Shown here one piece after another: positions 1-64,000 of a stretch of 64,000 bases of DNA. The notes under the pieces are model-generated. The model searched no databases and was not told where the DNA came from. It saw only the letters and a program-made list of their open reading frames with translations. The number at the start of each line of letters is the position of its first letter. The stretch's first letter is position 1. The stretch lies in assembly GCF_023278565.1 (NCBI RefSeq), contig NC_064679.1:5270001-5334000 (forward strand), written 5' to 3'. Source of the DNA: Colletotrichum lupini. Lineage: Eukaryota > Ascomycota > Sordariomycetes > Glomerellales > Glomerellaceae. The position numbers and the translations under genes were made by a program.

Positions 1-83
1 CGTCAACCCTCACCTACCACCACATTCCCCTCCTCCTCCACCATCCGTAATCACAAAGTTCGCACCCTCGGCGCATCGCAACC

Positions 84-1226
84 ATGGTCCAGAACACATC
101 AATGGTCACCTCCAAGTTCCTGAGCAACCCCGAGGACCTCGGCGTCGTTGCCGTTGGCTTCTCTGGCGGACAGGTAAGCGTCGCCAATAGCCTGCCCTCC
201 CAAGGCAACATAGAAATCTGACCCTCGCCCGCCTGCAGTGCAAGAAAGGCGTCGACGCCGCCCCCAAGGCCCTCATCGAGTCCGGCCTGCTCACCCAGCT
301 CCGCGACGAGCTGGGCTACAAGCTCCACGGCGACGATGAGGTGCACCTCTACACCGACCTCGTACCCGCAGACGACCCCCCCTTCCGCAACATGAAGAAC
401 CCCAAGGCCGTGTCCTCCGTCACCGAGCGCATCGCCGACCAGGTCTACCAGCAGTCGCGCCTCGGTCGCCTGACCCTGACCCTCGGCGGTGACCACAGCA
501 TTGCCATTGGCACCATTGCCGGCTCTGCAAAGGCCACCCGCGAGAGACTCGGCCGCGAGATTGCCGTCATCTGGGTCGATGCGCACGCCGACATCAACAC
601 CCCTGAGACGAGCGACAGCGGCAACGTCCACGGCATGCCCGTGGCTTTCGTCACGGGCTTGGCCAAGGAGTCTAGACCCGAGTACTTTGGCTGGCTCAAG
701 GATGAGCACATGCTAAGCATCAAGAAGCTGGTGTATATTGGTCTGCGCGACGTGGATGCAGGCGAGAAGAGGATTCTGCGCGAGAATGGCATCAAGGCGT
801 TCAGCATGTTTGACATTGACAGGTAGGTCTCTCCTCTTCTCTTTCTTTCCGCACCGCATGGTCATGATAGACTTCTGACCGTTATGACTAAACTAACATC
901 GTTTTCTTTTTAGATATGGCATCGGACGCGTCATGGAGATGGCGCTTGCGCACATTGGCAACGATACCCCCATTCACTTGTCATTTGACGTTGACGCTCT
1001 GGACCCCATGTGGGCGCCGTCAACGGGTACCCCGGTCCGCGGCGGTCTCACATTGAGAGAAGGTGACTACATTTGCGAGTGTGTGCACGAGACTGGCAGC
1101 CTTGTCGCGCTGGACCTGGTCGAGGTGAACCCGTCACTCGCGGCCGAGCAGGAGGGCGCGGCGTCCGAGACGGTAAGAGCGGGCTGCTCGCTGGTGCGTT
1201 GCGCTCTGGGAGAGTCATTGCTCTAA
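84..1226 (+). CDS. CAR1: Arginase (three exons)
   Basis: Hydrolyses L-arginine to ornithine and urea, the first step of arginine catabolism, normally in the cytosol. Exons 84-173, 239-822 and 914-1226 join to 328 residues, the usual length for fungal arginase; both introns are GT-AG. The first ATG (84) follows ACC, a good Kozak context. The binuclear manganese site is complete: GGDHS with His near residue 116, DAHAD with Asp144, His146 and Asp148, and SFDVDALDP with Asp250 and Asp252. The substrate loop SGNVHGMP and the late Glu in DLVEVNP (about 295) are also present. No damage is visible. The family call is secure; regulation cannot be read from the sequence because only 83 bases of upstream DNA are in view. 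Confidence 0.97.
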
Positions 1227-2676
1227 GTTGGTAGCTTGAGCGCGCGGGGGACAAAAGGGAAAGGATGCGGCCACAATGGATTCTCGACTTCTGGCAGAAT
1301 CATGGCTGCTGACGGAGAACGGCGAGGGCTGCCTATCTATGGTTGTGGGAACACAGGGAAGATTAAATGGTACACGGAGGCAAAGTGAATTTGGCGTATA
1401 GCGCAATAGAAGACAGAACAAGTGAGGTGGCCAGGGAAACCTGGACGGAGTCAGACACGGGGTTGAGGTAGATATATACCAACGAATAGATTTATGAGCC
1501 GACCTTTCGTTGTCATGATTGATGCTAGGTAAGGTACCTTGGTATAAGGTCCCTTTGGTTACTCCGTAAACCAGCGATTATTCAAACGTATCCGAACTTT
1601 GCAGCGCACTCACGTGGCTCAATTCCAAGGTCTCTACGACAACATGTTCGATTGGGCATAAAGACATGTGAAATGGAAGGCTGAAGTCGTGAGGCGGTTC
1701 GGGTGCATATTGGAGTCTTTGAGCCTCGGAACCCGGGGGCGTGAGTGGCTGGCAGGGACAGCAGGTCCAACGCGGGCTCAGAGCACCCCACTTTCCTGCT
1801 TGCTCACCGATGAGATGTGTCGGTACCTCACGTGCTTACCTAAGGCAAAGGAAGGGACGGAGTCGGGATGCCTTCCATTCGCCCAGCCATCGCCATTTCC
1901 AAAGGGAAGGAGAGATCAATTAATGTACGGTGTACCTTGACTAAGGCAAGGTACCTATTCCCTATTCGCAGATGAGAGAAGGAAGCTGGCTCGCCCTCAG
2001 TCACAATTTCCAAATCGACAACATACATACATTTCATAGACGATTTCTCGAATCGCAGTACATAATCTTCCCCGTCTAACCATAAGGTAACTACGGCGTA
2101 AATACGACATACTTTGATTTGACGTGGCACCCTCCAAAACAGCCGCCGCGCCAACACCAGGGCAACCCACACCATCCATTCGATCCGTACGCCTACCTTA
2201 CCTTGCCTTGGGTACTGTGCAGGAGTCAGGCCGACTTCTACCTGATTGCGAGGCTCTCGAAAACCGTTCCTGCTACCAACCCTGCCCCTTCTAATAAGAC
2301 GAACTCTTTGGCACCCGACGAGACGAACCGAGCCCACCTTTCCGCTCGACGCAGGATACCTAATCGACGCGATTGCCGCACGCGCATTGGGGATAGCATC
2401 CTACCCAGCCTCGCCGAACGAACAGAACCCGTAAATTCGGTACCCAACGTTGCCCATTGCGCTACTCGCCCCCGCCCCTCATCCCAGCGAAACCCCAAAT
2501 CCGTCGGAAGACCGAGGGCATCGAGCACGATCGATTAAATACCTATATTAGAGACACCTCTCCGTGCCCCATTCCGAGTCTCAGCGACAGTCGGAATACC
2601 TAGGCGACGCGATCCCACTTGACCAATACCAACTCATCGTCAACGAACCGAGCTGTAAATAGCAAATATAGGCACA
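1227..2676. other. Intergenic spacer, arginase to MARVEL-like gene
   Basis: No gene is supported. Open frames here are short and look like nothing known. The stretch holds several copies of short motifs built from AGGTACCT/CCTTACCT (near 1533, 1826, 1925, 2190), a motif family that recurs in other spacers of the window. The last 100 bases should contain the promoter and 5' leader of the downstream membrane-protein gene, but no clear TATA box is visible. Confidence 0.6.
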
Positions 2677-3546
2677 ATGGTGGCGTCAACACTGACGAGC
2701 AGCTCCCTCTACGAGAGGCGCGTTGTCGAGCGCGTCCACCGCTACCAATGGCCCGGCATTCAGCTCAACCTCTGGATCCTCGTCATGCTTGTGGCCGCCT
2801 GCCTCATCATCGGCGTTTTTGCGTCCTTTATCGAGACGCAGCAGCAACTGCTTCTGCCCATACCCTGGTGCGTGATTCACACTGCTATCTCTGCCTCGCC
2901 CTCGCATTCCGTCATGTTGCCATATGCGCCTGGCCAAATGGCATGCCACGCTTCAACGACTACGCCGAAAGACGAGGGTTCCCGGCCAAGAGATGAACTC
3001 CGCGAGACGATGCCAATGCTAACATGATGAACCATCTTCCTTCCGCGACAGGTACTTTCCCTACTACATCACCGTCGCATGCCTCGTAATCCTCTTCATC
3101 GGCCTCCTCCTCTGGCTAGTCTTCCAGCGTCGTCTCCTCCCAGCCATTGTTATGATCGGCGCCTTCATCCTCTTCATACTATGGTTCGTCGGTCTTGTTG
3201 TCGTGAGCATTCAGCTCTGGGGACCCGACGGGTCCGTCTCTAGCACGTGTAACCTCGCCGTGTTTAACCGGAGCCCGACGGGGCAGAGTCTAGACACCCT
3301 CGCTTGGCTGGAACAGAGGAGTATATGTGCGTTCTCTCCTTTCCCCTACTCGCTCTTTTCTTGGTGTGATGCCTATTTGTTTCTTCGTAGATTTCGAGAA
3401 GAGACTTTGTGAACGGGAGGAATGCTAATATTCGGGACCGTGATGTAGGCCAAGCGTGGCAGGCGGTGTTTTCATTTGCGCTGGTTGGTGCCATCTTCCT
3501 GCTTTGGATCATGGTCATGGCCTACCAAGTGTTTGCCAGCTCGTGA
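2677..3546 (+). CDS. MARVEL-like four-helix membrane protein
   Basis: Exons 2677-2867, 3052-3326 and 3449-3546 join to 187 residues. Both introns are GT-AG and carry branch-like signals (GCTAACATG near 3018 and GCTAATAT near 3423). The product has a short hydrophilic N-terminus, then four hydrophobic helices: residues about 33-53, 67-88, 93-115 and 163-183. The loop between helices three and four carries two cysteines and CNLAVFN. This layout is that of fungal MARVEL-domain proteins, which sit in plasma or vesicle membranes and are mostly uncharacterised. The assignment rests on topology and length; no catalytic motif exists to confirm it. Another small tetraspan family is possible. Confidence 0.72.
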
Positions 3547-5400
3547 TGAATATGGGCTGAGACACGACTGTCCCGGGATATATTTCTCGTTTGGACGTGT
3601 GGCTGCGTAGTGTCAACGATGAAGCCTCGGGTTGCGCCTAGGCCGCAACGTTTATATTTTGACTGTATACCATTGCATGAGGAATATCCGACATACTCAA
3701 CCATTTTCTGGTATAATCTTTTCGGCATAGTCCGACACAACTCGACACATATACGGAAACATAAACGGTATCCAGCTTCGACAGTCTTGTCGGCCGGCAT
3801 GTACATACCGCCAGTTTTGCTACAAGAGACGAATTTACGAGTATGATCTGATGGATTTAATGGTTAGAGTCGCCGTCGGAGGAAGGTTGTCGTTCTCTTC
3901 CTTGGTTTCGGGCAATTGCACATATAGGCGTCTGGTGATTTTGGACGGAGGTTTCGCACGAGCTATTGTTTGGTGACTGGACTGCATGATTGCGTAGCGA
4001 AGGTGCACGGAGATGAGTAAAACGAACGCTGTCCAGAAATGACGAATTGGCAGTTATGGATAGTCAAATGAGGTAGCGCAAGCAAGCACAGCAAGGCAAG
4101 GTTGGATGGAATGACAACAGTATATTCTGCATTGCGTTGTAACCGGACTATGCATGCATTCAAGTCGTTGTGTGCTCTTAGACTGGATTCGACTCAGTTC
4201 ACCCATGGAGCGATCTTGTATGGAGTACATGCTTCCCGTCTGCATTCGTCAACGGAAGCCAAGTATTCAGGTACATACTTGCTTGCATGTACCTAGACCG
4301 GTCCCCGTAGTCCGAGACCAGCTTTGTTTAAGATCAACTGCATTTCGTCACTGAGATCGTCGTCACATGATGAATCTGTTGCAGGTGAACGTGGGGAGGT
4401 ACCTACCTCCCACAGTAGAGGGTTCGCATAGGTACACGCGTAGCTTTGACGGGAGCGGCTCTTGTTGGCGAATCGAGGCCTAGGCCCCCATGTTGATCTG
4501 ACATGACGTAGCCAGCCGGCGGGGATACTGGTACACTACAGAGGTTCGGATTGAATCTCGAGACCTTTTACGCGCATTCATCTCGAGCGCCCTGAGCAAG
4601 TGCGTGCGTTGGTTTGCCGTTCAGCCGGGCAGGCACCTTGGAAATGTCAGACAGACAAGGGTACCTTAGCTCGAGAGATAGACTCGATTTTCAGCCTGCC
4701 AAGCATCTTGGACTAGCATTCTCTCGGGAGGAAACAAGCCATGATGGCAGGAACAGCCAACGGGTGAGGACCCTGAACCTGCTTGGCATTCTGACTGGGT
4801 TGACATGACGGGGGAGAGACAACTACAGATTGTGATGAGGTGCCTAGATGAGCAGACTCTCAACACCCGGTTTCTCTTGAACGACGGGTCGAGAGTGCAT
4901 AAGGTCGCGGTGCCTTGCAGTCTTACCTTTGGAACTGCCGGCGAATGACGTAGGCAGGCAGTTAGCTATCTGACTTTGCTCAGATAGGTCAGAAACGGGA
5001 GTTGGAACTGGGAATCTGCGCTGTGTGGCTGCCAACTTGGGGGCGAGGGCATGGATTAGGTCATTGGACCCACGGGGACGCGGGTGAGAACTGGAAATGT
5101 CTGACGCTAATGGGGGAAAGCGGGGGAGGGGTCCTTCCTCTACCAAGTCCCTACCTCATGCCGCTCTGGTTGCCTCCCAAGCTCGAAGGTGAAGAACAGG
5201 ATGGGAAAGGTAGGTTCCGTTGGCTGGGCTGATGGAAGGAGACTGGATGTATAAAGTGCCCAAGCATTCCTCTCACTCGTTTTCATTTTGATTCACCTTT
5301 ACATACACCCACAAGCTACTCATACAAAACCGCTCTACAACAAGTACCACTATTCAACCACTTTCCACCACCACATAAGCTACAAACCACAACTATCAAC
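3547..5400. other. Intergenic spacer with short AGGTACCT-type motifs
   Basis: No protein-coding or RNA gene is supported. Open frames are short and without recognisable content. A small palindrome-like GGAGGTACCTACCTCC lies near 4396 and another AGGGTACCTTAG motif near 4658. The 3' end is the promoter of the 72-residue protein gene, with a TATA box at 5250 and a long pyrimidine-rich leader. Confidence 0.6.
5250..5255 (+). promoter_or_regulatory. TATA box of the 72-residue protein gene
   Basis: TATAAA occurs 145 bases before the start codon, followed by a CT-rich stretch (TTCCTCTCACTCG) and an A/C-rich leader typical of strongly expressed fungal genes. The spacing allows a leader of about 100 bases. 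This is inference from sequence only. Confidence 0.6.
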
Positions 5401-5677
5401 ATGGACAAGCTCAAGAACCTCGCCTCCGGAAGCTCCGGCAACACTGCCGCTGCCCCAGGCCAGCAGAAGCAGGATCCTGTCGATAAGAGTAAGTCTAGAT
5501 ACTCGCCACTCCCACAATGGTTCGAATTCCTCTGACATACTTATAGTCTTCGACGCTGGCTCCAAGAAGGCTGGACACGACTTCTCTCCCAGCACGGACG
5601 AGAAGATCACCGATGCTGGTCGCGGAATCTACGAGAAGGTGACCGGAAAGAAGGTCAACCCTAAGATTTCCAACTAA
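5401..5677 (+). CDS. Small hydrophilic conserved fungal protein, function unknown
   Basis: Exons 5401-5488 and 5547-5677 join to 72 residues; the intron is 58 bases, GTAAGT to ATAG. The protein starts MDKLKNLASG, has a Gly/Ser/Gln-rich disordered segment to residue 29, then a charged amphipathic region with FDAGSKKAG, DEKITDAGR and IYEKVTGKKVNPKISN. It has no signal peptide or membrane helix. The C-terminal pattern (YEK.TGKKVNPK.SN) resembles small stress- or conidiation-associated proteins I have seen in many Sordariomycetes, but I know no tested function. The TATA box, pyrimidine-rich leader and small size suggest inducible, high expression; that is inference. It was chosen over a longer unspliced frame because splicing gives a clean short product. 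Confidence 0.75.
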
Positions 5678-7205
5678 ATGTACAACATATGTTTTGGTCA
5701 CGACTCTTTCACGACAATGGGACGATTGCGGCTATGATATCATGCCTCCCATATAGCTTTTAATGAACTACATTACCATTATGCCTTTGCTCTATTATGC
5801 GAGCTAATGGAACTCACCATAGCCGCAAATTTCATGAATCCGCAAACGTACCCCCACTAGTATACGTATATTTGCATTTATTGTATGGACATAGTGTTTG
5901 CCACCCTCACTGTAACAGCCCAACTACAATAGAAGCAGCGGACAGGACGATAAACGGCGATAGCTATTAGCTATGTAGGTAAAGTTTAATCCAACATAGG
6001 ACATCAATTCCGATGGAGGCCATTTTCAATGTCACAGTAGCTACCTGAATCCCATAAAACCGCCCAAATCTAGTTTGATCTTGGTGCAGGGGGGCGATCA
6101 TAGCAGCGACCTGACCAAATGAGAATGTACATGCCGTGACTGGAAATAGCTATTGTTGACCTTTGATGCTATGGAGATGGTCAGGACCTTTTCGTCACCT
6201 TAGGTAAGCACTCGCTACCTAGCTGCCTTACGTGAGGTTGCCAGCGGGGCAGGCATGGCGGGATGTGAAGACCATAGGTACGCCGTAAGGTAGGTAGGTA
6301 CCTAAGGTAGGGGGTCCGGACGGGAGCATTGGAGGCACCCGACCCCCATGTGAGGTGGACCAGGATGTACCTAATCTGTTGGTGGGTGCCCTGCTGATAA
6401 GGTCTCTCTAAGCACCTAAGGTAAGGTAAGGTACGTGCCTACCAACCAGTCCGCCTATGTTTTTGTTTGTATTCATTTTCGCGGATCAACAGTCCGTTCT
6501 TCACACGTTCTCTAGCATCCCCTTTAGAGGTGCATATCTAGCTTCGATTGAGAGGCAACTCTAGGATTTTGTATCGTCCCGGCGTGCATCTAGGTACAGC
6601 CCATCACGTCTGGCAGCATCAGCCAACACGTTCATCACTGCCAAACTTTGTGTTTACGAGGAAGCACGTAGGGTAGAAATTTTTGCTGGTGCTTCCATTC
6701 CTTGTTGGTGGTTGCGGTACCTTGGGAAAAAGGGTGGAAGGAACACCACCAAATACCTAGGTACGTGCTTTCCTTCATGATAAGGTAAGGTACATCGGCG
6801 TCCTGCATGCGCGTGCGCGCCAGCATCCAATTCCTCGACACCCATCTCCTGCCAACGCACATGTTTCGTGCGACACGTTGACTTCACCATTGTTGCTATC
6901 GCTCCATCCCGATGCCACCACAGACTCGCGACTGACAAGGAGGGAGAAACTCTGACACTTCTTAGCTCAATCGGTTTACGTTACCTCCAGGTACCTAGTT
7001 GCTTTTCTCATCCCTCACCGATCATTCATCACCAGCGCATCTTCTCCTTCGAAACGCCCTTTCAGCGCCCACCATTCCCCGGCTCGAGCCCCCCTCCCGA
7101 AACCGCCAATCATTCCCTCGAGGACCAACGACGGGCGAGACAAAGAAAAATCCACGTCCCCAGCCAGCCGAATGCATCCCCCCAATCGCCTAGCCAATTC
7201 CCACC
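5678..7205. other. Intergenic spacer dense in AGGTAAGGTACCT motifs
   Basis: No gene is supported. The stretch from 6200 to 6990 is rich in short related motifs: TTAGGTAAGC, TAGGTAGGTACCTAAGG (6290-6308), CTAAGGTAAGGTAAGG (6416-6431), ACCTAGGTACG, and AGGTACCTAG. They are not in a regular tandem array. The last 200 bases are C/T-rich and are probably the leader of the long coiled-coil protein gene; an upstream open frame at 6868-7383 overlaps its start but shows no conserved features. Confidence 0.6.
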
Positions 7206-10200
7206 ATGGAACGTGATGAGACCCATCACGACGACTCCCGTCCTACTACTGCCCGTCGGGTTGACGACGACGGTGATGATGACACATCGCGGCTCAATCA
7301 TTCAGGAAGCGCTACTGTTGACGAGTCGCAAAACACGCCGACCAAACCCCCTCCTGACGAACAACCTCACAACAACGAACTAGGTCGCCGTACCCCGTCC
7401 AGCTCCCGTACCAATATCGAACATCAAAACGAATCTATGCTCCCTCCACCGCGACCCCAGACCTCCGCCGTACCGGACACCAGCTTTGTCGAGGGCCCTA
7501 CCTTTGACGACTCCTACCATGGCGATTCTTTGGCTGAATCTGCTGTTCGCGCACATCTCCAGGACGTTGAATCAAGCTTCGTCTCTCGTGTATCCCCGAT
7601 CCCCACAATAACCCACGAGGGCACCGACGACACTTACCTCTTCGATGGCGCGGCCGCTTCTTCGAGATCCCCTGCCCCAGCCAGACAACCCCCTGCGAGC
7701 CCCAGCCCCAGTCCAAGGCCGAGATTCGATGCGACCCCTGAGGAAGACTCGGCCATCCACAACCTTCCCGAACTGCGACCGCAAGACTCGGCCTCTGCCG
7801 ACGTCTCCAATACAACTTCTGCCCTGGAAACTATGTCCTCCTCGCCCGCCGCCGCCGCCGCCGCGCGAACAATATCCAGGGCCCTTTCCAGCGCCAGCAA
7901 TCGGACCGACAAGCAATCGGGGGAACCCGCTCCGGCTGACGACACCGAGGATGAACAATCTCTATCTCGTGCGGAATCTGCTGCCGAATCTGTGTCAACG
8001 ACTCTCCGAAGCAAGCGCTCCGACGGCAGCCTTCAAGGGGGCTCTGTGGATGCCGGCAGTACACCTGGTCATTCTCTCCGCTACGGCACGCGGCCAAAGT
8101 ATCTGCGTAGCCGGGGCGCCAGCCAGCGATCCTCCGTCTCCTCTTTCATCACCAACCCCGATACCCACGATGAACTTGAGAGCGAAGGCACTGCGAATCT
8201 TGGCGCCGATTTCGCCCTGCAATCTGGAGGTGCAGCTGGCACGCTGAGCTTACCCCGCAGTCTCAGCAGCATCCTGTCGCGCTCCGTGAGCATCGGCAGC
8301 ATGGCCTCGGGTTTGGACGAGCCCGAATCGCTACCTAGTCAACTTGAGACACTTGAAGAGGACGACAACCGGTTCTCGCCACGCCGATCAGCCCGAAACG
8401 AAGATCTCCTGGCTACCCCGAAACCCTCCAAGGAGAATCTAACTGCGCCCACCGATACTGTCATCGCCCGGCATGTTAGAAATGTGCAGGTCCCTGAGTC
8501 GTTGGCCATGGAGTACAGGACTAAGAGTGGCTTTGTGACGCCCCGCAAGCCCTCAGACATGCCGCTTGGCGCCTCCACGAGGTCGGGTAAGAATTTGACA
8601 CTCAAGGAGCAGAGCAGCACCATTGAGCGTCTGTCCAAAGAGAACTTTGACCTCAAGCTGAAGGTCATGTTCCTCAGCGATCGCCTTGACAAGCTATCCG
8701 AAGAGGGTGTTAAGGAGATGATCTCGGAAAACGTGGAACTCAAGACGAGCCTCGCCGTCATCCAGCGTGATAACAAGGCCTTGCGAAGGCGGGTCAAGGA
8801 GTTGGAGAAGCAGTTGAAAGACGACCAGGACCGCCCCGGAACAGCAAAGAGTGGTGGATCGTCTAATGACACCTCCTCCAACCTGGATGCTCAGGAACGT
8901 GAGGAGGAGTTGACATACCTGCGCGAGCGCGTCGAAGAATACATCACTGAGATTGAGAGGCTTCGGAACGATAACATGTCAAAGGAGGCAGAAAAGCGTA
9001 AGCTCAGTGAGGTGGTCAGGTCGCTAGGCGAGAGAACCAGCGGCAATCTTGGCAGTCAGGAAGAGGCCGACGTATGGAAGGACCTTCTCGAGCAGGAGAC
9101 GGCCCGACGCGAGCAGTCCGACGAGGACAACCGTAAGCTGCGTGATGAGATCTTCCGCATGAAACAGGAAGCCAGTGGCGGCCACGGTGGCATGCACCAC
9201 ACCACCAACATTTACAACATCACCAAGAAGCACAGACAAGTCTCTCCAAGTCGCCCCGTGTCTGGTCTATCCGGTGATCTTGAAACGAATGGTGGCTTTA
9301 GTGCGGCAAGTACGTTGGTGGATGAACTCAGGAGAGAAAGTGAGCAACTACGACACGAAAACGCCGAGCTGAGGCGCGAGGTAGGAGCGCAGACATCCAT
9401 GCTCACGTCGAGGAACCGTGAAAAGGAGCGATTATATCAGGAGATTGAGGATCTGAAGATGGCGCAGCGGCGAGGAGGACCCGCACCATCCACGGTGGAC
9501 TCCCTGCTCGAGCGTTCGGCATCTCGCGCCGGCGCCCACCACCGGTCGATGTCAAGAGTCAGCGCCAGTAGGACGCAAATGACAGAGATCGATGAGCTGG
9601 AGCGCGAAGAGTTGGAGAACAAACTCGCCGAAACGCGCGACAAGATTAGCGAGATCAAATTACAGAACCAAGAGCTTCAACGGGAGCTCGAGGGATGCAT
9701 GGCAGACTTTGAGACAGCAGTCGAGGGTAAGGGCCAAGCTGAGGAAATCGCTGCCACACTCCAGGAAGATCTCGACAATGCCATGAACGACCTCGTGGCT
9801 TTGCAGGCCGAGAGGGACGAAGCGCTCAGGGAGCAGGCGGATATGGAGACGGAATTCGAATCGTTGCGGAAAGAAGCCCAGGAAGAAATCGATGCTTTGG
9901 AGGGCGAGGCCGACCAACGAAACGACGAGATACAAAGGCTGCAGTTTGAGCTCAATGACCGCACAGAAAACTTCGATGCCCTGCAGGAGGAAATGCGCAA
10001 GATGAGCGAAGCGCTACTGGGATTGGAGGACGAGACAGCAGCCAAGATTGGCAGGATCAAGCAACTAGAGCAAGAACTCGCAGAAGCCAACAAGGAGTCA
10101 GAGGAGCTCGAATCCAAGCTGCTCGAGTCCAACGACAAGGCTCAGCGGCTCAGCGTACAACAAGAATCCAGCCAGGGTGAAATTGCTTTCTTGCGTGAGG

Positions 10201-11773
10201 AGCAGGAAGGCGACAAGATCCGCATCGGCGATCTCGAGGCGGCTCTCGCTAATACCGAGCAGAGCTTGCGCGACGAACGCGACAGGATCAAGGAGCTAGA
10301 GCAGCGTCTTGTTACTGAGCGCCGCCAACACGAGATGGTTTCCAATCAGGAGAAGGAAGAGGTGACGCAGTTCGTCAACGAGCTTAACCGCGAGATGTCG
10401 GCGGCCAAAGACGAAGCCCGGAGGTTGCGTAAGAGTCTCACCTCTCGCGAAGTTGAGGCGACCGAATGGAAGGAGCGGCTCATGGAGTTGGAGAACAATC
10501 TTAGAGAGGCACTGGGCGATCTTAACGGGACACGATCCAGCCTTCTCAAGGTAGGCTAGGCAACAAGCCCCATAAGAGACACAGGCACTAACAGACATAG
10601 TCGATTGCAAAACTTCAGCGCGAGTTGGAGAACACCGTTCGCGAGCTGGACACCACCAAGGCGTCGCTCGTCGAGAAGGATCGTATCATCAAGCAGCGCG
10701 ACGCTTTGCTTGAGTCTCACGGCCTGGAGTCTCGCAAACTTGGGGGAGAGCTCGAAAAGGAGAGACAGGCGCACCGGACGACGAAGAACCAGTTCGAGAC
10801 ATTTCAGAAGACACACTTGCATGTGTCGAGAACTGTTAGCACACAGGACCTACGCATCTCGGAGCTCGAATCCTCGCGGACCCAGGACAAGAAGAAGATT
10901 TCGCATCTCGAGGCGACGTTCCGAGACCAGCTCACTGAGCGCAACAACTTGCTGCTAGTACTGTGGACCCGACTTTCGGCCCTTTGTGGCACTGACTGGG
11001 CGCACGACAATAGTCTCATCAATGGGCGCGCGCTGCCTTCTCTGGAGGCTGTGGCTACTATGCTGCCCGGCTTCAGCAAAAACTTGCTGGGCGCTATCAA
11101 GATGATCGAAACCATGGTTGGTGGGTTCTCGTCTCGCGTCAAGGGCGTGGAACGGGACTTATGGCGCGAGTATCAGAGCCTCGAGAACAACCTCGAGATC
11201 CGGACTAAGAAGCTGGAGCGGCTGGAGACGATTGTACGCAACAGCATAGCATCGGGATCCCTCGGGTCCTATGAGCAGGCTAGGATGGAGCGTCTCGAGG
11301 ACGCCTACCGCCAACTCAAGGTTGAGAACGCAACACTACGAACCGCTCAGGACGTCAGGAGTCGGGCTGCCTATTCAGCAACCAACGACCCCAGCGCGGT
11401 TATCACTGAGCCCGGCAGTGGAAGCCCGTCGCCGTCCATTCCCACAGGACCGAGAGAGCGAGAGAGGAAGCCTCGCAAGGGCGAGAGAACGTCGACGATG
11501 ACACGGAGCGTTTCCAGCCATACGGTGACGACGCCTGGGTCAACCAATCACAACCCTTTTGAAGCCACGTTGGCGGAGCGGGACCCAGCAGACAACCGGT
11601 GGATTTTCAAGCTCCGCGACCTCGAGAACAAGCTCAAGGCTGAGCGCGAAGGCCGCTCGCAGGACCGTAATGCGGCAAGACAGCGGCTGGGCGGACTCGA
11701 AACAGAAAACCGTGATTTAAGGACAGAGGTGAACCGCATACGCAGGGCCAACGGACAGTTGGGGGATAGCTGA
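7206..11773 (+). CDS. Mto1/ApsB-type microtubule-organising-centre coiled-coil protein
   Basis: Two exons (7206-10550 and 10601-11773; 50-base intron with CACTAAC branch site) encode 1,505 residues. Residues 1-460 are Ser/Pro/acidic and disordered, with a six-alanine run near 217. About residues 463-535 (NLTLKEQSSTIERLSKENFD and on) match the centrosomin N-terminal motif 1 (Cnn_1N), the region that binds gamma-tubulin complexes in Mto1, Pcp1 and centrosomin. A long heptad-rich coiled coil follows to about residue 1220. Then come LLLVLWTRLSALCG (about 1230), a helical block, and a basic C-terminal helix NRWIFKLRDLENKLKAERE (about 1445), which fits the position of the Mto1-type targeting region. 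I see no PACT domain, favouring Mto1/ApsB over Pcp1. Expected at septal or spindle-pole microtubule-organising centres. Start ATG at 7206 has CCACC before it. Confidence 0.85.
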
Positions 11774-12874
11774 AAAAGTAGAGCTGGCTGGGATTGCGTT
11801 GCGGAGGTTTCATTTGTATTCGCTCAACCTCTTGTACCAACAGCAGAGCCGGAATGTGTGGCTCAACGTCTCTTTTGTTTTTGTATTTCCGTTCTTCTCA
11901 GCATTTGTAATTTCAGCGGCGAACGGCCTTTGCTAGGGATCTGGAGGAGTTTTGCGGACAGGCCGCCTTTTGGGTACAACAGTCTAATACCGAAGCCTCT
12001 CTGTCTGGCGTTGTTTGTCAGCCTTGCCTTACAGAACACCCTTATGTCATCTATATTCCATCGCGCCTAGTTGTAAGGTGTTGTGTGGCTGACGGTCTGA
12101 TCAACAAACTGCAAAAAGATAAAGATCTCGAAGAAGAGTTCAACAGAGGCCAATGTTTGGCTTCTAGTGTGTGTCGGGGCTGCGGCTTCGGACTCGCCAT
12201 GTAGCGTGGGGCTCCTCCGACTCTCCGCCCCAGTCCCGCACTGTTTGCGGGGTTCCCTCCGCCTTCACTTGCAAGTCTAGCCACCCACCTTAGCTTACTG
12301 GATGCGATTTCGAACTCCCGTTGGTCACGCGCAGAGAGCACAACGGGACGATGCATGTCATTCTGCACCTCCAAGACCGACTGGAGCGGGGCAGAGCGGG
12401 GCTCCCCATTGGTCTTGCTCGTTATGGATGTCCGCCTCGAACGCGGGGGATCCGGGGTGTGGTCGACGGATGGGAATGCAAGCTAATTACACGGTCTTTT
12501 TCTCGATTTATTAATTTGGTCTTGCGGCGTTGCCAAGTTGAGAAGGCCGACCACGTCGAGGTCGATGCCACAACATGAGTGATGGCATTGGGCCTTCTCA
12601 TCTGGTATAAGAGGCCAATCGGACCTGCTTTTGCTGATGATTCTCGAAGGCATCATCATCGGCGAGGTTGACGGGATTAATGTTTGACGAACAACATATT
12701 GACCCAAGTTTTAAGTGAGAGCACTTCTAGTTTTCTATACTTACATCATCTCTCAAACTGGGCAACTTCACCATATGAGATTCGCTACCTTGGTTCTTGC
12801 GAACTCATAAAGACCCCAATTCGAGACTCGTCCGGAAGAAGCCACTACGTCTACATCATCAACAGACCACCAAG
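11774..12874. other. Intergenic spacer
   Basis: Contains the 3' end of the coiled-coil protein gene and the promoter and leader of the DUF1479 gene. Open frames such as those around 12300-12580 are short, overlapping in both strands and without recognisable motifs. No repeat or RNA gene is visible. Confidence 0.55.
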
Positions 12875-14462
12875 ATGTTCCGTCTCCACAGGCTGTCCCA
12901 GGGTCGGACACGCACCCCTCTCCGCCTTCCATCATCACAATACCGAACAGTCATGATGGGCGCCGCAGCGCCAAAAAAGGAAGGCGATATCTCTTCCGTC
13001 TTCGTCTCTCTTTCGGGCGCCGCCCGTGAACCGCTCCCGGACCGCTTCCGTGTGCTTAAAGAGGACCTCATCGCGGGTCACGAGGATGCCGTCGCTGCGT
13101 CCTGGAACCGGCTTCTGCGTGCTTTGCGGGAGGAGAATAAAGTTATCCGGGAAAAGGGACCCGCCATCATCCCGAGCGTTGAATTCAAAGACTTGGAGGG
13201 CGATATTGAGAGGCTAAAGGGTGATATCCGCAAGCGTGGCGCCGCTGTCGTTCGTGGTGTCTTTGATGAGAAGGAGGCTAGAGGATACAAAGAGGAGGTT
13301 GAGGAATATGTCAGGAAGAACCCATCCACAAAAGGTAGGCTATCCACGTCTATGTCTATTTTCCCTGCAAATGATTTCATAACTGACCAGCTCCTCATAA
13401 AAAAAAGCTTTCCCTGCAGACAACCCTCAAGTCTACGAGCTCTACTGGTCTCACCCACAAATCAAAGCCCGCTCGCATCCCAATATGCTCAAAGCCCAGT
13501 CGACCCTCATGAGCTCCCTCTGGAACAAGTCCCCCTCGGCCGCCATCTCTCTGCAACCCGTGACCTACGCCGATCGCCTTCGCATCCGTCAGCCCGGCGA
13601 CGCAACGTTCGCCCTCGGCCCACACATTGACGGCGGGTCTGTGGAGAGATGGGAACGCGAAGGGTACGGCAAGGCCGGGACCTACGATGCCGTCTTCCGA
13701 GGCGAATGGGAGAAGTACGACCCGTGGGACGTCAGCGCCCGCGTCGAAGCTGTGCAAGACTTGTACAACGGTGCCGGCGCATGCAGCATGTTCCGCATGT
13801 TCCAGGGCTGGCTGAGCCTGAGCAACTGTGGGCCGAGGGAGGGGACCTTGTTGGTGAACCCGTTGGTGCAGCTCTCGACCGCCTACTTTCTCCTCCGGCC
13901 GTTTTTCCAGCCGCGCAAGGAAGTATCTGAGAGTGGCAGTGGGGTCGCCGCGGGAGAAGGCGAGGAGTTCTTGCGAGAGGAGAACTGGGCGTTTACGGGC
14001 GGCGAGGCGATGAGTAGCGAGCTACAAGGGGCAACACCGGGACACGGACAGGAGCTCAGTGAGGCGCTGCATCCGCATCTGCAACTTGATGGGACAATGG
14101 TTCATATCCCGCGCATCAAGCCTGGGGACTTTGTCGTTTGGCACGCGGACCAGATCCACGCCGTCGATAAGGTTCACCAGGGACAGGGAGACTCGAGTGT
14201 CATGTACATCCCCGTGTGTCCGGCGACGGATTTGAATGTCGGGTACTTGGCGAGGCAGAGGGAGGCGTTTCTTGAAGGGCTGCCAGGGCCGGATTTCCCC
14301 GGCGGAAAGGGGGAGAGCGAACACGTGGGGCGGCCTGGAGAGGATGCCATCGAGGGGGTGGAGGCGAGGCGGGCGATGGGATTGGAAAAATTGGTCGGCG
14401 CTGGAGATGGGCATGGAGAGAGGGATTTGATCCAGAGGGCGAACAAAGTCCTGGGGGTTTGA
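12875..14462 (+). CDS. DUF1479 (YbiU-like) putative 2-oxoglutarate/Fe(II) oxygenase, mitochondrial-type leader
   Basis: Exons 12875-13334 and 13420-14462 (85-base intron, CATAACTGAC branch region) give 500 residues. The first 27 residues (MFRLHRLSQGRTRTPLR and on) are Arg-rich, Ser/Thr-rich and free of acids, as in a mitochondrial presequence; a second start at MMGAAAP about 28 codons later would make a cytosolic form. The body matches DUF1479: VVRGVFDEKEA, RLRIRQPGDATFALGPHIDGG with a metal-type His222-x-Asp224 pair, and WHADQIHAVDKV with a possible third ligand (His395 or His400), then YIPVCPATDLNVGYLARQRE. DUF1479 has a cupin-like double-stranded beta-helix fold related to 2OG oxygenases, but its substrate is unknown to me. 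The gene converges with the methyltransferase gene; the coding ends lie 145 bases apart. Confidence 0.88.
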
Positions 14463-14607
14463 ACACCAAAAGAAAAGGGGTATCTGATTTGGTAGAGGTC
14501 TTGGCTCAAGTATCAAGCTAATGGGAAGAAGTGAGCATACATGTTTGACCTATCACTTGAGCCGCCGCACACGAAGATGATGCTTCCTGTCTTTTCCCTA
14601 GACCTAC

Positions 14608-15430
14608 CTATATGTCGTTTTTCTTCTTTTTCCTCCTCAGTATGAAGCCATAGTAATCAAACGCACTCTCCCCGCCAGAGAGGACATCCATGTCCATGTC
14701 CCAAAGATTATCGGCATTTAACAGCGGCCGCATGAAGTGAGGCTGTCTGTAAGTGATGTACAGAAACACCCCGTCGTCCTTGAGGGCGCGGTGGACCTCG
14801 CCGAGGTACTTGGCCGTGTTCTCACGAACGTCGACTGGAGGCGACCACGGACTCCCATGGATCATGGCGTCGAGGGTGCTCTTATCAAAAGCGATGTCGA
14901 CAGACGCAGTCGGCGCGGCATCGGGCATGTCGCGGACGTCGGCCCATTTCCACTCGATGCCGGCCAAGTTAGCGTGTCGTTGTCTCATGAGGTCGACGAC
15001 GACGGTGGAAAAGTCTAGGCAGAGCTGGTTCTTGTAACCGCGTGCCGAAAGGTTGGCGGGGATGGTCTATGGTGGAAATGGTGAGTGGTGGATCTGGGCC
15101 AGAGGTCAAACGTGTGTGAGTGTTGAGTGAAGGAGAAGTAAAGGTGGCAGCCAGGGTGAAACGTGAGCAAGTGATAAACAGGGCGAGAAAGCAAAGTGAC
15201 TTTGGAGGCGAGGGGCACAAGATACATACACTATCCCCGGATCCGAGGTGCATAATACGCGGGGAGGTGTCAGGGCGACGCTGGGAAAAGAGATGCTTCT
15301 CAAAGAAGGGCTCGAGGGCTTCGAATGTGCGGAACCATTCGTGGGTCGGATGCGAGCCATCCGACTTGGTATAACGCTGATTCCAAAACTCGGGGGTGGC
15401 CAGAGCCTCAGCCTCCCTTAGTTCTGCCAT
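14608..15430 (-). CDS. Class I SAM-dependent methyltransferase, METTL13/EEF1AKMT4-like
   Basis: Exon 1 is 15430-15230 and exon 2 is 15066-14608, with a 163-base phase-0 intron (GTATGT to ATAG); the product is 219 residues. It opens TPEFWNQRYTKSDG.HPTHEWF, the hallmark of the short METTL13/EEF1AKMT4-type methyltransferases. Motif I is IMHLGSGDS at residues about 59-67, exactly at the splice junction, followed by LCLDFS (motif II acid), WADVRDMP and FDKSTLDAMIHGSPW. Relatives methylate lysines of translation elongation factor 1A or are uncharacterised; the substrate here is inference. It ends in a very basic tail (RRKKKKND). It is a single-domain form, about one third of animal METTL13. Confidence 0.85.
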
Positions 15431-16323
15431 ACCTACGGTGCCAGATGTTACGGAAACCCGAAAGATGATAAGATTGTATCACAGTAATCGGTGATGTGAG
15501 TTGACGGCGGTGAAGGAGACATATACAAGGTGTCGGAACGAGATGAGATGGCAGGTGTACCGTGAAAACCGCCGTTCAAACTTGCGCTAGCCCGTGCACT
15601 TGACACGTTAAGCCTCTCTCAGTACAAAAACTCACTAATCTCCGCCACATTTCCAGATCTTAATTCTAAATAGAGGCACGTATTGGCCAGAAGGTGAGTA
15701 AGACAACGGGAGCACGGGCTAGCGCAAGTTTGAACGGCGTGAGTTTCTACGGTATGCGTATGCAAGATAGTAAGGGTGTCAATGAAAGTAAGAGCGACTG
15801 GTGGTGTAAGTGAGGCCTGGGTGAGATGAAACAAGACACCAGACGAGTGAGCGAGAAGATGAGAGCTGGTCGCGTCGTCGAGGAGGGGCCGAAAAAGATT
15901 GCGGCCCCGCGACGAGATGAGCGATGGTGGAGGCGGGGCACTGGCAAGCTCGAATTGAGGATTCTCATTGGTGAGCGGCCACCTTAGCTAATCAGCACAC
16001 ATGTCCTTCGCCATGGAAATGGAAATGAGGGGTTCACTCGACTCAAGAAACATAACAAAGGTATGGTAGATGAAGCTCAAGCTCATCAATTTCATCAAAT
16101 AATGATTGCACATGTGACGTGTTAAAGTGAAATAAATGCTCATAAAGCTCGTTCAATTCATCAACTTTTTTTGTTTCCCCAAGACATGCCCATTCCCAGC
16201 CCGATTCCAGAGTACCTCGAACACCATCTTGTGGCAATTCAATCATGTTTCTCTCACCTCATCATTGCCGGATTCTTCTGACATCCAGCCCTCCGAACTC
16301 ATCGAGTGGGACACCATTGCGCC
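15431..16323. other. Intergenic spacer holding a 27-bp inverted repeat
   Basis: This lies between the 5' end of the methyltransferase gene and the 3' end of the DUF1993 gene. No gene is supported. Its main feature is a perfect inverted repeat (see the repeat at 15571-15738). Confidence 0.6.
15571..15738. repeat. Perfect 27-bp inverted repeat around a 114-bp spacer
   Basis: Bases 15571-15597 are the exact reverse complement of 15712-15738. Beyond the arms the match continues imperfectly (GTACCGTGAAAACC against GTTTCTACGGTA). The arms are not low-complexity. The structure could be a small terminal-inverted-repeat element, a hairpin-forming transcript, or a regulatory site upstream of the methyltransferase gene. 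No clear target-site duplication was found. Confidence 0.8.
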
Positions 16324-16860
16324 TTACTGTTGCTGCGTGATAGGAGCCGAAAAGGGAGTGAGGTAGTCGCCCTTGCCGATCTGAACGCCCTTGGCGCGGA
16401 GGATGCCGTAGGCCGTGGAAATGTGGAAGAAGAAGTTGGGCATTCCGTAGGCGACGAGGTAGTCGCGGGCCTTGATCTGCACCTCGCCCTTGCCGAAGCC
16501 GAGGCCAAGGGGCACGAGGGCATCGGTGCGAGCCTCGAATGTCTTGGGGTCGGCGGCCTTGACGATGGTAATGGTGTGCTCGACGCGCTGGCGCAGGTCG
16601 TCGAGGCTGGCAAACTCCCTGCCCAGGGCCTCGGGCTCGGTGCCCTGAACGCGGGCGACGATCTTGATGGCGCAGTCGGCCGCGACGAAGAACTGGAAGC
16701 TGAAGGGCAGCATGTCATCCGCCAGCTTCCAGTCGAGAATCTCCTTGGCGTCAATGGACTTTTCCTTGGCGTACTCCTCGGCCTTGGTGATGATGTTAAG
16801 GAGCGAGTTGAGACCCGCAAGGAGGAGGGGGACGGAGGCGTCGTACAGAGTGTAGGCCAT
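16324..16860 (-). CDS. DUF1993 family protein
   Basis: A single uninterrupted frame of 178 residues starting MAYTLYDASVPLLLAGLNS. The order ILDWKLADDMLPFSFQF, CAIKIVARVQG, LDDLRQRVEHT, AYGMPNFFFHISTAYGILR and GVQIGKGDYL is that of DUF1993, an all-helical family with a DinB-like bundle shape and no established activity. The start at 16860 was chosen over an in-frame one 29 codons earlier because the family begins near MAYTLYD and a TATA-like box sits 110 bases upstream. It has no signal peptide or membrane helix, so it is probably cytosolic. It is complete and undamaged. Confidence 0.9.
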   Translation of the reverse strand: MAYTLYDASVPLLLAGLNSLLNIITKAEEYAKEKSIDAKEILDWKLADDMLPFSFQFFVAADCAIKIVARVQGTEPEALGREFASLDDLRQRVEHTITIVKAADPKTFEARTDALVPLGLGFGKGEVQIKARDYLVAYGMPNFFFHISTAYGILRAKGVQIGKGDYLTPFSAPITQQQ

Positions 16861-18712
16861 GTTTGCGGTTGTTGGTGGATGAATGGTAATGTTGACGATT
16901 GGTAAAGGGCTGCGTTTATGGTGCTTCAAGACTTGCAAGAATGTCAATAGATCTGTGAGGGGCCAGAAGCTTTATATGTCCTCAGCAAGCCATCCACTTG
17001 ACAGCAGAACGCAGTCCCACGAAAGAGCGGTGGAAGCATGAAGCGTTTGGAGCTGACCCAAAGCCCCTGACCTGGTGCAGGTAGCTGGTGATCGGGCGTT
17101 TCTGTCCAGTTCGACGGGCGGGTCTGCTTGACTAATGCGTCGGTGCGGGTTGGAGTGTTGTAGTACCGGGGAACTCAACACAGCAACCGTCATGGTCACA
17201 TACCAATCCCACTCTGCAGCCCTCGTATAATGCTATTGAAACTCTGGCCCATCTGCGGCCCCTTGCGTTTGTGCGTGGGCACTCGCGCGGCCCATGCCGG
17301 GGCTTGTTTCTCAGTCTTCCACCTGATAGGCAAAGTTAGCTGATGACCTGCCCCCCATCGTGAGTGGTGAACGACTTACAAGGCCGGTCTTTACCACAGT
17401 ATACGGATACCCAGGCCGAGGGGTGCTACCTTGCTTCGGAACTCGGGCCAGAGAAGTGCCATAGCGAACAGCGCAGAAAGGGCGGCGGGGCCCAGAAACG
17501 GAGCGCCCGCTGACAAATGCCTCTTCCTCGTCTCACTTTGTCAGGCTTCCCTCACCCATCCTCCGCAGTACGAAGCCCGAGTCGCGGCAGCGGGCTGCGG
17601 GGGCCGAGTGGGAGAGCCACTGGCATTCCCGTCCTTGTGCATGTGCCTCGGGGCTAGTTGCATCCGAGCTGTTGCAGATCCTTGGTTCTAGTGGCACTGA
17701 GAGTCGATGCTTAGAAATCCAAACGGTCGCAGCCTGGTAGGACAGTATCCATCAAGGTGAAAGGATTCCAGTCGACTAGATATGTTCAGTAAAGGAATGA
17801 AAAGACCGATGTAGAGATACACTTCAAGATATGGGACATACAATTACTTCACGAGCCTCAGATGGCAGATCTGATATTAATCAAGACAAGAACCAATCGG
17901 GACTTGGATGTAGACAGCGGCCCCAGAAGCTTAAATGGACGAAGACACCTCGCACTCTGCAAATGAAGAGATGGGTTCGACATTCGTCATAAAGCTATGC
18001 TATGGCGTGCTTATCAAAGAGAAGCACTCAAATCTTGTAAAGCCATCATAAAATCATGCGCGTGTGTATGTGAGTGTGTCTGTGTGGATCAACCAGGCGG
18101 GAAGTCTAAAGGTAGCCTACCTAGTATTCCCGGCAGAACCATGACACTCTTACGCTAGACCAGCAGTCAGATCCAGATTCAGCAGCAGAATAACGTTGAA
18201 CATATCTTCGAACTCGACCGAGTCGACTTGCCTTGCTTGCTAATCAGTTTCGAAAAGGCCTTACGCAAGCATTCCAAGCGGGCTAACTCTACCCCGCCAA
18301 GTCCGGCCCGGCCCGGCCCAAACGAAGCCAGGAACACAGACCAAAAGATGTGTTGTGTCTTCTCTGCAATCCTGGCGAAACATAACGACGGGTTTTGCAA
18401 AGAAAAGAACCAATCATTGACTTCACTCCATTGTCTCTCTGCCACTCCTTACTTTGTCCTTCTCGCTCGGGCTTGAGGCACTTCATCGATGTGCGCCACG
18501 GCCTGAGGTCAAGTAGTCGATCTCATTGCAACGAGGCCGCTCTTGGGCCGAATAACTTTTCCAAATGTCTGGCGTGTCTGTCAAAGAGGTCCCCCCAAAT
18601 GCGTTTCGAGCAGTAGTCTTGGGCGCTACAAGCGTTGATCCAGCGTGTATTTCTTTTCCTTTTTACTTCTTGTCGGCAGATTCCAACTTCAACTTGGACA
18701 TAGCTACAACTT
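16861..18712. other. Intergenic spacer between DUF1993 and DUF2235 genes
   Basis: The right side of the DUF1993 gene (its promoter) and the 3' flank of the DUF2235 gene. A short TG-rich run lies near 18060-18090. Open frames at 17431-17691 and 18179-18476 overlap on both strands and look random. No gene is supported. Confidence 0.55.
16970..16979 (-). promoter_or_regulatory. TATA-like box of the DUF1993 gene
   Basis: On the minus strand the sequence reads GACATATAAAGC, about 110 bases before the chosen ATG at 16860. The position is right for a TATA box with a leader of about 80 bases. Inference from sequence only. Confidence 0.45.
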
Positions 18713-20771
18713 TCAAAAATGTTTTTGCTCAGTCTCCCACTCCCGTTCCCAAATTTCGTCAATAATATCACCGCTGCCTTTGACACACTTCCAGTGCCCC
18801 ATTCCGTACTCTTTCGGTGCCACACGGCAACCTCTCCCACCTCCACCCACAATCAAGTTTCCAGGTCTATACTTTTCGTCGCGCTCCATCCGACGTATCA
18901 CGCTTCCATGAATTCTGACTTTGTCCGGAACGTCCCGGACTTCTCCCCTTGGCAGTGGCCACCTGATTGGTTTCCAACTGCCATCTGGCCTAAGATCGAG
19001 TCTTCTAAAGGGGAGATACTCCATCACCCGCCACATGAAGACACTGGCACGATGCATGCCACATTTGAAGTCAAGCGAGTCGTGTATCTTGGCTTCGTGG
19101 GCTGTCTGCATCATCACGTTGAATGACAAGGCCGTGCAGGTGTGCGTTGATGTGCCCGAGTTTGCCGCGTTTTCTGTCGCGGAAGCGGTGGGCGATGGGG
19201 GCTGGAAGTCGATAGTAGGGGAAGGCGCATCGACGTGAATTTCCGGCACTGCGATGGCTCCGTTCGGCATAGTAGCCGTCGACTGTCTTGCAGTTCGCGT
19301 GTCTTCTCCGGCTACTGATTCAACACAGCCGAGGTACTCGAGCTGGTCGAGATCAAATGTCAACCCTGCTCGCATGGCTTCTCTCACCATCCACACGAGG
19401 GGTATGTGACTGGCATTCTTTTGGCCAGGAACGGCGTCCCATCCTCCGCCTATATCGCCATGCCCTCCGGAGAACCATACCTCATCAACGTCCTGGTCAG
19501 CTTCGTCGTCATCCGAGTCGTAGGTGAGATCTTCCATGGGTGGCTTGGAGTTGATAGACGAGGCATCGTGATCCGTATACGCGTTGCCTGTTCGTTCGGT
19601 TGCCCTAGATCTGGACCTGGAGCGACTACGGAAAGGAGCCGGATGATCTGCATCTTCCTCTTGTGGATGCACTCGGCGCCTACCACGGTCTTCTTTCGCC
19701 ACAGCGTCGTCAGGTGCAAGTGTTGATCGCCGACCTGGACGATACTTTTCTTGGAACTCCTGCACTTTTTCGTTCAAAGGGTGATGGTGCTCCATCAAGC
19801 GCTTGGCTGCAGTTCTCCTCCGAGACTTCTTGGGCTCTTGATAAATGAGATCTTGGCGAAATTTGGCACGTCGTTCATCAATACTGACAGCATGCCTGAT
19901 GACTTTCGCAGAGCTTCGCGCAGTGTACGGGAACTTGCTCCGCTGCATCCATGCCGTTTCGAAGCGCGGCACGCTGTTCACGGTGTCGAACAATCCCAAA
20001 AAGCGGATTCGTCTTATCGGTCGCGAGAATGTTTCTCTGAAGCCTTTGAGAAACTCATACATCTTCTCTCTGTCTTCTTTGCCCTCCGGTGTTGAGTTCG
20101 TTCTTCTGCATTGCCATTGTGAGAATGAGTTCCACGCGAAAGCGACCATTTCCTCGTTGCCATGGGCAAGTAGACCAACAAAGTCCAACATCTCAGCCAG
20201 GAACCTAGCAACATAGGCACCTCGAGAGAAGCCAAACATGTAAATGTCGTCTCCTGGCGAGTAGTACCTCATCAAGAATCTGTAGCCGCCCACAACGTGC
20301 TGGTCAAATGACGAGCCGACTGCAGAGTCCTTGGCCATCTGGTACCAGGACTTGCATTTGGCTCTGAAACCATTGTGCGTTAAATTTTCTGAGACAACAT
20401 ATGTCCCTATGCCGGCTGTAGGAATACGTATCCTTAGTGACATGAAGTGTAAATGCAAAGGTGGCAGCACTCACGTTGATAGTAGTGGTCTATAACCTCT
20501 GTCAGCCTCGCCATCCCGAAGACGATTAAATGAATGATGTTCAAATCTCACATTGATCATTTGCGTTGCTATCGAGCATGCGGAAAATTTTGAGAATATT
20601 GCTGTCGCTGTCATCTCCACGAAACTTATTACCGGTACCGTCGAAGCATAGGATCAACTTTCTACGGCCACCACCGTGCGAGCCTCCCCTACAAGTTCCG
20701 TTGGCACATTGGCCACTTATATCTGGTTGATGTCGACTGTTCCTTGAGGGATCGCGCAAGTAAGCCTGCAT
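18713..20771 (-). CDS. DUF2235 alpha/beta hydrolase (Tle1-like lipase fold)
   Basis: Exons 20771-20552, 20489-20475 and 20415-18713 join to 645 residues. The middle exon has only 15 bases, but splicing rebuilds the family motif YYQPGIGTY, which is strong support. The DUF2235 signature is complete: [12 protein letters not shown] (about 38-50), nucleophile elbow GFSRG with Ser142, LGLFDTV, and [10 protein letters not shown] with His397. An Arg/Ser-rich acidic insert (about residues 280-380, with RSRSRSRSR) separates the last two motifs, a common trait of fungal members. Relatives in bacteria are phospholipase effectors; fungal members are uncharacterised and lipid hydrolysis is inference. The first in-frame ATG after the upstream stop is at 20771. 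It is divergent from the Ppo gene. Confidence 0.88.
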
Positions 20772-22689
20772 TGTTAGATAGGGAGAAAAAAACGCAAGAT
20801 GAAGGAAGACTTTGTCCGAAACGTAACGAGAGTCTAATGCTCCTGGTAGGTGTTGGATCAAGGTTGTCCTTAGTGTTGGCGAATATCAAATGTCATATAC
20901 AACCATCTATGCCACAGAAACCTTGGCACGACGACTAAGATTGAGACATTTTGTAGCCCGTTACGTATGGACTGAATGACAATGTTTACCCAGGAAATCT
21001 GTCTGTTTCTGACTAACGACCAGCGTGAGGTGCAAGCGGATGATTCGGACCTGATCTGCGTAACCAAGCCGAACTTGGAACTCTGTTCCACTCACGCGGC
21101 TAGACAACATGCCGAATTAGTAGATTGGTATGCCGATTCATATGCCCTACTTTGGTCAAAATTTCTCAACCTCGCAAGTCGGCGAATCAGCAAGAAAATT
21201 CAGCAGAGCAGGTCCGGCATCGGCTGCAGTCTCTAAGGGTCACCCAGCTTCTGCCTCATGAGATCAGCTTGAGACAGGTCTAACACTCGTGCTCAAAAGA
21301 GAGAAGACAATAATGAAATACGGCAAGCTCGGACAGATACTTGAGGCTTGCCAAGGGGGAGTTCCTGGAGTAGAGTGAGACATAGCCGATTTCCATATCT
21401 GGATAGTAAGGGAGATATGTTTCGACCTTGGCAGTCCTCGAGATATGACACCAGAAGCGGAAAGTGAAATCACGAATTACGCCCTTGTTTCGGACGCGGT
21501 TGTTCCGAGACCTGCTTAGACGCCCCATTGCCCAACTGCATATGCCTACGTGTTGCCAAATCCCTGGGGAAACATGTGGGTATGCGATAAGGCGCGAGAC
21601 ATGAGTGCGCCGAGTCTCACAAACTGTTCTGGCATCCCGTGCAAGACAGTCAAGGCAGTCCATGTGAGTAGCTAAAGCACCTAAGGATAGGATCGACTCG
21701 ATATTGATGGCGCATAACAACTATTGCCTGATCCGCAAGTAAATCATTACTGAGACACAGCCGATCGTTCGTAAATCTCTTTTAAAGTTCACTTTCCCAC
21801 CATCATTTTGCGCCAAGGAACTCAAGTTTACATATCTAGATAGCCAGCACGCCACTCACATGCCAATCCGTCCAACGATGCTCCCTCGAACGAGCGGCTA
21901 CTTGCAACTGCTTGCATACCAGCAAAGTTCGAAGTCACAATGCCTGTCGCACAGCATACACGAACACCATTCATGTCTGGTTGAGCACACGTGAAACGTT
22001 CTCAGGTGATGTGGGAGTTGCAGTTGCCTAGGCAGCTACCACAAAGCATCCAAACACCAGTAGCTTCCTCAAATGAGAAAGAGAGGTCGGACGCGGATTA
22101 TCGTGGACGTTGTATAACATCACACCCGGTCGTTTCTCCGCCCCGCTTTCGTTGAAGGATTACCCACGTAGCGGCACACCGGTTCCCAAATGCACGTCTC
22201 ACGATACTAAACTAGCGCATTGGAGAATGCCGTAAGGGAATGGGCGGCAGCCAGGTCGATCGCTTTCTCTAACGCTGACTATACCCTACTGAGCATTCTA
22301 GTACCTATGAAAGTCACACGAACGGAGCTTTGGCGGACGGTTGCAGCTGCTTATTTCACTGATCTACCGTAGGTGTAACGCTACCAGCCCGGGGCCTTTC
22401 AAGTGGAACATGGTCTTAGACATTATCTGAGACTGTTTGAGACAATCGCAGGGTATCTATCACACCTGGTATTTGTGCTCATTATTCACTCTCCACCAAG
22501 ACGTTGCTGAGAAAGTAACAATGCCCATTGGCTCGAGCAATGGATGCGAGATGTCAGCGTGGGCAGTTGCACTCTGTATGGTAGAAGCGCAAGGTATAAT
22601 AATTGGGTGTGGTTTCCTTGGTTTTCTTACGGAAAGTTTTCCCGATCGTGATTATCCCTTCCCAACTATTTCTCTTAGTTGCCTACCTC
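20772..22689. other. Divergent promoter region between DUF2235 and Ppo genes
   Basis: A 1.9-kb stretch between two genes transcribed away from each other. The longest open frame (21280-21720, minus) resembles no family I know and has poor codon quality. TATAATAA near 22593 could serve the Ppo gene. No repeat or RNA gene is visible. Confidence 0.5.
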
Positions 22690-25600
22690 ATGATGAAGAC
22701 CTCCAGGAACGGAAGCAATTCAAGTGCTGGCGGCGATACATACAAGCCTACCACTACTGGTACCAGCATGAAGAATCCTAAATCTGGCCCAAGTCGAGCA
22801 GACCCACGGTATGGTTCCCATGATGTCAAGAAAAAAGGGTTCTCGGATGTGCGCCAGGCGTCTAAGCGACCATTGCCCACGCAAAATGGCGACGGAACCT
22901 ACCCCTCAGAACTTACTCGGCCTACCATGGTTCAGAATCTGAAGGCCCTACAGGCCGCAGGTGTGTGAAAAACTTTGCCATAGACGAAGAATTTGAGCAG
23001 ATACTGACGGCGAGAGAAGATCTCAAGACACTCGTTCAGATCATCAAATCCAAGATCAAGAGGGAGAAGATCCAAGATGACAAAACCATGATCATGGAAC
23101 GGACAATTCAGATTGTTGCCAAGCTCCCACACAACTCTCGCCTACGAGAGCAACTGACGAACACTTTCATTGAGGAGCTCTGGGGGTCACTTGATCATCC
23201 TCCGATGCTTTATATGGGCGATGAATACAAATACCGTCAGGCCGATGGGTCTTATAATGTTAGTCGACTGGCACTGAACACTTATATACACGTTCTAACG
23301 AGAAGATTCACAGAATCCAATGCTTCCAAGGCTAGGAGCTGCTGGAGGGCCATATGCCAGATCTGTCAAGCCTCGTATTGTCACCCTGGGCGCTATGCCG
23401 GATCCTGGCTTGATCTTTGATGCCGTGATGGGGCGCACGAGCTACAAGAAACACCCCAACAACGTTTCGAGTATTCTTTGGTATTGGGCAACCATTATTA
23501 TTCATGGTTAGTAGACTTTCCCCGTGGGGACTCTGGGGACGTAAGTGTTCTGACGAATGGTAGACCTCTTCTGGACGGACTTCAAAGACGTGACGAAGTC
23601 CAAAACGTCCGCGTATCTTGATCTCTCGCCATTGTATGGAAGCAATCAGGAGATGCAAGATTCAATCAGAACATTTAAGGATGGCAAGCTCAAAGCCGAT
23701 AGTTTCGCTGATAAGCGTCTTATCGGAATGCCACCCGGAGTCTGTGTCCTCTTGATCATGTTCAACCGATTCCATAACCATGTGGCGGAGAATTTGGCTG
23801 CTATCAACGAGGGAGACAGATTCACACCGCCAAGCAAAAATCTCAACGAGGAGAAGACAGCTGCGGCTCTGAAGAAATATGACGAAGACTTGTTCCAAAC
23901 TGCGAGACTTGTGACATCTGGCCTCTACATCAACATCACATTGGTCGATTACGTACGAAACATCGTCAATCTGAACCGCACCAACACGACTTGGACACTC
24001 GACCCCCGACAGGAGGCTGGTATCGATGCCGGTACACCGGATGGAGCGGAGGCAGGCACTGGGAACGTCAACTCCGCTGAGTTCAATCTTTGTTACCGAT
24101 GGCATTCGTGCATCTCAGACAAGGACGATAAGTGGATCCAAAAGTTCTACGGCAAGCTCCTAGGTAACAAGGGCCAGATGTCCCCCCAGGAAATGGCCTG
24201 CGTTTTCGGGCAATTCGAGAAGTCTATCCCAGATGACCCTGGCATGCGTACTTTTGCAGAGTACGAAAGGGGCGAGGACGGAAAGTTCGACGATGACGAC
24301 CTTGTGGATTGCATCAGCTCTGCGATCGAAGACTGTGCTGGAGCGTTTGGAGCTCGAAACGTCCCTCAGGTTATGCGACCTGTTGAGATTATGGGCATCT
24401 TGCAAGGACGCAAGTGGAATGTCGCTGGTCTGAACGAGTTCCGAAAGCACTTTGGCCTCAAACCCCATGAAAGTTTCGAAGAAATCAACTCAGACCCCGC
24501 TGTCGCGGATCAACTAAGGAACCTCTACCAACACCCAGACTACGTTGAACTATACCCTGGCCTCGTCGCTGAGGAGGCAAAGACTCCCCTGACACCTGGC
24601 GTTGGCATTGCCCCCACATACACCATCTCTCGTGTCGTTCTCTCGGACGCTGTCTGTCTAGTTCGCGGCGACAGATACTACACTACGGATTACAACCCCC
24701 GGCACCTGACTCAATGGGGCTACAAGGAGGTTGACTATGACTTGAACGTCAATCATGGTTGTGTTTTCTATAAGCTGTTTCTCAGAGCTTTCCCCAACCA
24801 CTTCAAGGGCAATTCTGTTTATGCCCATTATCCCATGGTCATTCCGCCGGAAAACCAACAGATCCTCACGGATCTGGGAAGAGTCAATCAGTTTGATTTT
24901 GAACGCCCGAAACCCATTCCAACAAGGACCAACATCACGTCTTTTGGCGGTGCCAAGTACGTCTTGGACAGCCAAAGTCGGTTCAAGGTGACGTGGGACG
25001 AGGGATTGTCCTTCCTGATGGGCAAGGGTGGAAGCCGCTTCATGCTTTCCGGAGACACTGACTTTCACACGGGCCAGAAGAAGTGCATGAGTGCTCAACT
25101 CTACAAAGACGACTGGAATTCTCATGTTAAGAAATTCTATGCCGATATTACGGAACAGCTACTTCGCGAGAAGTCATACAAGCTTGCCGGTCAAACACAC
25201 GTTGACATCATTCGGGACGTAGGCAACATCGCTCACGTTCATTTCGCCGCCAGAGTGTTCAATCTCCCTCTGAAGACACACAAGAATCCCAAAGGCGTCT
25301 TCACTGAACAGGAGATGTATCAGATCTTGGCGGTAATCTTTGTCTGCATTTTCTTCGACATCGACCCAGCCAAGTCTTTTCCCCTTCGCCAAGCCGCGAA
25401 GGAGGCAGCGCAGTCGCTGGGCAAGCTTATTGAGACGAATGTCAAGATCACTACGAAGACAGGGCTTCGTGGGATCTTCACTGGCTCAGCAGACAAGCAA
25501 GACCCTCTCGCATTGTACGGAACCAACATGATTAAGGGTCTCGATAAGGCCGGTCTGAGCACCTACGATATCGCTTGGAGCCAGATTCTGCCTACATCGG

Positions 25601-26297
25601 GAGCGATGGTGCCGAATCAAGCTCAAGTCGTAAGTGGTCCGTTGGTGAACTCTTCATGCTATTGTTCTAATCCATACCCAGTTCGCTCAAGCGGTTGATT
25701 ACTATCTTTCGCCTCCGGGGTCGAAACACCTCGATCAAATTCATGCCGTTGCCAAGGCACCCACTACCAAAGAGTCTGATGCTGTGTTGCTTGGCTACGC
25801 CATGGAGGGCATTCGACTTGCTGGCACGTTCGGTTCTTACCGTGAAGCGGCCCAAGACGATGTTATCGTGGAGGACGGTGGTCGAGAAGTGCCTGTGAGA
25901 AGGGGAGATAAGGTATTTGTCAGTTTTGTGAGTATTCATACCGCCGACCGCAACTTGTGACCTCTCCTCTGATTGACATGACTTGCAGGTGTCCGCCGCC
26001 AAGGATGCGAACCACTTCCCTCACCCGGAGGAGGTCAACCCGCGGAGGCCGATTGATTCATACATCCATTACGGCCTTGGCCCGCACTCTTGCCTGGGGC
26101 GCGACGTAAGCCAGGTTGCTCTCACAGAGATGTTCAGAACGCTCTTCCGGAAGACGAATGTCAGGCGAGTGCCGGGACCCCAGGGACTATTAAAGAAGGT
26201 ACCAAGGCCTGGAGGTTTCTTTGTGTACTTGAAGGAGGATTGGGGCCAGATTTGGCCGTTCCCAGTTACCATGAAGGTGATGTGGGACGATGAATGA
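22690..26297 (+). CDS. Psi-factor-producing oxygenase / linoleate diol synthase (peroxidase-P450 fusion)
   Basis: Exons: 22690-22960, about 23017-23258, 23314-23506, 23564-25629, 25682-25927 and 25989-26297, giving about 1,108 residues. The N-terminal half is a haem-peroxidase/dioxygenase domain: NNPMLPRLGAAGGPYARS, distal IIIHD (about His235), NRFHNHVA, and YRWH (about Tyr413, His416), the catalytic tyrosine and proximal ligand of Ppo enzymes. The C-terminal half is a cytochrome P450: VPNQAQ in the I-helix (Asn about 920), EGIRL, and GLGPHSCLGRD with the haem-thiolate Cys about 1041. Such enzymes make 8-hydroperoxy and diol oxylipins from linoleic acid that control sporulation. The kept Cys and Asn/Gln argue for an active isomerase rather than a PpoC-like lone dioxygenase. 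The first junction is uncertain: the frame changes near 22961, and only a 56- or 59-base intron with non-typical acceptor (GAG or AAG) or a 23-base gap restores it. Confidence 0.9.
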
Positions 26298-28608
26298 GTT
26301 GCGTCGTCTACGGATACTCTACGGATACTATAGATCTGTGTTCCATGATATGACTCGGCGACGGATAGCTTGCCGACCGTGGAGAATGGAATGGAATTTT
26401 CCAATCAGGTTTCTTTTTACACGAATCAGTCAGCAACATTGACTTTTGGGTGAATGGAATGAATTCCACGCTGCTGTGAAAAATCGGGCTGCTTCAGCTG
26501 AGGCCGACCCTTCTCGGAAAGTATCCGTGGACCACCGTCACAAGTATCGGCATCTCCACCTGGCACCCCTGCATCGCCCTGGGAATTGAAGGGGGATTGG
26601 CGAAGGCCAGTTATTAGTGGCATTCTCTGTTTCGCCAGCACGGAAGAATAGTATGGAATCGCCAGTGAGCACATCATCCCTTGACAGTACAGCCGCGGTG
26701 GGCAGACGGTAAGACACAAATTTGGGCAAGTCTATCAGGGCCATCGTTGGAATTAGGCATATCTTAGATAGCAGAGAGTGTCGTTGTCTCATATGTTAAC
26801 AAGTATCCCTTCGCATGCGATACTGAGGGAGGAGAGCGGATGCCCAGCGCCGAGACAACTGCCGCGCGGCTTTGAACTAGTCGTGGATTTTTGATCTAGG
26901 CTTCAGAATGTTCTGACTTCTAACCTGGTACTGAATCTGTCAGTGATATTGGTGGTGTTCTTGCTATGCCTAGTGAGGAGGTGCAGTTCTATTGAAATGC
27001 ACGTGTTCCTCTTTCGTTGTTCGTGCGCTTACGAACTTCAAGACTTTGCATGCAAGCTAAGACTTCAGATCTGCTGGGACCGGATTGGATCATTGGGCCA
27101 GGTAGCTGGAAATCCCAGTTTCTGGATATATCCGTTCGTGGCACCCAGCATATCCGCCTGGAGGGGTCAGCAGTGAGGGGCCGACGCACGCAGCACGTAG
27201 CATCGGAAATTAAGGAGACACAAAGGCGGTGGCCCCAGCGTGCCTGGCGGTTGACAGTTTTAACAATCTAGGAACAACTTGACAGCCGGCGGCTTTGTGA
27301 ACGAGCAGCCCGTGCTGTTGGGCTGAGCTGACCAAATGATGCGCGCGGCCCATGGCACCCACTCCCACGAACACACGTCTATTTCCAACCACTTTCCTGG
27401 CCTCTCCCTTGGAAAGCGTGGGTGCCTTTCGGTGAGGAAGAATCAAGACCAAAAGAGCAAAAGTGAGACTGCGAGAGAATCCCTGATTTGGGCAGTGGGA
27501 TGCCGGAGGTGGGTAAGTGTTTTCCCCCCATATCCCCCTTTCTGCTATCATCTCTTTGTAACAACCGCAGTCCAATTGGATAAGAGGAGTCGAGGACTGC
27601 TTTTGGATCATTCTTGGACCTCGGACGACGGAACCCCCACTTGCGGCCCTGATGTTGGCCAGTGATGTTTGGTTGCGTTTATTAACTTCGGACGGCGTTC
27701 GCGTTTTTTCTGTTTCGCATAGCCAAACAACCCTGCCGTTTTAATATATCTGGGGTACAGCAACCAACCGCGCTATCCACTCAAGCGCGTGGACCATCAA
27801 AGACCTTGCAGATGGAAGAGGACGAGAAAAAAATTAGACTGGAAAAAGTCTAGACGCCCCTAGCTGGCTGAGGGTCAGCCTCGCAGACCCATGTTCATCC
27901 CAGGGGGCCATGTGTTGCAAGCGCATCGCCCAGCCTGTCATGTCGTAGAAGGCACTTAATTCCGGGCCGTAGCTCCGGCACTGCTTGCCTAGCTCGGCCG
28001 GGTCTGGATCGTGCTCCGGGATGGCCCTCCGAGCGGACGTCACCCGACGGGCCTCGCTCTTCTATCCGAATGACTCGTTTTACTATTGAACATTCCCCTA
28101 TTCGCTCAAGAGCGTCAATGGCAGTGGCTCATCTTTCCATCGTCAGGCGATGATAACAACCTACATCACTATACCCACGCTGCCGGGTCCCGACAATTCC
28201 CACAATCTTGGCCGGAGCAGTGCGGATCTACTCCGTACAACACCAGATACATTTTACTGACCCCCTCCAAATGGGGCTGGAAACTGGGGGTAGCCATGGC
28301 ACCTGGAAGCCGTCTGTCCCGATTTGGGTCTTGCATAGTCATGGGTTGTTGCTGAAGGCAAGACATATAATGGTTGGCACACCTCCTCCCACGATGTCTA
28401 TCTCTTTTTGGCCCTTCTCTCCAACAACTTCATTTCTGTTCCCATTTGCGCTGGTTGCTCTTCCACTTTCTTTTGCCCATCTGCGACGGGTGTACACTCT
28501 CTTTGACACTCTCGTGTTCCATTCATTTCCCACCAGACGCATTTTCCGCATCCCGACGACATTTTCACACATTCACTTCTAGGTCATCAAACCTCACAAT
28601 CATTCACC
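26298..28608. other. Long intergenic spacer before the CDH gene
   Basis: This 2.3-kb region has normal composition and no recognisable gene; overlapping frames at 27210-27665 and 28208-28961 look random. The promoter of the cellobiose dehydrogenase gene lies at its right end, with a weak CATATAATGG near 28366 and a long C/T-rich leader (28380-28560), typical of secreted-enzyme genes. Confidence 0.55.
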
Positions 28609-30987
28609 ATGTTCAAGTCCCTTCTTACCACGGGGCTCTTGGCTGCGGCTGCCGTAGCCCAGCAGACAACCTCATATGTCGACTCCGCAACTGGCATCAC
28701 CTTCCAGAGATACACCGAAACCTCTGGATTCTCGTTTGGTGTTGCCCTGCCTTCAACTGTTGGCAAGGACTTTATCGGCCAGATCTCTGCTCCCATCACC
28801 GCGGGATGGGCCTCCGTCTCTCTGGGCGGTCCCATGACCAACAAGCTCCTTGTTGTTGCGTGGCCCAACGGAGACTCTATCCAGACTTCCATCCGAAAGG
28901 CGTCAGGATACTCGAACCCCGACGTCGTGACCGACTCCGGCATCACTCTCAAGCCTATTGAGTCTGGCACCTCCGTCAACGCCACTGCCTTCACTTACAC
29001 CTTTGTGTGCGAGGGATGCATTACCGGTGACACAACCACCTTCACTGGCACTTCTGATACCACCACCTTTGGCTGGGCTTACTCGACAACTGCCCTGTCC
29101 GACACCACGAGCGCTTCTGTCGCTCTCAACTACCACGGTGCTGGATTTGGTCTTTTCGGTGCAAACCTCGCCTCTGCCAAGTCCGCCGATTACGCGACTT
29201 GGGCCGCGAAGGCCTCCGATGCCGTCTCCACTCCCGGCACTGGCAACGGAACTTCCCCGTCCGTCCCTGCTAACATCACCACCACGATTTCCAACACTAC
29301 CTACGATTACATCGTCGCCGGTGGCGGTGCCGCTGGTCTTATTGTTGCCGAGCGTCTGGCCGAGTCCGGAAAGAGCGTCCTTCTCCTTGAGCGTGGAGGA
29401 CCTTCTTTGGCGTCCAGCGGTGGCAAGGCTACCGTCGACTGGAACAGCACCGTCACCCAGTACGACGTCCCTGCCATGGGCTACTACCTCTCGACCGCCA
29501 AGGAGACCAGCGAGTACTGCACGGACACCGCTTCCCAGGCTGGCTGCATTCTCGGTGGCTCTACCATGGTCAATGCCATGATGTGGGTTAAGCCTCCCGC
29601 GCACGACTTCGACGACAAGTGGCCCGCGGGCTGGAAGTGGAGCAGCGTTGAGGAGTCTGCCAACAAGCTCTACGAGCGAACCCCGGGAACCATCCTCGCC
29701 AGCAAGGACGGAAAGCGTTACGACCAGGGCGCCTACGATGTCATGTCCCAGTGGCTGGCCGGCAACGGCTTCAGCGAGGTCGACGCTCTTGCCGAGCCCG
29801 ATAAGAAGGAGGCAGTCTTCACACACCCTCCTTGGTTGATCGAGAACGGTATGCGCGGCGGTCCCGTCCGTGACTACCTGCCTCTTGCCCAGGCTTTGCC
29901 CAACTTCAAGCTGCAGCTTAACGCCAAGGTCATCCGTGCCATCCGCAACGGCACCACCATCTCTGGTGTCGAGATTGAGACTGCTACCAACGTTCGCCAG
30001 ATCATCAATCTGAAGTCCGGCGGCGCCGCCATCCTGGCAGCTGGTGCTCTCTCTTCCCCTCGTATCCTGTTCAACAGCGGTATCGGCCCCAAGGAGCAGA
30101 TCCAGACTGTTCAGAACGGAACCGCTCAGGTTACCCTCCCCGCTGAGGCCCAATGGATCGACCTCCCCGTCGGCCAGAACCTCAAGGACCACCCCATCTT
30201 CACCGTCAACTTCAAGACCAAGTCCACCCTTAACTCTTTGGCCAGCACTGCATTCACCGCCCCTAGCCAGACCGACGTCGACCAGTTCGCCCAGGGATCC
30301 GGACTTCTGAGCCAGGCTGGACAGCGCCTGAACTTTTGGACCAGTGTCGAGGGCTCTGATGGTGGCAAGAGATACGTCCAGGGCACTGTCAACTCTCCTG
30401 CCAACGACACTATCCGCGTCAAGGTCTACCTCACCCACGGTCTCACCTCTGTCGGCGCTCTCGGCATTTCTGCCGACGGCTCCACCAAGCTCACCACCGA
30501 ACCCTACCTCACCACTACTGAGGATAAGGAGGCTATCACCAGCTTCATGAACCAGCTTATCCAGTACGCCTCCAAGTCCAACAGCACCCTGACTCTGTCC
30601 GGCAACGTCACCGCCGAGAGCCTCATTTCCGAGCACACCACCGGCAGCCACTTTGTCGGCAGCGCTGTCATGGGCTCCACCAACGACGGAAACAGCGTTG
30701 TTGATACCAAGACCAAGGTCTGGGGCACTGACAACCTCTATGTCGTCGATGCTTCCATTCACCCTGACTTGCCCACCGGTAACACCCAGGCTATTGTCAT
30801 GGTTGCTGCCGAGCACGCTGCTGCCCAGATCCTTGGAGGAGCTGGAAGCGCTACCAACTCTGGCTCTGAGTCTAGCTCCGGCTCCGGCTCCGGCTCTGGC
30901 TCCGGCTCTGGCTCGACTGGTTGCAAGCGTTCTGTCAAGCGCCTCGAACGCCTTCAGCGTTTCCGTCGTGCTCACCACAGCTTCTAA
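28609..30987 (+). CDS. Cellobiose dehydrogenase (cytochrome + GMC flavin domains)
   Basis: One intron-free frame of 792 residues. A signal peptide (MFKSLLTTGLLAAAAVA) is followed by a haem-b cytochrome domain (AA8) to about residue 205, with likely axial ligands Met76 in GGPMTNKLLVVAWPNG and His176 in NYHGAGFGLFG. A Thr/Ser/Pro linker leads to the GMC flavoprotein domain (AA3_1): FAD motif GGGAAG (238-243), GCILGGSTMVNAMMW, His681 in TGSHFVGSAVMG and Asn725 in PTGNTQA, the catalytic pair. The enzyme oxidises cellobiose and feeds electrons to lytic polysaccharide monooxygenases outside the cell. There is no cellulose-binding module. Instead a Ser-Gly repeat (about 755-769) leads to a strongly basic tail (CKRSVKRLERLQRFRRAHH), which is unusual. 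The preferred codons and lack of introns suggest high expression. Confidence 0.95.
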   Translation: MFKSLLTTGLLAAAAVAQQTTSYVDSATGITFQRYTETSGFSFGVALPSTVGKDFIGQISAPITAGWASVSLGGPMTNKLLVVAWPNGDSIQTSIRKASGYSNPDVVTDSGITLKPIESGTSVNATAFTYTFVCEGCITGDTTTFTGTSDTTTFGWAYSTTALSDTTSASVALNYHGAGFGLFGANLASAKSADYATWAAKASDAVSTPGTGNGTSPSVPANITTTISNTTYDYIVAGGGAAGLIVAERLAESGKSVLLLERGGPSLASSGGKATVDWNSTVTQYDVPAMGYYLSTAKETSEYCTDTASQAGCILGGSTMVNAMMWVKPPAHDFDDKWPAGWKWSSVEESANKLYERTPGTILASKDGKRYDQGAYDVMSQWLAGNGFSEVDALAEPDKKEAVFTHPPWLIENGMRGGPVRDYLPLAQALPNFKLQLNAKVIRAIRNGTTISGVEIETATNVRQIINLKSGGAAILAAGALSSPRILFNSGIGPKEQIQTVQNGTAQVTLPAEAQWIDLPVGQNLKDHPIFTVNFKTKSTLNSLASTAFTAPSQTDVDQFAQGSGLLSQAGQRLNFWTSVEGSDGGKRYVQGTVNSPANDTIRVKVYLTHGLTSVGALGISADGSTKLTTEPYLTTTEDKEAITSFMNQLIQYASKSNSTLTLSGNVTAESLISEHTTGSHFVGSAVMGSTNDGNSVVDTKTKVWGTDNLYVVDASIHPDLPTGNTQAIVMVAAEHAAAQILGGAGSATNSGSESSSGSGSGSGSGSGSTGCKRSVKRLERLQRFRRAHHSF
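30874..30915 (+). repeat. Ser-Gly coding hexamer repeat in the CDH gene
   Basis: About seven copies of a hexamer TCCGGC/TCTGGC encode an uninterrupted Ser-Gly run near the C-terminus of the cellobiose dehydrogenase. As a short in-frame minisatellite it may vary in length between strains. Confidence 0.85.
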
Positions 30988-33179
30988 ATATGTGGATATG
31001 CTCTTTTATGTGTATACTTCCAAGTGTGGAAACTTGCCATTTGTATATAAAAGTAAATAGTACCAAGACTTGATTTCAGCAAAGTGCTCCTGCCATTGTC
31101 GATTCCTTTCCGCTTTGCATGGATATACTGTGTAGCTTGATGGAAAGATGTGTAGCTGCCAGATTTCAAGCTTCGGTGAATATGAGTGATGTTGATGAAT
31201 AAATCTAAGTCCGTCAAAGGAACAAAAGAAGAAAAAAGTAGAAAAGAAAACACGTACTTCTGAGATCAGCCGCCCCTATCCGAGCAATAATCTTACGCCG
31301 TCAAATGGGCGCCTGAACACAAGGCTGAAATATAATCCTACACCAGTGTGGTCAAGTCATATGTAAGCCATGTTCAGGATAGTTGCCGCTTCGATCTCTG
31401 CGGTTACTGATGAAGCTAAGATATCTGGGGCACACGGTGACTCTTTGGGGACTGGAAACGTTGATTGGCAAAAGTGCTTTTTCTGAAGGTGGCTACTTAG
31501 ATTTACCAAGCTTACTTTTACTAGGCGGGCTCGGACTATGTATAAGTGTAGATTAGTTTCTGGGAGAGAAGAGACGAGAAGACGGTTTGCCTTAAGTGAG
31601 AGGCTAGGAAAGTTAGAGGTCCCTGAGTCCACGATAACGAGGCATCGCATGTATCTTGGCAGTGTTCGGGACAGGTGCTCCCTTTCCTTATCTTCGCGAT
31701 TTGCACGATGATTGATGATGGTAGTGGTTGAGGCCTGCATATGTAGGTAGGTTCTATAAAATTGACGAGTGATATGGCCGTCTATCTACTGCGCTTGTCT
31801 AAGCTGGATAATCGCAAAGGACCTCTGTATTCCCGGGATTCGTCTAACTTATCTCGTTACTGCTTGCGGTCTTTTGGGTATGAACGCTGCTTCTAGCGTC
31901 CTTCCGGAATTTGGTGACTTGCTAAGGCTTCAGCTGCCGCTAAGGGCATGTTCGAGATGTCTGGCCGTGAGTTTGAGATCCATGGCTGACATGGGCGAGC
32001 GGTCTGACAAGTGTGATGGCCTGCTTCAAGGTTGATGCAACCTACCTAGCGGATCCATATACTTGAACGGTTACAGTATTGCTAAACTAGCTTTCCGGTG
32101 GTTGCGTGGGAGAAATGGTCTCGTTCAGGAATAACTGCCAGTGCTTTTCAGTTCAATGACAACGTAGTCCATGGGCTATACGGAACTCCTATGAACAACC
32201 TCCCCGAGCCTGGGAAGAGAGAACTCATCCGGCAAGCCTACATGCAGACGCTTCGAGATGCGTGCTCGTATCCGGGAGAAAGACGGTCATCTGGAAAAGG
32301 AGCAGCCGTTCCGCTGGACATCAATTTCTACCAAACTGCGGACGAACGTCTCAGAGTGGCGTAGACACTATGGAGCCAACAGGTAACGTATTCGCGTTGG
32401 CCGTTGAATCTCACATGATACCTGCGGGTTGCTGCGTCCCTGTGGAGCATTGTTTCGTACTTGGGGGCGTGCAACGTAGGTAGACGAATATAGGTTATTA
32501 CGCCCGAAAAGAATCTTCACAGCGGATTGCTACGTTGACTTGTCCACGTCTCTCTTACTGTTGTTCCGACCGGCTTAGTCCTGAAGAAGATCAAGCTTGG
32601 CGGGTGGGACATGCAAGGGTACAACCGAGCATACCAATCACGACAAAGGATCGATGATAAAATCAGTTAGACACGGCCTCAGATTAGAGGTCCCACACGC
32701 TTTGCTTCCCGAAGGCAAACATGTAAGACTGAACTCACACGTGTGTTACGAGCGACCGTGCCCAACGGAGGTGAAAAGCATCCACGTACGGCCTACGGAC
32801 TCGGAGGTCGGAAGTTTCCCAAGACCAATGCTGAGTACTTCGCTAGAAAGACTCCAGTACATGCTTCAAGAAACTAAACACATCAAGATCCCTGCTTAAG
32901 CGGTGCGTCCCAAACCCCGTCGGGAAGCTTAGGAAGCTCTCAGTCCAACCATTCCCAAACAAGTCGTTCTTATTTACGGATCCAAGTAGCATTGGGTATC
33001 AAGGTCCAGTTTTGTTTAGCATATTCTACCTATACCTTCTTTCTCTGAGCTTAATTATAAAGCCTTCTTCAACAATTCTAGTGTTCTGGGCATTGATTGT
33101 AGTCTACCACAGTATTTCCCTGGGGTGTTCATCGGGTGCTAAATGACGATAAAACAACCACGCCTTCGTCTCTATCTTT
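30988..33179. other. Gene-poor transition before the AT-rich block
   Basis: About 2.2 kb of near-normal composition after the CDH gene with no supported gene. Frames at 31357-31740 (minus), 32098-32364 and 32597-32899 (plus) lack recognisable domains and proper splice context. From about 33180 the composition switches abruptly to TA-rich DNA. Confidence 0.55.
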
Positions 33180-34397
33180 AGTCTCTATTATGTAAGTTAT
33201 AACCATAGAACTAATACTTTATTCTATTTAGCGCTTAGTCAGTTTAATAGGGTCCCGCTCGCTTACTAGCAGAGGCGCAGCTTGCGGCCTACTAGCTTGC
33301 TTATATCTAGCGCTTACACGTACTACTATTAAACCAAGCTTTAAAAAAAAACTAAAGCTTAGTATAAAGGAACCTCTCCGTAAGATATTACTCAACCTTT
33401 TCCGTAAGACACGGAAAAACTTCAAAAAGTTTATAATAATACAAGTCTAAGAGTACTTTATATAAAGACTATTCTAATCACTATTTATAACTCCTAACAA
33501 CTCTATCTCATCCCTCTTTATAAGTCTCTTACCCCAGAATAATAACTTTGCCACTTTTATAAGAATTCTACTTCTTTACCCACAATAAAGATTACTCTAT
33601 TCGCTATTACTCTTCTTACTTCGCTAGCATCCGCTAGAAAATTCGTTTTATTTAATAATACTAACTATAATAGCGCTTCTCATAGGTCGATTTTTTTATT
33701 TTCCTATATAAATCTTTTTTTTTAAAAAATGTTTTTTTAAGGGAAAACCTAGTATAGCGGAGTTAATTTTTAAAAAGCGCCGTAGGGCTTATAAAAAGAG
33801 AGCGAGTATAGTTTATAAGTAGTATAGCATAATTACTCTATTTTAATACGTAATAATAATAGTGAGTACACTATAAAAAAGTAATATAGTAATCGAACGT
33901 CCCGTATTTTATAAATTATAGTATTATAACTACTTAACTAGCCCTATAAGTAATTATATTTTAGCTAATAATAGCTTATAATTATAATTATTTATAAGTA
34001 TAACGGCCGCTTTAATAAACTACTAAACCTATATTCTCTTATAAAATTAGTACGTTTTAATACCCTAGTCCCTAAAAATAAGCTTTATAAATAAATAGTT
34101 ACTAACTAGCCTTTTACTAAGTATTAAAAAAAAACGCTTATTACGAACGCTAAATAACTAAAATAATAAGGTTAGTTTCTCTTTTCGGGGCCCCCTAGCT
34201 ACGCTTAATATAGTAAACGGGGCTCTAAGGAACGAGAAATAAAAAACTAAAAACTATAGGGGTACTAATTAGCCTAGTTAATAAGCTACTTTTATAATAT
34301 GAGTACCGTCCCTAGGGATAATAGCCCGCTTAACCCGTAATATAATTTTTTTAACTACCGCTCGTAATACTAATAGCTCTTATAAACTTATAATAAT
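33180..34397 (+). repeat. RIP-mutated sequence in the position of rDNA spacer / 5' ETS
   Basis: About 1.2 kb directly before the degenerate 18S gene and after the compartment boundary. By position it should be the intergenic spacer and external transcribed spacer of the rDNA unit, but these regions are not conserved and I cannot confirm it by sequence. The first 150 bases (33230-33310) are less damaged than the rest. Confidence 0.45.
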
Positions 34398-36193
34398 TAC
34401 TTAGTTAATTTTACTTATAATTATATACTTATTTTAAAAATTAAGCTATATATATCTAAATTTAAATAATTTTATTATAAAACTACGAATAGCTTATTAT
34501 ATAAGTTATCGTTTATTTAATAATACCTTATTATATAGATAACCGTAGTAATTCTAAAGCTAATATATACTAAAAACCTCGACTTCGGAAAAAGTATATT
34601 TATTAAATTAAAAACTAATACCCTTCGGGGCTCATTAGTAATTTATAATAACCTCTCGAATTATATAGCCTTGCGCCGGTAATAGTTTATTTAAATTTCT
34701 TTTTTATTAACTTTCAATATTAAAATAGTATTTTAATATAGTTATAATAGGTAATAGAGGGTTAAGGCTCGACCCTAAAAAAAGAGCTTAAAAAACGGCT
34801 ATTATATTTAAAAAAAGTAATAAGTATATAAATTACCCAATCTTAACACGGGGAGGTAATAATAATAAATACTAATATAGGGCTCTTTTAGGTTTTATAA
34901 TTAAAATAAGTATAATTTAAATCCCTTAATAAAAAACAATTAGAGGGTAAGTCTAGTACTAATAACCGTAGTAATTCTAGCTCTAATAGCGTATATTAAA
35001 GTTATTATAATTAAAAAGCTCGTAATAAAACTTTAAGCTTAGCTAACTAGTCCGCCTTACTACGTATATTAGTCTAGCCGGGCCTTTCTTTTTATAAAAC
35101 TATATACTTTTTACTAAGTATACTAAAAAAATAGGACTTTTATTTTAAAAAAATTAAAGTACTTTAAGTAGGCCTTTACTTAAATATATTAATATAAAAT
35201 AATAAAATAGGACGTATAATTCTATTTTATTAGTTTCTAAAACCGCCGTAATGATTAATAAAAATAGTCGGGGGTATTAGTATTTAATTATTAAAAATAA
35301 AATTCTTAGATTTATTAAAAACTAATTACTATAAAAGTATTTACTAAGAATATTTTTATTTATTAAAAACGAAAGTTAGGGGATCGAAAACGATTAGATA
35401 TTATCGTAGTTTTAATTATAAACTATACTAACTAGGGATCGGACGATATTATTTTATAACTCGTTTAGTATTTTATAAAAAATTAAAATACTTAGGCTTT
35501 AAGAGGAGTATAGTTATAAGGCTAAAACTTAAAAAAATTAATAAAAAAGTATTACTAAGGGTAGAGCTTATAGCTTAATTTAACTTAATATAAGAAAACT
35601 TATTAAGTTTAGATATAATAAGAATTAATAAATTAAGAACTCTTTTTTAATTTTATAAATAGTAGTATATAGCTATTCTTAATTAGTAAAGTAATTTATT
35701 TACTTAATTACGATAATAAACGAGACCTTAATTTATTAAATAGCCTATATTATTTTAATAATACGCCGGCTTTTTAAAAAAACTATTAGCTTAAGTTAAT
35801 AAAAATTTAAAATAATAATAGGTTTATAATACTTTTAAATATTCTAAGCCGTACGCGCGTTATATTAATAAAACTAGCGAGTTTTCTTTTAACTAAAAGG
35901 CCTAGGTAATTTTATTAAACTCCGTCGTACTAAGGATAGAGTATTATAATTATTACTTTTTAATAAGGAATCCCTAATAAGTATAAGTTATTAACTTATA
36001 TTAATTATATCCCTACCCTTTATATATACTACCCGTTACTATTACTAATTAAATAGTTTAATAAGGCTTTTAGACTAGCTTAGAGAGGTAAGTAACTACT
36101 ACTTAGGGCTAAAAAGTTATTTAAACTTAGTTATTTAAAACAAATAAAAATTATAATAAAGTCTCCGTTAGTAAACTAATAGAAGGATTATTA
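34398..36193 (+). pseudogene. 18S rRNA gene, full length, RIP-mutated
   Basis: About 1,796 bases that align end to end with fungal 18S rRNA once C-to-T and G-to-A changes are allowed. The 5' end TACTTAGTTAATT corresponds to the universal TACCTGGTTGATT. Other landmarks are TTATCGTTTATTTAATA (34505), CTTCGGGGCTC (34624), ACACGGGGAGGTA (34847), the 519-region as CTAATAACCGTAGTAATT (near 34958), GCCGTAATGATTAATA (35244), GTTAGGGGATCGAAAACGAT (35375) and the 3' end AGAAGGATTATTA for GCGGAGGGATCATTA. The length equals a normal intron-free gene, so mutation was by substitution, not deletion. It cannot yield a functional ribosome. The functional copies must be elsewhere. Confidence 0.95.
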
Positions 36194-36374
36194 CTAAGTT
36201 ATTATTTTATAACCCTTTATAAATATACTTAATTATTATTTTAATAAATAAGGAAAACTTCTTACGGGCCTCCCCTCTTAGCGCCGGCCCTTATTACGAG
36301 GACGGGGCGCCCGCTAAAAAAGACTAAACTCTATTTATATAACGTTTTTTTTAAATAATATAAATAAATAATTA
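36194..36374 (+). other. ITS1, RIP-mutated
   Basis: Between the 18S end and the 5.8S start. It retains blocks such as ACGGGCCTCCCCTCTTAGCG and ACGGGGCGCCCGC and ends TAATTAAAACTTTTAATAAC. The arrangement and retained GC blocks recall ITS1 of Colletotrichum species (a recollection, not a search result). The CC/GG/CG parts survive because RIP prefers CpA. Confidence 0.85.
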
Positions 36375-36533
36375 AAACTTTTAATAACAGATCTCTTAGT
36401 TTTAATATTAATAAAAAACGTAGTGAAATATAATAAATAATATAAATTATAAAATTTAGTAAATTATTAAATTTTTAAATATATATTACGCCCGCTAGTA
36501 TTTTAATAAATATACTTATTTAAGCGTTATTTT
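36375..36533 (+). pseudogene. 5.8S rRNA gene, RIP-mutated
   Basis: About 159 bases, the normal length. It begins AAACTTTTAATAACAGATCT (for AACTTTCAACAACGGATCT) and shows ACGTAGTGAAATATAATAA, ATTACGCCCGCTAGTATT and ends TTTAAGCGTTATTT (for TTCGAGCGTCATTT). Practically every CpA and TpG of the conserved gene is changed. Confidence 0.92.
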
Positions 36534-36689
36534 AACCCTTAAGTACTACTTAGTTTTAAAGCTTTATAATATATATAAGCCCTTAAAAATAATAATAGAC
36601 CCTCCTAAAACCTCTTTTACGTAATAATTAATATTTTATACTAAGATCTAAAGGGACTCTTATTATAAAACCCCTAAATTCTTTATAAA
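36534..36689 (+). other. ITS2, RIP-mutated
   Basis: Spacer between 5.8S and 28S. It retains GACCCTCCTAAAACCTC, ACGTAATAATTAATATT and AAAGGGACTCTTATTATAAA, which fit Glomerellales ITS2 (GGACCCTCCCGGAGCCTCC and GGAGGGACTCTTGCCG) after C-to-T and G-to-A change. Confidence 0.82.
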
Positions 36690-39600
36690 TTAACTTCGGA
36701 TTAAGTAAGAATACTCGCTAAATTTAAATATATTAATAAATAAATAAAAAAAATTAATAAGGATTACCTTAATAATAATAAGTAAAGTAGTAATAGTTTA
36801 AATTTAAAATTTAGCCCTAGGCCCGAGTTATAATTTATAAAAAATACTTTTAGCACAGTACTTTTTAAATTCCTTAAAACGGGACGCTATAAAAAATAAG
36901 AGCCCCGTATAATTAAATACTAAGTTTTTATAAAGCTCTTTTAATAAGTTAAGTAGTTTAAGAATACTACTCTAAATAGGAGGTATATTTTTTTTAAAAC
37001 TAAATATTAATTAAAAACTAATAGTATATAAATAGAATAATTAAAAAATAAAAAATATTTTTAAAAAAGGGTTAAATAGTACGTAAAATTATTAAAAAAG
37101 AAGTGTTTATAACTAGACTTATATTTAATAAATTACCTAGCTCTCGTAGCTAGGGTATTTCGCTAGTATAAGCTAGTATTAGCTTATTATTAAGAATAAA
37201 AGCTTTAAAAACGTAGCTCCTCTTAGGGAGTATTATAGCTTATTATATAATACCCTTTAGTAAGCTAAAGTACGTACTCCATAAGGATATTAGCGTAATA
37301 ATTATTAATAACCCGTTTTGAAATACGGACTAAGGAATTAACCTTATATATAAGTATTTAAGTATTAAACCCCTATATATAATAAAAATAAACGTAAATA
37401 AGAGCTTCGATATATTATTAACTAATCTTAATATTTTTAAATAGATTTAAATAAGAGTATATAGGGTTAGACTTAAAAAAAAGTAAACTATATATATATA
37501 GGGTAAAGCTAAAGAAAACTCTAGTAAAAGCTCGTAGTAGTTCTAATATATAAATCGATTATTAAATATACGTATAGGAGTAAAAAACTAATTAAACTTT
37601 TTAATAACTAGTTTTGACTAAAGTTTCCCTTAGGATAGTAGTATTAAACTTAGTTTTATAAAATAAAGCGAATAATTAGGGACTCGGGGGCTATTTTTTA
37701 TTTTTATTTATTTTTAAACTTTAAATATATAAGAAGCCCTTATTACTTAGTTAAACATAAGTATTTAAATATATTAATACTAATAGGCTATTTTTAATAA
37801 ATAGAACTAACGATATAAAATAAACTAAACGCGAGGTTAAGGTATTAGAATAGTTATTTATTAAATACTATAAAAAGTATTAATATATTTTAATAATAAG
37901 ATAGTAACTATACAAATCGGAGTTTACTAAGGACTATATAATAACTTACTTATTAAATATACTAGCTCTAAAAATAGATAGTACTTAAATAACTTATTTA
38001 TACCTTACCTTTAATATAAAAATAATATATTAAAGAGTAAGCAGACGTAAAAATTAATAATAAAGCCTAGGGCATAAGCTTAAATAAAACGGCCTTTAAT
38101 ATAAATCTTAGTAATAATAATAAATACTTTAATAAGAACTTAAAGGACCGAAATAAAAAAAGGTTCTATATAAATAATAATTAGATATAGGTTAGTTAAT
38201 CCTAAATTATAAAAAAGGTTTATTTTAAAAGGGTACTTATACCCTATATAATAAAAAGGAAGCTAGTTAATATTTTAGTATTTAGATATAAGTTTTATAT
38301 AATAACGTAACTAAATATAAAAATAATAGCAGGGGCCCCGGGTAGAGTTCTCTTTTTTTTTTAACGGTCTATTACTCTAAAATTAGTTTATTTAGAGCTA
38401 GGGTTTAATAACTAAAAGAGCTTAGTACTTTTATTAAGTCCAGTACGCTCTTAACATCTTTTAAAAATCTATAAAAAAGAATAATTCTTATACTAAGTCG
38501 TATTTATAACTATAATAAGTCTCTAAAATAAATAGCCTCTAGTTAATAAAATAATATAAATAAGAGAAGTTAATAAAATAAATCCATAACTTTAAAATAA
38601 GGATTAGCTTTAAGGGTTAGGTACGTTAAGCTTTAAGTAGACGGCTTAGGAATAAGTTATTACTAGCTAAGTAACCGGCTAAAGGCTTCTAATACTTAGG
38701 TTTTAACGCCCTTAATAAACTTCGGCCGTCCGGTATATAATTAATAACTAACTTAGAACTAATATAAATAAAAGGAATTTAACTATCTAATTAAAATATA
38801 GTATTATAATAGCTAAAAAGTAGTATTAACGTAATATAATTTCTACTTAATACTCTAAATATTAAAATAAAAAAATTTAACTAAGCGCGAGTAAACGGCG
38901 GGAGTAACTATAACTCTTTTAAAATAGCTAAATACCTCGTTATTTAATTAGTAACGCGTATAAATAGATTAACGAGATTCTTACTATTCCTATTTACTAT
39001 TTAGCGAAACTATAGCTAAGGGAACAGGCTTAGTAAAATTAGTAAAAAAAGAAGACCTTATTAAGCTTAACTCTAATTTAATATTATAAAAAAATATAAA
39101 AAGTATAGAATAAGTAAGAGCTTTAGTACTAATAAAATACTACTACTCCTATTATGTTTTTACTTATTTAATAAAGCGGGGCTAGATTTATATCTAATTT
39201 CTAGTTTTAAAATCCTTTATAAACCGACCTGGGTTAAAAATATTATTAAATAGGGAGTTTAGCTAGGGCAGTATATTTATTAAACTATAACGTAAATATC
39301 CTAAAAGGGGCTTATAAAAAATAGAAATCTTTAATAAAATAAAAAGGTAAAAGTCCCTTTAATTTTAATTTTTAATATAAATATAAACTATAAAGGTATA
39401 ACCTATCGATCTTTTAGTCCCTCGAAATTTCAAACTAAAGGTATTAAAAAAGTTATTATAAAGATAACTAGCTTATAATAGCTAAGCGTTTATAGTAACG
39501 TCGCTTTTTAATTTTTTAATATCGGCTCTTTTTATTATATTAAAACAGAATTTAGTAAGTATTAGATTATTTACTTATTAATAAGGAACGTAAACTAAGT

Positions 39601-40010
39601 TTAGACTGTTATAAAATAGGTTAGTTTTACCCTATTAATAACCTCGTTATAATAATAATTAAGCTTAGTATAAAAAGAACCGCTTATTTAAATAATTGGT
39701 TTTTATAACTATCTAACTAGGTAGTACTATAATACTACTATTTACTAAATAATAACTAAACGTTTCTAAATTAAAATCTATACTAAAACGCAATAATACC
39801 TCCTGTACGTATAAATAAATACGAATAAGCTCCGGCTTAGTATTTTAATAAGTAATTCCTTTACTACTCTTAAAATAAATAATAATGTTTCGTAAATTAT
39901 AATTTTAATACGAGCGGGGTTAAATCCTTTATAAACGACTTAAATATATAAAAGGGTCTTATAAATAATAAAGTAGCCTTATTATTACGATTTACTAAGG
40001 GTAAGCCCTT
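36690..40010 (+). pseudogene. 28S rRNA gene, full length, RIP-mutated
   Basis: About 3.3 kb. The start TTAACTTCGGATTAAGTAAG matches TTGACCTCGGATCAGGTAGG. Inner landmarks: ACGGGACGCTATAAA (36879), AGGGTTAAATAGTACGTAAA (37067), CCCGTTTTGAAATACGGACT (37312), and near the end AAGAACCGCTTATTTAAATA with AATTGGTTTTTATAACTA, CTGTACGTATAAATAAATAC and GTAGCCTTATTATTACGA. The 3' end is placed near AAGCCC at about 40010; the exact base is uncertain. No group I intron or deletion is visible. All changes I compared are transitions of the RIP type. Confidence 0.93.
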
Positions 40011-41894
40011 TTTTACCTCAATTTCTTTATAAACTTTAATAACCGCGGGCCATAAGGGTATAAAATATTTTACTAACTTCGGTAGTAATAATAATAATAA
40101 TAATAACTACCCGGGCGCTCCTAAAATAGCTAAGTACTATATCGCGTCGCTAAGTACTCTAAAATAAAAAACGGCCGGCTAGGCTAAAAATATTACGTAA
40201 TACCTAAGTACCCTAAAATAAATAATACGGAGCTAGTCGTTTCTAAGTATACTAGGGCCGCTCTAAGTACCCTAAAATAAGTACTATAAGTAGCTTAAAA
40301 AGGCCCCGAGTACCCTAAAAAAAATAATACCACTAAGTACCCTAAAATAGGCACTATAAGTACTTTTAAATAGGTATAGTAAGTACCCTAGGGCAAGCGC
40401 TATAAGGGCCCCAGGGCCGGCCTAAATAGTTTAAAACGAAGCTTTAAGTATTATAAAAAGCGGTTAGAGGGCCTAGGTACCCTAAAAGAGAACTTAATAA
40501 GAATAAATAAGATTATTTAGGAAATAAAAACTAAACTACGTACTAAGTAAGAGGGAATACGTTAATTTTAACTTAGAATAGTTTTAGAGAATAAGTACGT
40601 TTCTACCTTTTTAAGGTACGAAAAAGGGAATTTAATAATAAAAAGCTAAGTAGAGCGTTTTTTATTAAATAGGGGGGGTTTATTCTCTATATACTATAGT
40701 ACTACGCTATATAAGAACTTTATAATATAAAAGTATAAAAAAAGAAAGAAAAAATAGAAATTTACTACGTAAGTTAATAGTAAAATATATAAATAAAATA
40801 CTTAGAGCTTTTATAAAACGAATTAAATACTAATTATTAAAGCTTCTTATATTAAGTACATAAATAGTATTTAAAAAAAGAAGAATAAAATATAAAAAGA
40901 TTATAGTAATAAAAACGGAGTTTTTTAAGTTTATTTTAAATATCAGTAGAGTATAGAGCTAATTATAAGATTGGAAGCTTAAAAGAGAGTTTCTTTAAAA
41001 GTATAATATTAAATATGTAGAATTAGGCTATTGGTGCTTTAGAATAGACGCTATAAATACTTAAAAACCGCCCTAGGTACTTAAAAATAGACCGTCTAGG
41101 TACTCTAAAATAAGTACTACTAAGTACTTTAAAAAGTACTTTATATAATATAAAAGTTATTTAGGCGCGCATAAATATACGTAATTAACTATTATAAAAG
41201 GGAACTTAAAATAAATTAAAACGCTACTATATTAAATTAATAAATATAATTTCATATAAAGAGGGAAAAAATAAATTAATAAGTAGAATTTAAGGTACTA
41301 GGCTTTCAAACTTAATAGTTTAGTAATTACGTAACCCGTAAGGGGTTTATTAAATACTTAAGGCCTAGGTATTAAGAGACCTAGTACTTAGTACCGTAAT
41401 ATTACCCCCCCCCTTTAGTATAAAAGGCGCTATTTATAGTACTTAATTCCCTATTTAAATTCTCTATAATTACTTTTTATAAACCTATATTAAGGGTAGC
41501 TATTACGTTATTATTAGCTTATAATAGGGCCGCGCTATTACTAGTTATTACTTCTATTTATAATAAGAAGTTTTTTAATAATCCCGTAGCCGTTAAGTAT
41601 TACTTATTAAACGTTTATAGGGCCGCTAGTATATTATAAAAGCTCTTTACGTTATATTATGTAAAGCTTTTATTATATCCCTTTTAATTAGCTTAGTGAT
41701 ATAACTTACTATACTATATTTATAATTTAATTACTTATAAAATCCTATACTTAGGCTTATTAAAATTATAAGAAATTTGTAGCGGGGGGTCTTAGTATTA
41801 TTTAAATAGGGGGTCTTTTATAGCCTTTTTTAGCTTATTTAAATAGAAAACTAAGTAGGCTTTACTCTTTATAAGTAATTTTATAATTTATATA
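40011..41894 (+). repeat. rDNA intergenic spacer with CTAAGTACCCTAAAATA subrepeats
   Basis: Directly downstream of the 28S relic. Between about 40120 and 40490 a unit resembling TAAGTACCCTAAAATA recurs roughly ten times at irregular spacing of 25-60 bases, and again four times at 41040-41135. Irregular subrepeats are common in rDNA spacers. A run of nine C occurs near 41405, followed by TATAAAAGGCG. Assignment to the intergenic spacer is by position. It ends at the Fot1-like element. Confidence 0.7.
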
Positions 41895-43755
41895 ACGTAT
41901 ATAATAAGCGAGTAAAATAAATAAGCGAGTAAAATATAAAATCATAACGGTAATATAAACGTAATTAAAACGCCCCGCTAATAATTTTATATTAATTTAA
42001 ACTATTTAATATCCTCTTTTTTAAATACTTTTTTAGTAATTTAATATATTTACGTATTATAACTAGTATTCTTATAGACGTTATATTATTATTAACTCGT
42101 CTTAGTCCTTAGTTAATAACTACTACTCTAACGCGTTTCTTTTTTAATTTAGGTTATTACCTCTTTTTATAACTAAAGGTCTTCCCCATTAGTTATTATA
42201 AAACTTCCTCTTTATTTAAAACGTATTTTCTTAGCCCTCTTATAGTACCTAAGTAAGTTATTTTCTTTTTAAAAACTTTAATACTCCGATTTTAATAAGG
42301 TAATTTAATATATAAATCCTCGCGCCCTTTTTAATAAATATTTAATAGTTTTAATAATTAAAGTTCGGGAGCTATTTGAATAATAAGCAATTCGATTTTT
42401 AATAAGTTATAATTATAAAGATATTTTTATAAAGTTATTTAGTATTTAAAAAGTTTAAGCTAGGGGTATTATTAAAAAGGATCCTAAAAGTATTAAAGTA
42501 TATAACTTTAAATTAAGCTTAAATAATATACTTTCTATACTTAAAAATATAAGCCCGGCTCTTTTAAATCCTTTTTAAATATTCTTTTTTATAATTACTT
42601 ATATAAAAACCCTATAAAACGTGGGGAAGATATCCTTTTTTATAATATAAGTATTACCCCGTTATATTCTTTTTTTAATTTTTTAGTTATATACCGTTTT
42701 TAAAAGTTTAAAATATTTAATATTTAAGGGCTATAATAAATAAAATAAATAAGCTAGTATATAAAGGGTAATAATATTATTTTTCTTATAATATAATTTA
42801 AAATCTATAGAGTAGTAACCTTTGTATTTAGTAATAACAAGGAGGTAATATTAACTTTTTATACGTAGTTTTGTTTACTATTTAAAGTATTTTACTTAAT
42901 TTAGGCCTTTTTTATTTATTATCTATCCGTTTTTAAACGTTATAATAACCTAATTATATAATAGACCGGATTTTATATACTAAGTAGAGAGGTAATATTT
43001 ATTTATAATAATTATATATAGCGGGACGCTATAGCTTAACGAGCTAATAACCTAGATAATTATAACTTATTTATAATTACTAAGCTATGTTATTTTTGTA
43101 TTTTAATACCTTTTTATACTCGTAACGACTATTCTAAATATAATCTAGCTTATTATAAAGCTAGTCTCGTCGAAGTTATAAATATCGGACTTTATAATAC
43201 CGTATTTTATAATTATATTTATTACGAAGCGAAACTATATTTTAATCGCGTCTAGACTTTTATATTAAGCCCTCTTATAATCGTACTTATAAAATAAGCG
43301 CGTTTAGAGCTATAATTAGTACTTAATAAAGTTAAAAACTTAGTACTTTTTAACGGGGGGCGCGTTATAATTAGCGAGTAGTTAATTAGTTATATTCTTT
43401 ATATTATTCAAGCGGGGAAGAACTGATTAGGAATTTAGATTAAAAATATATTTAACTAGCTTTTTTTTTTAAGTAGTATTAAATTCTACGAATTAAAAGT
43501 AATATTATAATATAATAATATTCTTTTTAGTTTATAAATAAGTATAACGTAGCTAACTAAATAGATCTTAGTTATAGCCCGAGTAATTAATTAAAAGTTA
43601 TTTTAAATAGCTTAGAGAGTAAGCTAAATCTAAGACGTTTTATTTAAGTATATTATAATTTATTAGAGAAGAAAAGTACCCGGTCGCGTCGGAGTATTAT
43701 AGTTACGATTTTATATTTCACTTACTTATTTATTTTACTCGCTTATTATATACGT
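41895..43755 (-). mobile_element. Fot1/pogo-like Tc1-mariner transposon, RIP-mutated
   Basis: The ends are inverted repeats beginning ACGTATATAATAAGCGAG, with the AAGCGAGTAAAATA unit doubled, and match for about 55 bases. TA lies outside both ends (41893-41894, 43756-43757), the expected target duplication. On the minus strand the sequence near 43162-43185 still reads DIYNFDET, followed by text that fits GFMMG and then YSVPLYIII and KYYLST, which is the DDE_1 transposase core of Fot1/pogo elements. The frame is broken by many stop codons of RIP type. At 1,861 bp it is the normal size of a Fot1-like element. It is inactive. Confidence 0.88.
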
Positions 43756-43757
43756 TA

Positions 43758-44192
43758 TTACTTAAATTAGTATTAATAAGGAACTAATATACTAGCGTTA
43801 TAAACTAATATACTAGCGTCGCTCTTATATTAATATTACTATTCTATTTTTTAATTAGTTTAAAAAAAATAGTACTTTTTTATAAAAGTAATAAGGGTAA
43901 CTATATTAATATAGCTATTTTTATTATATTTTTCAACCTAAGCCTTAATTTAAGATTTTTAAAAATACAAATATTATTATAACTTATTTACTCGTTTAGA
44001 ACCGTTATATTACCTATTTAAGATTTATAAATTTTAAATTAGTTAATAATATAAGTTTTTATAAATTTTAAATAAGTAAAGCTTTTTTTATTATATATTT
44101 AAAATATATAAAAAATAAATTATAATAACGTCTACCTAATTACTTGTCAACGTAGTTATAATAATTTATTATTATTATAAACTATTTTTTAG
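43758..44192. repeat. RIP-mutated sequence, unidentified
   Basis: Lies right of the Fot1-like element. It contains two close copies of AACTAATATACTAGCG (near 43783 and 43806). It may be spacer DNA interrupted by the transposon, but no decisive match was seen. Confidence 0.4.
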
Positions 44193-44285
44193 TCTGGCGA
44201 GACAGTGTGAGTATCCACTGATACCGTATATTAATACCGTATAAACGACATCGAGAATCGCCCGAGCAGCCAGCAAAGGTAGAAA
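44193..44285. other. Short island not mutated by RIP
   Basis: About 90 bases with normal CA and TG content (GACAGTGTGAGTATCCACTG, CCCGAGCAGCCAGCAAAGG) inside the RIP block. The direct repeat ATAAACTATTTTTTA lies on both sides (about 44181 and 44300). It looks like single-copy DNA caught between two repeats. Confidence 0.7.
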
Positions 44286-46121
44286 TAAAAAACAAATAAA
44301 CTATTTTTTATTAGCTTTATTCTTTTTAAATATTAAGTTATATTAACTATTTATTTATATAATTCCTTATTATCCTCCCCTTACTAAGAACGCTAAACTA
44401 GCTCCTTATTTATTACTAAAATAAGCTTAATATTTAGCTTTAACTTAGTTAAAAATTTTTTTTTATAAACCTAATTAAGGTTACCTTATTTTTATTTTTA
44501 AATAAATAGCCTCGCTTTTTATTATTTATATTTTAATTATTATAAATAATACGGGCTTAACTAATTAACTAGCTTTTTCTTCAAATAAAACTAGTTATAA
44601 TAAAATAAGCTATATTATATTTTTTAGCTTATTATAAAAGAATATAATAATTTTAAAATTAAGGATTTAATAATATAGATTTAAAAAAAATATTTTTTAA
44701 AAACGCTATTAAGAATATACTTTTTACTTATTAAAAGTAGTTAAATTTAATATTTTAAAATAGATCTTATCATAATATAAAATACTTAGCTTAATTAAAA
44801 TAATATAAGTTAAATTATAAAATCCGAGGGGGTTTAAAACTAATTTCTTATTAAATAGTATTACTCTTTTTATAAACCGGCTTTATATCTTAATTAAAAT
44901 AAAATATTTTAAAAAAAGTATTATTTAAAGTTCTTTTAAATATTTAAAGCGAGTACTTATATACTCTTAGCTTATAAATATCTCGTTTTTTATATAAGCT
45001 TAATAAAAACATAGCTCTTAATTATTAATTATATTCTATATAACGTTAATAAGCCGATATAAATAACTAAGATTATTTAAAAAATAAGTTTTAATATTAT
45101 TATTATTTAGCTTAGTATTAAAAGTAATATAAGTACTAAAGTCTTAGTATTTTTAAATAACATAACGGGCTTATTATATTTTTAAAAATAAGTATATTAT
45201 ATAGAGGTATTAAAAAATTAAGTATTAGTTATTAAACTCTTTATAAAACTTAGTCTAGGCTTTTTTAAAAATATACTTAATTTTAATAAAAATAATAAGT
45301 TTTTATATTATAAAAACCTTATAATATATATAAAGAGGGGGCTTATTAATAAGCGTATTAATATAAGCCTTATCCTTATTACTTAATATGGTTATTATTT
45401 ATATTAATAACTAATATTTCTTATTTTTAAACTTATTATTATTATTATTATAACTACGGTCGTTAACCTATTTTTATTTAGCCCTAAGTATAATATTAGA
45501 GTTAATATAATAAATATAAAACTATTATTAAATATTTAAGAACTATTTATTTAGTATAACTTTTATTTACTTATTATAATTTATAATAATAATAATAATG
45601 TAACGGACTAAGTATTAGTTTATAAATTAATAAATACTTATTAAGAATAACTAAAAGCTTTTTAATTCCTTATTATTAATAAGGCTAAACGCGGCGTTAT
45701 AAATAGATTTAAAATAAGTATATTTAGTAATTTAAAAAAAAGAAAGCTTAAAACGATTAATATTATAAATATTATTAAAACTAATTATTTTAAAGAATTG
45801 CTTTTATATTTAAAAATAATAAAAAAAAGGTCTAAATAAAACTAACAAAGCGGTTTAGCTCGTTATCTATTTACTTAATAATATTTAGAATCCCTTACTT
45901 ATTAAATAGCTTAATTAATACTATTATTAATAAATATCTATTTAATCTTTCTTAATTAATACGGGCTTTGATATTATAAATATCCCGCTAAGTAAATAAG
46001 GACTTTAAAAACTATTTTTAAATAATAGTACGTATATTATAAGCCCGAATCTTAACTCGTTAGTTTATAATTTTAATAATATCCTTAATTACTTTAATAA
46101 GCTTATAATATAAAAAGTATA
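44286..46121. repeat. RIP-mutated repeat, unidentified
   Basis: About 1.8 kb of TA-rich DNA. I could not find terminal repeats or recognise transposase or reverse transcriptase motifs in either strand. Its start next to an unmutated island and its end at the MITE suggest a discrete element of DNA-transposon size, but this is inference. Confidence 0.4.
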
Positions 46122-46562
46122 ACGTATATAACAAGCGAGCTGCTTAGATAAGCGAGCTGCCCACGTCCTTATTATACCTTAAAAGTCGGTTTTATAACTA
46201 TTTATTAAAAATCCAAAGTTTAATTTAAAAGAAAACAGAATCTAAATCTAATTTTATTATCATTAATAGACTATATAAAATATTTTTTCAAAAATCTAAT
46301 TCAAGTATTAAAGCTTAGATTAAGAAAAATATACAAAGTAGGGCTTTAATAAGGTATAAGTTCGAGATCTAGTTAAACATAATATAAATAATATTAGGAA
46401 TATTTTCTTTATTTATATTTTCCTTATCAAGATTTCTAAAGAAAGTTTTGTATATTTTAGTCTTATATTCGAATTTTAATAAATAGTTAAAAAACCGACT
46501 TTTAAAGTACGATAAGGACGTGGGTAGCTCGCTTATCTAGGCAGCTCGCTTATTATATACGT
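46122..46562. mobile_element. 441-bp MITE related to the Fot1-like element
   Basis: Terminal inverted repeats of about 95 bases start ACGTATATAA.AAGCGAG and contain a doubled ATAAGCGAGCTGCC-type unit and ACGTCCTTAT. TA flanks both ends (46120-46121, 46563-46564). There is no coding capacity. The first 18 bases match the ends of the Fot1-like element at 41895, so it was probably mobilised by a transposase of that kind. It has kept many CA and TG dinucleotides (CTGCCCACG, AACAGAATC, TTTTCAAAAATC), unlike everything around it. Confidence 0.88.
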
Positions 46563-48642
46563 TATAAAGGCTTTAAAACTAAGGCTATATAATAGTTTTT
46601 TTTCTAACTTTATAAGCGTAAAAGATCGACCTTAACGGGATTATACTTTTAAAAGAAATTATATAATATAGTATACTTTTTAATTATATAATATATATAA
46701 TATACCCTAAGTACGCGCTTAACGTAATATAATAATTTTAATATAAAAACCGCTATATAATTTAGGATAAGTAAACTACCCTCTTTAGCTACTTATTAAT
46801 AATAAGCTAAGTAATATACTTACGTAGCGGCGCTAGCTAAAAAGGTTAACGGTAAAAGTCGGCTATAATAATTAGCTATAATAATCGGCTATAATAATTA
46901 AAAGCGGCCCTTAATTATAAAGGTTCTAAACTTTAATAATAATATAGAGGTTTTTAAAAAAAAGGCTAAATAAGCTAATATTTATATACTAAAGCTTATA
47001 AAGACTTTTTTTATCTTTATCGCTTTTAATATTACCTAAAGCTTTATTTAAACTAAATAGATTTACTAAATAAACTTATTAATATATAAACTTTTACTTT
47101 ATTCTTAATATATAATTAGTAATTAATAAACTAAAACCTTTTAAAAATACTTATTAATAAGTCTACTCCTCTCGAACTAAGCACACTCTTTAACTAGCTT
47201 AACGCTATAGCTATTATAACTAATATAAATATACTTAAAAATTAATAAAATACTTTTTAATAATCCGGAATGCGGCTAAGTAATAATATAAATACTATAA
47301 AAAGCCGGGCTAATATAAATATTAAAATCTAGTATATTAATATTAGTTTAGAAATTATATTTTATAGAGTTAAAAATCTTTTTAATACGGGTTATATTAT
47401 AAATATAAAGGAATATATAAGGGGCCCCCTAACCCTTAATAAAAAAGAGTATATAATATAAAATCTAACTATTTATATAAGTTAGTACTAAGAGGTTTTA
47501 TATATATTAAAATAAATATAGCTCGCTCTTTAAATAACTAAAACTTAAAAAATTACGGGGGAAGGTTAAGAGTTTTAATTAATAATTAAGTATAGAGCGT
47601 AATATACTAAGTTTTTTTTAATACGTAATATATAGTACGGCCCTGGTAGATTACTTTATTAGGGGGAAAACTAAGGCTATAATTATACTATTTATATTAA
47701 AGATCTAAATAATAATATAATAAATACTTATTTTCCTCTTAAACCTTAATAATAACTTATTATTTATAACTATATTTATAAGATTTATATTATTAAATAC
47801 TAGCGCTTTATATAGACCTAGGCTAGTTAAACTAATTATATTAAAAAGTATATTAAATAATTTAGTTTTAAGCTTTATACCTATTCCGTTTTATAATATT
47901 AAATTTATTAGCTCTTATAAAGTTATTAATTTAGTTAAAGAGGGTATTATAAGTTTATTTTAAATAACTAAAAATTAATAAGTTCGGGATTTCGGTTATA
48001 AAAAAAAAGAGAATCGATTACTTAGAATATAATAAGAGGTTATAGTTTAAAAAAACGTTTTATTTTAAATAGAAAATAGTTATAGAGGTAAATAAAGTAA
48101 TAAGTTAACTTAAGGACCCTATATTTATTATTATTAATAAATATATTCTTATTATTAAAGTAGTACCGTTATTAATTATTAATTAGTTTTGATAATTAAT
48201 TTAATAAGCTAAAAAGTATTACTAAACTACTCTATTATAAAATAAGAAGGTTATTAAGACTATTTATTAAAGGGAGAGGGGTCATATTTTAAAAAAAGTT
48301 ATAAAAAAGTAGTCCGCTAGGTTTTTATTATTTTTTTAAGAATATAATAAAGAAAATATAATATAAGCTTAATATTAAAGTAATTATTTATAAAAAGTTA
48401 TATCCTCCCGACGGAGTAATTTACTAGGGCCGTACTATATATTACGTATTAAAGAAAACTAAGTATATTACGCTCTATACTTAATTACTAATTAAAACTC
48501 CTAACCTTCCTCCACTTCTAGCTATTTAGAGAGTAAGCTATACTTATTTTAATATATATAAAACTTCTTAATACTAACTTACGTAAGTAGTTAGATCTTA
48601 TATTATATACTCCTTTTTATTAAAAATTAAGAGGCCCTTTAT

Positions 48643-49194
48643 TATTACGGCTAGCTAGTCGTAATAAGTATATTAACAAAAGTTAAAACTACAAGTACTA
48701 ACTAAATAGTATTATAATTATAAATAGCTTCCCTAAAGCTATATTTATAAGTCGTAAAATAAATAAGGCTTTAGTAATTAATCGTAGTTTTATTAAAAAG
48801 GGTTCTTAATAAAAATAGTTAAAAGTAATTATAAGATCTAAGATTAAATTAATTACTAAAGAAGCTATAAGAGGTCTATTTTTAAACCTAGCTTAAATTT
48901 ATACTATATATAAGTCTTATTCCTAAATATATCTTTTATAATATTCTTATTTATTATTATTTAACTATTTATTAAATAGTTATCCGTCCTATTTATTTAT
49001 AATCGTTTATTTTATTTATTTATAAGTATCCGTTTTTTATCTTATTATATAATTATAGTTATATAACTTATTTATAATTCTTTTATTCTAAGAGGAGTTA
49101 TTTTAAATTTATATTTCTATATATATAATATAATAGCTACTATAGGTCCTATAGGGTAAGGCCCTAGCTTTATTATATATATTAAGTCGTAATA
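48643..49194 (-). repeat. 3' LTR (left) of the gypsy element
   Basis: 552 bases, direct repeat of 55791-56342. Its ends read TATTACG and CGTAATA, i.e. TGTTACG...CGTAACA before RIP, a perfect inverted terminal heptamer with the usual TG...CA ends. Confidence 0.92.
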
Positions 49195-50649
49195 TTAGCT
49201 TCTCTTTTTAAAAGTCTAGTCCTCTAGGCTTATAAATAAATCGTCTATTCCTAAGTTAGGGAATTATTAAGTATTTCTTTAAAATATATTAATACAATAT
49301 TAAGTCGAATTAAAAAATCGAAATCTTTAATAGCTACGTCTCGTTATAAATTATTACGTATTATTCGTTTTTCTAATAAAAGTATAAAAATAATACTTTA
49401 TTTAAATTATTACTCACAAAGGGTCCGTTATTTAATTTTTCTTAATTCCGAAGTCTATAGAATATACTATTATTTAAGTATTTTATATAATACGTCTATT
49501 AACGCTATTTCTACTTATATATATTACGTTTTTTATTTATTAAGTCTTAACTAACTAGGTATAGTTAGTTAGTTAATAACGGAGTTTAATCGTTTTAATT
49601 ATAAAAAAGAGGTAAAAAAGTTACGGTTTTTAAAAAGGGCTACGGAATTATAAAAAAAAGCTAAGGCTTATTAATAAGCTTAGGCTAAGTTAAATAAGTT
49701 ATTATTTAAATTAGAGCGTCTTTATTTTTAAAAGCAAATAGTATTTAAAAAGAGTTAAGTTATATTAAAAAAGTTTCTTAAGGATTTTAAAAATACTTCT
49801 TTAATAACCTATAAAATATAAGTTAATAATACTTTTAGGATTATTATTAGGACGCTATCATAACTAGGAGTTCTGAATTTAATTTTAATTTTAATACTCT
49901 TTAAAAAGTTATTAAAAGTTCCAAAAGTTCGTAATAAGTTCCTATATATTTTCTTTATATCTATAGTTTTTTTATTTAATAAAGTATTCTTTTTTATTAT
50001 CTTTTATTTTATAATTAATAATTCGTTCGACTTTATATTCTAATTAGTTTAGTTTAATAATAATATAATCTTTTTTTATATAAACTTCTTAATAAAAGCT
50101 CGAGTAATAAGACGTAGAAAATAGGGTAATATTATATTATATTTAATAATCTTAATTCGTAATTAACTAATAAGACCTTTTTAATAATTTCGAAAGGTCT
50201 AAGTTTTTTATAATCTAGTTTATTACTTAGTTATTTTATTTTAATATTATAATAAAAAAAATAAGTACTATCCCCTTTTTTTTAAAAATAGTCCTCTAAT
50301 CCTTAATCTATTTATATTTTTTTTATATACTATTATATAAACTCGAGGTTTATTAATACTTATTTATAAATTCTTTTAAGCTTTCTTACGTCCGCTATAG
50401 CTTTTATAGCCTATAATCCTTACTATACTTCTCTATATATTATTAATTAAAATCCGTAATTAAAATAAAATAGAAATTCTTTTATACTTTTACTAACTAT
50501 ATTATTATATACGAACTAGGCTATTAATAAAAGTACTACTTAATTATCCTAGTTATAGGTTATATAATAACAAAAATATATTTTAAAAATCTAGTTAATC
50601 CTTTCTATTTATTTATTAGTTTATAAATAAAATAATATTAATAGTTTAT

Positions 50650-51130
50650 AATCTATACTAAGTTACGAAATTAGAAGTTTCTAAAACCTTAAAATAAATA
50701 GCTTATTTCTATTTAAAATAATTTCTTTTAATAAACCGTAGTTCGAGAGTATAGTCTTAATAAATATATATATTAAGTCTTTTATAGTACTAGATTCTTT
50801 ATAGGGAATAAAGTAAGTAAACTTAGTAAGTTAGTTAATTATAACTAAGATATTATTATATTATACTTTAGTAAATAGTTCTTTAAACTTTAGTAGTTTA
50901 ATAATAAAGTCTTATATAATTAATTACTATACTTCTATTAATAATTATAATAGTTATAGCTCGCTATAAGGCTTATACGGGCTATTTTTACTTTTTTATA
51001 AGTCGCATAGTCCTTAATTACTTCCGTAATTTTAATATGTATAGCGGATTTATTATAATATTAATAAATCCGTTTTTATATTTTAATAACTCTTTAATAA
51101 CTATATGCGGGTATATTATAAATTTTTATA
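50650..51130 (-). pseudogene. Gypsy integrase relic
   Basis: Minus-strand translation, reading through RIP stops, gives ILVIIN.LTKFTYFIPYKES (for ILVIVDRLTKFAHFIPCKES), then YIFIKTILSNYGLLKEII. These are the DDE integrase core motifs of Ty3/gypsy elements, including the position of the second catalytic Asp. The upstream part resembles the zinc-finger region. No functional frame remains. Confidence 0.88.
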
Positions 51131-52039
51131 ATAAACTTAGGAGTTATTCTTTTAATTAGGCTAGTATTAATCTTTTTAGTTATTATAAAGAGCTTTATAA
51201 TTAATATAAAACTACCGTCCTTTTCTTATTTAAAAATAACTTATATTTTTTTGGGGACTACGACTTTATAATCGGGTCTTTTATCAAGGGCGTTTACTTT
51301 ACTATTTTCTAAATTTCTTTAATAAATAATTCGGAAATTAAATTTAAATAAGAATTTATTCTATTTAACTTATTACTTATTTGGATTCTTATTTATTATA
51401 AAGTTTATAAAGTTCTTATAATTTATATAAATTATAACTTCGTACTTAGTTTTAAATAATTATAGCCTCTATTCTCGAAATACTTTAATAATTATTATTA
51501 GTTCTTTATTATAAATTTATTAATTTAATTCTACTCCGTAAAATACTTTAAAATAAAAGTAATATAAACAAAGTTTTTTTTCTATTTATTTTGTTATTTT
51601 AAAACTACTCCTATAACGAAGTTTAAAATATCGGTCTCGATTTTAAAAAGTTTTCGGGGGTCCGGGATTATAATAACTAGTTTAAAAATAACTATATTCT
51701 TACCTTTAATAAATACCTCTTTATATTTAAAATCCTAAATAAATAAGGTATTTTTTTATATTAAGTTATTAAGAGGTCTAATTATATTAATATAGTTTTT
51801 AAAAAATCGTTAGTAAGAGTTAATAAATCCTAAGAATCCTTATACGTCCTTAACGTTTTATAGTATAAGCTAGTCCCTAGTTACTTTTATTTTTAATATT
51901 TATATATAAATTTATTTTAATATAATAGTATATTTAAAAAAGTCTACTTTCTATATATAAAACTCATACTTAGAGAGTTTAGTATATAGTTTAGCGTCCT
52001 AGAGTTTTTAAAATATTATATAAATATACTTCTTATATA

Positions 52040-52270
52040 TTTCGAGGTCGGGGGAAAAAATAAGAATATTATTAATATAAATAATAATAAAGATATTAAC
52101 GTACTCTTAGAGTACGTAGTTAACTATTGTTTAAAAAGTTATTAAAGTATTAGTAAGTCCGAAGGGTATAACGAGGTACTTAAAAAGTCTTTTATAAGTT
52201 CGGAATACCGTTTTCTATTTATTTCTTTTTTTAATTTAAATCTAATTAAATACTTCCTTAAGATTTATAA
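52040..52270 (-). pseudogene. Gypsy reverse transcriptase relic
   Basis: The minus strand near 52200-52140 reads KTVFRTYKRLFKYLVIPFGL, then TNTLITF, the block before the catalytic site. Near 52085-52040 it reads YINNILIFSPDLEIYKKYIY, i.e. YIDDILIFS with both catalytic Asp codons changed GAT to AAT. The exact damage expected from RIP therefore removed the active site. Confidence 0.92.
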
Positions 52271-54624
52271 TAATAAACTAATTAGTTTTATAAAATAAAT
52301 CTCTAAGCTTAGTAATAAATAATAAGAAATAGTAATTCTTTTTTATAATTTCGTTAAGTCTTTTATAGTTAATAACTACTCTTCGTTTTTTTATTCTTTT
52401 TTTTAATATAAAGAATAAGGGTAATCTTATAAAGGAATTTAATAATTAAATAAGTCCTTTTTCGAGTTTTTTATTAATATATTCGTTAAGATATTCCTAT
52501 TTTACTTAATTTATTAAATATATTAAAAAGAACCTAAGTTATATTCTTTTTTTAAGTTTGATTTTTATATCCTAGCTATTATATTTTAATAATCCTATTT
52601 CTTTAAGTTTTATAATAGCTTTATATATATTCGGTACTCCTTAAGTATAGTTTAGAGTCGTTACGATCCCTAATCATTAGTATTAGTTATAAACTTTTTA
52701 AAGCTTTTTATTATTTTAATAAAAGCTATATATTATATTTATTCTCGTTTTCTAAGAGTTTTTAAAAATCTATTTAAACCCTTTTTTTTTTAAGTCGTTT
52801 AGTAACTAAATTTCTTTAAAGGACTTAGTTAGTAGTTTAATCTATCTATAAGTTATATTTTTATAACTACGAAATTCCTAAAGTAATATCGATATTTTTT
52901 ATTTTTATAATATTATATTATAGTTATTCTTATTAATTATTAATATATATTAAGAAGTATACGGTCTCTTAATTAATATATCTATAGTTATAATTAACCT
53001 ATTTTCCTTTTACTATTTATAATTAATATAAGTTATCTTTTTATATTAATAATAAATTAAGTTCGTTTACTATTCTTAATAAAATATAAGTTTTTGATAC
53101 GCTACTATTAATAATAGCGTTTAACCCTCGTTTATAAATATCGAGGTTAACTTATAAGTATGCGTCGTTATATTATTTAATTATATATAAGAACCTTTTT
53201 CTTTTTTTTACTTTTTATTATTCTTTTATAATTAGCTTTTTTTAGTTTTTTATTATTTATCTTTTTAAATAGTTTTTTTATTTATATTTCTCTTAGTATT
53301 CCCTTTATATTTTAGCCTTTTTAATATAATAAATTTAATATTAGTTATATTTATAGTCTTCTTATTCTATATATTTATTATTAAAGTACTTTATAAAAAA
53401 GCTAGGGTCTGGGCCGAATATTACTTTATTATTATTATCGAAGCTTAGTAACGTCTAGCTAAGTAATTAGTTTTTTATATAAACATCCCTAATAAGTTTA
53501 CTATTACGTTTTTATAAATAGAAACGACTATTTTATTTATATACGAGGTACTAAATATATTTATTATTTAAGCATTCTACCTAAAATAATTCTTTATAAA
53601 AGGAGTCTTTAGGGTTAAATAAAGAGTAGTTTTCGTTTATATAGGGGGTTATTATAACCTTTTTACGTTTTTTAATTTTATAAAACTAAATAGTTTAGTC
53701 ATTTTTAAATAAATAAATAAATTTATACTATAGTTCGTTATTATCCTCTTTAGAACTAGTATTATTAACGCTAAATAGTATTTTATAATTAATCTTTATT
53801 TAAGTACGTTATTAAGTAACGTTGCGAGGTTTATTTAAATTATATAATAATTCTATTTTATTAAAATAAAAAGAACTAGTTCTTATATTAATATTTTCTT
53901 TTTTTTTAAAGTTAAAGTTAATTTTTCTTTCTTTCGTAATTCCGAAATTAAGAGTCGGTCTCTTAAATATTTTAATTTTATTTTTATATAAGAAGTTTTC
54001 GAGCTATTCTTTAACTTTATAAATAAATCTTTTATTGCTATTTATTTTTTATATTATATAAATAGACTTAGTTAGGATCTTATTTAAATCGAGTCCTTTT
54101 TTAAACTTAGTAAATTATTTTTAGTTTATATAGTTTCGTCGTACTATATAAACGAGGCTATTTATAATTTTTTAAATATTAGGTCCTTTTTTTTTTAAAT
54201 TTAAAGAGTTACTTTTTTATATTAGTTAAGAAGTTTTATTTAATTCGTCCTTTAAAAAAGTAAAGTATATTTCTTATAACGGGGTCTATTTTAGCTTTTT
54301 CTTTTATATTTTTATAAATCTAAAAGAGCGTAGTAATATATTTAATATTCTTTTTTTTAAAAGTATAAGGTTAATAAGTAAGTATTTTTTCTTTTTTTAT
54401 TACTATTACTAGGGTTCTAATAAGAAGTAAAATAGTATTATACTTAAATTATCCGCTATTATTAAGTTATTTTAAATACTATTCTATTTATTCCTTACTA
54501 TTTTAATAAGTAAAGTAGTCGTTATTATAATAAGCTATTTATAAAAGTTATTTATAGGGAACTTCTTTATTAATAATATTAGCTCGTTTTTCTAAAATAA
54601 GTTAGTATTAAATATGCTTAAGTT

Positions 54625-54675
54625 ATTAATAATCTCTAACTATATACCCTAGCTTATTATAGTTATAGTACTTAA
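54625..54675 (-). pseudogene. Gag zinc-knuckle relic
   Basis: Minus-strand YYNYNKLGYIVRDY corresponds to the CCHC knuckle CYNCNKLGHIVRDC with all three Cys turned to Tyr (TGC to TAC) and His to Tyr. It lies upstream of the reverse transcriptase relic, as expected for gag. Confidence 0.75.
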
Positions 54676-55790
54676 AGTCCTTTTTTTATTATAGTTCTTT
54701 ATATTTAGTAATATTAAAGTCTATAGGTCCTTTATACTATTTATAAATAGTATTTTATTAATTATTATTCTAGTTATTACGGGGTTATTAGTTTATTTAA
54801 AAACTATACTAAGGTTATTATTAGTACTTATGTCCCGAGTTAAGTTCTTACTTACGTTCTTTTTTTTTTTTTTGTATAGAGCTAATTATTAACTTTAATA
54901 ATAAACTCGCTATATTAAAAAAAGTCGTTAAGTTTATTAAATCGGATTAATTCGTCCTTAACTTCGTCCTTTAACCCTTAATAAAATATAAATATTTTAA
55001 TATCGTTTATAAGATCTAGCTAAATACTAAGATATCTAAACTTAATAGAATATTCTTTTACTAACTTAGTTTATTATAGCTACGTAAAGTCGTATTTAGT
55101 TTATCGTTTTTTATTAAGATTTTAAAATAAAGATCTAAGAGCTTTTTTAAACCTATTAAAATTATAATAAATATTATACACTTCGGTAGAGTATTTATTA
55201 AATATTTCCTTATTAAAGTATTTTTTTTAAACTAGTTCGAACTATTTAAAGGCTCGTCCCTTAAAAAAGTTAGTAATATATATAACTTTCTTAGTTTTAT
55301 TAATAAGATTACCATAATAAAAATTTTAATAGTTCTTAATTTAAATTAGAAATCTTTTAAGGGTTCTTAAAATAATATTATAAATAATTAGTATATTAAG
55401 CTTAAGTTTCTATCGTCCTTTTTAAAAAAGATTAATAACGATATTAATAGCTCCCTAAAATATATTAACTTATTAAGTTAAATACTTAACCTCCTTAATC
55501 TTAGTCTCTAAGTAGTTTATAGTTTCGTTAAGTATAGCCTATATTTAAATAATATCTTCGTCGTTTTTTTTAAAATATCTTTATATAATAATATAAATTT
55601 CTAAAGTAAAATCGAGTTTTTCCTTAGAGTTTTTAGCGTTCTTTATTTCTTTATCTAAGCTTTTAAAAGGGGTAAGTCCTTTACCCTTAGGGCTAGTTAA
55701 AAAAGTAAATAGAGTTATTTTAAAAAAATATCGTTCGTACTATTTAGTTAGTCTTTATAAAATAAACTTACTAAATAGGAATAATTAAAG

Positions 55791-56342
55791 TATTATAGCT
55801 AACTAATTATAATAAATATATTAATAAAAATTAAAACTATAAGTACTAAGTAAATAGTATTATAGTTGTAAATAGTTTTTTTAAAACTATATTTATAGAT
55901 TATAAAATAAATAAAGCTTTAGTAATTAATCGTAATTTTATTAAAAAGGGTTCTTAGTAAAAATAGTTAAAAATAATTATAAGATTTAATACTAAGTTAG
56001 TTATTAAAAAAACTATAAGAGGTTTATTTTTAAGCCCGGCTTAAGTCTATACTATATATAAGTCTCGTTCTTAAATATATCCTTTATAATATTCTTATTT
56101 ATTATTATTTAACTATTTACTAAATAGTTATCCGTCCTACTTATTTATAATCGTCCGTCCTACTTATTTATAAGCGTTTATTCCTTATTTTATTACATAA
56201 TCGTAGTTACGTAACTTATTTATAGTTTCTTTATTTTAAGAGGAGTTACCCTAAGTCCGTACTTTTATATATATAGTATAATAGCCGCCGTAAGTCCTAT
56301 AGGGCAAGGCCCTAGCCTTATTATACGTATTAAGTTATAATA
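55791..56342 (-). repeat. 5' LTR (right) of the gypsy element
   Basis: 552 bases matching 48643-49194, with the same ends (TATTATA...TTATAATA after extra mutation). It keeps more C and G than the left copy in places (for example GTTATCCGTCC, AGCCGCCGTAAG), so the two LTRs were mutated differently. Confidence 0.92.
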
Positions 56343-57146
56343 CTTATATATTCCCTTATATTTATAATATAGCCCGTATTAAAGGGATTTTTAACTCTTT
56401 AAAATATAATTTCTAAGCTAATATTAATATATTAAATCTTAATATCCGTATTAACTTAGCTATTTATAGTATTCGTACTATTACCTAGCTAAATTCCGTA
56501 TTATTAAAAAGTACTTTATTAATCCTCGGGTATATTTACGTTAGTTATAATAGTTATAGTATTAAACTAGCCGAAGAGGGCGCCTAGCTTAAGAGGAGTA
56601 GACTTATTAATAAGTATTTTTAGCTTATTAATTACTAATTATATACTAAAAAAATAAGTTCTTATCGAGGTAGTAGTTTATATATTAATAAGTTTATTTA
56701 GTAAATTTGTTTAGTTTAAATAGAGAGTAGTTTTAGGTAATATTAAAAACGATAAGGATAAAAAGAATTCTTATAAGCTCTAGTATAAAGAGTAATAGAT
56801 ATTAGCCTATTTAGCCCTTTTTCTAAAAACCTCTATATTATTATTAAAGTTTAGAACCTTTATAATTAAGGGCCGCTTCTAACTATTATAGCTAACTATT
56901 ATAGCTAACTATTACGGCCGACCTTTACTATCGACCTTTCTGGCCGGCGCCGCCGCCTTATTTATCCCGAATTATATAGCGGTTTTTATATTAAAATTAC
57001 TAAATTACGTTAAGTACGTACTTAGGGTATATTACGCGTATTATATAATTAAAAAGTATACTATATTATATAATTTCTTTTAAAAGCGTAATCTTATTAT
57101 AATCGATCTTTTGTGCTTATAAAGCCGGAAAAAAACTACTATATAT

Positions 57147-60100
57147 ATAAAAAGTTATATATTTTATAATATATCAACTAAGAGCTTAGTAATAAGGTTA
57201 TACTATTTTTTAAAATTACTAATTTTATAAAATTAGTTAATACTAAGGTAGTTACTTTTTAAAAAAGGAGATAATAATAATTAATTAAATAATAATAAGA
57301 GGCCGTAATTAATTAATAATCGTTCTTATAAAAAGGGAAGTTTTTCAATAAGGGTATTATTTTAAAATTAGCCTTAGAGAACGTTTTTAATTCTAATTAT
57401 AAAAGCTATTATAAATAAATATTATAAGTTAAATTTTAAGACTTAATAATATAACCTAAATATAAAAAGAGTAAAAGAATAAAAACCTAAGATATTTTAT
57501 AAATATTTAGTAAAATTTAACTATTAAAAACGTATAGGGTATAAGGGACTCTCGCGGTGCGGTGCTTTAGAAGAATTATTAATACTTATAAAAGTAATAT
57601 AAAATACTTCTTTTAATTAGGTTAATACGGTCTTAATTAATAAAGCTATGACTAAGGGAAAGAAAAAAGTATTAACCGGATCGGAAGGGTAAACTTCTTA
57701 ATTATTTTATATTATTATATATAAAAGTAAATTATTAAAAAGGCTCTAGTTTAATTTTAAAAAGTTTATATATAATTAAAATAAAAATCCGCGTTACTAA
57801 GCTCCTATTTTTAATTCGGGCCCTTTTTTTATATTTTATTCTAATTAGCTCTCTTATAGATCTCTAGACTTAATTAGTTTTAAAAAGGACTATTAAGACT
57901 AATCGCCCTACTTTATTTTAATCGTTCTTTAATTTCTTTTTCCCTCGATCTTTTATAAAAAAGAATTATTTTAGATTAGTCCTAATTACTATATATAGTT
58001 AATTATTTTAAGCCCTCTATTTACCCTTTTCTTTTATAATTACCTTCTTTACCCTTTTTATTCTTTTTATTTACTCCGCTTTTTTTACTTAGTTCTTATC
58101 TTATTCTTTTTTAATAGTTTCCTAATCTTAACCTTTATTATTTTAATTCTTCTTAGCTCCCTTTATTAGTAATAGTATTTAAAGAGTATAAGCTAGAGTT
58201 ATATATATAGCTTTTATAATTAGATCGTTATACTAATCGACTTATTATTTTTTTATACTCTTATTAATATTAGCTTTACTTATATATATATTATAATACT
58301 ATAAAAGGTCTTAATAAAATTTAATTAGCCCTTAATATTAGCGTTCGCTATTCTTTTATATAGTTTAATTATAGTTAAAGAGGGTACGTTTAATAGTTTC
58401 TTATTTTAACTAAACCCTTAATACTTTGATCGGAGTTTTTATAATAAGGCTATTCCTACCCCTAACTAGAGTATTTAAAAAACTACTTCCTTAGTTTTTT
58501 AAACTAACTTTATTAAGAGCCGGGCTGAGGTATAGTAGTAATTTAAATAGTAATATATTTAATAAAAACTATATAATTTAACGGGTTTTAGGGGTATTAA
58601 TTAGGTATATAAATTAATTATTAATAATAGTATTTAAATACTAATTAGTAACCTTTATTAGTTTAATTACTTATAGAGTCCGATTAAGGTTACTATTTAT
58701 TATAAATCCTTAGGTATTTTTAAGTATTTTTAAAGATCGAAACGGTAGGGTTAATTTTTTAAAAGTAGTAAGTTCTTAATTAAGGCTCTTAACTATATTT
58801 TTAGTTTTTTTAAAATATATAGGGTTTATAAAAATATAATAGCCGTAATTGCGTAAGTTATAAATTCTTAGATTTTATTTAGTAAATTTAAGGCTAAGTA
58901 GATAAGAACTGGACTTTTAAAGAATTAGTACTTTATAAGCGTTAGTTATAATATAATTAGAGTTATTTAAGTCGGTATAGGGCCTACTTTTAGAGTCCCG
59001 ATTGTATATTATATTTTTAAAGGACCTTTTTAAAGGAAGTTTTATTATATTAAAAGGGTAACGATTATTATATTAAAACTCGTAGTTAATTTATTAAATC
59101 TAAGCCGCGTAGAGCTTATTATTAAACGATTTAAAGTATTTATAAGTTATTTAGTATATATTATGAATTAAGTTAAGCTAGCCGTGTCGGACCGCGTTAC
59201 GAAACTATTTAAGTACGTATAAACCGTATTTTTATTTACTTAGTTATTATACTATAGGGATTATATAAGTACTTATATTAATTAGCTATTAAATATAAAG
59301 AAGCGTATCGATCTAACTATAAAAGGCTTTTAGTATTTAAATATTATTAACGAATATCTTTTTTAAATACTTAAGATCCTATTTTAAATCGTATTAATAA
59401 ACTATATTATTTTACTAGTTAATAATTATTTTTATAAAATAGCCCGGATTATTAGTATAAAAAAAAGATTATTAAGTACGCCGAAGTCCTAATCCTTTAT
59501 ATAGTTTTTTAAGTTTAAGAGATTAGGGTAGGGGTTTTATTAAGTTTAAAAGTATTCTCTTATCTTTTTTTAATTATAATTATATTACGTACTAGAGCGA
59601 GGTCTTATATTATAACCTCTATTATAAATCTAATCTCGTATTTTTAAATTTAGTTTTTATATAGTAAGCGTTTTTAAAAGTTATAATAATTAGTTAGGAC
59701 TTTTATTACTTTATAGTAGCTTTATTCTATTTAAGTTTTTTTATTTTTTTAATTTTTAAAAGCCTCGGGGCGCTAATTAAAAAAAAGAAGTACGTCCTTT
59801 ATACCGAGCTAATTAGAAAAGTCGAATTTATAAAGGGTTAGGATTACTTAAGGAAAATTAGTTCGTTTAGGTACTAAGCTTAGGTAATAGTTAGTATACG
59901 CTTTATATTAGCGGTTCGTATTAAAATTAACGAACTAAGAGTTCTTAGTATTTATTATAGTCCTAGGGTTAGTTTTATTAAAAATCATATGCTTATTTAG
60001 ATTTTACTTTTTTAATTAGTATTTAGTATTGCTTTTAAGGTTTTTTATTATAATTAGGCTTTAAATTCGTACTACGTTCTTTTTATTATTTAGTTTAAAA

Positions 60101-63100
60101 AAGAGATAGGGAGAGAGGAGGCTATTATAAATAGCTAAGTTAGTATTTATATAATAAATTAGGAAGTAAGAATTAAAAAAGGTTTAATTAGTAATAGTTA
60201 TAGGGAAGTAATAACTTAGGTTTAAAAGTATAAAAGAAGGCTAAAGAATATTTAAATTAAAAACGGCTACTTAATAATAATAATAGTAGTTAAAGAAAAA
60301 AAAAAAAAGTTAAGTAGCTAGGTAAAAAACTACCCTTTTATACTAATCGCAAGGTAGCCTCTATTAATTAAGAAGAAAAGTACTAAATTATAAATAATGA
60401 GAAGGCCTTAATCCTATAATTTATTCTTTTTTTTTTATGCGGTAGTTATAATTTAACGTCGATTAGCTAAGAGACCTATAGTACTTTCCTTTTTAATACC
60501 CCGGATCTAAGGGAGGGTATATAAAGGCCTTTTTTTAATTCCTCTAATCTCTTTTTATTTTATTTTTTTAATAATAGTTTTTTAATCGTAATTAATTTTT
60601 TTTACTTAGTCTCTCTCTTTTTTTTTTTAATATAATCTATTTACTTATTATATTTAATATTTTAGTTATTAATAATACGTATCGGATTATTAAAACTACT
60701 CGTCGCGACGTCCGGCTTTAGTAATATTCTTTTTTTACTCTTAAAAAAGTTAATTTTTTAAAAACTTAGGGTTATAAGTTTTAAGAAGTTAGTAAAAAGT
60801 AAACTATAGTAAGTACTATTCTATTTAATTTTTTTAATTCTTATCCTAATTTAACGGGTTTTTTTTTTAAATCTTTAAAATTATTAATTAGTTAACTTTT
60901 TTTAGATTAATTAGAGAGCTTTATACCGAATTTTATATTATAAATCCTTAAGTTAATAAGTATACTAAAAAGTAAATAGTTTAAATATTTTAATAATTAA
61001 TTACGAATTAGAACGTTATTAAGAAGTACGTTAGTAAACGGAGTATCGCAGGCGGATCGTTTTTATAGAGCCGTTAGGTTTTTATTAATTATAATTATAC
61101 TAGTCCCTTTAGTCCTCTATCTTAGTAATTAAGTAAACGAACCCCCGTTATTAATTTTTTATTTATTTAGGCTTATAGCGTTTAGAATACTATACTTTAT
61201 AACTATTATACGCAGTTTTTTTAAAAATATATTAGTTCTAATATTAATAAGCTAATTAAAAAGATAGTCCCCTATTTTAAGTACGTTTTTTTACCGGATT
61301 ATTTCAACGATCGATATAATAATTATATATATTCTAAGGGTAAGAAATGCTATTTTAAAAAGAGCTATAATTAGTAAGATATTAAATAGTCCGGGGCCGA
61401 CCCTAAGTAAGGTTATTATTATTATTATATAATAAGTAGTAGTAAGGTTGCGTTTCTAATCCTAATTAATATTAAGAGAGTTAAGATTTCGGTTTATATA
61501 GTTTTTAACTATATTAATAATACTAAGGCTAAAGAGGATAAGTACGATTTTATTCTTAAGGACGCCCTTTTAATATATCCTACTAAAGATTTTATATTTA
61601 TAATTCGTAAAAGTTATTAGTATATTAAAATAAAATAAGTAGAATAAGAGGCTATATAAGCTAAGCTAGATACTAAACGGGCTTAATTAAATAAGGAACT
61701 AGGCTTTAATATTTAAGGAGAGGGATAGGGTTTTTTAATATAATATATAGTTAGTAAGTAAGGTCGTTAGGTTTTTAATTATAATAATTAAAAAATAATT
61801 TTCTTTTTATCGTCCCCTTATATCTTTATTCTAGATCTAAGTAAAGAAATAACTAAAGAATTAGCCGGATTTAATAATATCTTTATAAAATAAATATTTA
61901 ATAAATAAAACTCGTAGCTTATACTAAGAATTAGTAATAATAAAGAGTAATTTACTTCTTTAAGAGGCTCTTATTTATAATTAGGTTTATTTAGTAAGTA
62001 GTTAAGTATCTTCGTCCTTAGAGTTTATTATATTATTATTATAATTAAGAAATAAGGTTGCGGCTTTAATTATATTATTTTATAAAAATAAAAGGTTAGT
62101 TAAGTTAGAAATAAAGTTATTATAAAGATTAGACTCGTTAAGTAATAAGTAGAGGCCTTTTAAAGACTTTAAGAACTTTTTAAGCTAATTATTAATATAA
62201 GTAGCCTTTATAATTAGGTTATTAATAAGCGTCTCTAGTTAATATAACGATCTATTCGGAGCGGCTAAGTAAATATAAAAAGGTCCTTATTAATAATAAT
62301 CGAGCTTTTTAAAAATTAATATATCGATTTTTTATTAAATATCGAAAACGAGAACTAAATTACTAAGTTATAATTTTAATAATTAAAAGGAGTATAAAGA
62401 GTTAAACTAGTTACGGGTTTAAGTTCGATATTAAGTAACCTTATCAATTATAACTTTTTAATTATTTATTAAAAAAATAAAAGCTTATAATTAGGCTTAA
62501 ACCTCTTAATCTATTATATATATATTTTCTTAATTGAGTACTCTCTAAATCGCTATCTTTTTTTTAATTAGGGTTATTATATAACGATTATAAATAAAAT
62601 AGAACGGTATATAACCTAACGATACTCTAATAGTTATCCTATTTATAAAAAGGGCCGTAGTAAATATAAGTCTAATATCTTTTTTCTCCTAATTTAACTA
62701 GATATAAAGTATATATATAATAAGTTAGTAACCTTTTTTAAAAAGCCCGTTAGCGCGAGGGTTATAAACTAATATAATCTTTTACTAAGTATCCTATTAC
62801 TAATTAAGCTAAGTAATAGTACTTATATTTTCTCGTCCCTTATTAATAATTAGAGTACTATAGATTTTATAGTAGTAAATAATATCTTTTTAAATAAACT
62901 TTATAATATTTTTTAATAAAGCGTTCGTTATAATCTATACCTTTAAGTATCTTATAAATTTATAACGCGCCTTAATAACTTTTTATTTACTTATATACTA
63001 AACATTTAAATAGACCTTAAAAAAGGGTTCGTAAATCGGGACTATAAATATATAGGGGTTATTAAAGCGTTATAATCTAGCTTTTTAATAAGCTTTATAA

Positions 63101-64000
63101 GTTATAATTAGTTCCCGGGCTTAAGCGTATATTTTTAGTTAGTAATATTATTTTATAAAGCGGAAATAGGTAGCCTCTTATCCTTAGTACCCGGATTTAT
63201 TATATACTTCGTTAATTAAGTCTACTTAGCGGCGCTTATTATTAATTATTTAAGTAGGTTAGGGACGAGTTTTTATTCTCTATTAAAATAGAAGTTTATT
63301 TTACATAATAAATTACGTCGCTATTTATTTAAAATGTCTAAACTAATTAAAAAGTATACCCGCTAGCCTTTTTAAAATAAGAAGGAAATAAGCGATTTAT
63401 TTTAGGAGATCTAACTATTATTTGTTTAGTATTAGTATATTAGCTAGAATATTTATTTCCCGTACTTAATTAATAGTAGTATTATTATAGCTATGTGCTA
63501 TAAGGAAAAAGTTCTTTATAACGCGTATTTATAGAACTTATATATTAATAAAGTTCTTAATATTTTTATTAAGTTCTATTTTAATTAGGTTAGATTAGCT
63601 AGGGTTTTTTTTTAAAAGGCTATTTACCGTAGTATTTTTCTTTCTATTAATATATTTAATTTTAAAGTTAAAAAGTCTAATTTAAGAGAGCTAGTATGTT
63701 ATTATTACTAATAATAGGTTATTTACTATGCTATTAATCTAAGTAACTAAGACCTAAGTATCGGTTTTTAATAAGAAGTTAATCCTAAATAAATAATTAT
63801 AAAGACGTTTTAGGCTTATTAAAATGCCTCGTATTTTAAGCTTATTAAAGTTATAATTACGTTTTAGCCCGCGTTATATCTCGCTCTTATATTAAATAAT
63901 AATATACTTATTATTAATAATCTAACTAAGCGTATTACTCTATTTTTTAACGCTAGCGTCTATTATAAAAATAATTTACCTAGCCTTAGCGCTATAGTTT
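57147..64000. repeat. RIP-mutated repeats, unidentified
   Basis: 6.9 kb of TA-rich DNA to the window edge. I looked for reverse transcriptase, integrase and DDE motifs and for rRNA landmarks on both strands and found none that I trust. Less damaged spots occur at 57546-57575 (CTCGCGGTGCGGTGCTTTAG) and near 59160-59200 (AGCTAGCCGTGTCGGACCGCG). A stretch at 61480-61620 stays open for about 40 codons. At least one further element probably extends beyond the window. Confidence 0.45.

What the first reader, a model, noticed from the sequence alone, without database searches (positions are those of the whole stretch)
34398..40010. A complete ribosomal DNA unit destroyed by RIP, next to normal genes
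The 18S, ITS1, 5.8S, ITS2 and 28S are all present in order and at normal length, yet carry C-to-T and G-to-A changes throughout. Working rDNA in the nucleolus organiser is normally spared by RIP, so a full unit mutated this deeply means one copy was displaced, or sits at the edge of the array, and was treated as a foreign duplicate. It may have gone unnoticed because gene finders and rRNA models tuned to normal composition fail at this divergence.
Basis: partly seen in the sequence, partly recalled or inferred. Interest (0 to 1): 0.92.

Follow-up and report, generated by a model that had tools for sequence, protein, structure and literature searches.

The report
RIP-killed remnant of ribosomal DNA array
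A complete fungal ribosomal gene unit beside normal genes is riddled with C-to-T and G-to-A changes; it is likely a dead piece of the ribosomal gene array whose edge lies about 125 kb away on the same contig, split by a retrotransposon from a second dead piece, and dead ribosomal copies of this kind are already known from other fungi.

Summary
18S, 5.8S and 28S lie in order at 34398-40026. Against an intact unit of the same genome, 825 of 833 substitutions in 2,939 columns are C>T or G>A, and 337 of 346 CpA/TpG sites are mutated: repeat-induced point mutation (RIP). Rfam models do find 18S and 28S, so the "unnoticed" clause fails, and RIP-mutated rDNA is published for several ascomycetes, including a Colletotrichum. 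What is added is place and history. The contig ends inside the tandem rDNA array; the array's innermost full unit is RIP-mutated too, and the next is intact where readable. Purine/pyrimidine mapping shows rDNA from 33681 to 41189. It stops at an LTR element whose partner LTR meets a second rDNA fragment 53.6 kb away at the same spacer position, with a 4-bp overlap. The two are very likely one piece of array split by the insertion, not one displaced copy. The left end coincides within 7 bp with the end of an inverted fragment at the array edge, which suggests a 132-kb inversion (less certain). 18S and 28S queries found nothing longer than 109 bp on other contigs. Verdict: a new member of a known kind, with an unusually clear history.

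The parts
33681..34397 (+). rDNA intergenic spacer, 3' part, upstream of 18S (unit positions ~7698-8413); left end of rDNA homology
   Evidence: R/Y-coded match to the unit and base-level junction; strict homology from about 33686
34398..36193 (+). 18S rRNA pseudogene, full length, RIP-mutated
   Evidence: RF01960 662 bits, model 1-1831; C>T 196/388, G>A 272/475
36194..36375 (+). ITS1, RIP-mutated
   Evidence: between 18S and 5.8S; C>T 30/62, G>A 28/48
36376..36529 (+). 5.8S rRNA pseudogene, full length
   Evidence: RF00002 16.6 bits, model 1-154, below gathering 42
36530..36690 (+). ITS2, RIP-mutated
   Evidence: between 5.8S and 28S; C>T 24/52, G>A 32/42
36691..40026 (+). 28S rRNA pseudogene, full length, RIP-mutated
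   Evidence: RF02543 1366 bits, model 1-3401; first 646 bases vs intact C>T 86/154, G>A 107/189
40027..41189 (+). rDNA intergenic spacer, 5' part; lacks about 480 bp of the 88-bp subrepeat block and, relative to the edge unit, a further 261 bp; right end of rDNA homology at unit position 7518
41190..41401 (+). long terminal repeat of the element that interrupts the rDNA; its partner copy lies at C6:5364658-5364810, directly before the second rDNA fragment
   Evidence: direct repeat at both ends of the insertion, 79.7% over 158 bp (score 249 vs shuffled mean 40); separate dispersed copies of ~212-216 bp
41402..41894 (+). internal part of the same dispersed element, cut off by the next repeat
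   Evidence: long dispersed matches run to query position 705
41891..43665 (.). second, nested dispersed repeat
   Evidence: at least 3 dispersed copies at 81-82% over ~1.8 kb (40 of 671 candidates scored)
43775..46000 (.). third dispersed repeat, high copy, continuing beyond the queried stretch
33200..33680 (.). AT-rich, RIP-like flank with no match found elsewhere; border between normal genes and the RIP tract
   Evidence: [quoted passage not shown] no match for 33301-33685 other than itself

Best explanation
The window holds a RIP-mutated rDNA unit that, with a second fragment 53.6 kb further on, was very likely one stretch of the tandem rDNA array at its inner edge, cut apart by an LTR retrotransposon. 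Shown: the substitution spectrum and context are those of RIP, and all rRNA regions examined are hit alike; that it makes no working rRNA is predicted, not tested. Shown: the tandem array lies on the same contig, its edge about 125 kb away; its first full unit is mutated in the same way, and the next is intact where readable. Shown: the unit ends at spacer position 7518, one LTR of a dispersed element starts at the next base, the partner LTR ends just before a fragment that starts at spacer position 7515, and the two rDNA pieces share a G>T change and a 1-base deletion absent from the edge unit. Inferred: units at the array border, or cut off from it, lose the protection from RIP (or the homogenisation) that keeps inner units intact, so they are mutated over sexual cycles, and transposons then pile up in them. 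Inferred with less certainty: the unit was first in line with an inverted rDNA fragment at the array edge, and a 132-kb inversion (C6:5303681-5435693) moved and flipped it.
For: RIP: 825 of 833 substitutions C>T/G>A; CpA/TpG 337 of 346 mutated vs 487 of 1,135 other C/G sites. Array: intact 18S/5.8S/28S matches in tandem to the contig end at 5502741, with parts withheld; edge unit at C6:5441148 has 500 of 500 substitutions C>T/G>A in 2,940 columns; its downstream spacer from 5447953 is 99.94% identical to the intact one over 1,609 bp. Locality: of 11 genome-wide 18S matches 10 lie on the last 200 kb of C6, the other is 50 bp on C8; of 6 28S matches 4 lie there, the others are 69 bp (C1) and 109 bp (C7). 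Split by LTR element: junctions at unit positions 7518 and 7515; LTR pair; dispersed copies; shared changes. R/Y mapping control: 0 hits >=40 in each of the reversed and complement-only controls against 56 and 148 for the true strands.
Against: The unit has fewer non-RIP changes (4 of 1,176 columns) than the fragment it should once have adjoined (20 of 1,174) and than the inverted fragment (5 of 282), so neither the present nor the un-inverted order gives an even gradient of age. In one search only 19 of 35 dispersed matches start exactly at 41190; 16 start 4-19 bp earlier. The first ~54 bp of the second LTR did not align. The flanks at the two supposed inversion ends show no mutual similarity, which fits an inversion but does not prove it. 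Two spacer breakpoints lie only ~185 bp apart, so a fragile spot in the spacer could also produce coincident ends. 35 kb of the array region is withheld.
Confidence: 0.8

Rival explanations
1. A single rDNA unit was copied or moved out of the array (for example as an excised circle opened in the spacer) into the array's flank, and RIP then mutated it as an unprotected duplicate.
For: Both ends of the unit lie in the spacer only ~180 bp apart on the circular map, as a linearised one-unit circle would; displaced rDNA is mutated by RIP in other fungi (PMC5555474, PMC2621366).
Against: The right end is matched to within 4 bp by the left end of a second rDNA fragment across an LTR element, and the two share a G>T change and a deletion. 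The relics found lie only in the array's own flank.
Confidence: 0.13
2. The spacer has a fragile or target site near unit positions 7515-7704 where breaks and insertions recur, so the coincident ends are independent events and no inversion took place.
For: Four of seven rDNA ends fall within about 190 bp of an 8.4-kb unit.
Against: Ends coincide pairwise to 4 and 2-7 bp, tighter than a 190-bp hot spot needs; for the 7515/7518 pair the LTRs give an account of their own.
Confidence: 0.3
3. Ordinary AT-biased decay or methyl-CpG deamination of an old pseudogene, without RIP.
For: The unit is AT-rich and looks non-functional.
Against: Only 2 reverse transitions and 6 transversions in 2,939 columns; the main target is CpA/TpG (97-98% mutated) rather than CpG (57-58%).
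Confidence: 0.01
4. Assembly artefact: error-rich or misjoined rDNA reads near the end of an array.
For: The contig ends in the array, a place prone to misassembly.
Against: Errors would not be 99% C>T/G>A in CpA context; the unit lies about 190 kb from the contig end, between single-copy and dispersed sequence.
Confidence: 0.02

Closest known systems
RIP-mutated terminal and non-array rDNA repeats of Stagonospora (Parastagonospora) nodorum (PMC2621366, PMC3017866; passages seen)
   Same: Protected tandem array with one RIP-mutated repeat at its terminus; RIP-mutated non-array copies; order genes - RIP-mutated repeats - mutated terminal repeat - protected array.
   Different: There the non-array copies are described as scattered through the genome; here the relics found lie in the array's own flank, and a likely cause of the separation (LTR insertion) can be read from the sequence.
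rRNA pseudogenes of filamentous ascomycetes, including Colletotrichum graminicola and Neurospora crassa (PMC5555474; text parts 1-4 of 6 read)
   Same: 18S-5.8S-28S units with C>T/G>A changes, CpA/TpG preference, G>A usually above C>T, ITS and IGS also hit.
   Different: That paper had little information on chromosomal place and called it important; here one unit is placed relative to the array.
Edge-located rDNA pseudogenes of humans and wheat (as cited in PMC10462631; passages seen)
   Same: Copies at array edges escape homogenisation and decay.
   Different: The passages seen do not ascribe them to RIP.

Membership tests
RIP-mutated sequence | Substitutions almost all C:G to T:A, on both strands | tested here: met
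   359 C>T and 466 G>A of 833 substitutions
RIP-mutated sequence | CpA/TpG preference | tested here: met
   337 of 346 CpA/TpG sites mutated, 487 of 1,135 other C/G sites
RIP-mutated sequence | Duplicate of more than ~400 bp and more than ~80% identity in the genome (rule as given in PMC5555474) | tested here: met
   Present identity is 71.7%, but apart from C>T/G>A 2,931 of 2,939 columns agree with an intact unit, and intact units are there in tandem
RIP-mutated sequence | Made by the RID/DIM-2 pathway in the sexual cycle | tested here: inconclusive
   Two strong DNA_methylase (PF00145) loci with open frames of 1351 and 765 aa, and one weak (26.5 bits); identity as DIM-2/RID not tested, their DNA could not be fetched
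rRNA pseudogene (45S unit) | 18S, 5.8S and 28S in order at normal length but mutated in conserved parts | tested here: met
rRNA pseudogene (45S unit) | Not transcribed or not in ribosomes | not testable with these tools
   needs RNA data
Remnant of the tandem array (rather than a single displaced unit) | More than one unit in tandem, same orientation, contiguous apart from insertions | tested here: met
   Unit runs to position 7518; beyond the LTR element the next piece runs from 7515 through 18S position 467, same strand
LTR retrotransposon insertion | Direct LTRs at both ends and a short target-site duplication | tested here: met
   LTR copies at 41190-41401 and C6:5364658-5364810 (79.7%); 4-bp overlap of unit positions 7515-7518. 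The first ~54 bp of the second LTR did not align; reverse transcriptase or other genes of the element were not sought
132-kb inversion | Both breakpoints join the same two ancestral neighbours | tested here: inconclusive
   Ends at unit positions 7698-7703 and 7704 in opposite orientation; no comparison strain available

The most novel reading that the evidence does not exclude
The inner border of this nucleolus organiser is a fold-back: an inverted rDNA block (C6:5435694-5437750, the window unit and the second fragment, in that order; about 11 kb) once lay head-on against the forward array. Being inverted or cut off, it lost RIP protection, was killed, filled with retrotransposons and finally carried away by a 132-kb inversion, so that the flank of the array records successive losses of its edge units.
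Probability: 0.4. Interest if true: 0.5.

Novelty: new member of a known kind. Interest (0 to 1): 0.35.

Why it matters
How the working rDNA array escapes RIP is an old open question, and PMC5555474 says that locating functional and mutated repeats on chromosomes is important for it. Here the step from mutated to intact rDNA lies between two adjacent tandem units, within one spacer, and further dead pieces lie in the array's own flank. This locates where protection or homogenisation ends and gives a testable history. It also warns that AT-rich rDNA copies can mislead ITS or 18S surveys.

Tried and rejected
A simple conveyor, in which distance from the array equals age, was considered and rejected: the nearer fragment has more non-RIP changes than the farther window unit.

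An LTR element at the left end of the unit as well: the flanks at 33.68 kb and C6:5435693 looked alike by eye, but alignment gave score 54 against shuffled mean 44, s.d. 5.4, maximum 65; rejected.

Early BLAST ends of the second fragment (5365003 or 5364972) were too short; R/Y mapping moved the left end to 5364811.

The exact RIP border of the edge unit could not be set closer than C6:5446777-5447953, because the intact counterpart is withheld. Counting edge-only changes against the window unit there did not help, since the rate is about the same on both sides of 5447953.

Naming the species was not attempted beyond recall of the ITS. No fungal relatives are held, so no comparison strain could be examined.

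Papers: PMC5555474 outline and parts 1-4 of 6; passages only of PMC7493409, PMC4994206, PMC2621366, PMC3017866, PMC6710886, PMC11943440, PMC9073679, PMC13068351, PMC10462631. The N. crassa genome paper and Perkins 1986 were seen only as cited in these. Literature searches: each showing at most 20 listed rows; in those listings and passages I saw no report of an LTR-split RIP-mutated rDNA remnant, but most subscription papers are not held.
Full report
Observation. Rfam finds full-length 18S (34398-36193) and 28S (36691-40026) at gathering score and 5.8S (36376-36529) only below it. From 18S to the first 646 bases of 28S the window was aligned to an intact unit of the same genome: 2,939 columns with 359 C>T, 466 G>A, 2 reverse transitions, 6 transversions and two 1-base gaps. 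The context is that of RIP: CpA 155/160 and TpG 182/186 mutated, against 57-58% for CpG and 21-54% for the rest. The fraction mutated does not differ significantly between 18S, ITS1, 5.8S, ITS2 and the start of 28S (p 0.14), so no purifying selection is visible there. The rest of the 28S could be compared only with the mutated edge unit. The finding's refuter (chance similarity, or many transversions and indels) is not met.

Place. The window is C6:5270001-5334000 of a 63.4-Mb assembly in 12 contigs. C6 ends at 5502741, inside a tandem rDNA array with a unit of about 8.41 kb. Stretches of that array, 35 kb in all, are withheld and read N; they include most of the intact 28S. Going outward from the chromosome body the order is: normal sequence to about 33.2 kb of the window; the window unit; a 53.6-kb stretch whose parts queried are dispersed repeats; a 1.36-kb rDNA fragment (C6:5364811-5366174); 69.5 kb of mixed AT-rich stretches and gene islands; an inverted rDNA piece (C6:5435694-5437750); a forward 28S piece from 5437751; a full unit with 18S at 5441148; and the intact units from 5449561. 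The 18S and 28S queries found no match longer than 109 bp on other contigs, within the limits that the search states.

The array edge. The full unit at 5441148 shows 500 C>T/G>A changes and no other substitution over 2,940 columns, with 135 of 160 CpA and 174 of 186 TpG sites mutated. Its downstream spacer from 5447953 on is 99.94% identical to the intact one over 1,609 bp. The step from mutated to intact thus lies inside one spacer, between 5446777 and 5447953; it cannot be set closer because the intact counterpart is withheld.

Ends of the window unit. RIP leaves purines purines and pyrimidines pyrimidines, so the tract was mapped in R/Y letters. True strands gave 56 and 148 hits of score 40 or more (many of them between spacer subrepeats), the reversed and complement-only controls none. 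In unit coordinates (1 = first base of 18S) the window unit runs from about 7698 round to 7518. The second fragment runs from 7515 through 18S position 467, and the inverted piece ends at 7704. At 41190, the base after position 7518, a dispersed element starts: 19 of 35 dispersed matches begin exactly there, 16 begin 4-19 bp earlier. Its first 212-216 bp also occur as separate matches (5 of the 39 other rows, where 40 of 223 candidates were scored). The same sequence lies in direct orientation at C6:5364658-5364810, ending at the base before the second fragment (79.7% over 158 bp; score 249 against shuffled mean 40, s.d. 5.7); the first ~54 bp of that copy did not align. Unit positions 7515-7518 occur on both sides, as a 4-bp target-site duplication would. 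The two rDNA pieces also share a G>T change and a 1-base deletion that the edge unit lacks. The simplest reading is one run of tandem rDNA, longer than a unit, split by an LTR retrotransposon into which further elements were nested.

A likely inversion. The window unit starts at 7698-7703 on the plus strand, and the inverted piece at the array edge ends at 7704 on the minus strand. Turning C6:5303681-5435693 round would join them. By a rough estimate of mine, two unrelated ends would fall this close about once in 500 pairs, and about six compatible pairs exist, so chance is near 1%; a breakage hot spot is the stronger rival. The flanks at both ends are single-copy where tested and not alike.

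Against the reading. Non-RIP changes are 4 of 1,176 columns in the window unit, 20 of 1,174 in the second fragment, 5 of 282 in the inverted piece and 0 of 1,176 in the edge unit. Neither the present nor the un-inverted order gives a smooth gradient. Exchange with array units before final isolation could explain it, but this was not tested.

Mechanism. Reported elsewhere and seen here in passages: arrays in the nucleolus organiser escape RIP, copies outside do not, and in S. nodorum the terminal array repeat is mutated, from which a finite range of protection was inferred (PMC2621366, PMC3017866, PMC5555474). Edge copies are also said to escape homogenisation in humans and wheat (PMC10462631). 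Inferred here: edge or cut-off units lose that cover and are mutated in sexual cycles. Two strong PF00145 loci (open frames 1351 and 765 aa) are compatible with the enzymes of RIP, but their identity was not tested.

Verdict. The feature is real and is RIP. As a kind of thing it is known. Its clear place and readable history make it a useful example, and the pattern speaks to an open question, so interest is moderate.

Noticed in passing
L013:8438-9355 (-), L016:719-1702 (-), L015:2964-9149 (+), L013:5242-6624 (+), L013:154-2436 (-), L011:2667-5249: Gene islands between the second rDNA fragment and the array hold open frames matching TRI5 (trichodiene synthase), Tri3 acetyltransferase, NRPS domains (a 2062-aa frame), a P450, ABC transporters and GH43-CBM6 (8 of the 16 frames listed there were scanned): what looks like a secondary-metabolite region next to the rDNA array.
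   Followed up: partly
C6:5437750-5437751 (L016:7750-7751): Direct head-on junction of inverted (ending at unit ~5551) and forward (starting at unit ~4053) rDNA at the array's inner border.
   Followed up: partly
L022:118-637 and L017:8070-8589; window 41093-41095: 88-bp spacer subrepeats in 5.9 copies in the intact spacers; about 480 bp of this block is missing from the window unit, and no 88-bp array is found there.
   Followed up: partly
   Followed up: no
window 28507-30984 and 23554-25695: Genes beside the RIP tract: a cellobiose-dehydrogenase-like frame (CDH-cyt plus GMC oxidoreductase) and a frame with an animal-haem-peroxidase domain.
   Followed up: no
C6:5449790 (L017:9790): The intact 18S of the unit at 5449561 lacks one base present in the edge unit, the window unit and the second fragment; two other intact units give an 18S one base longer, so it may be a real variant or an assembly error.
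   Followed up: no
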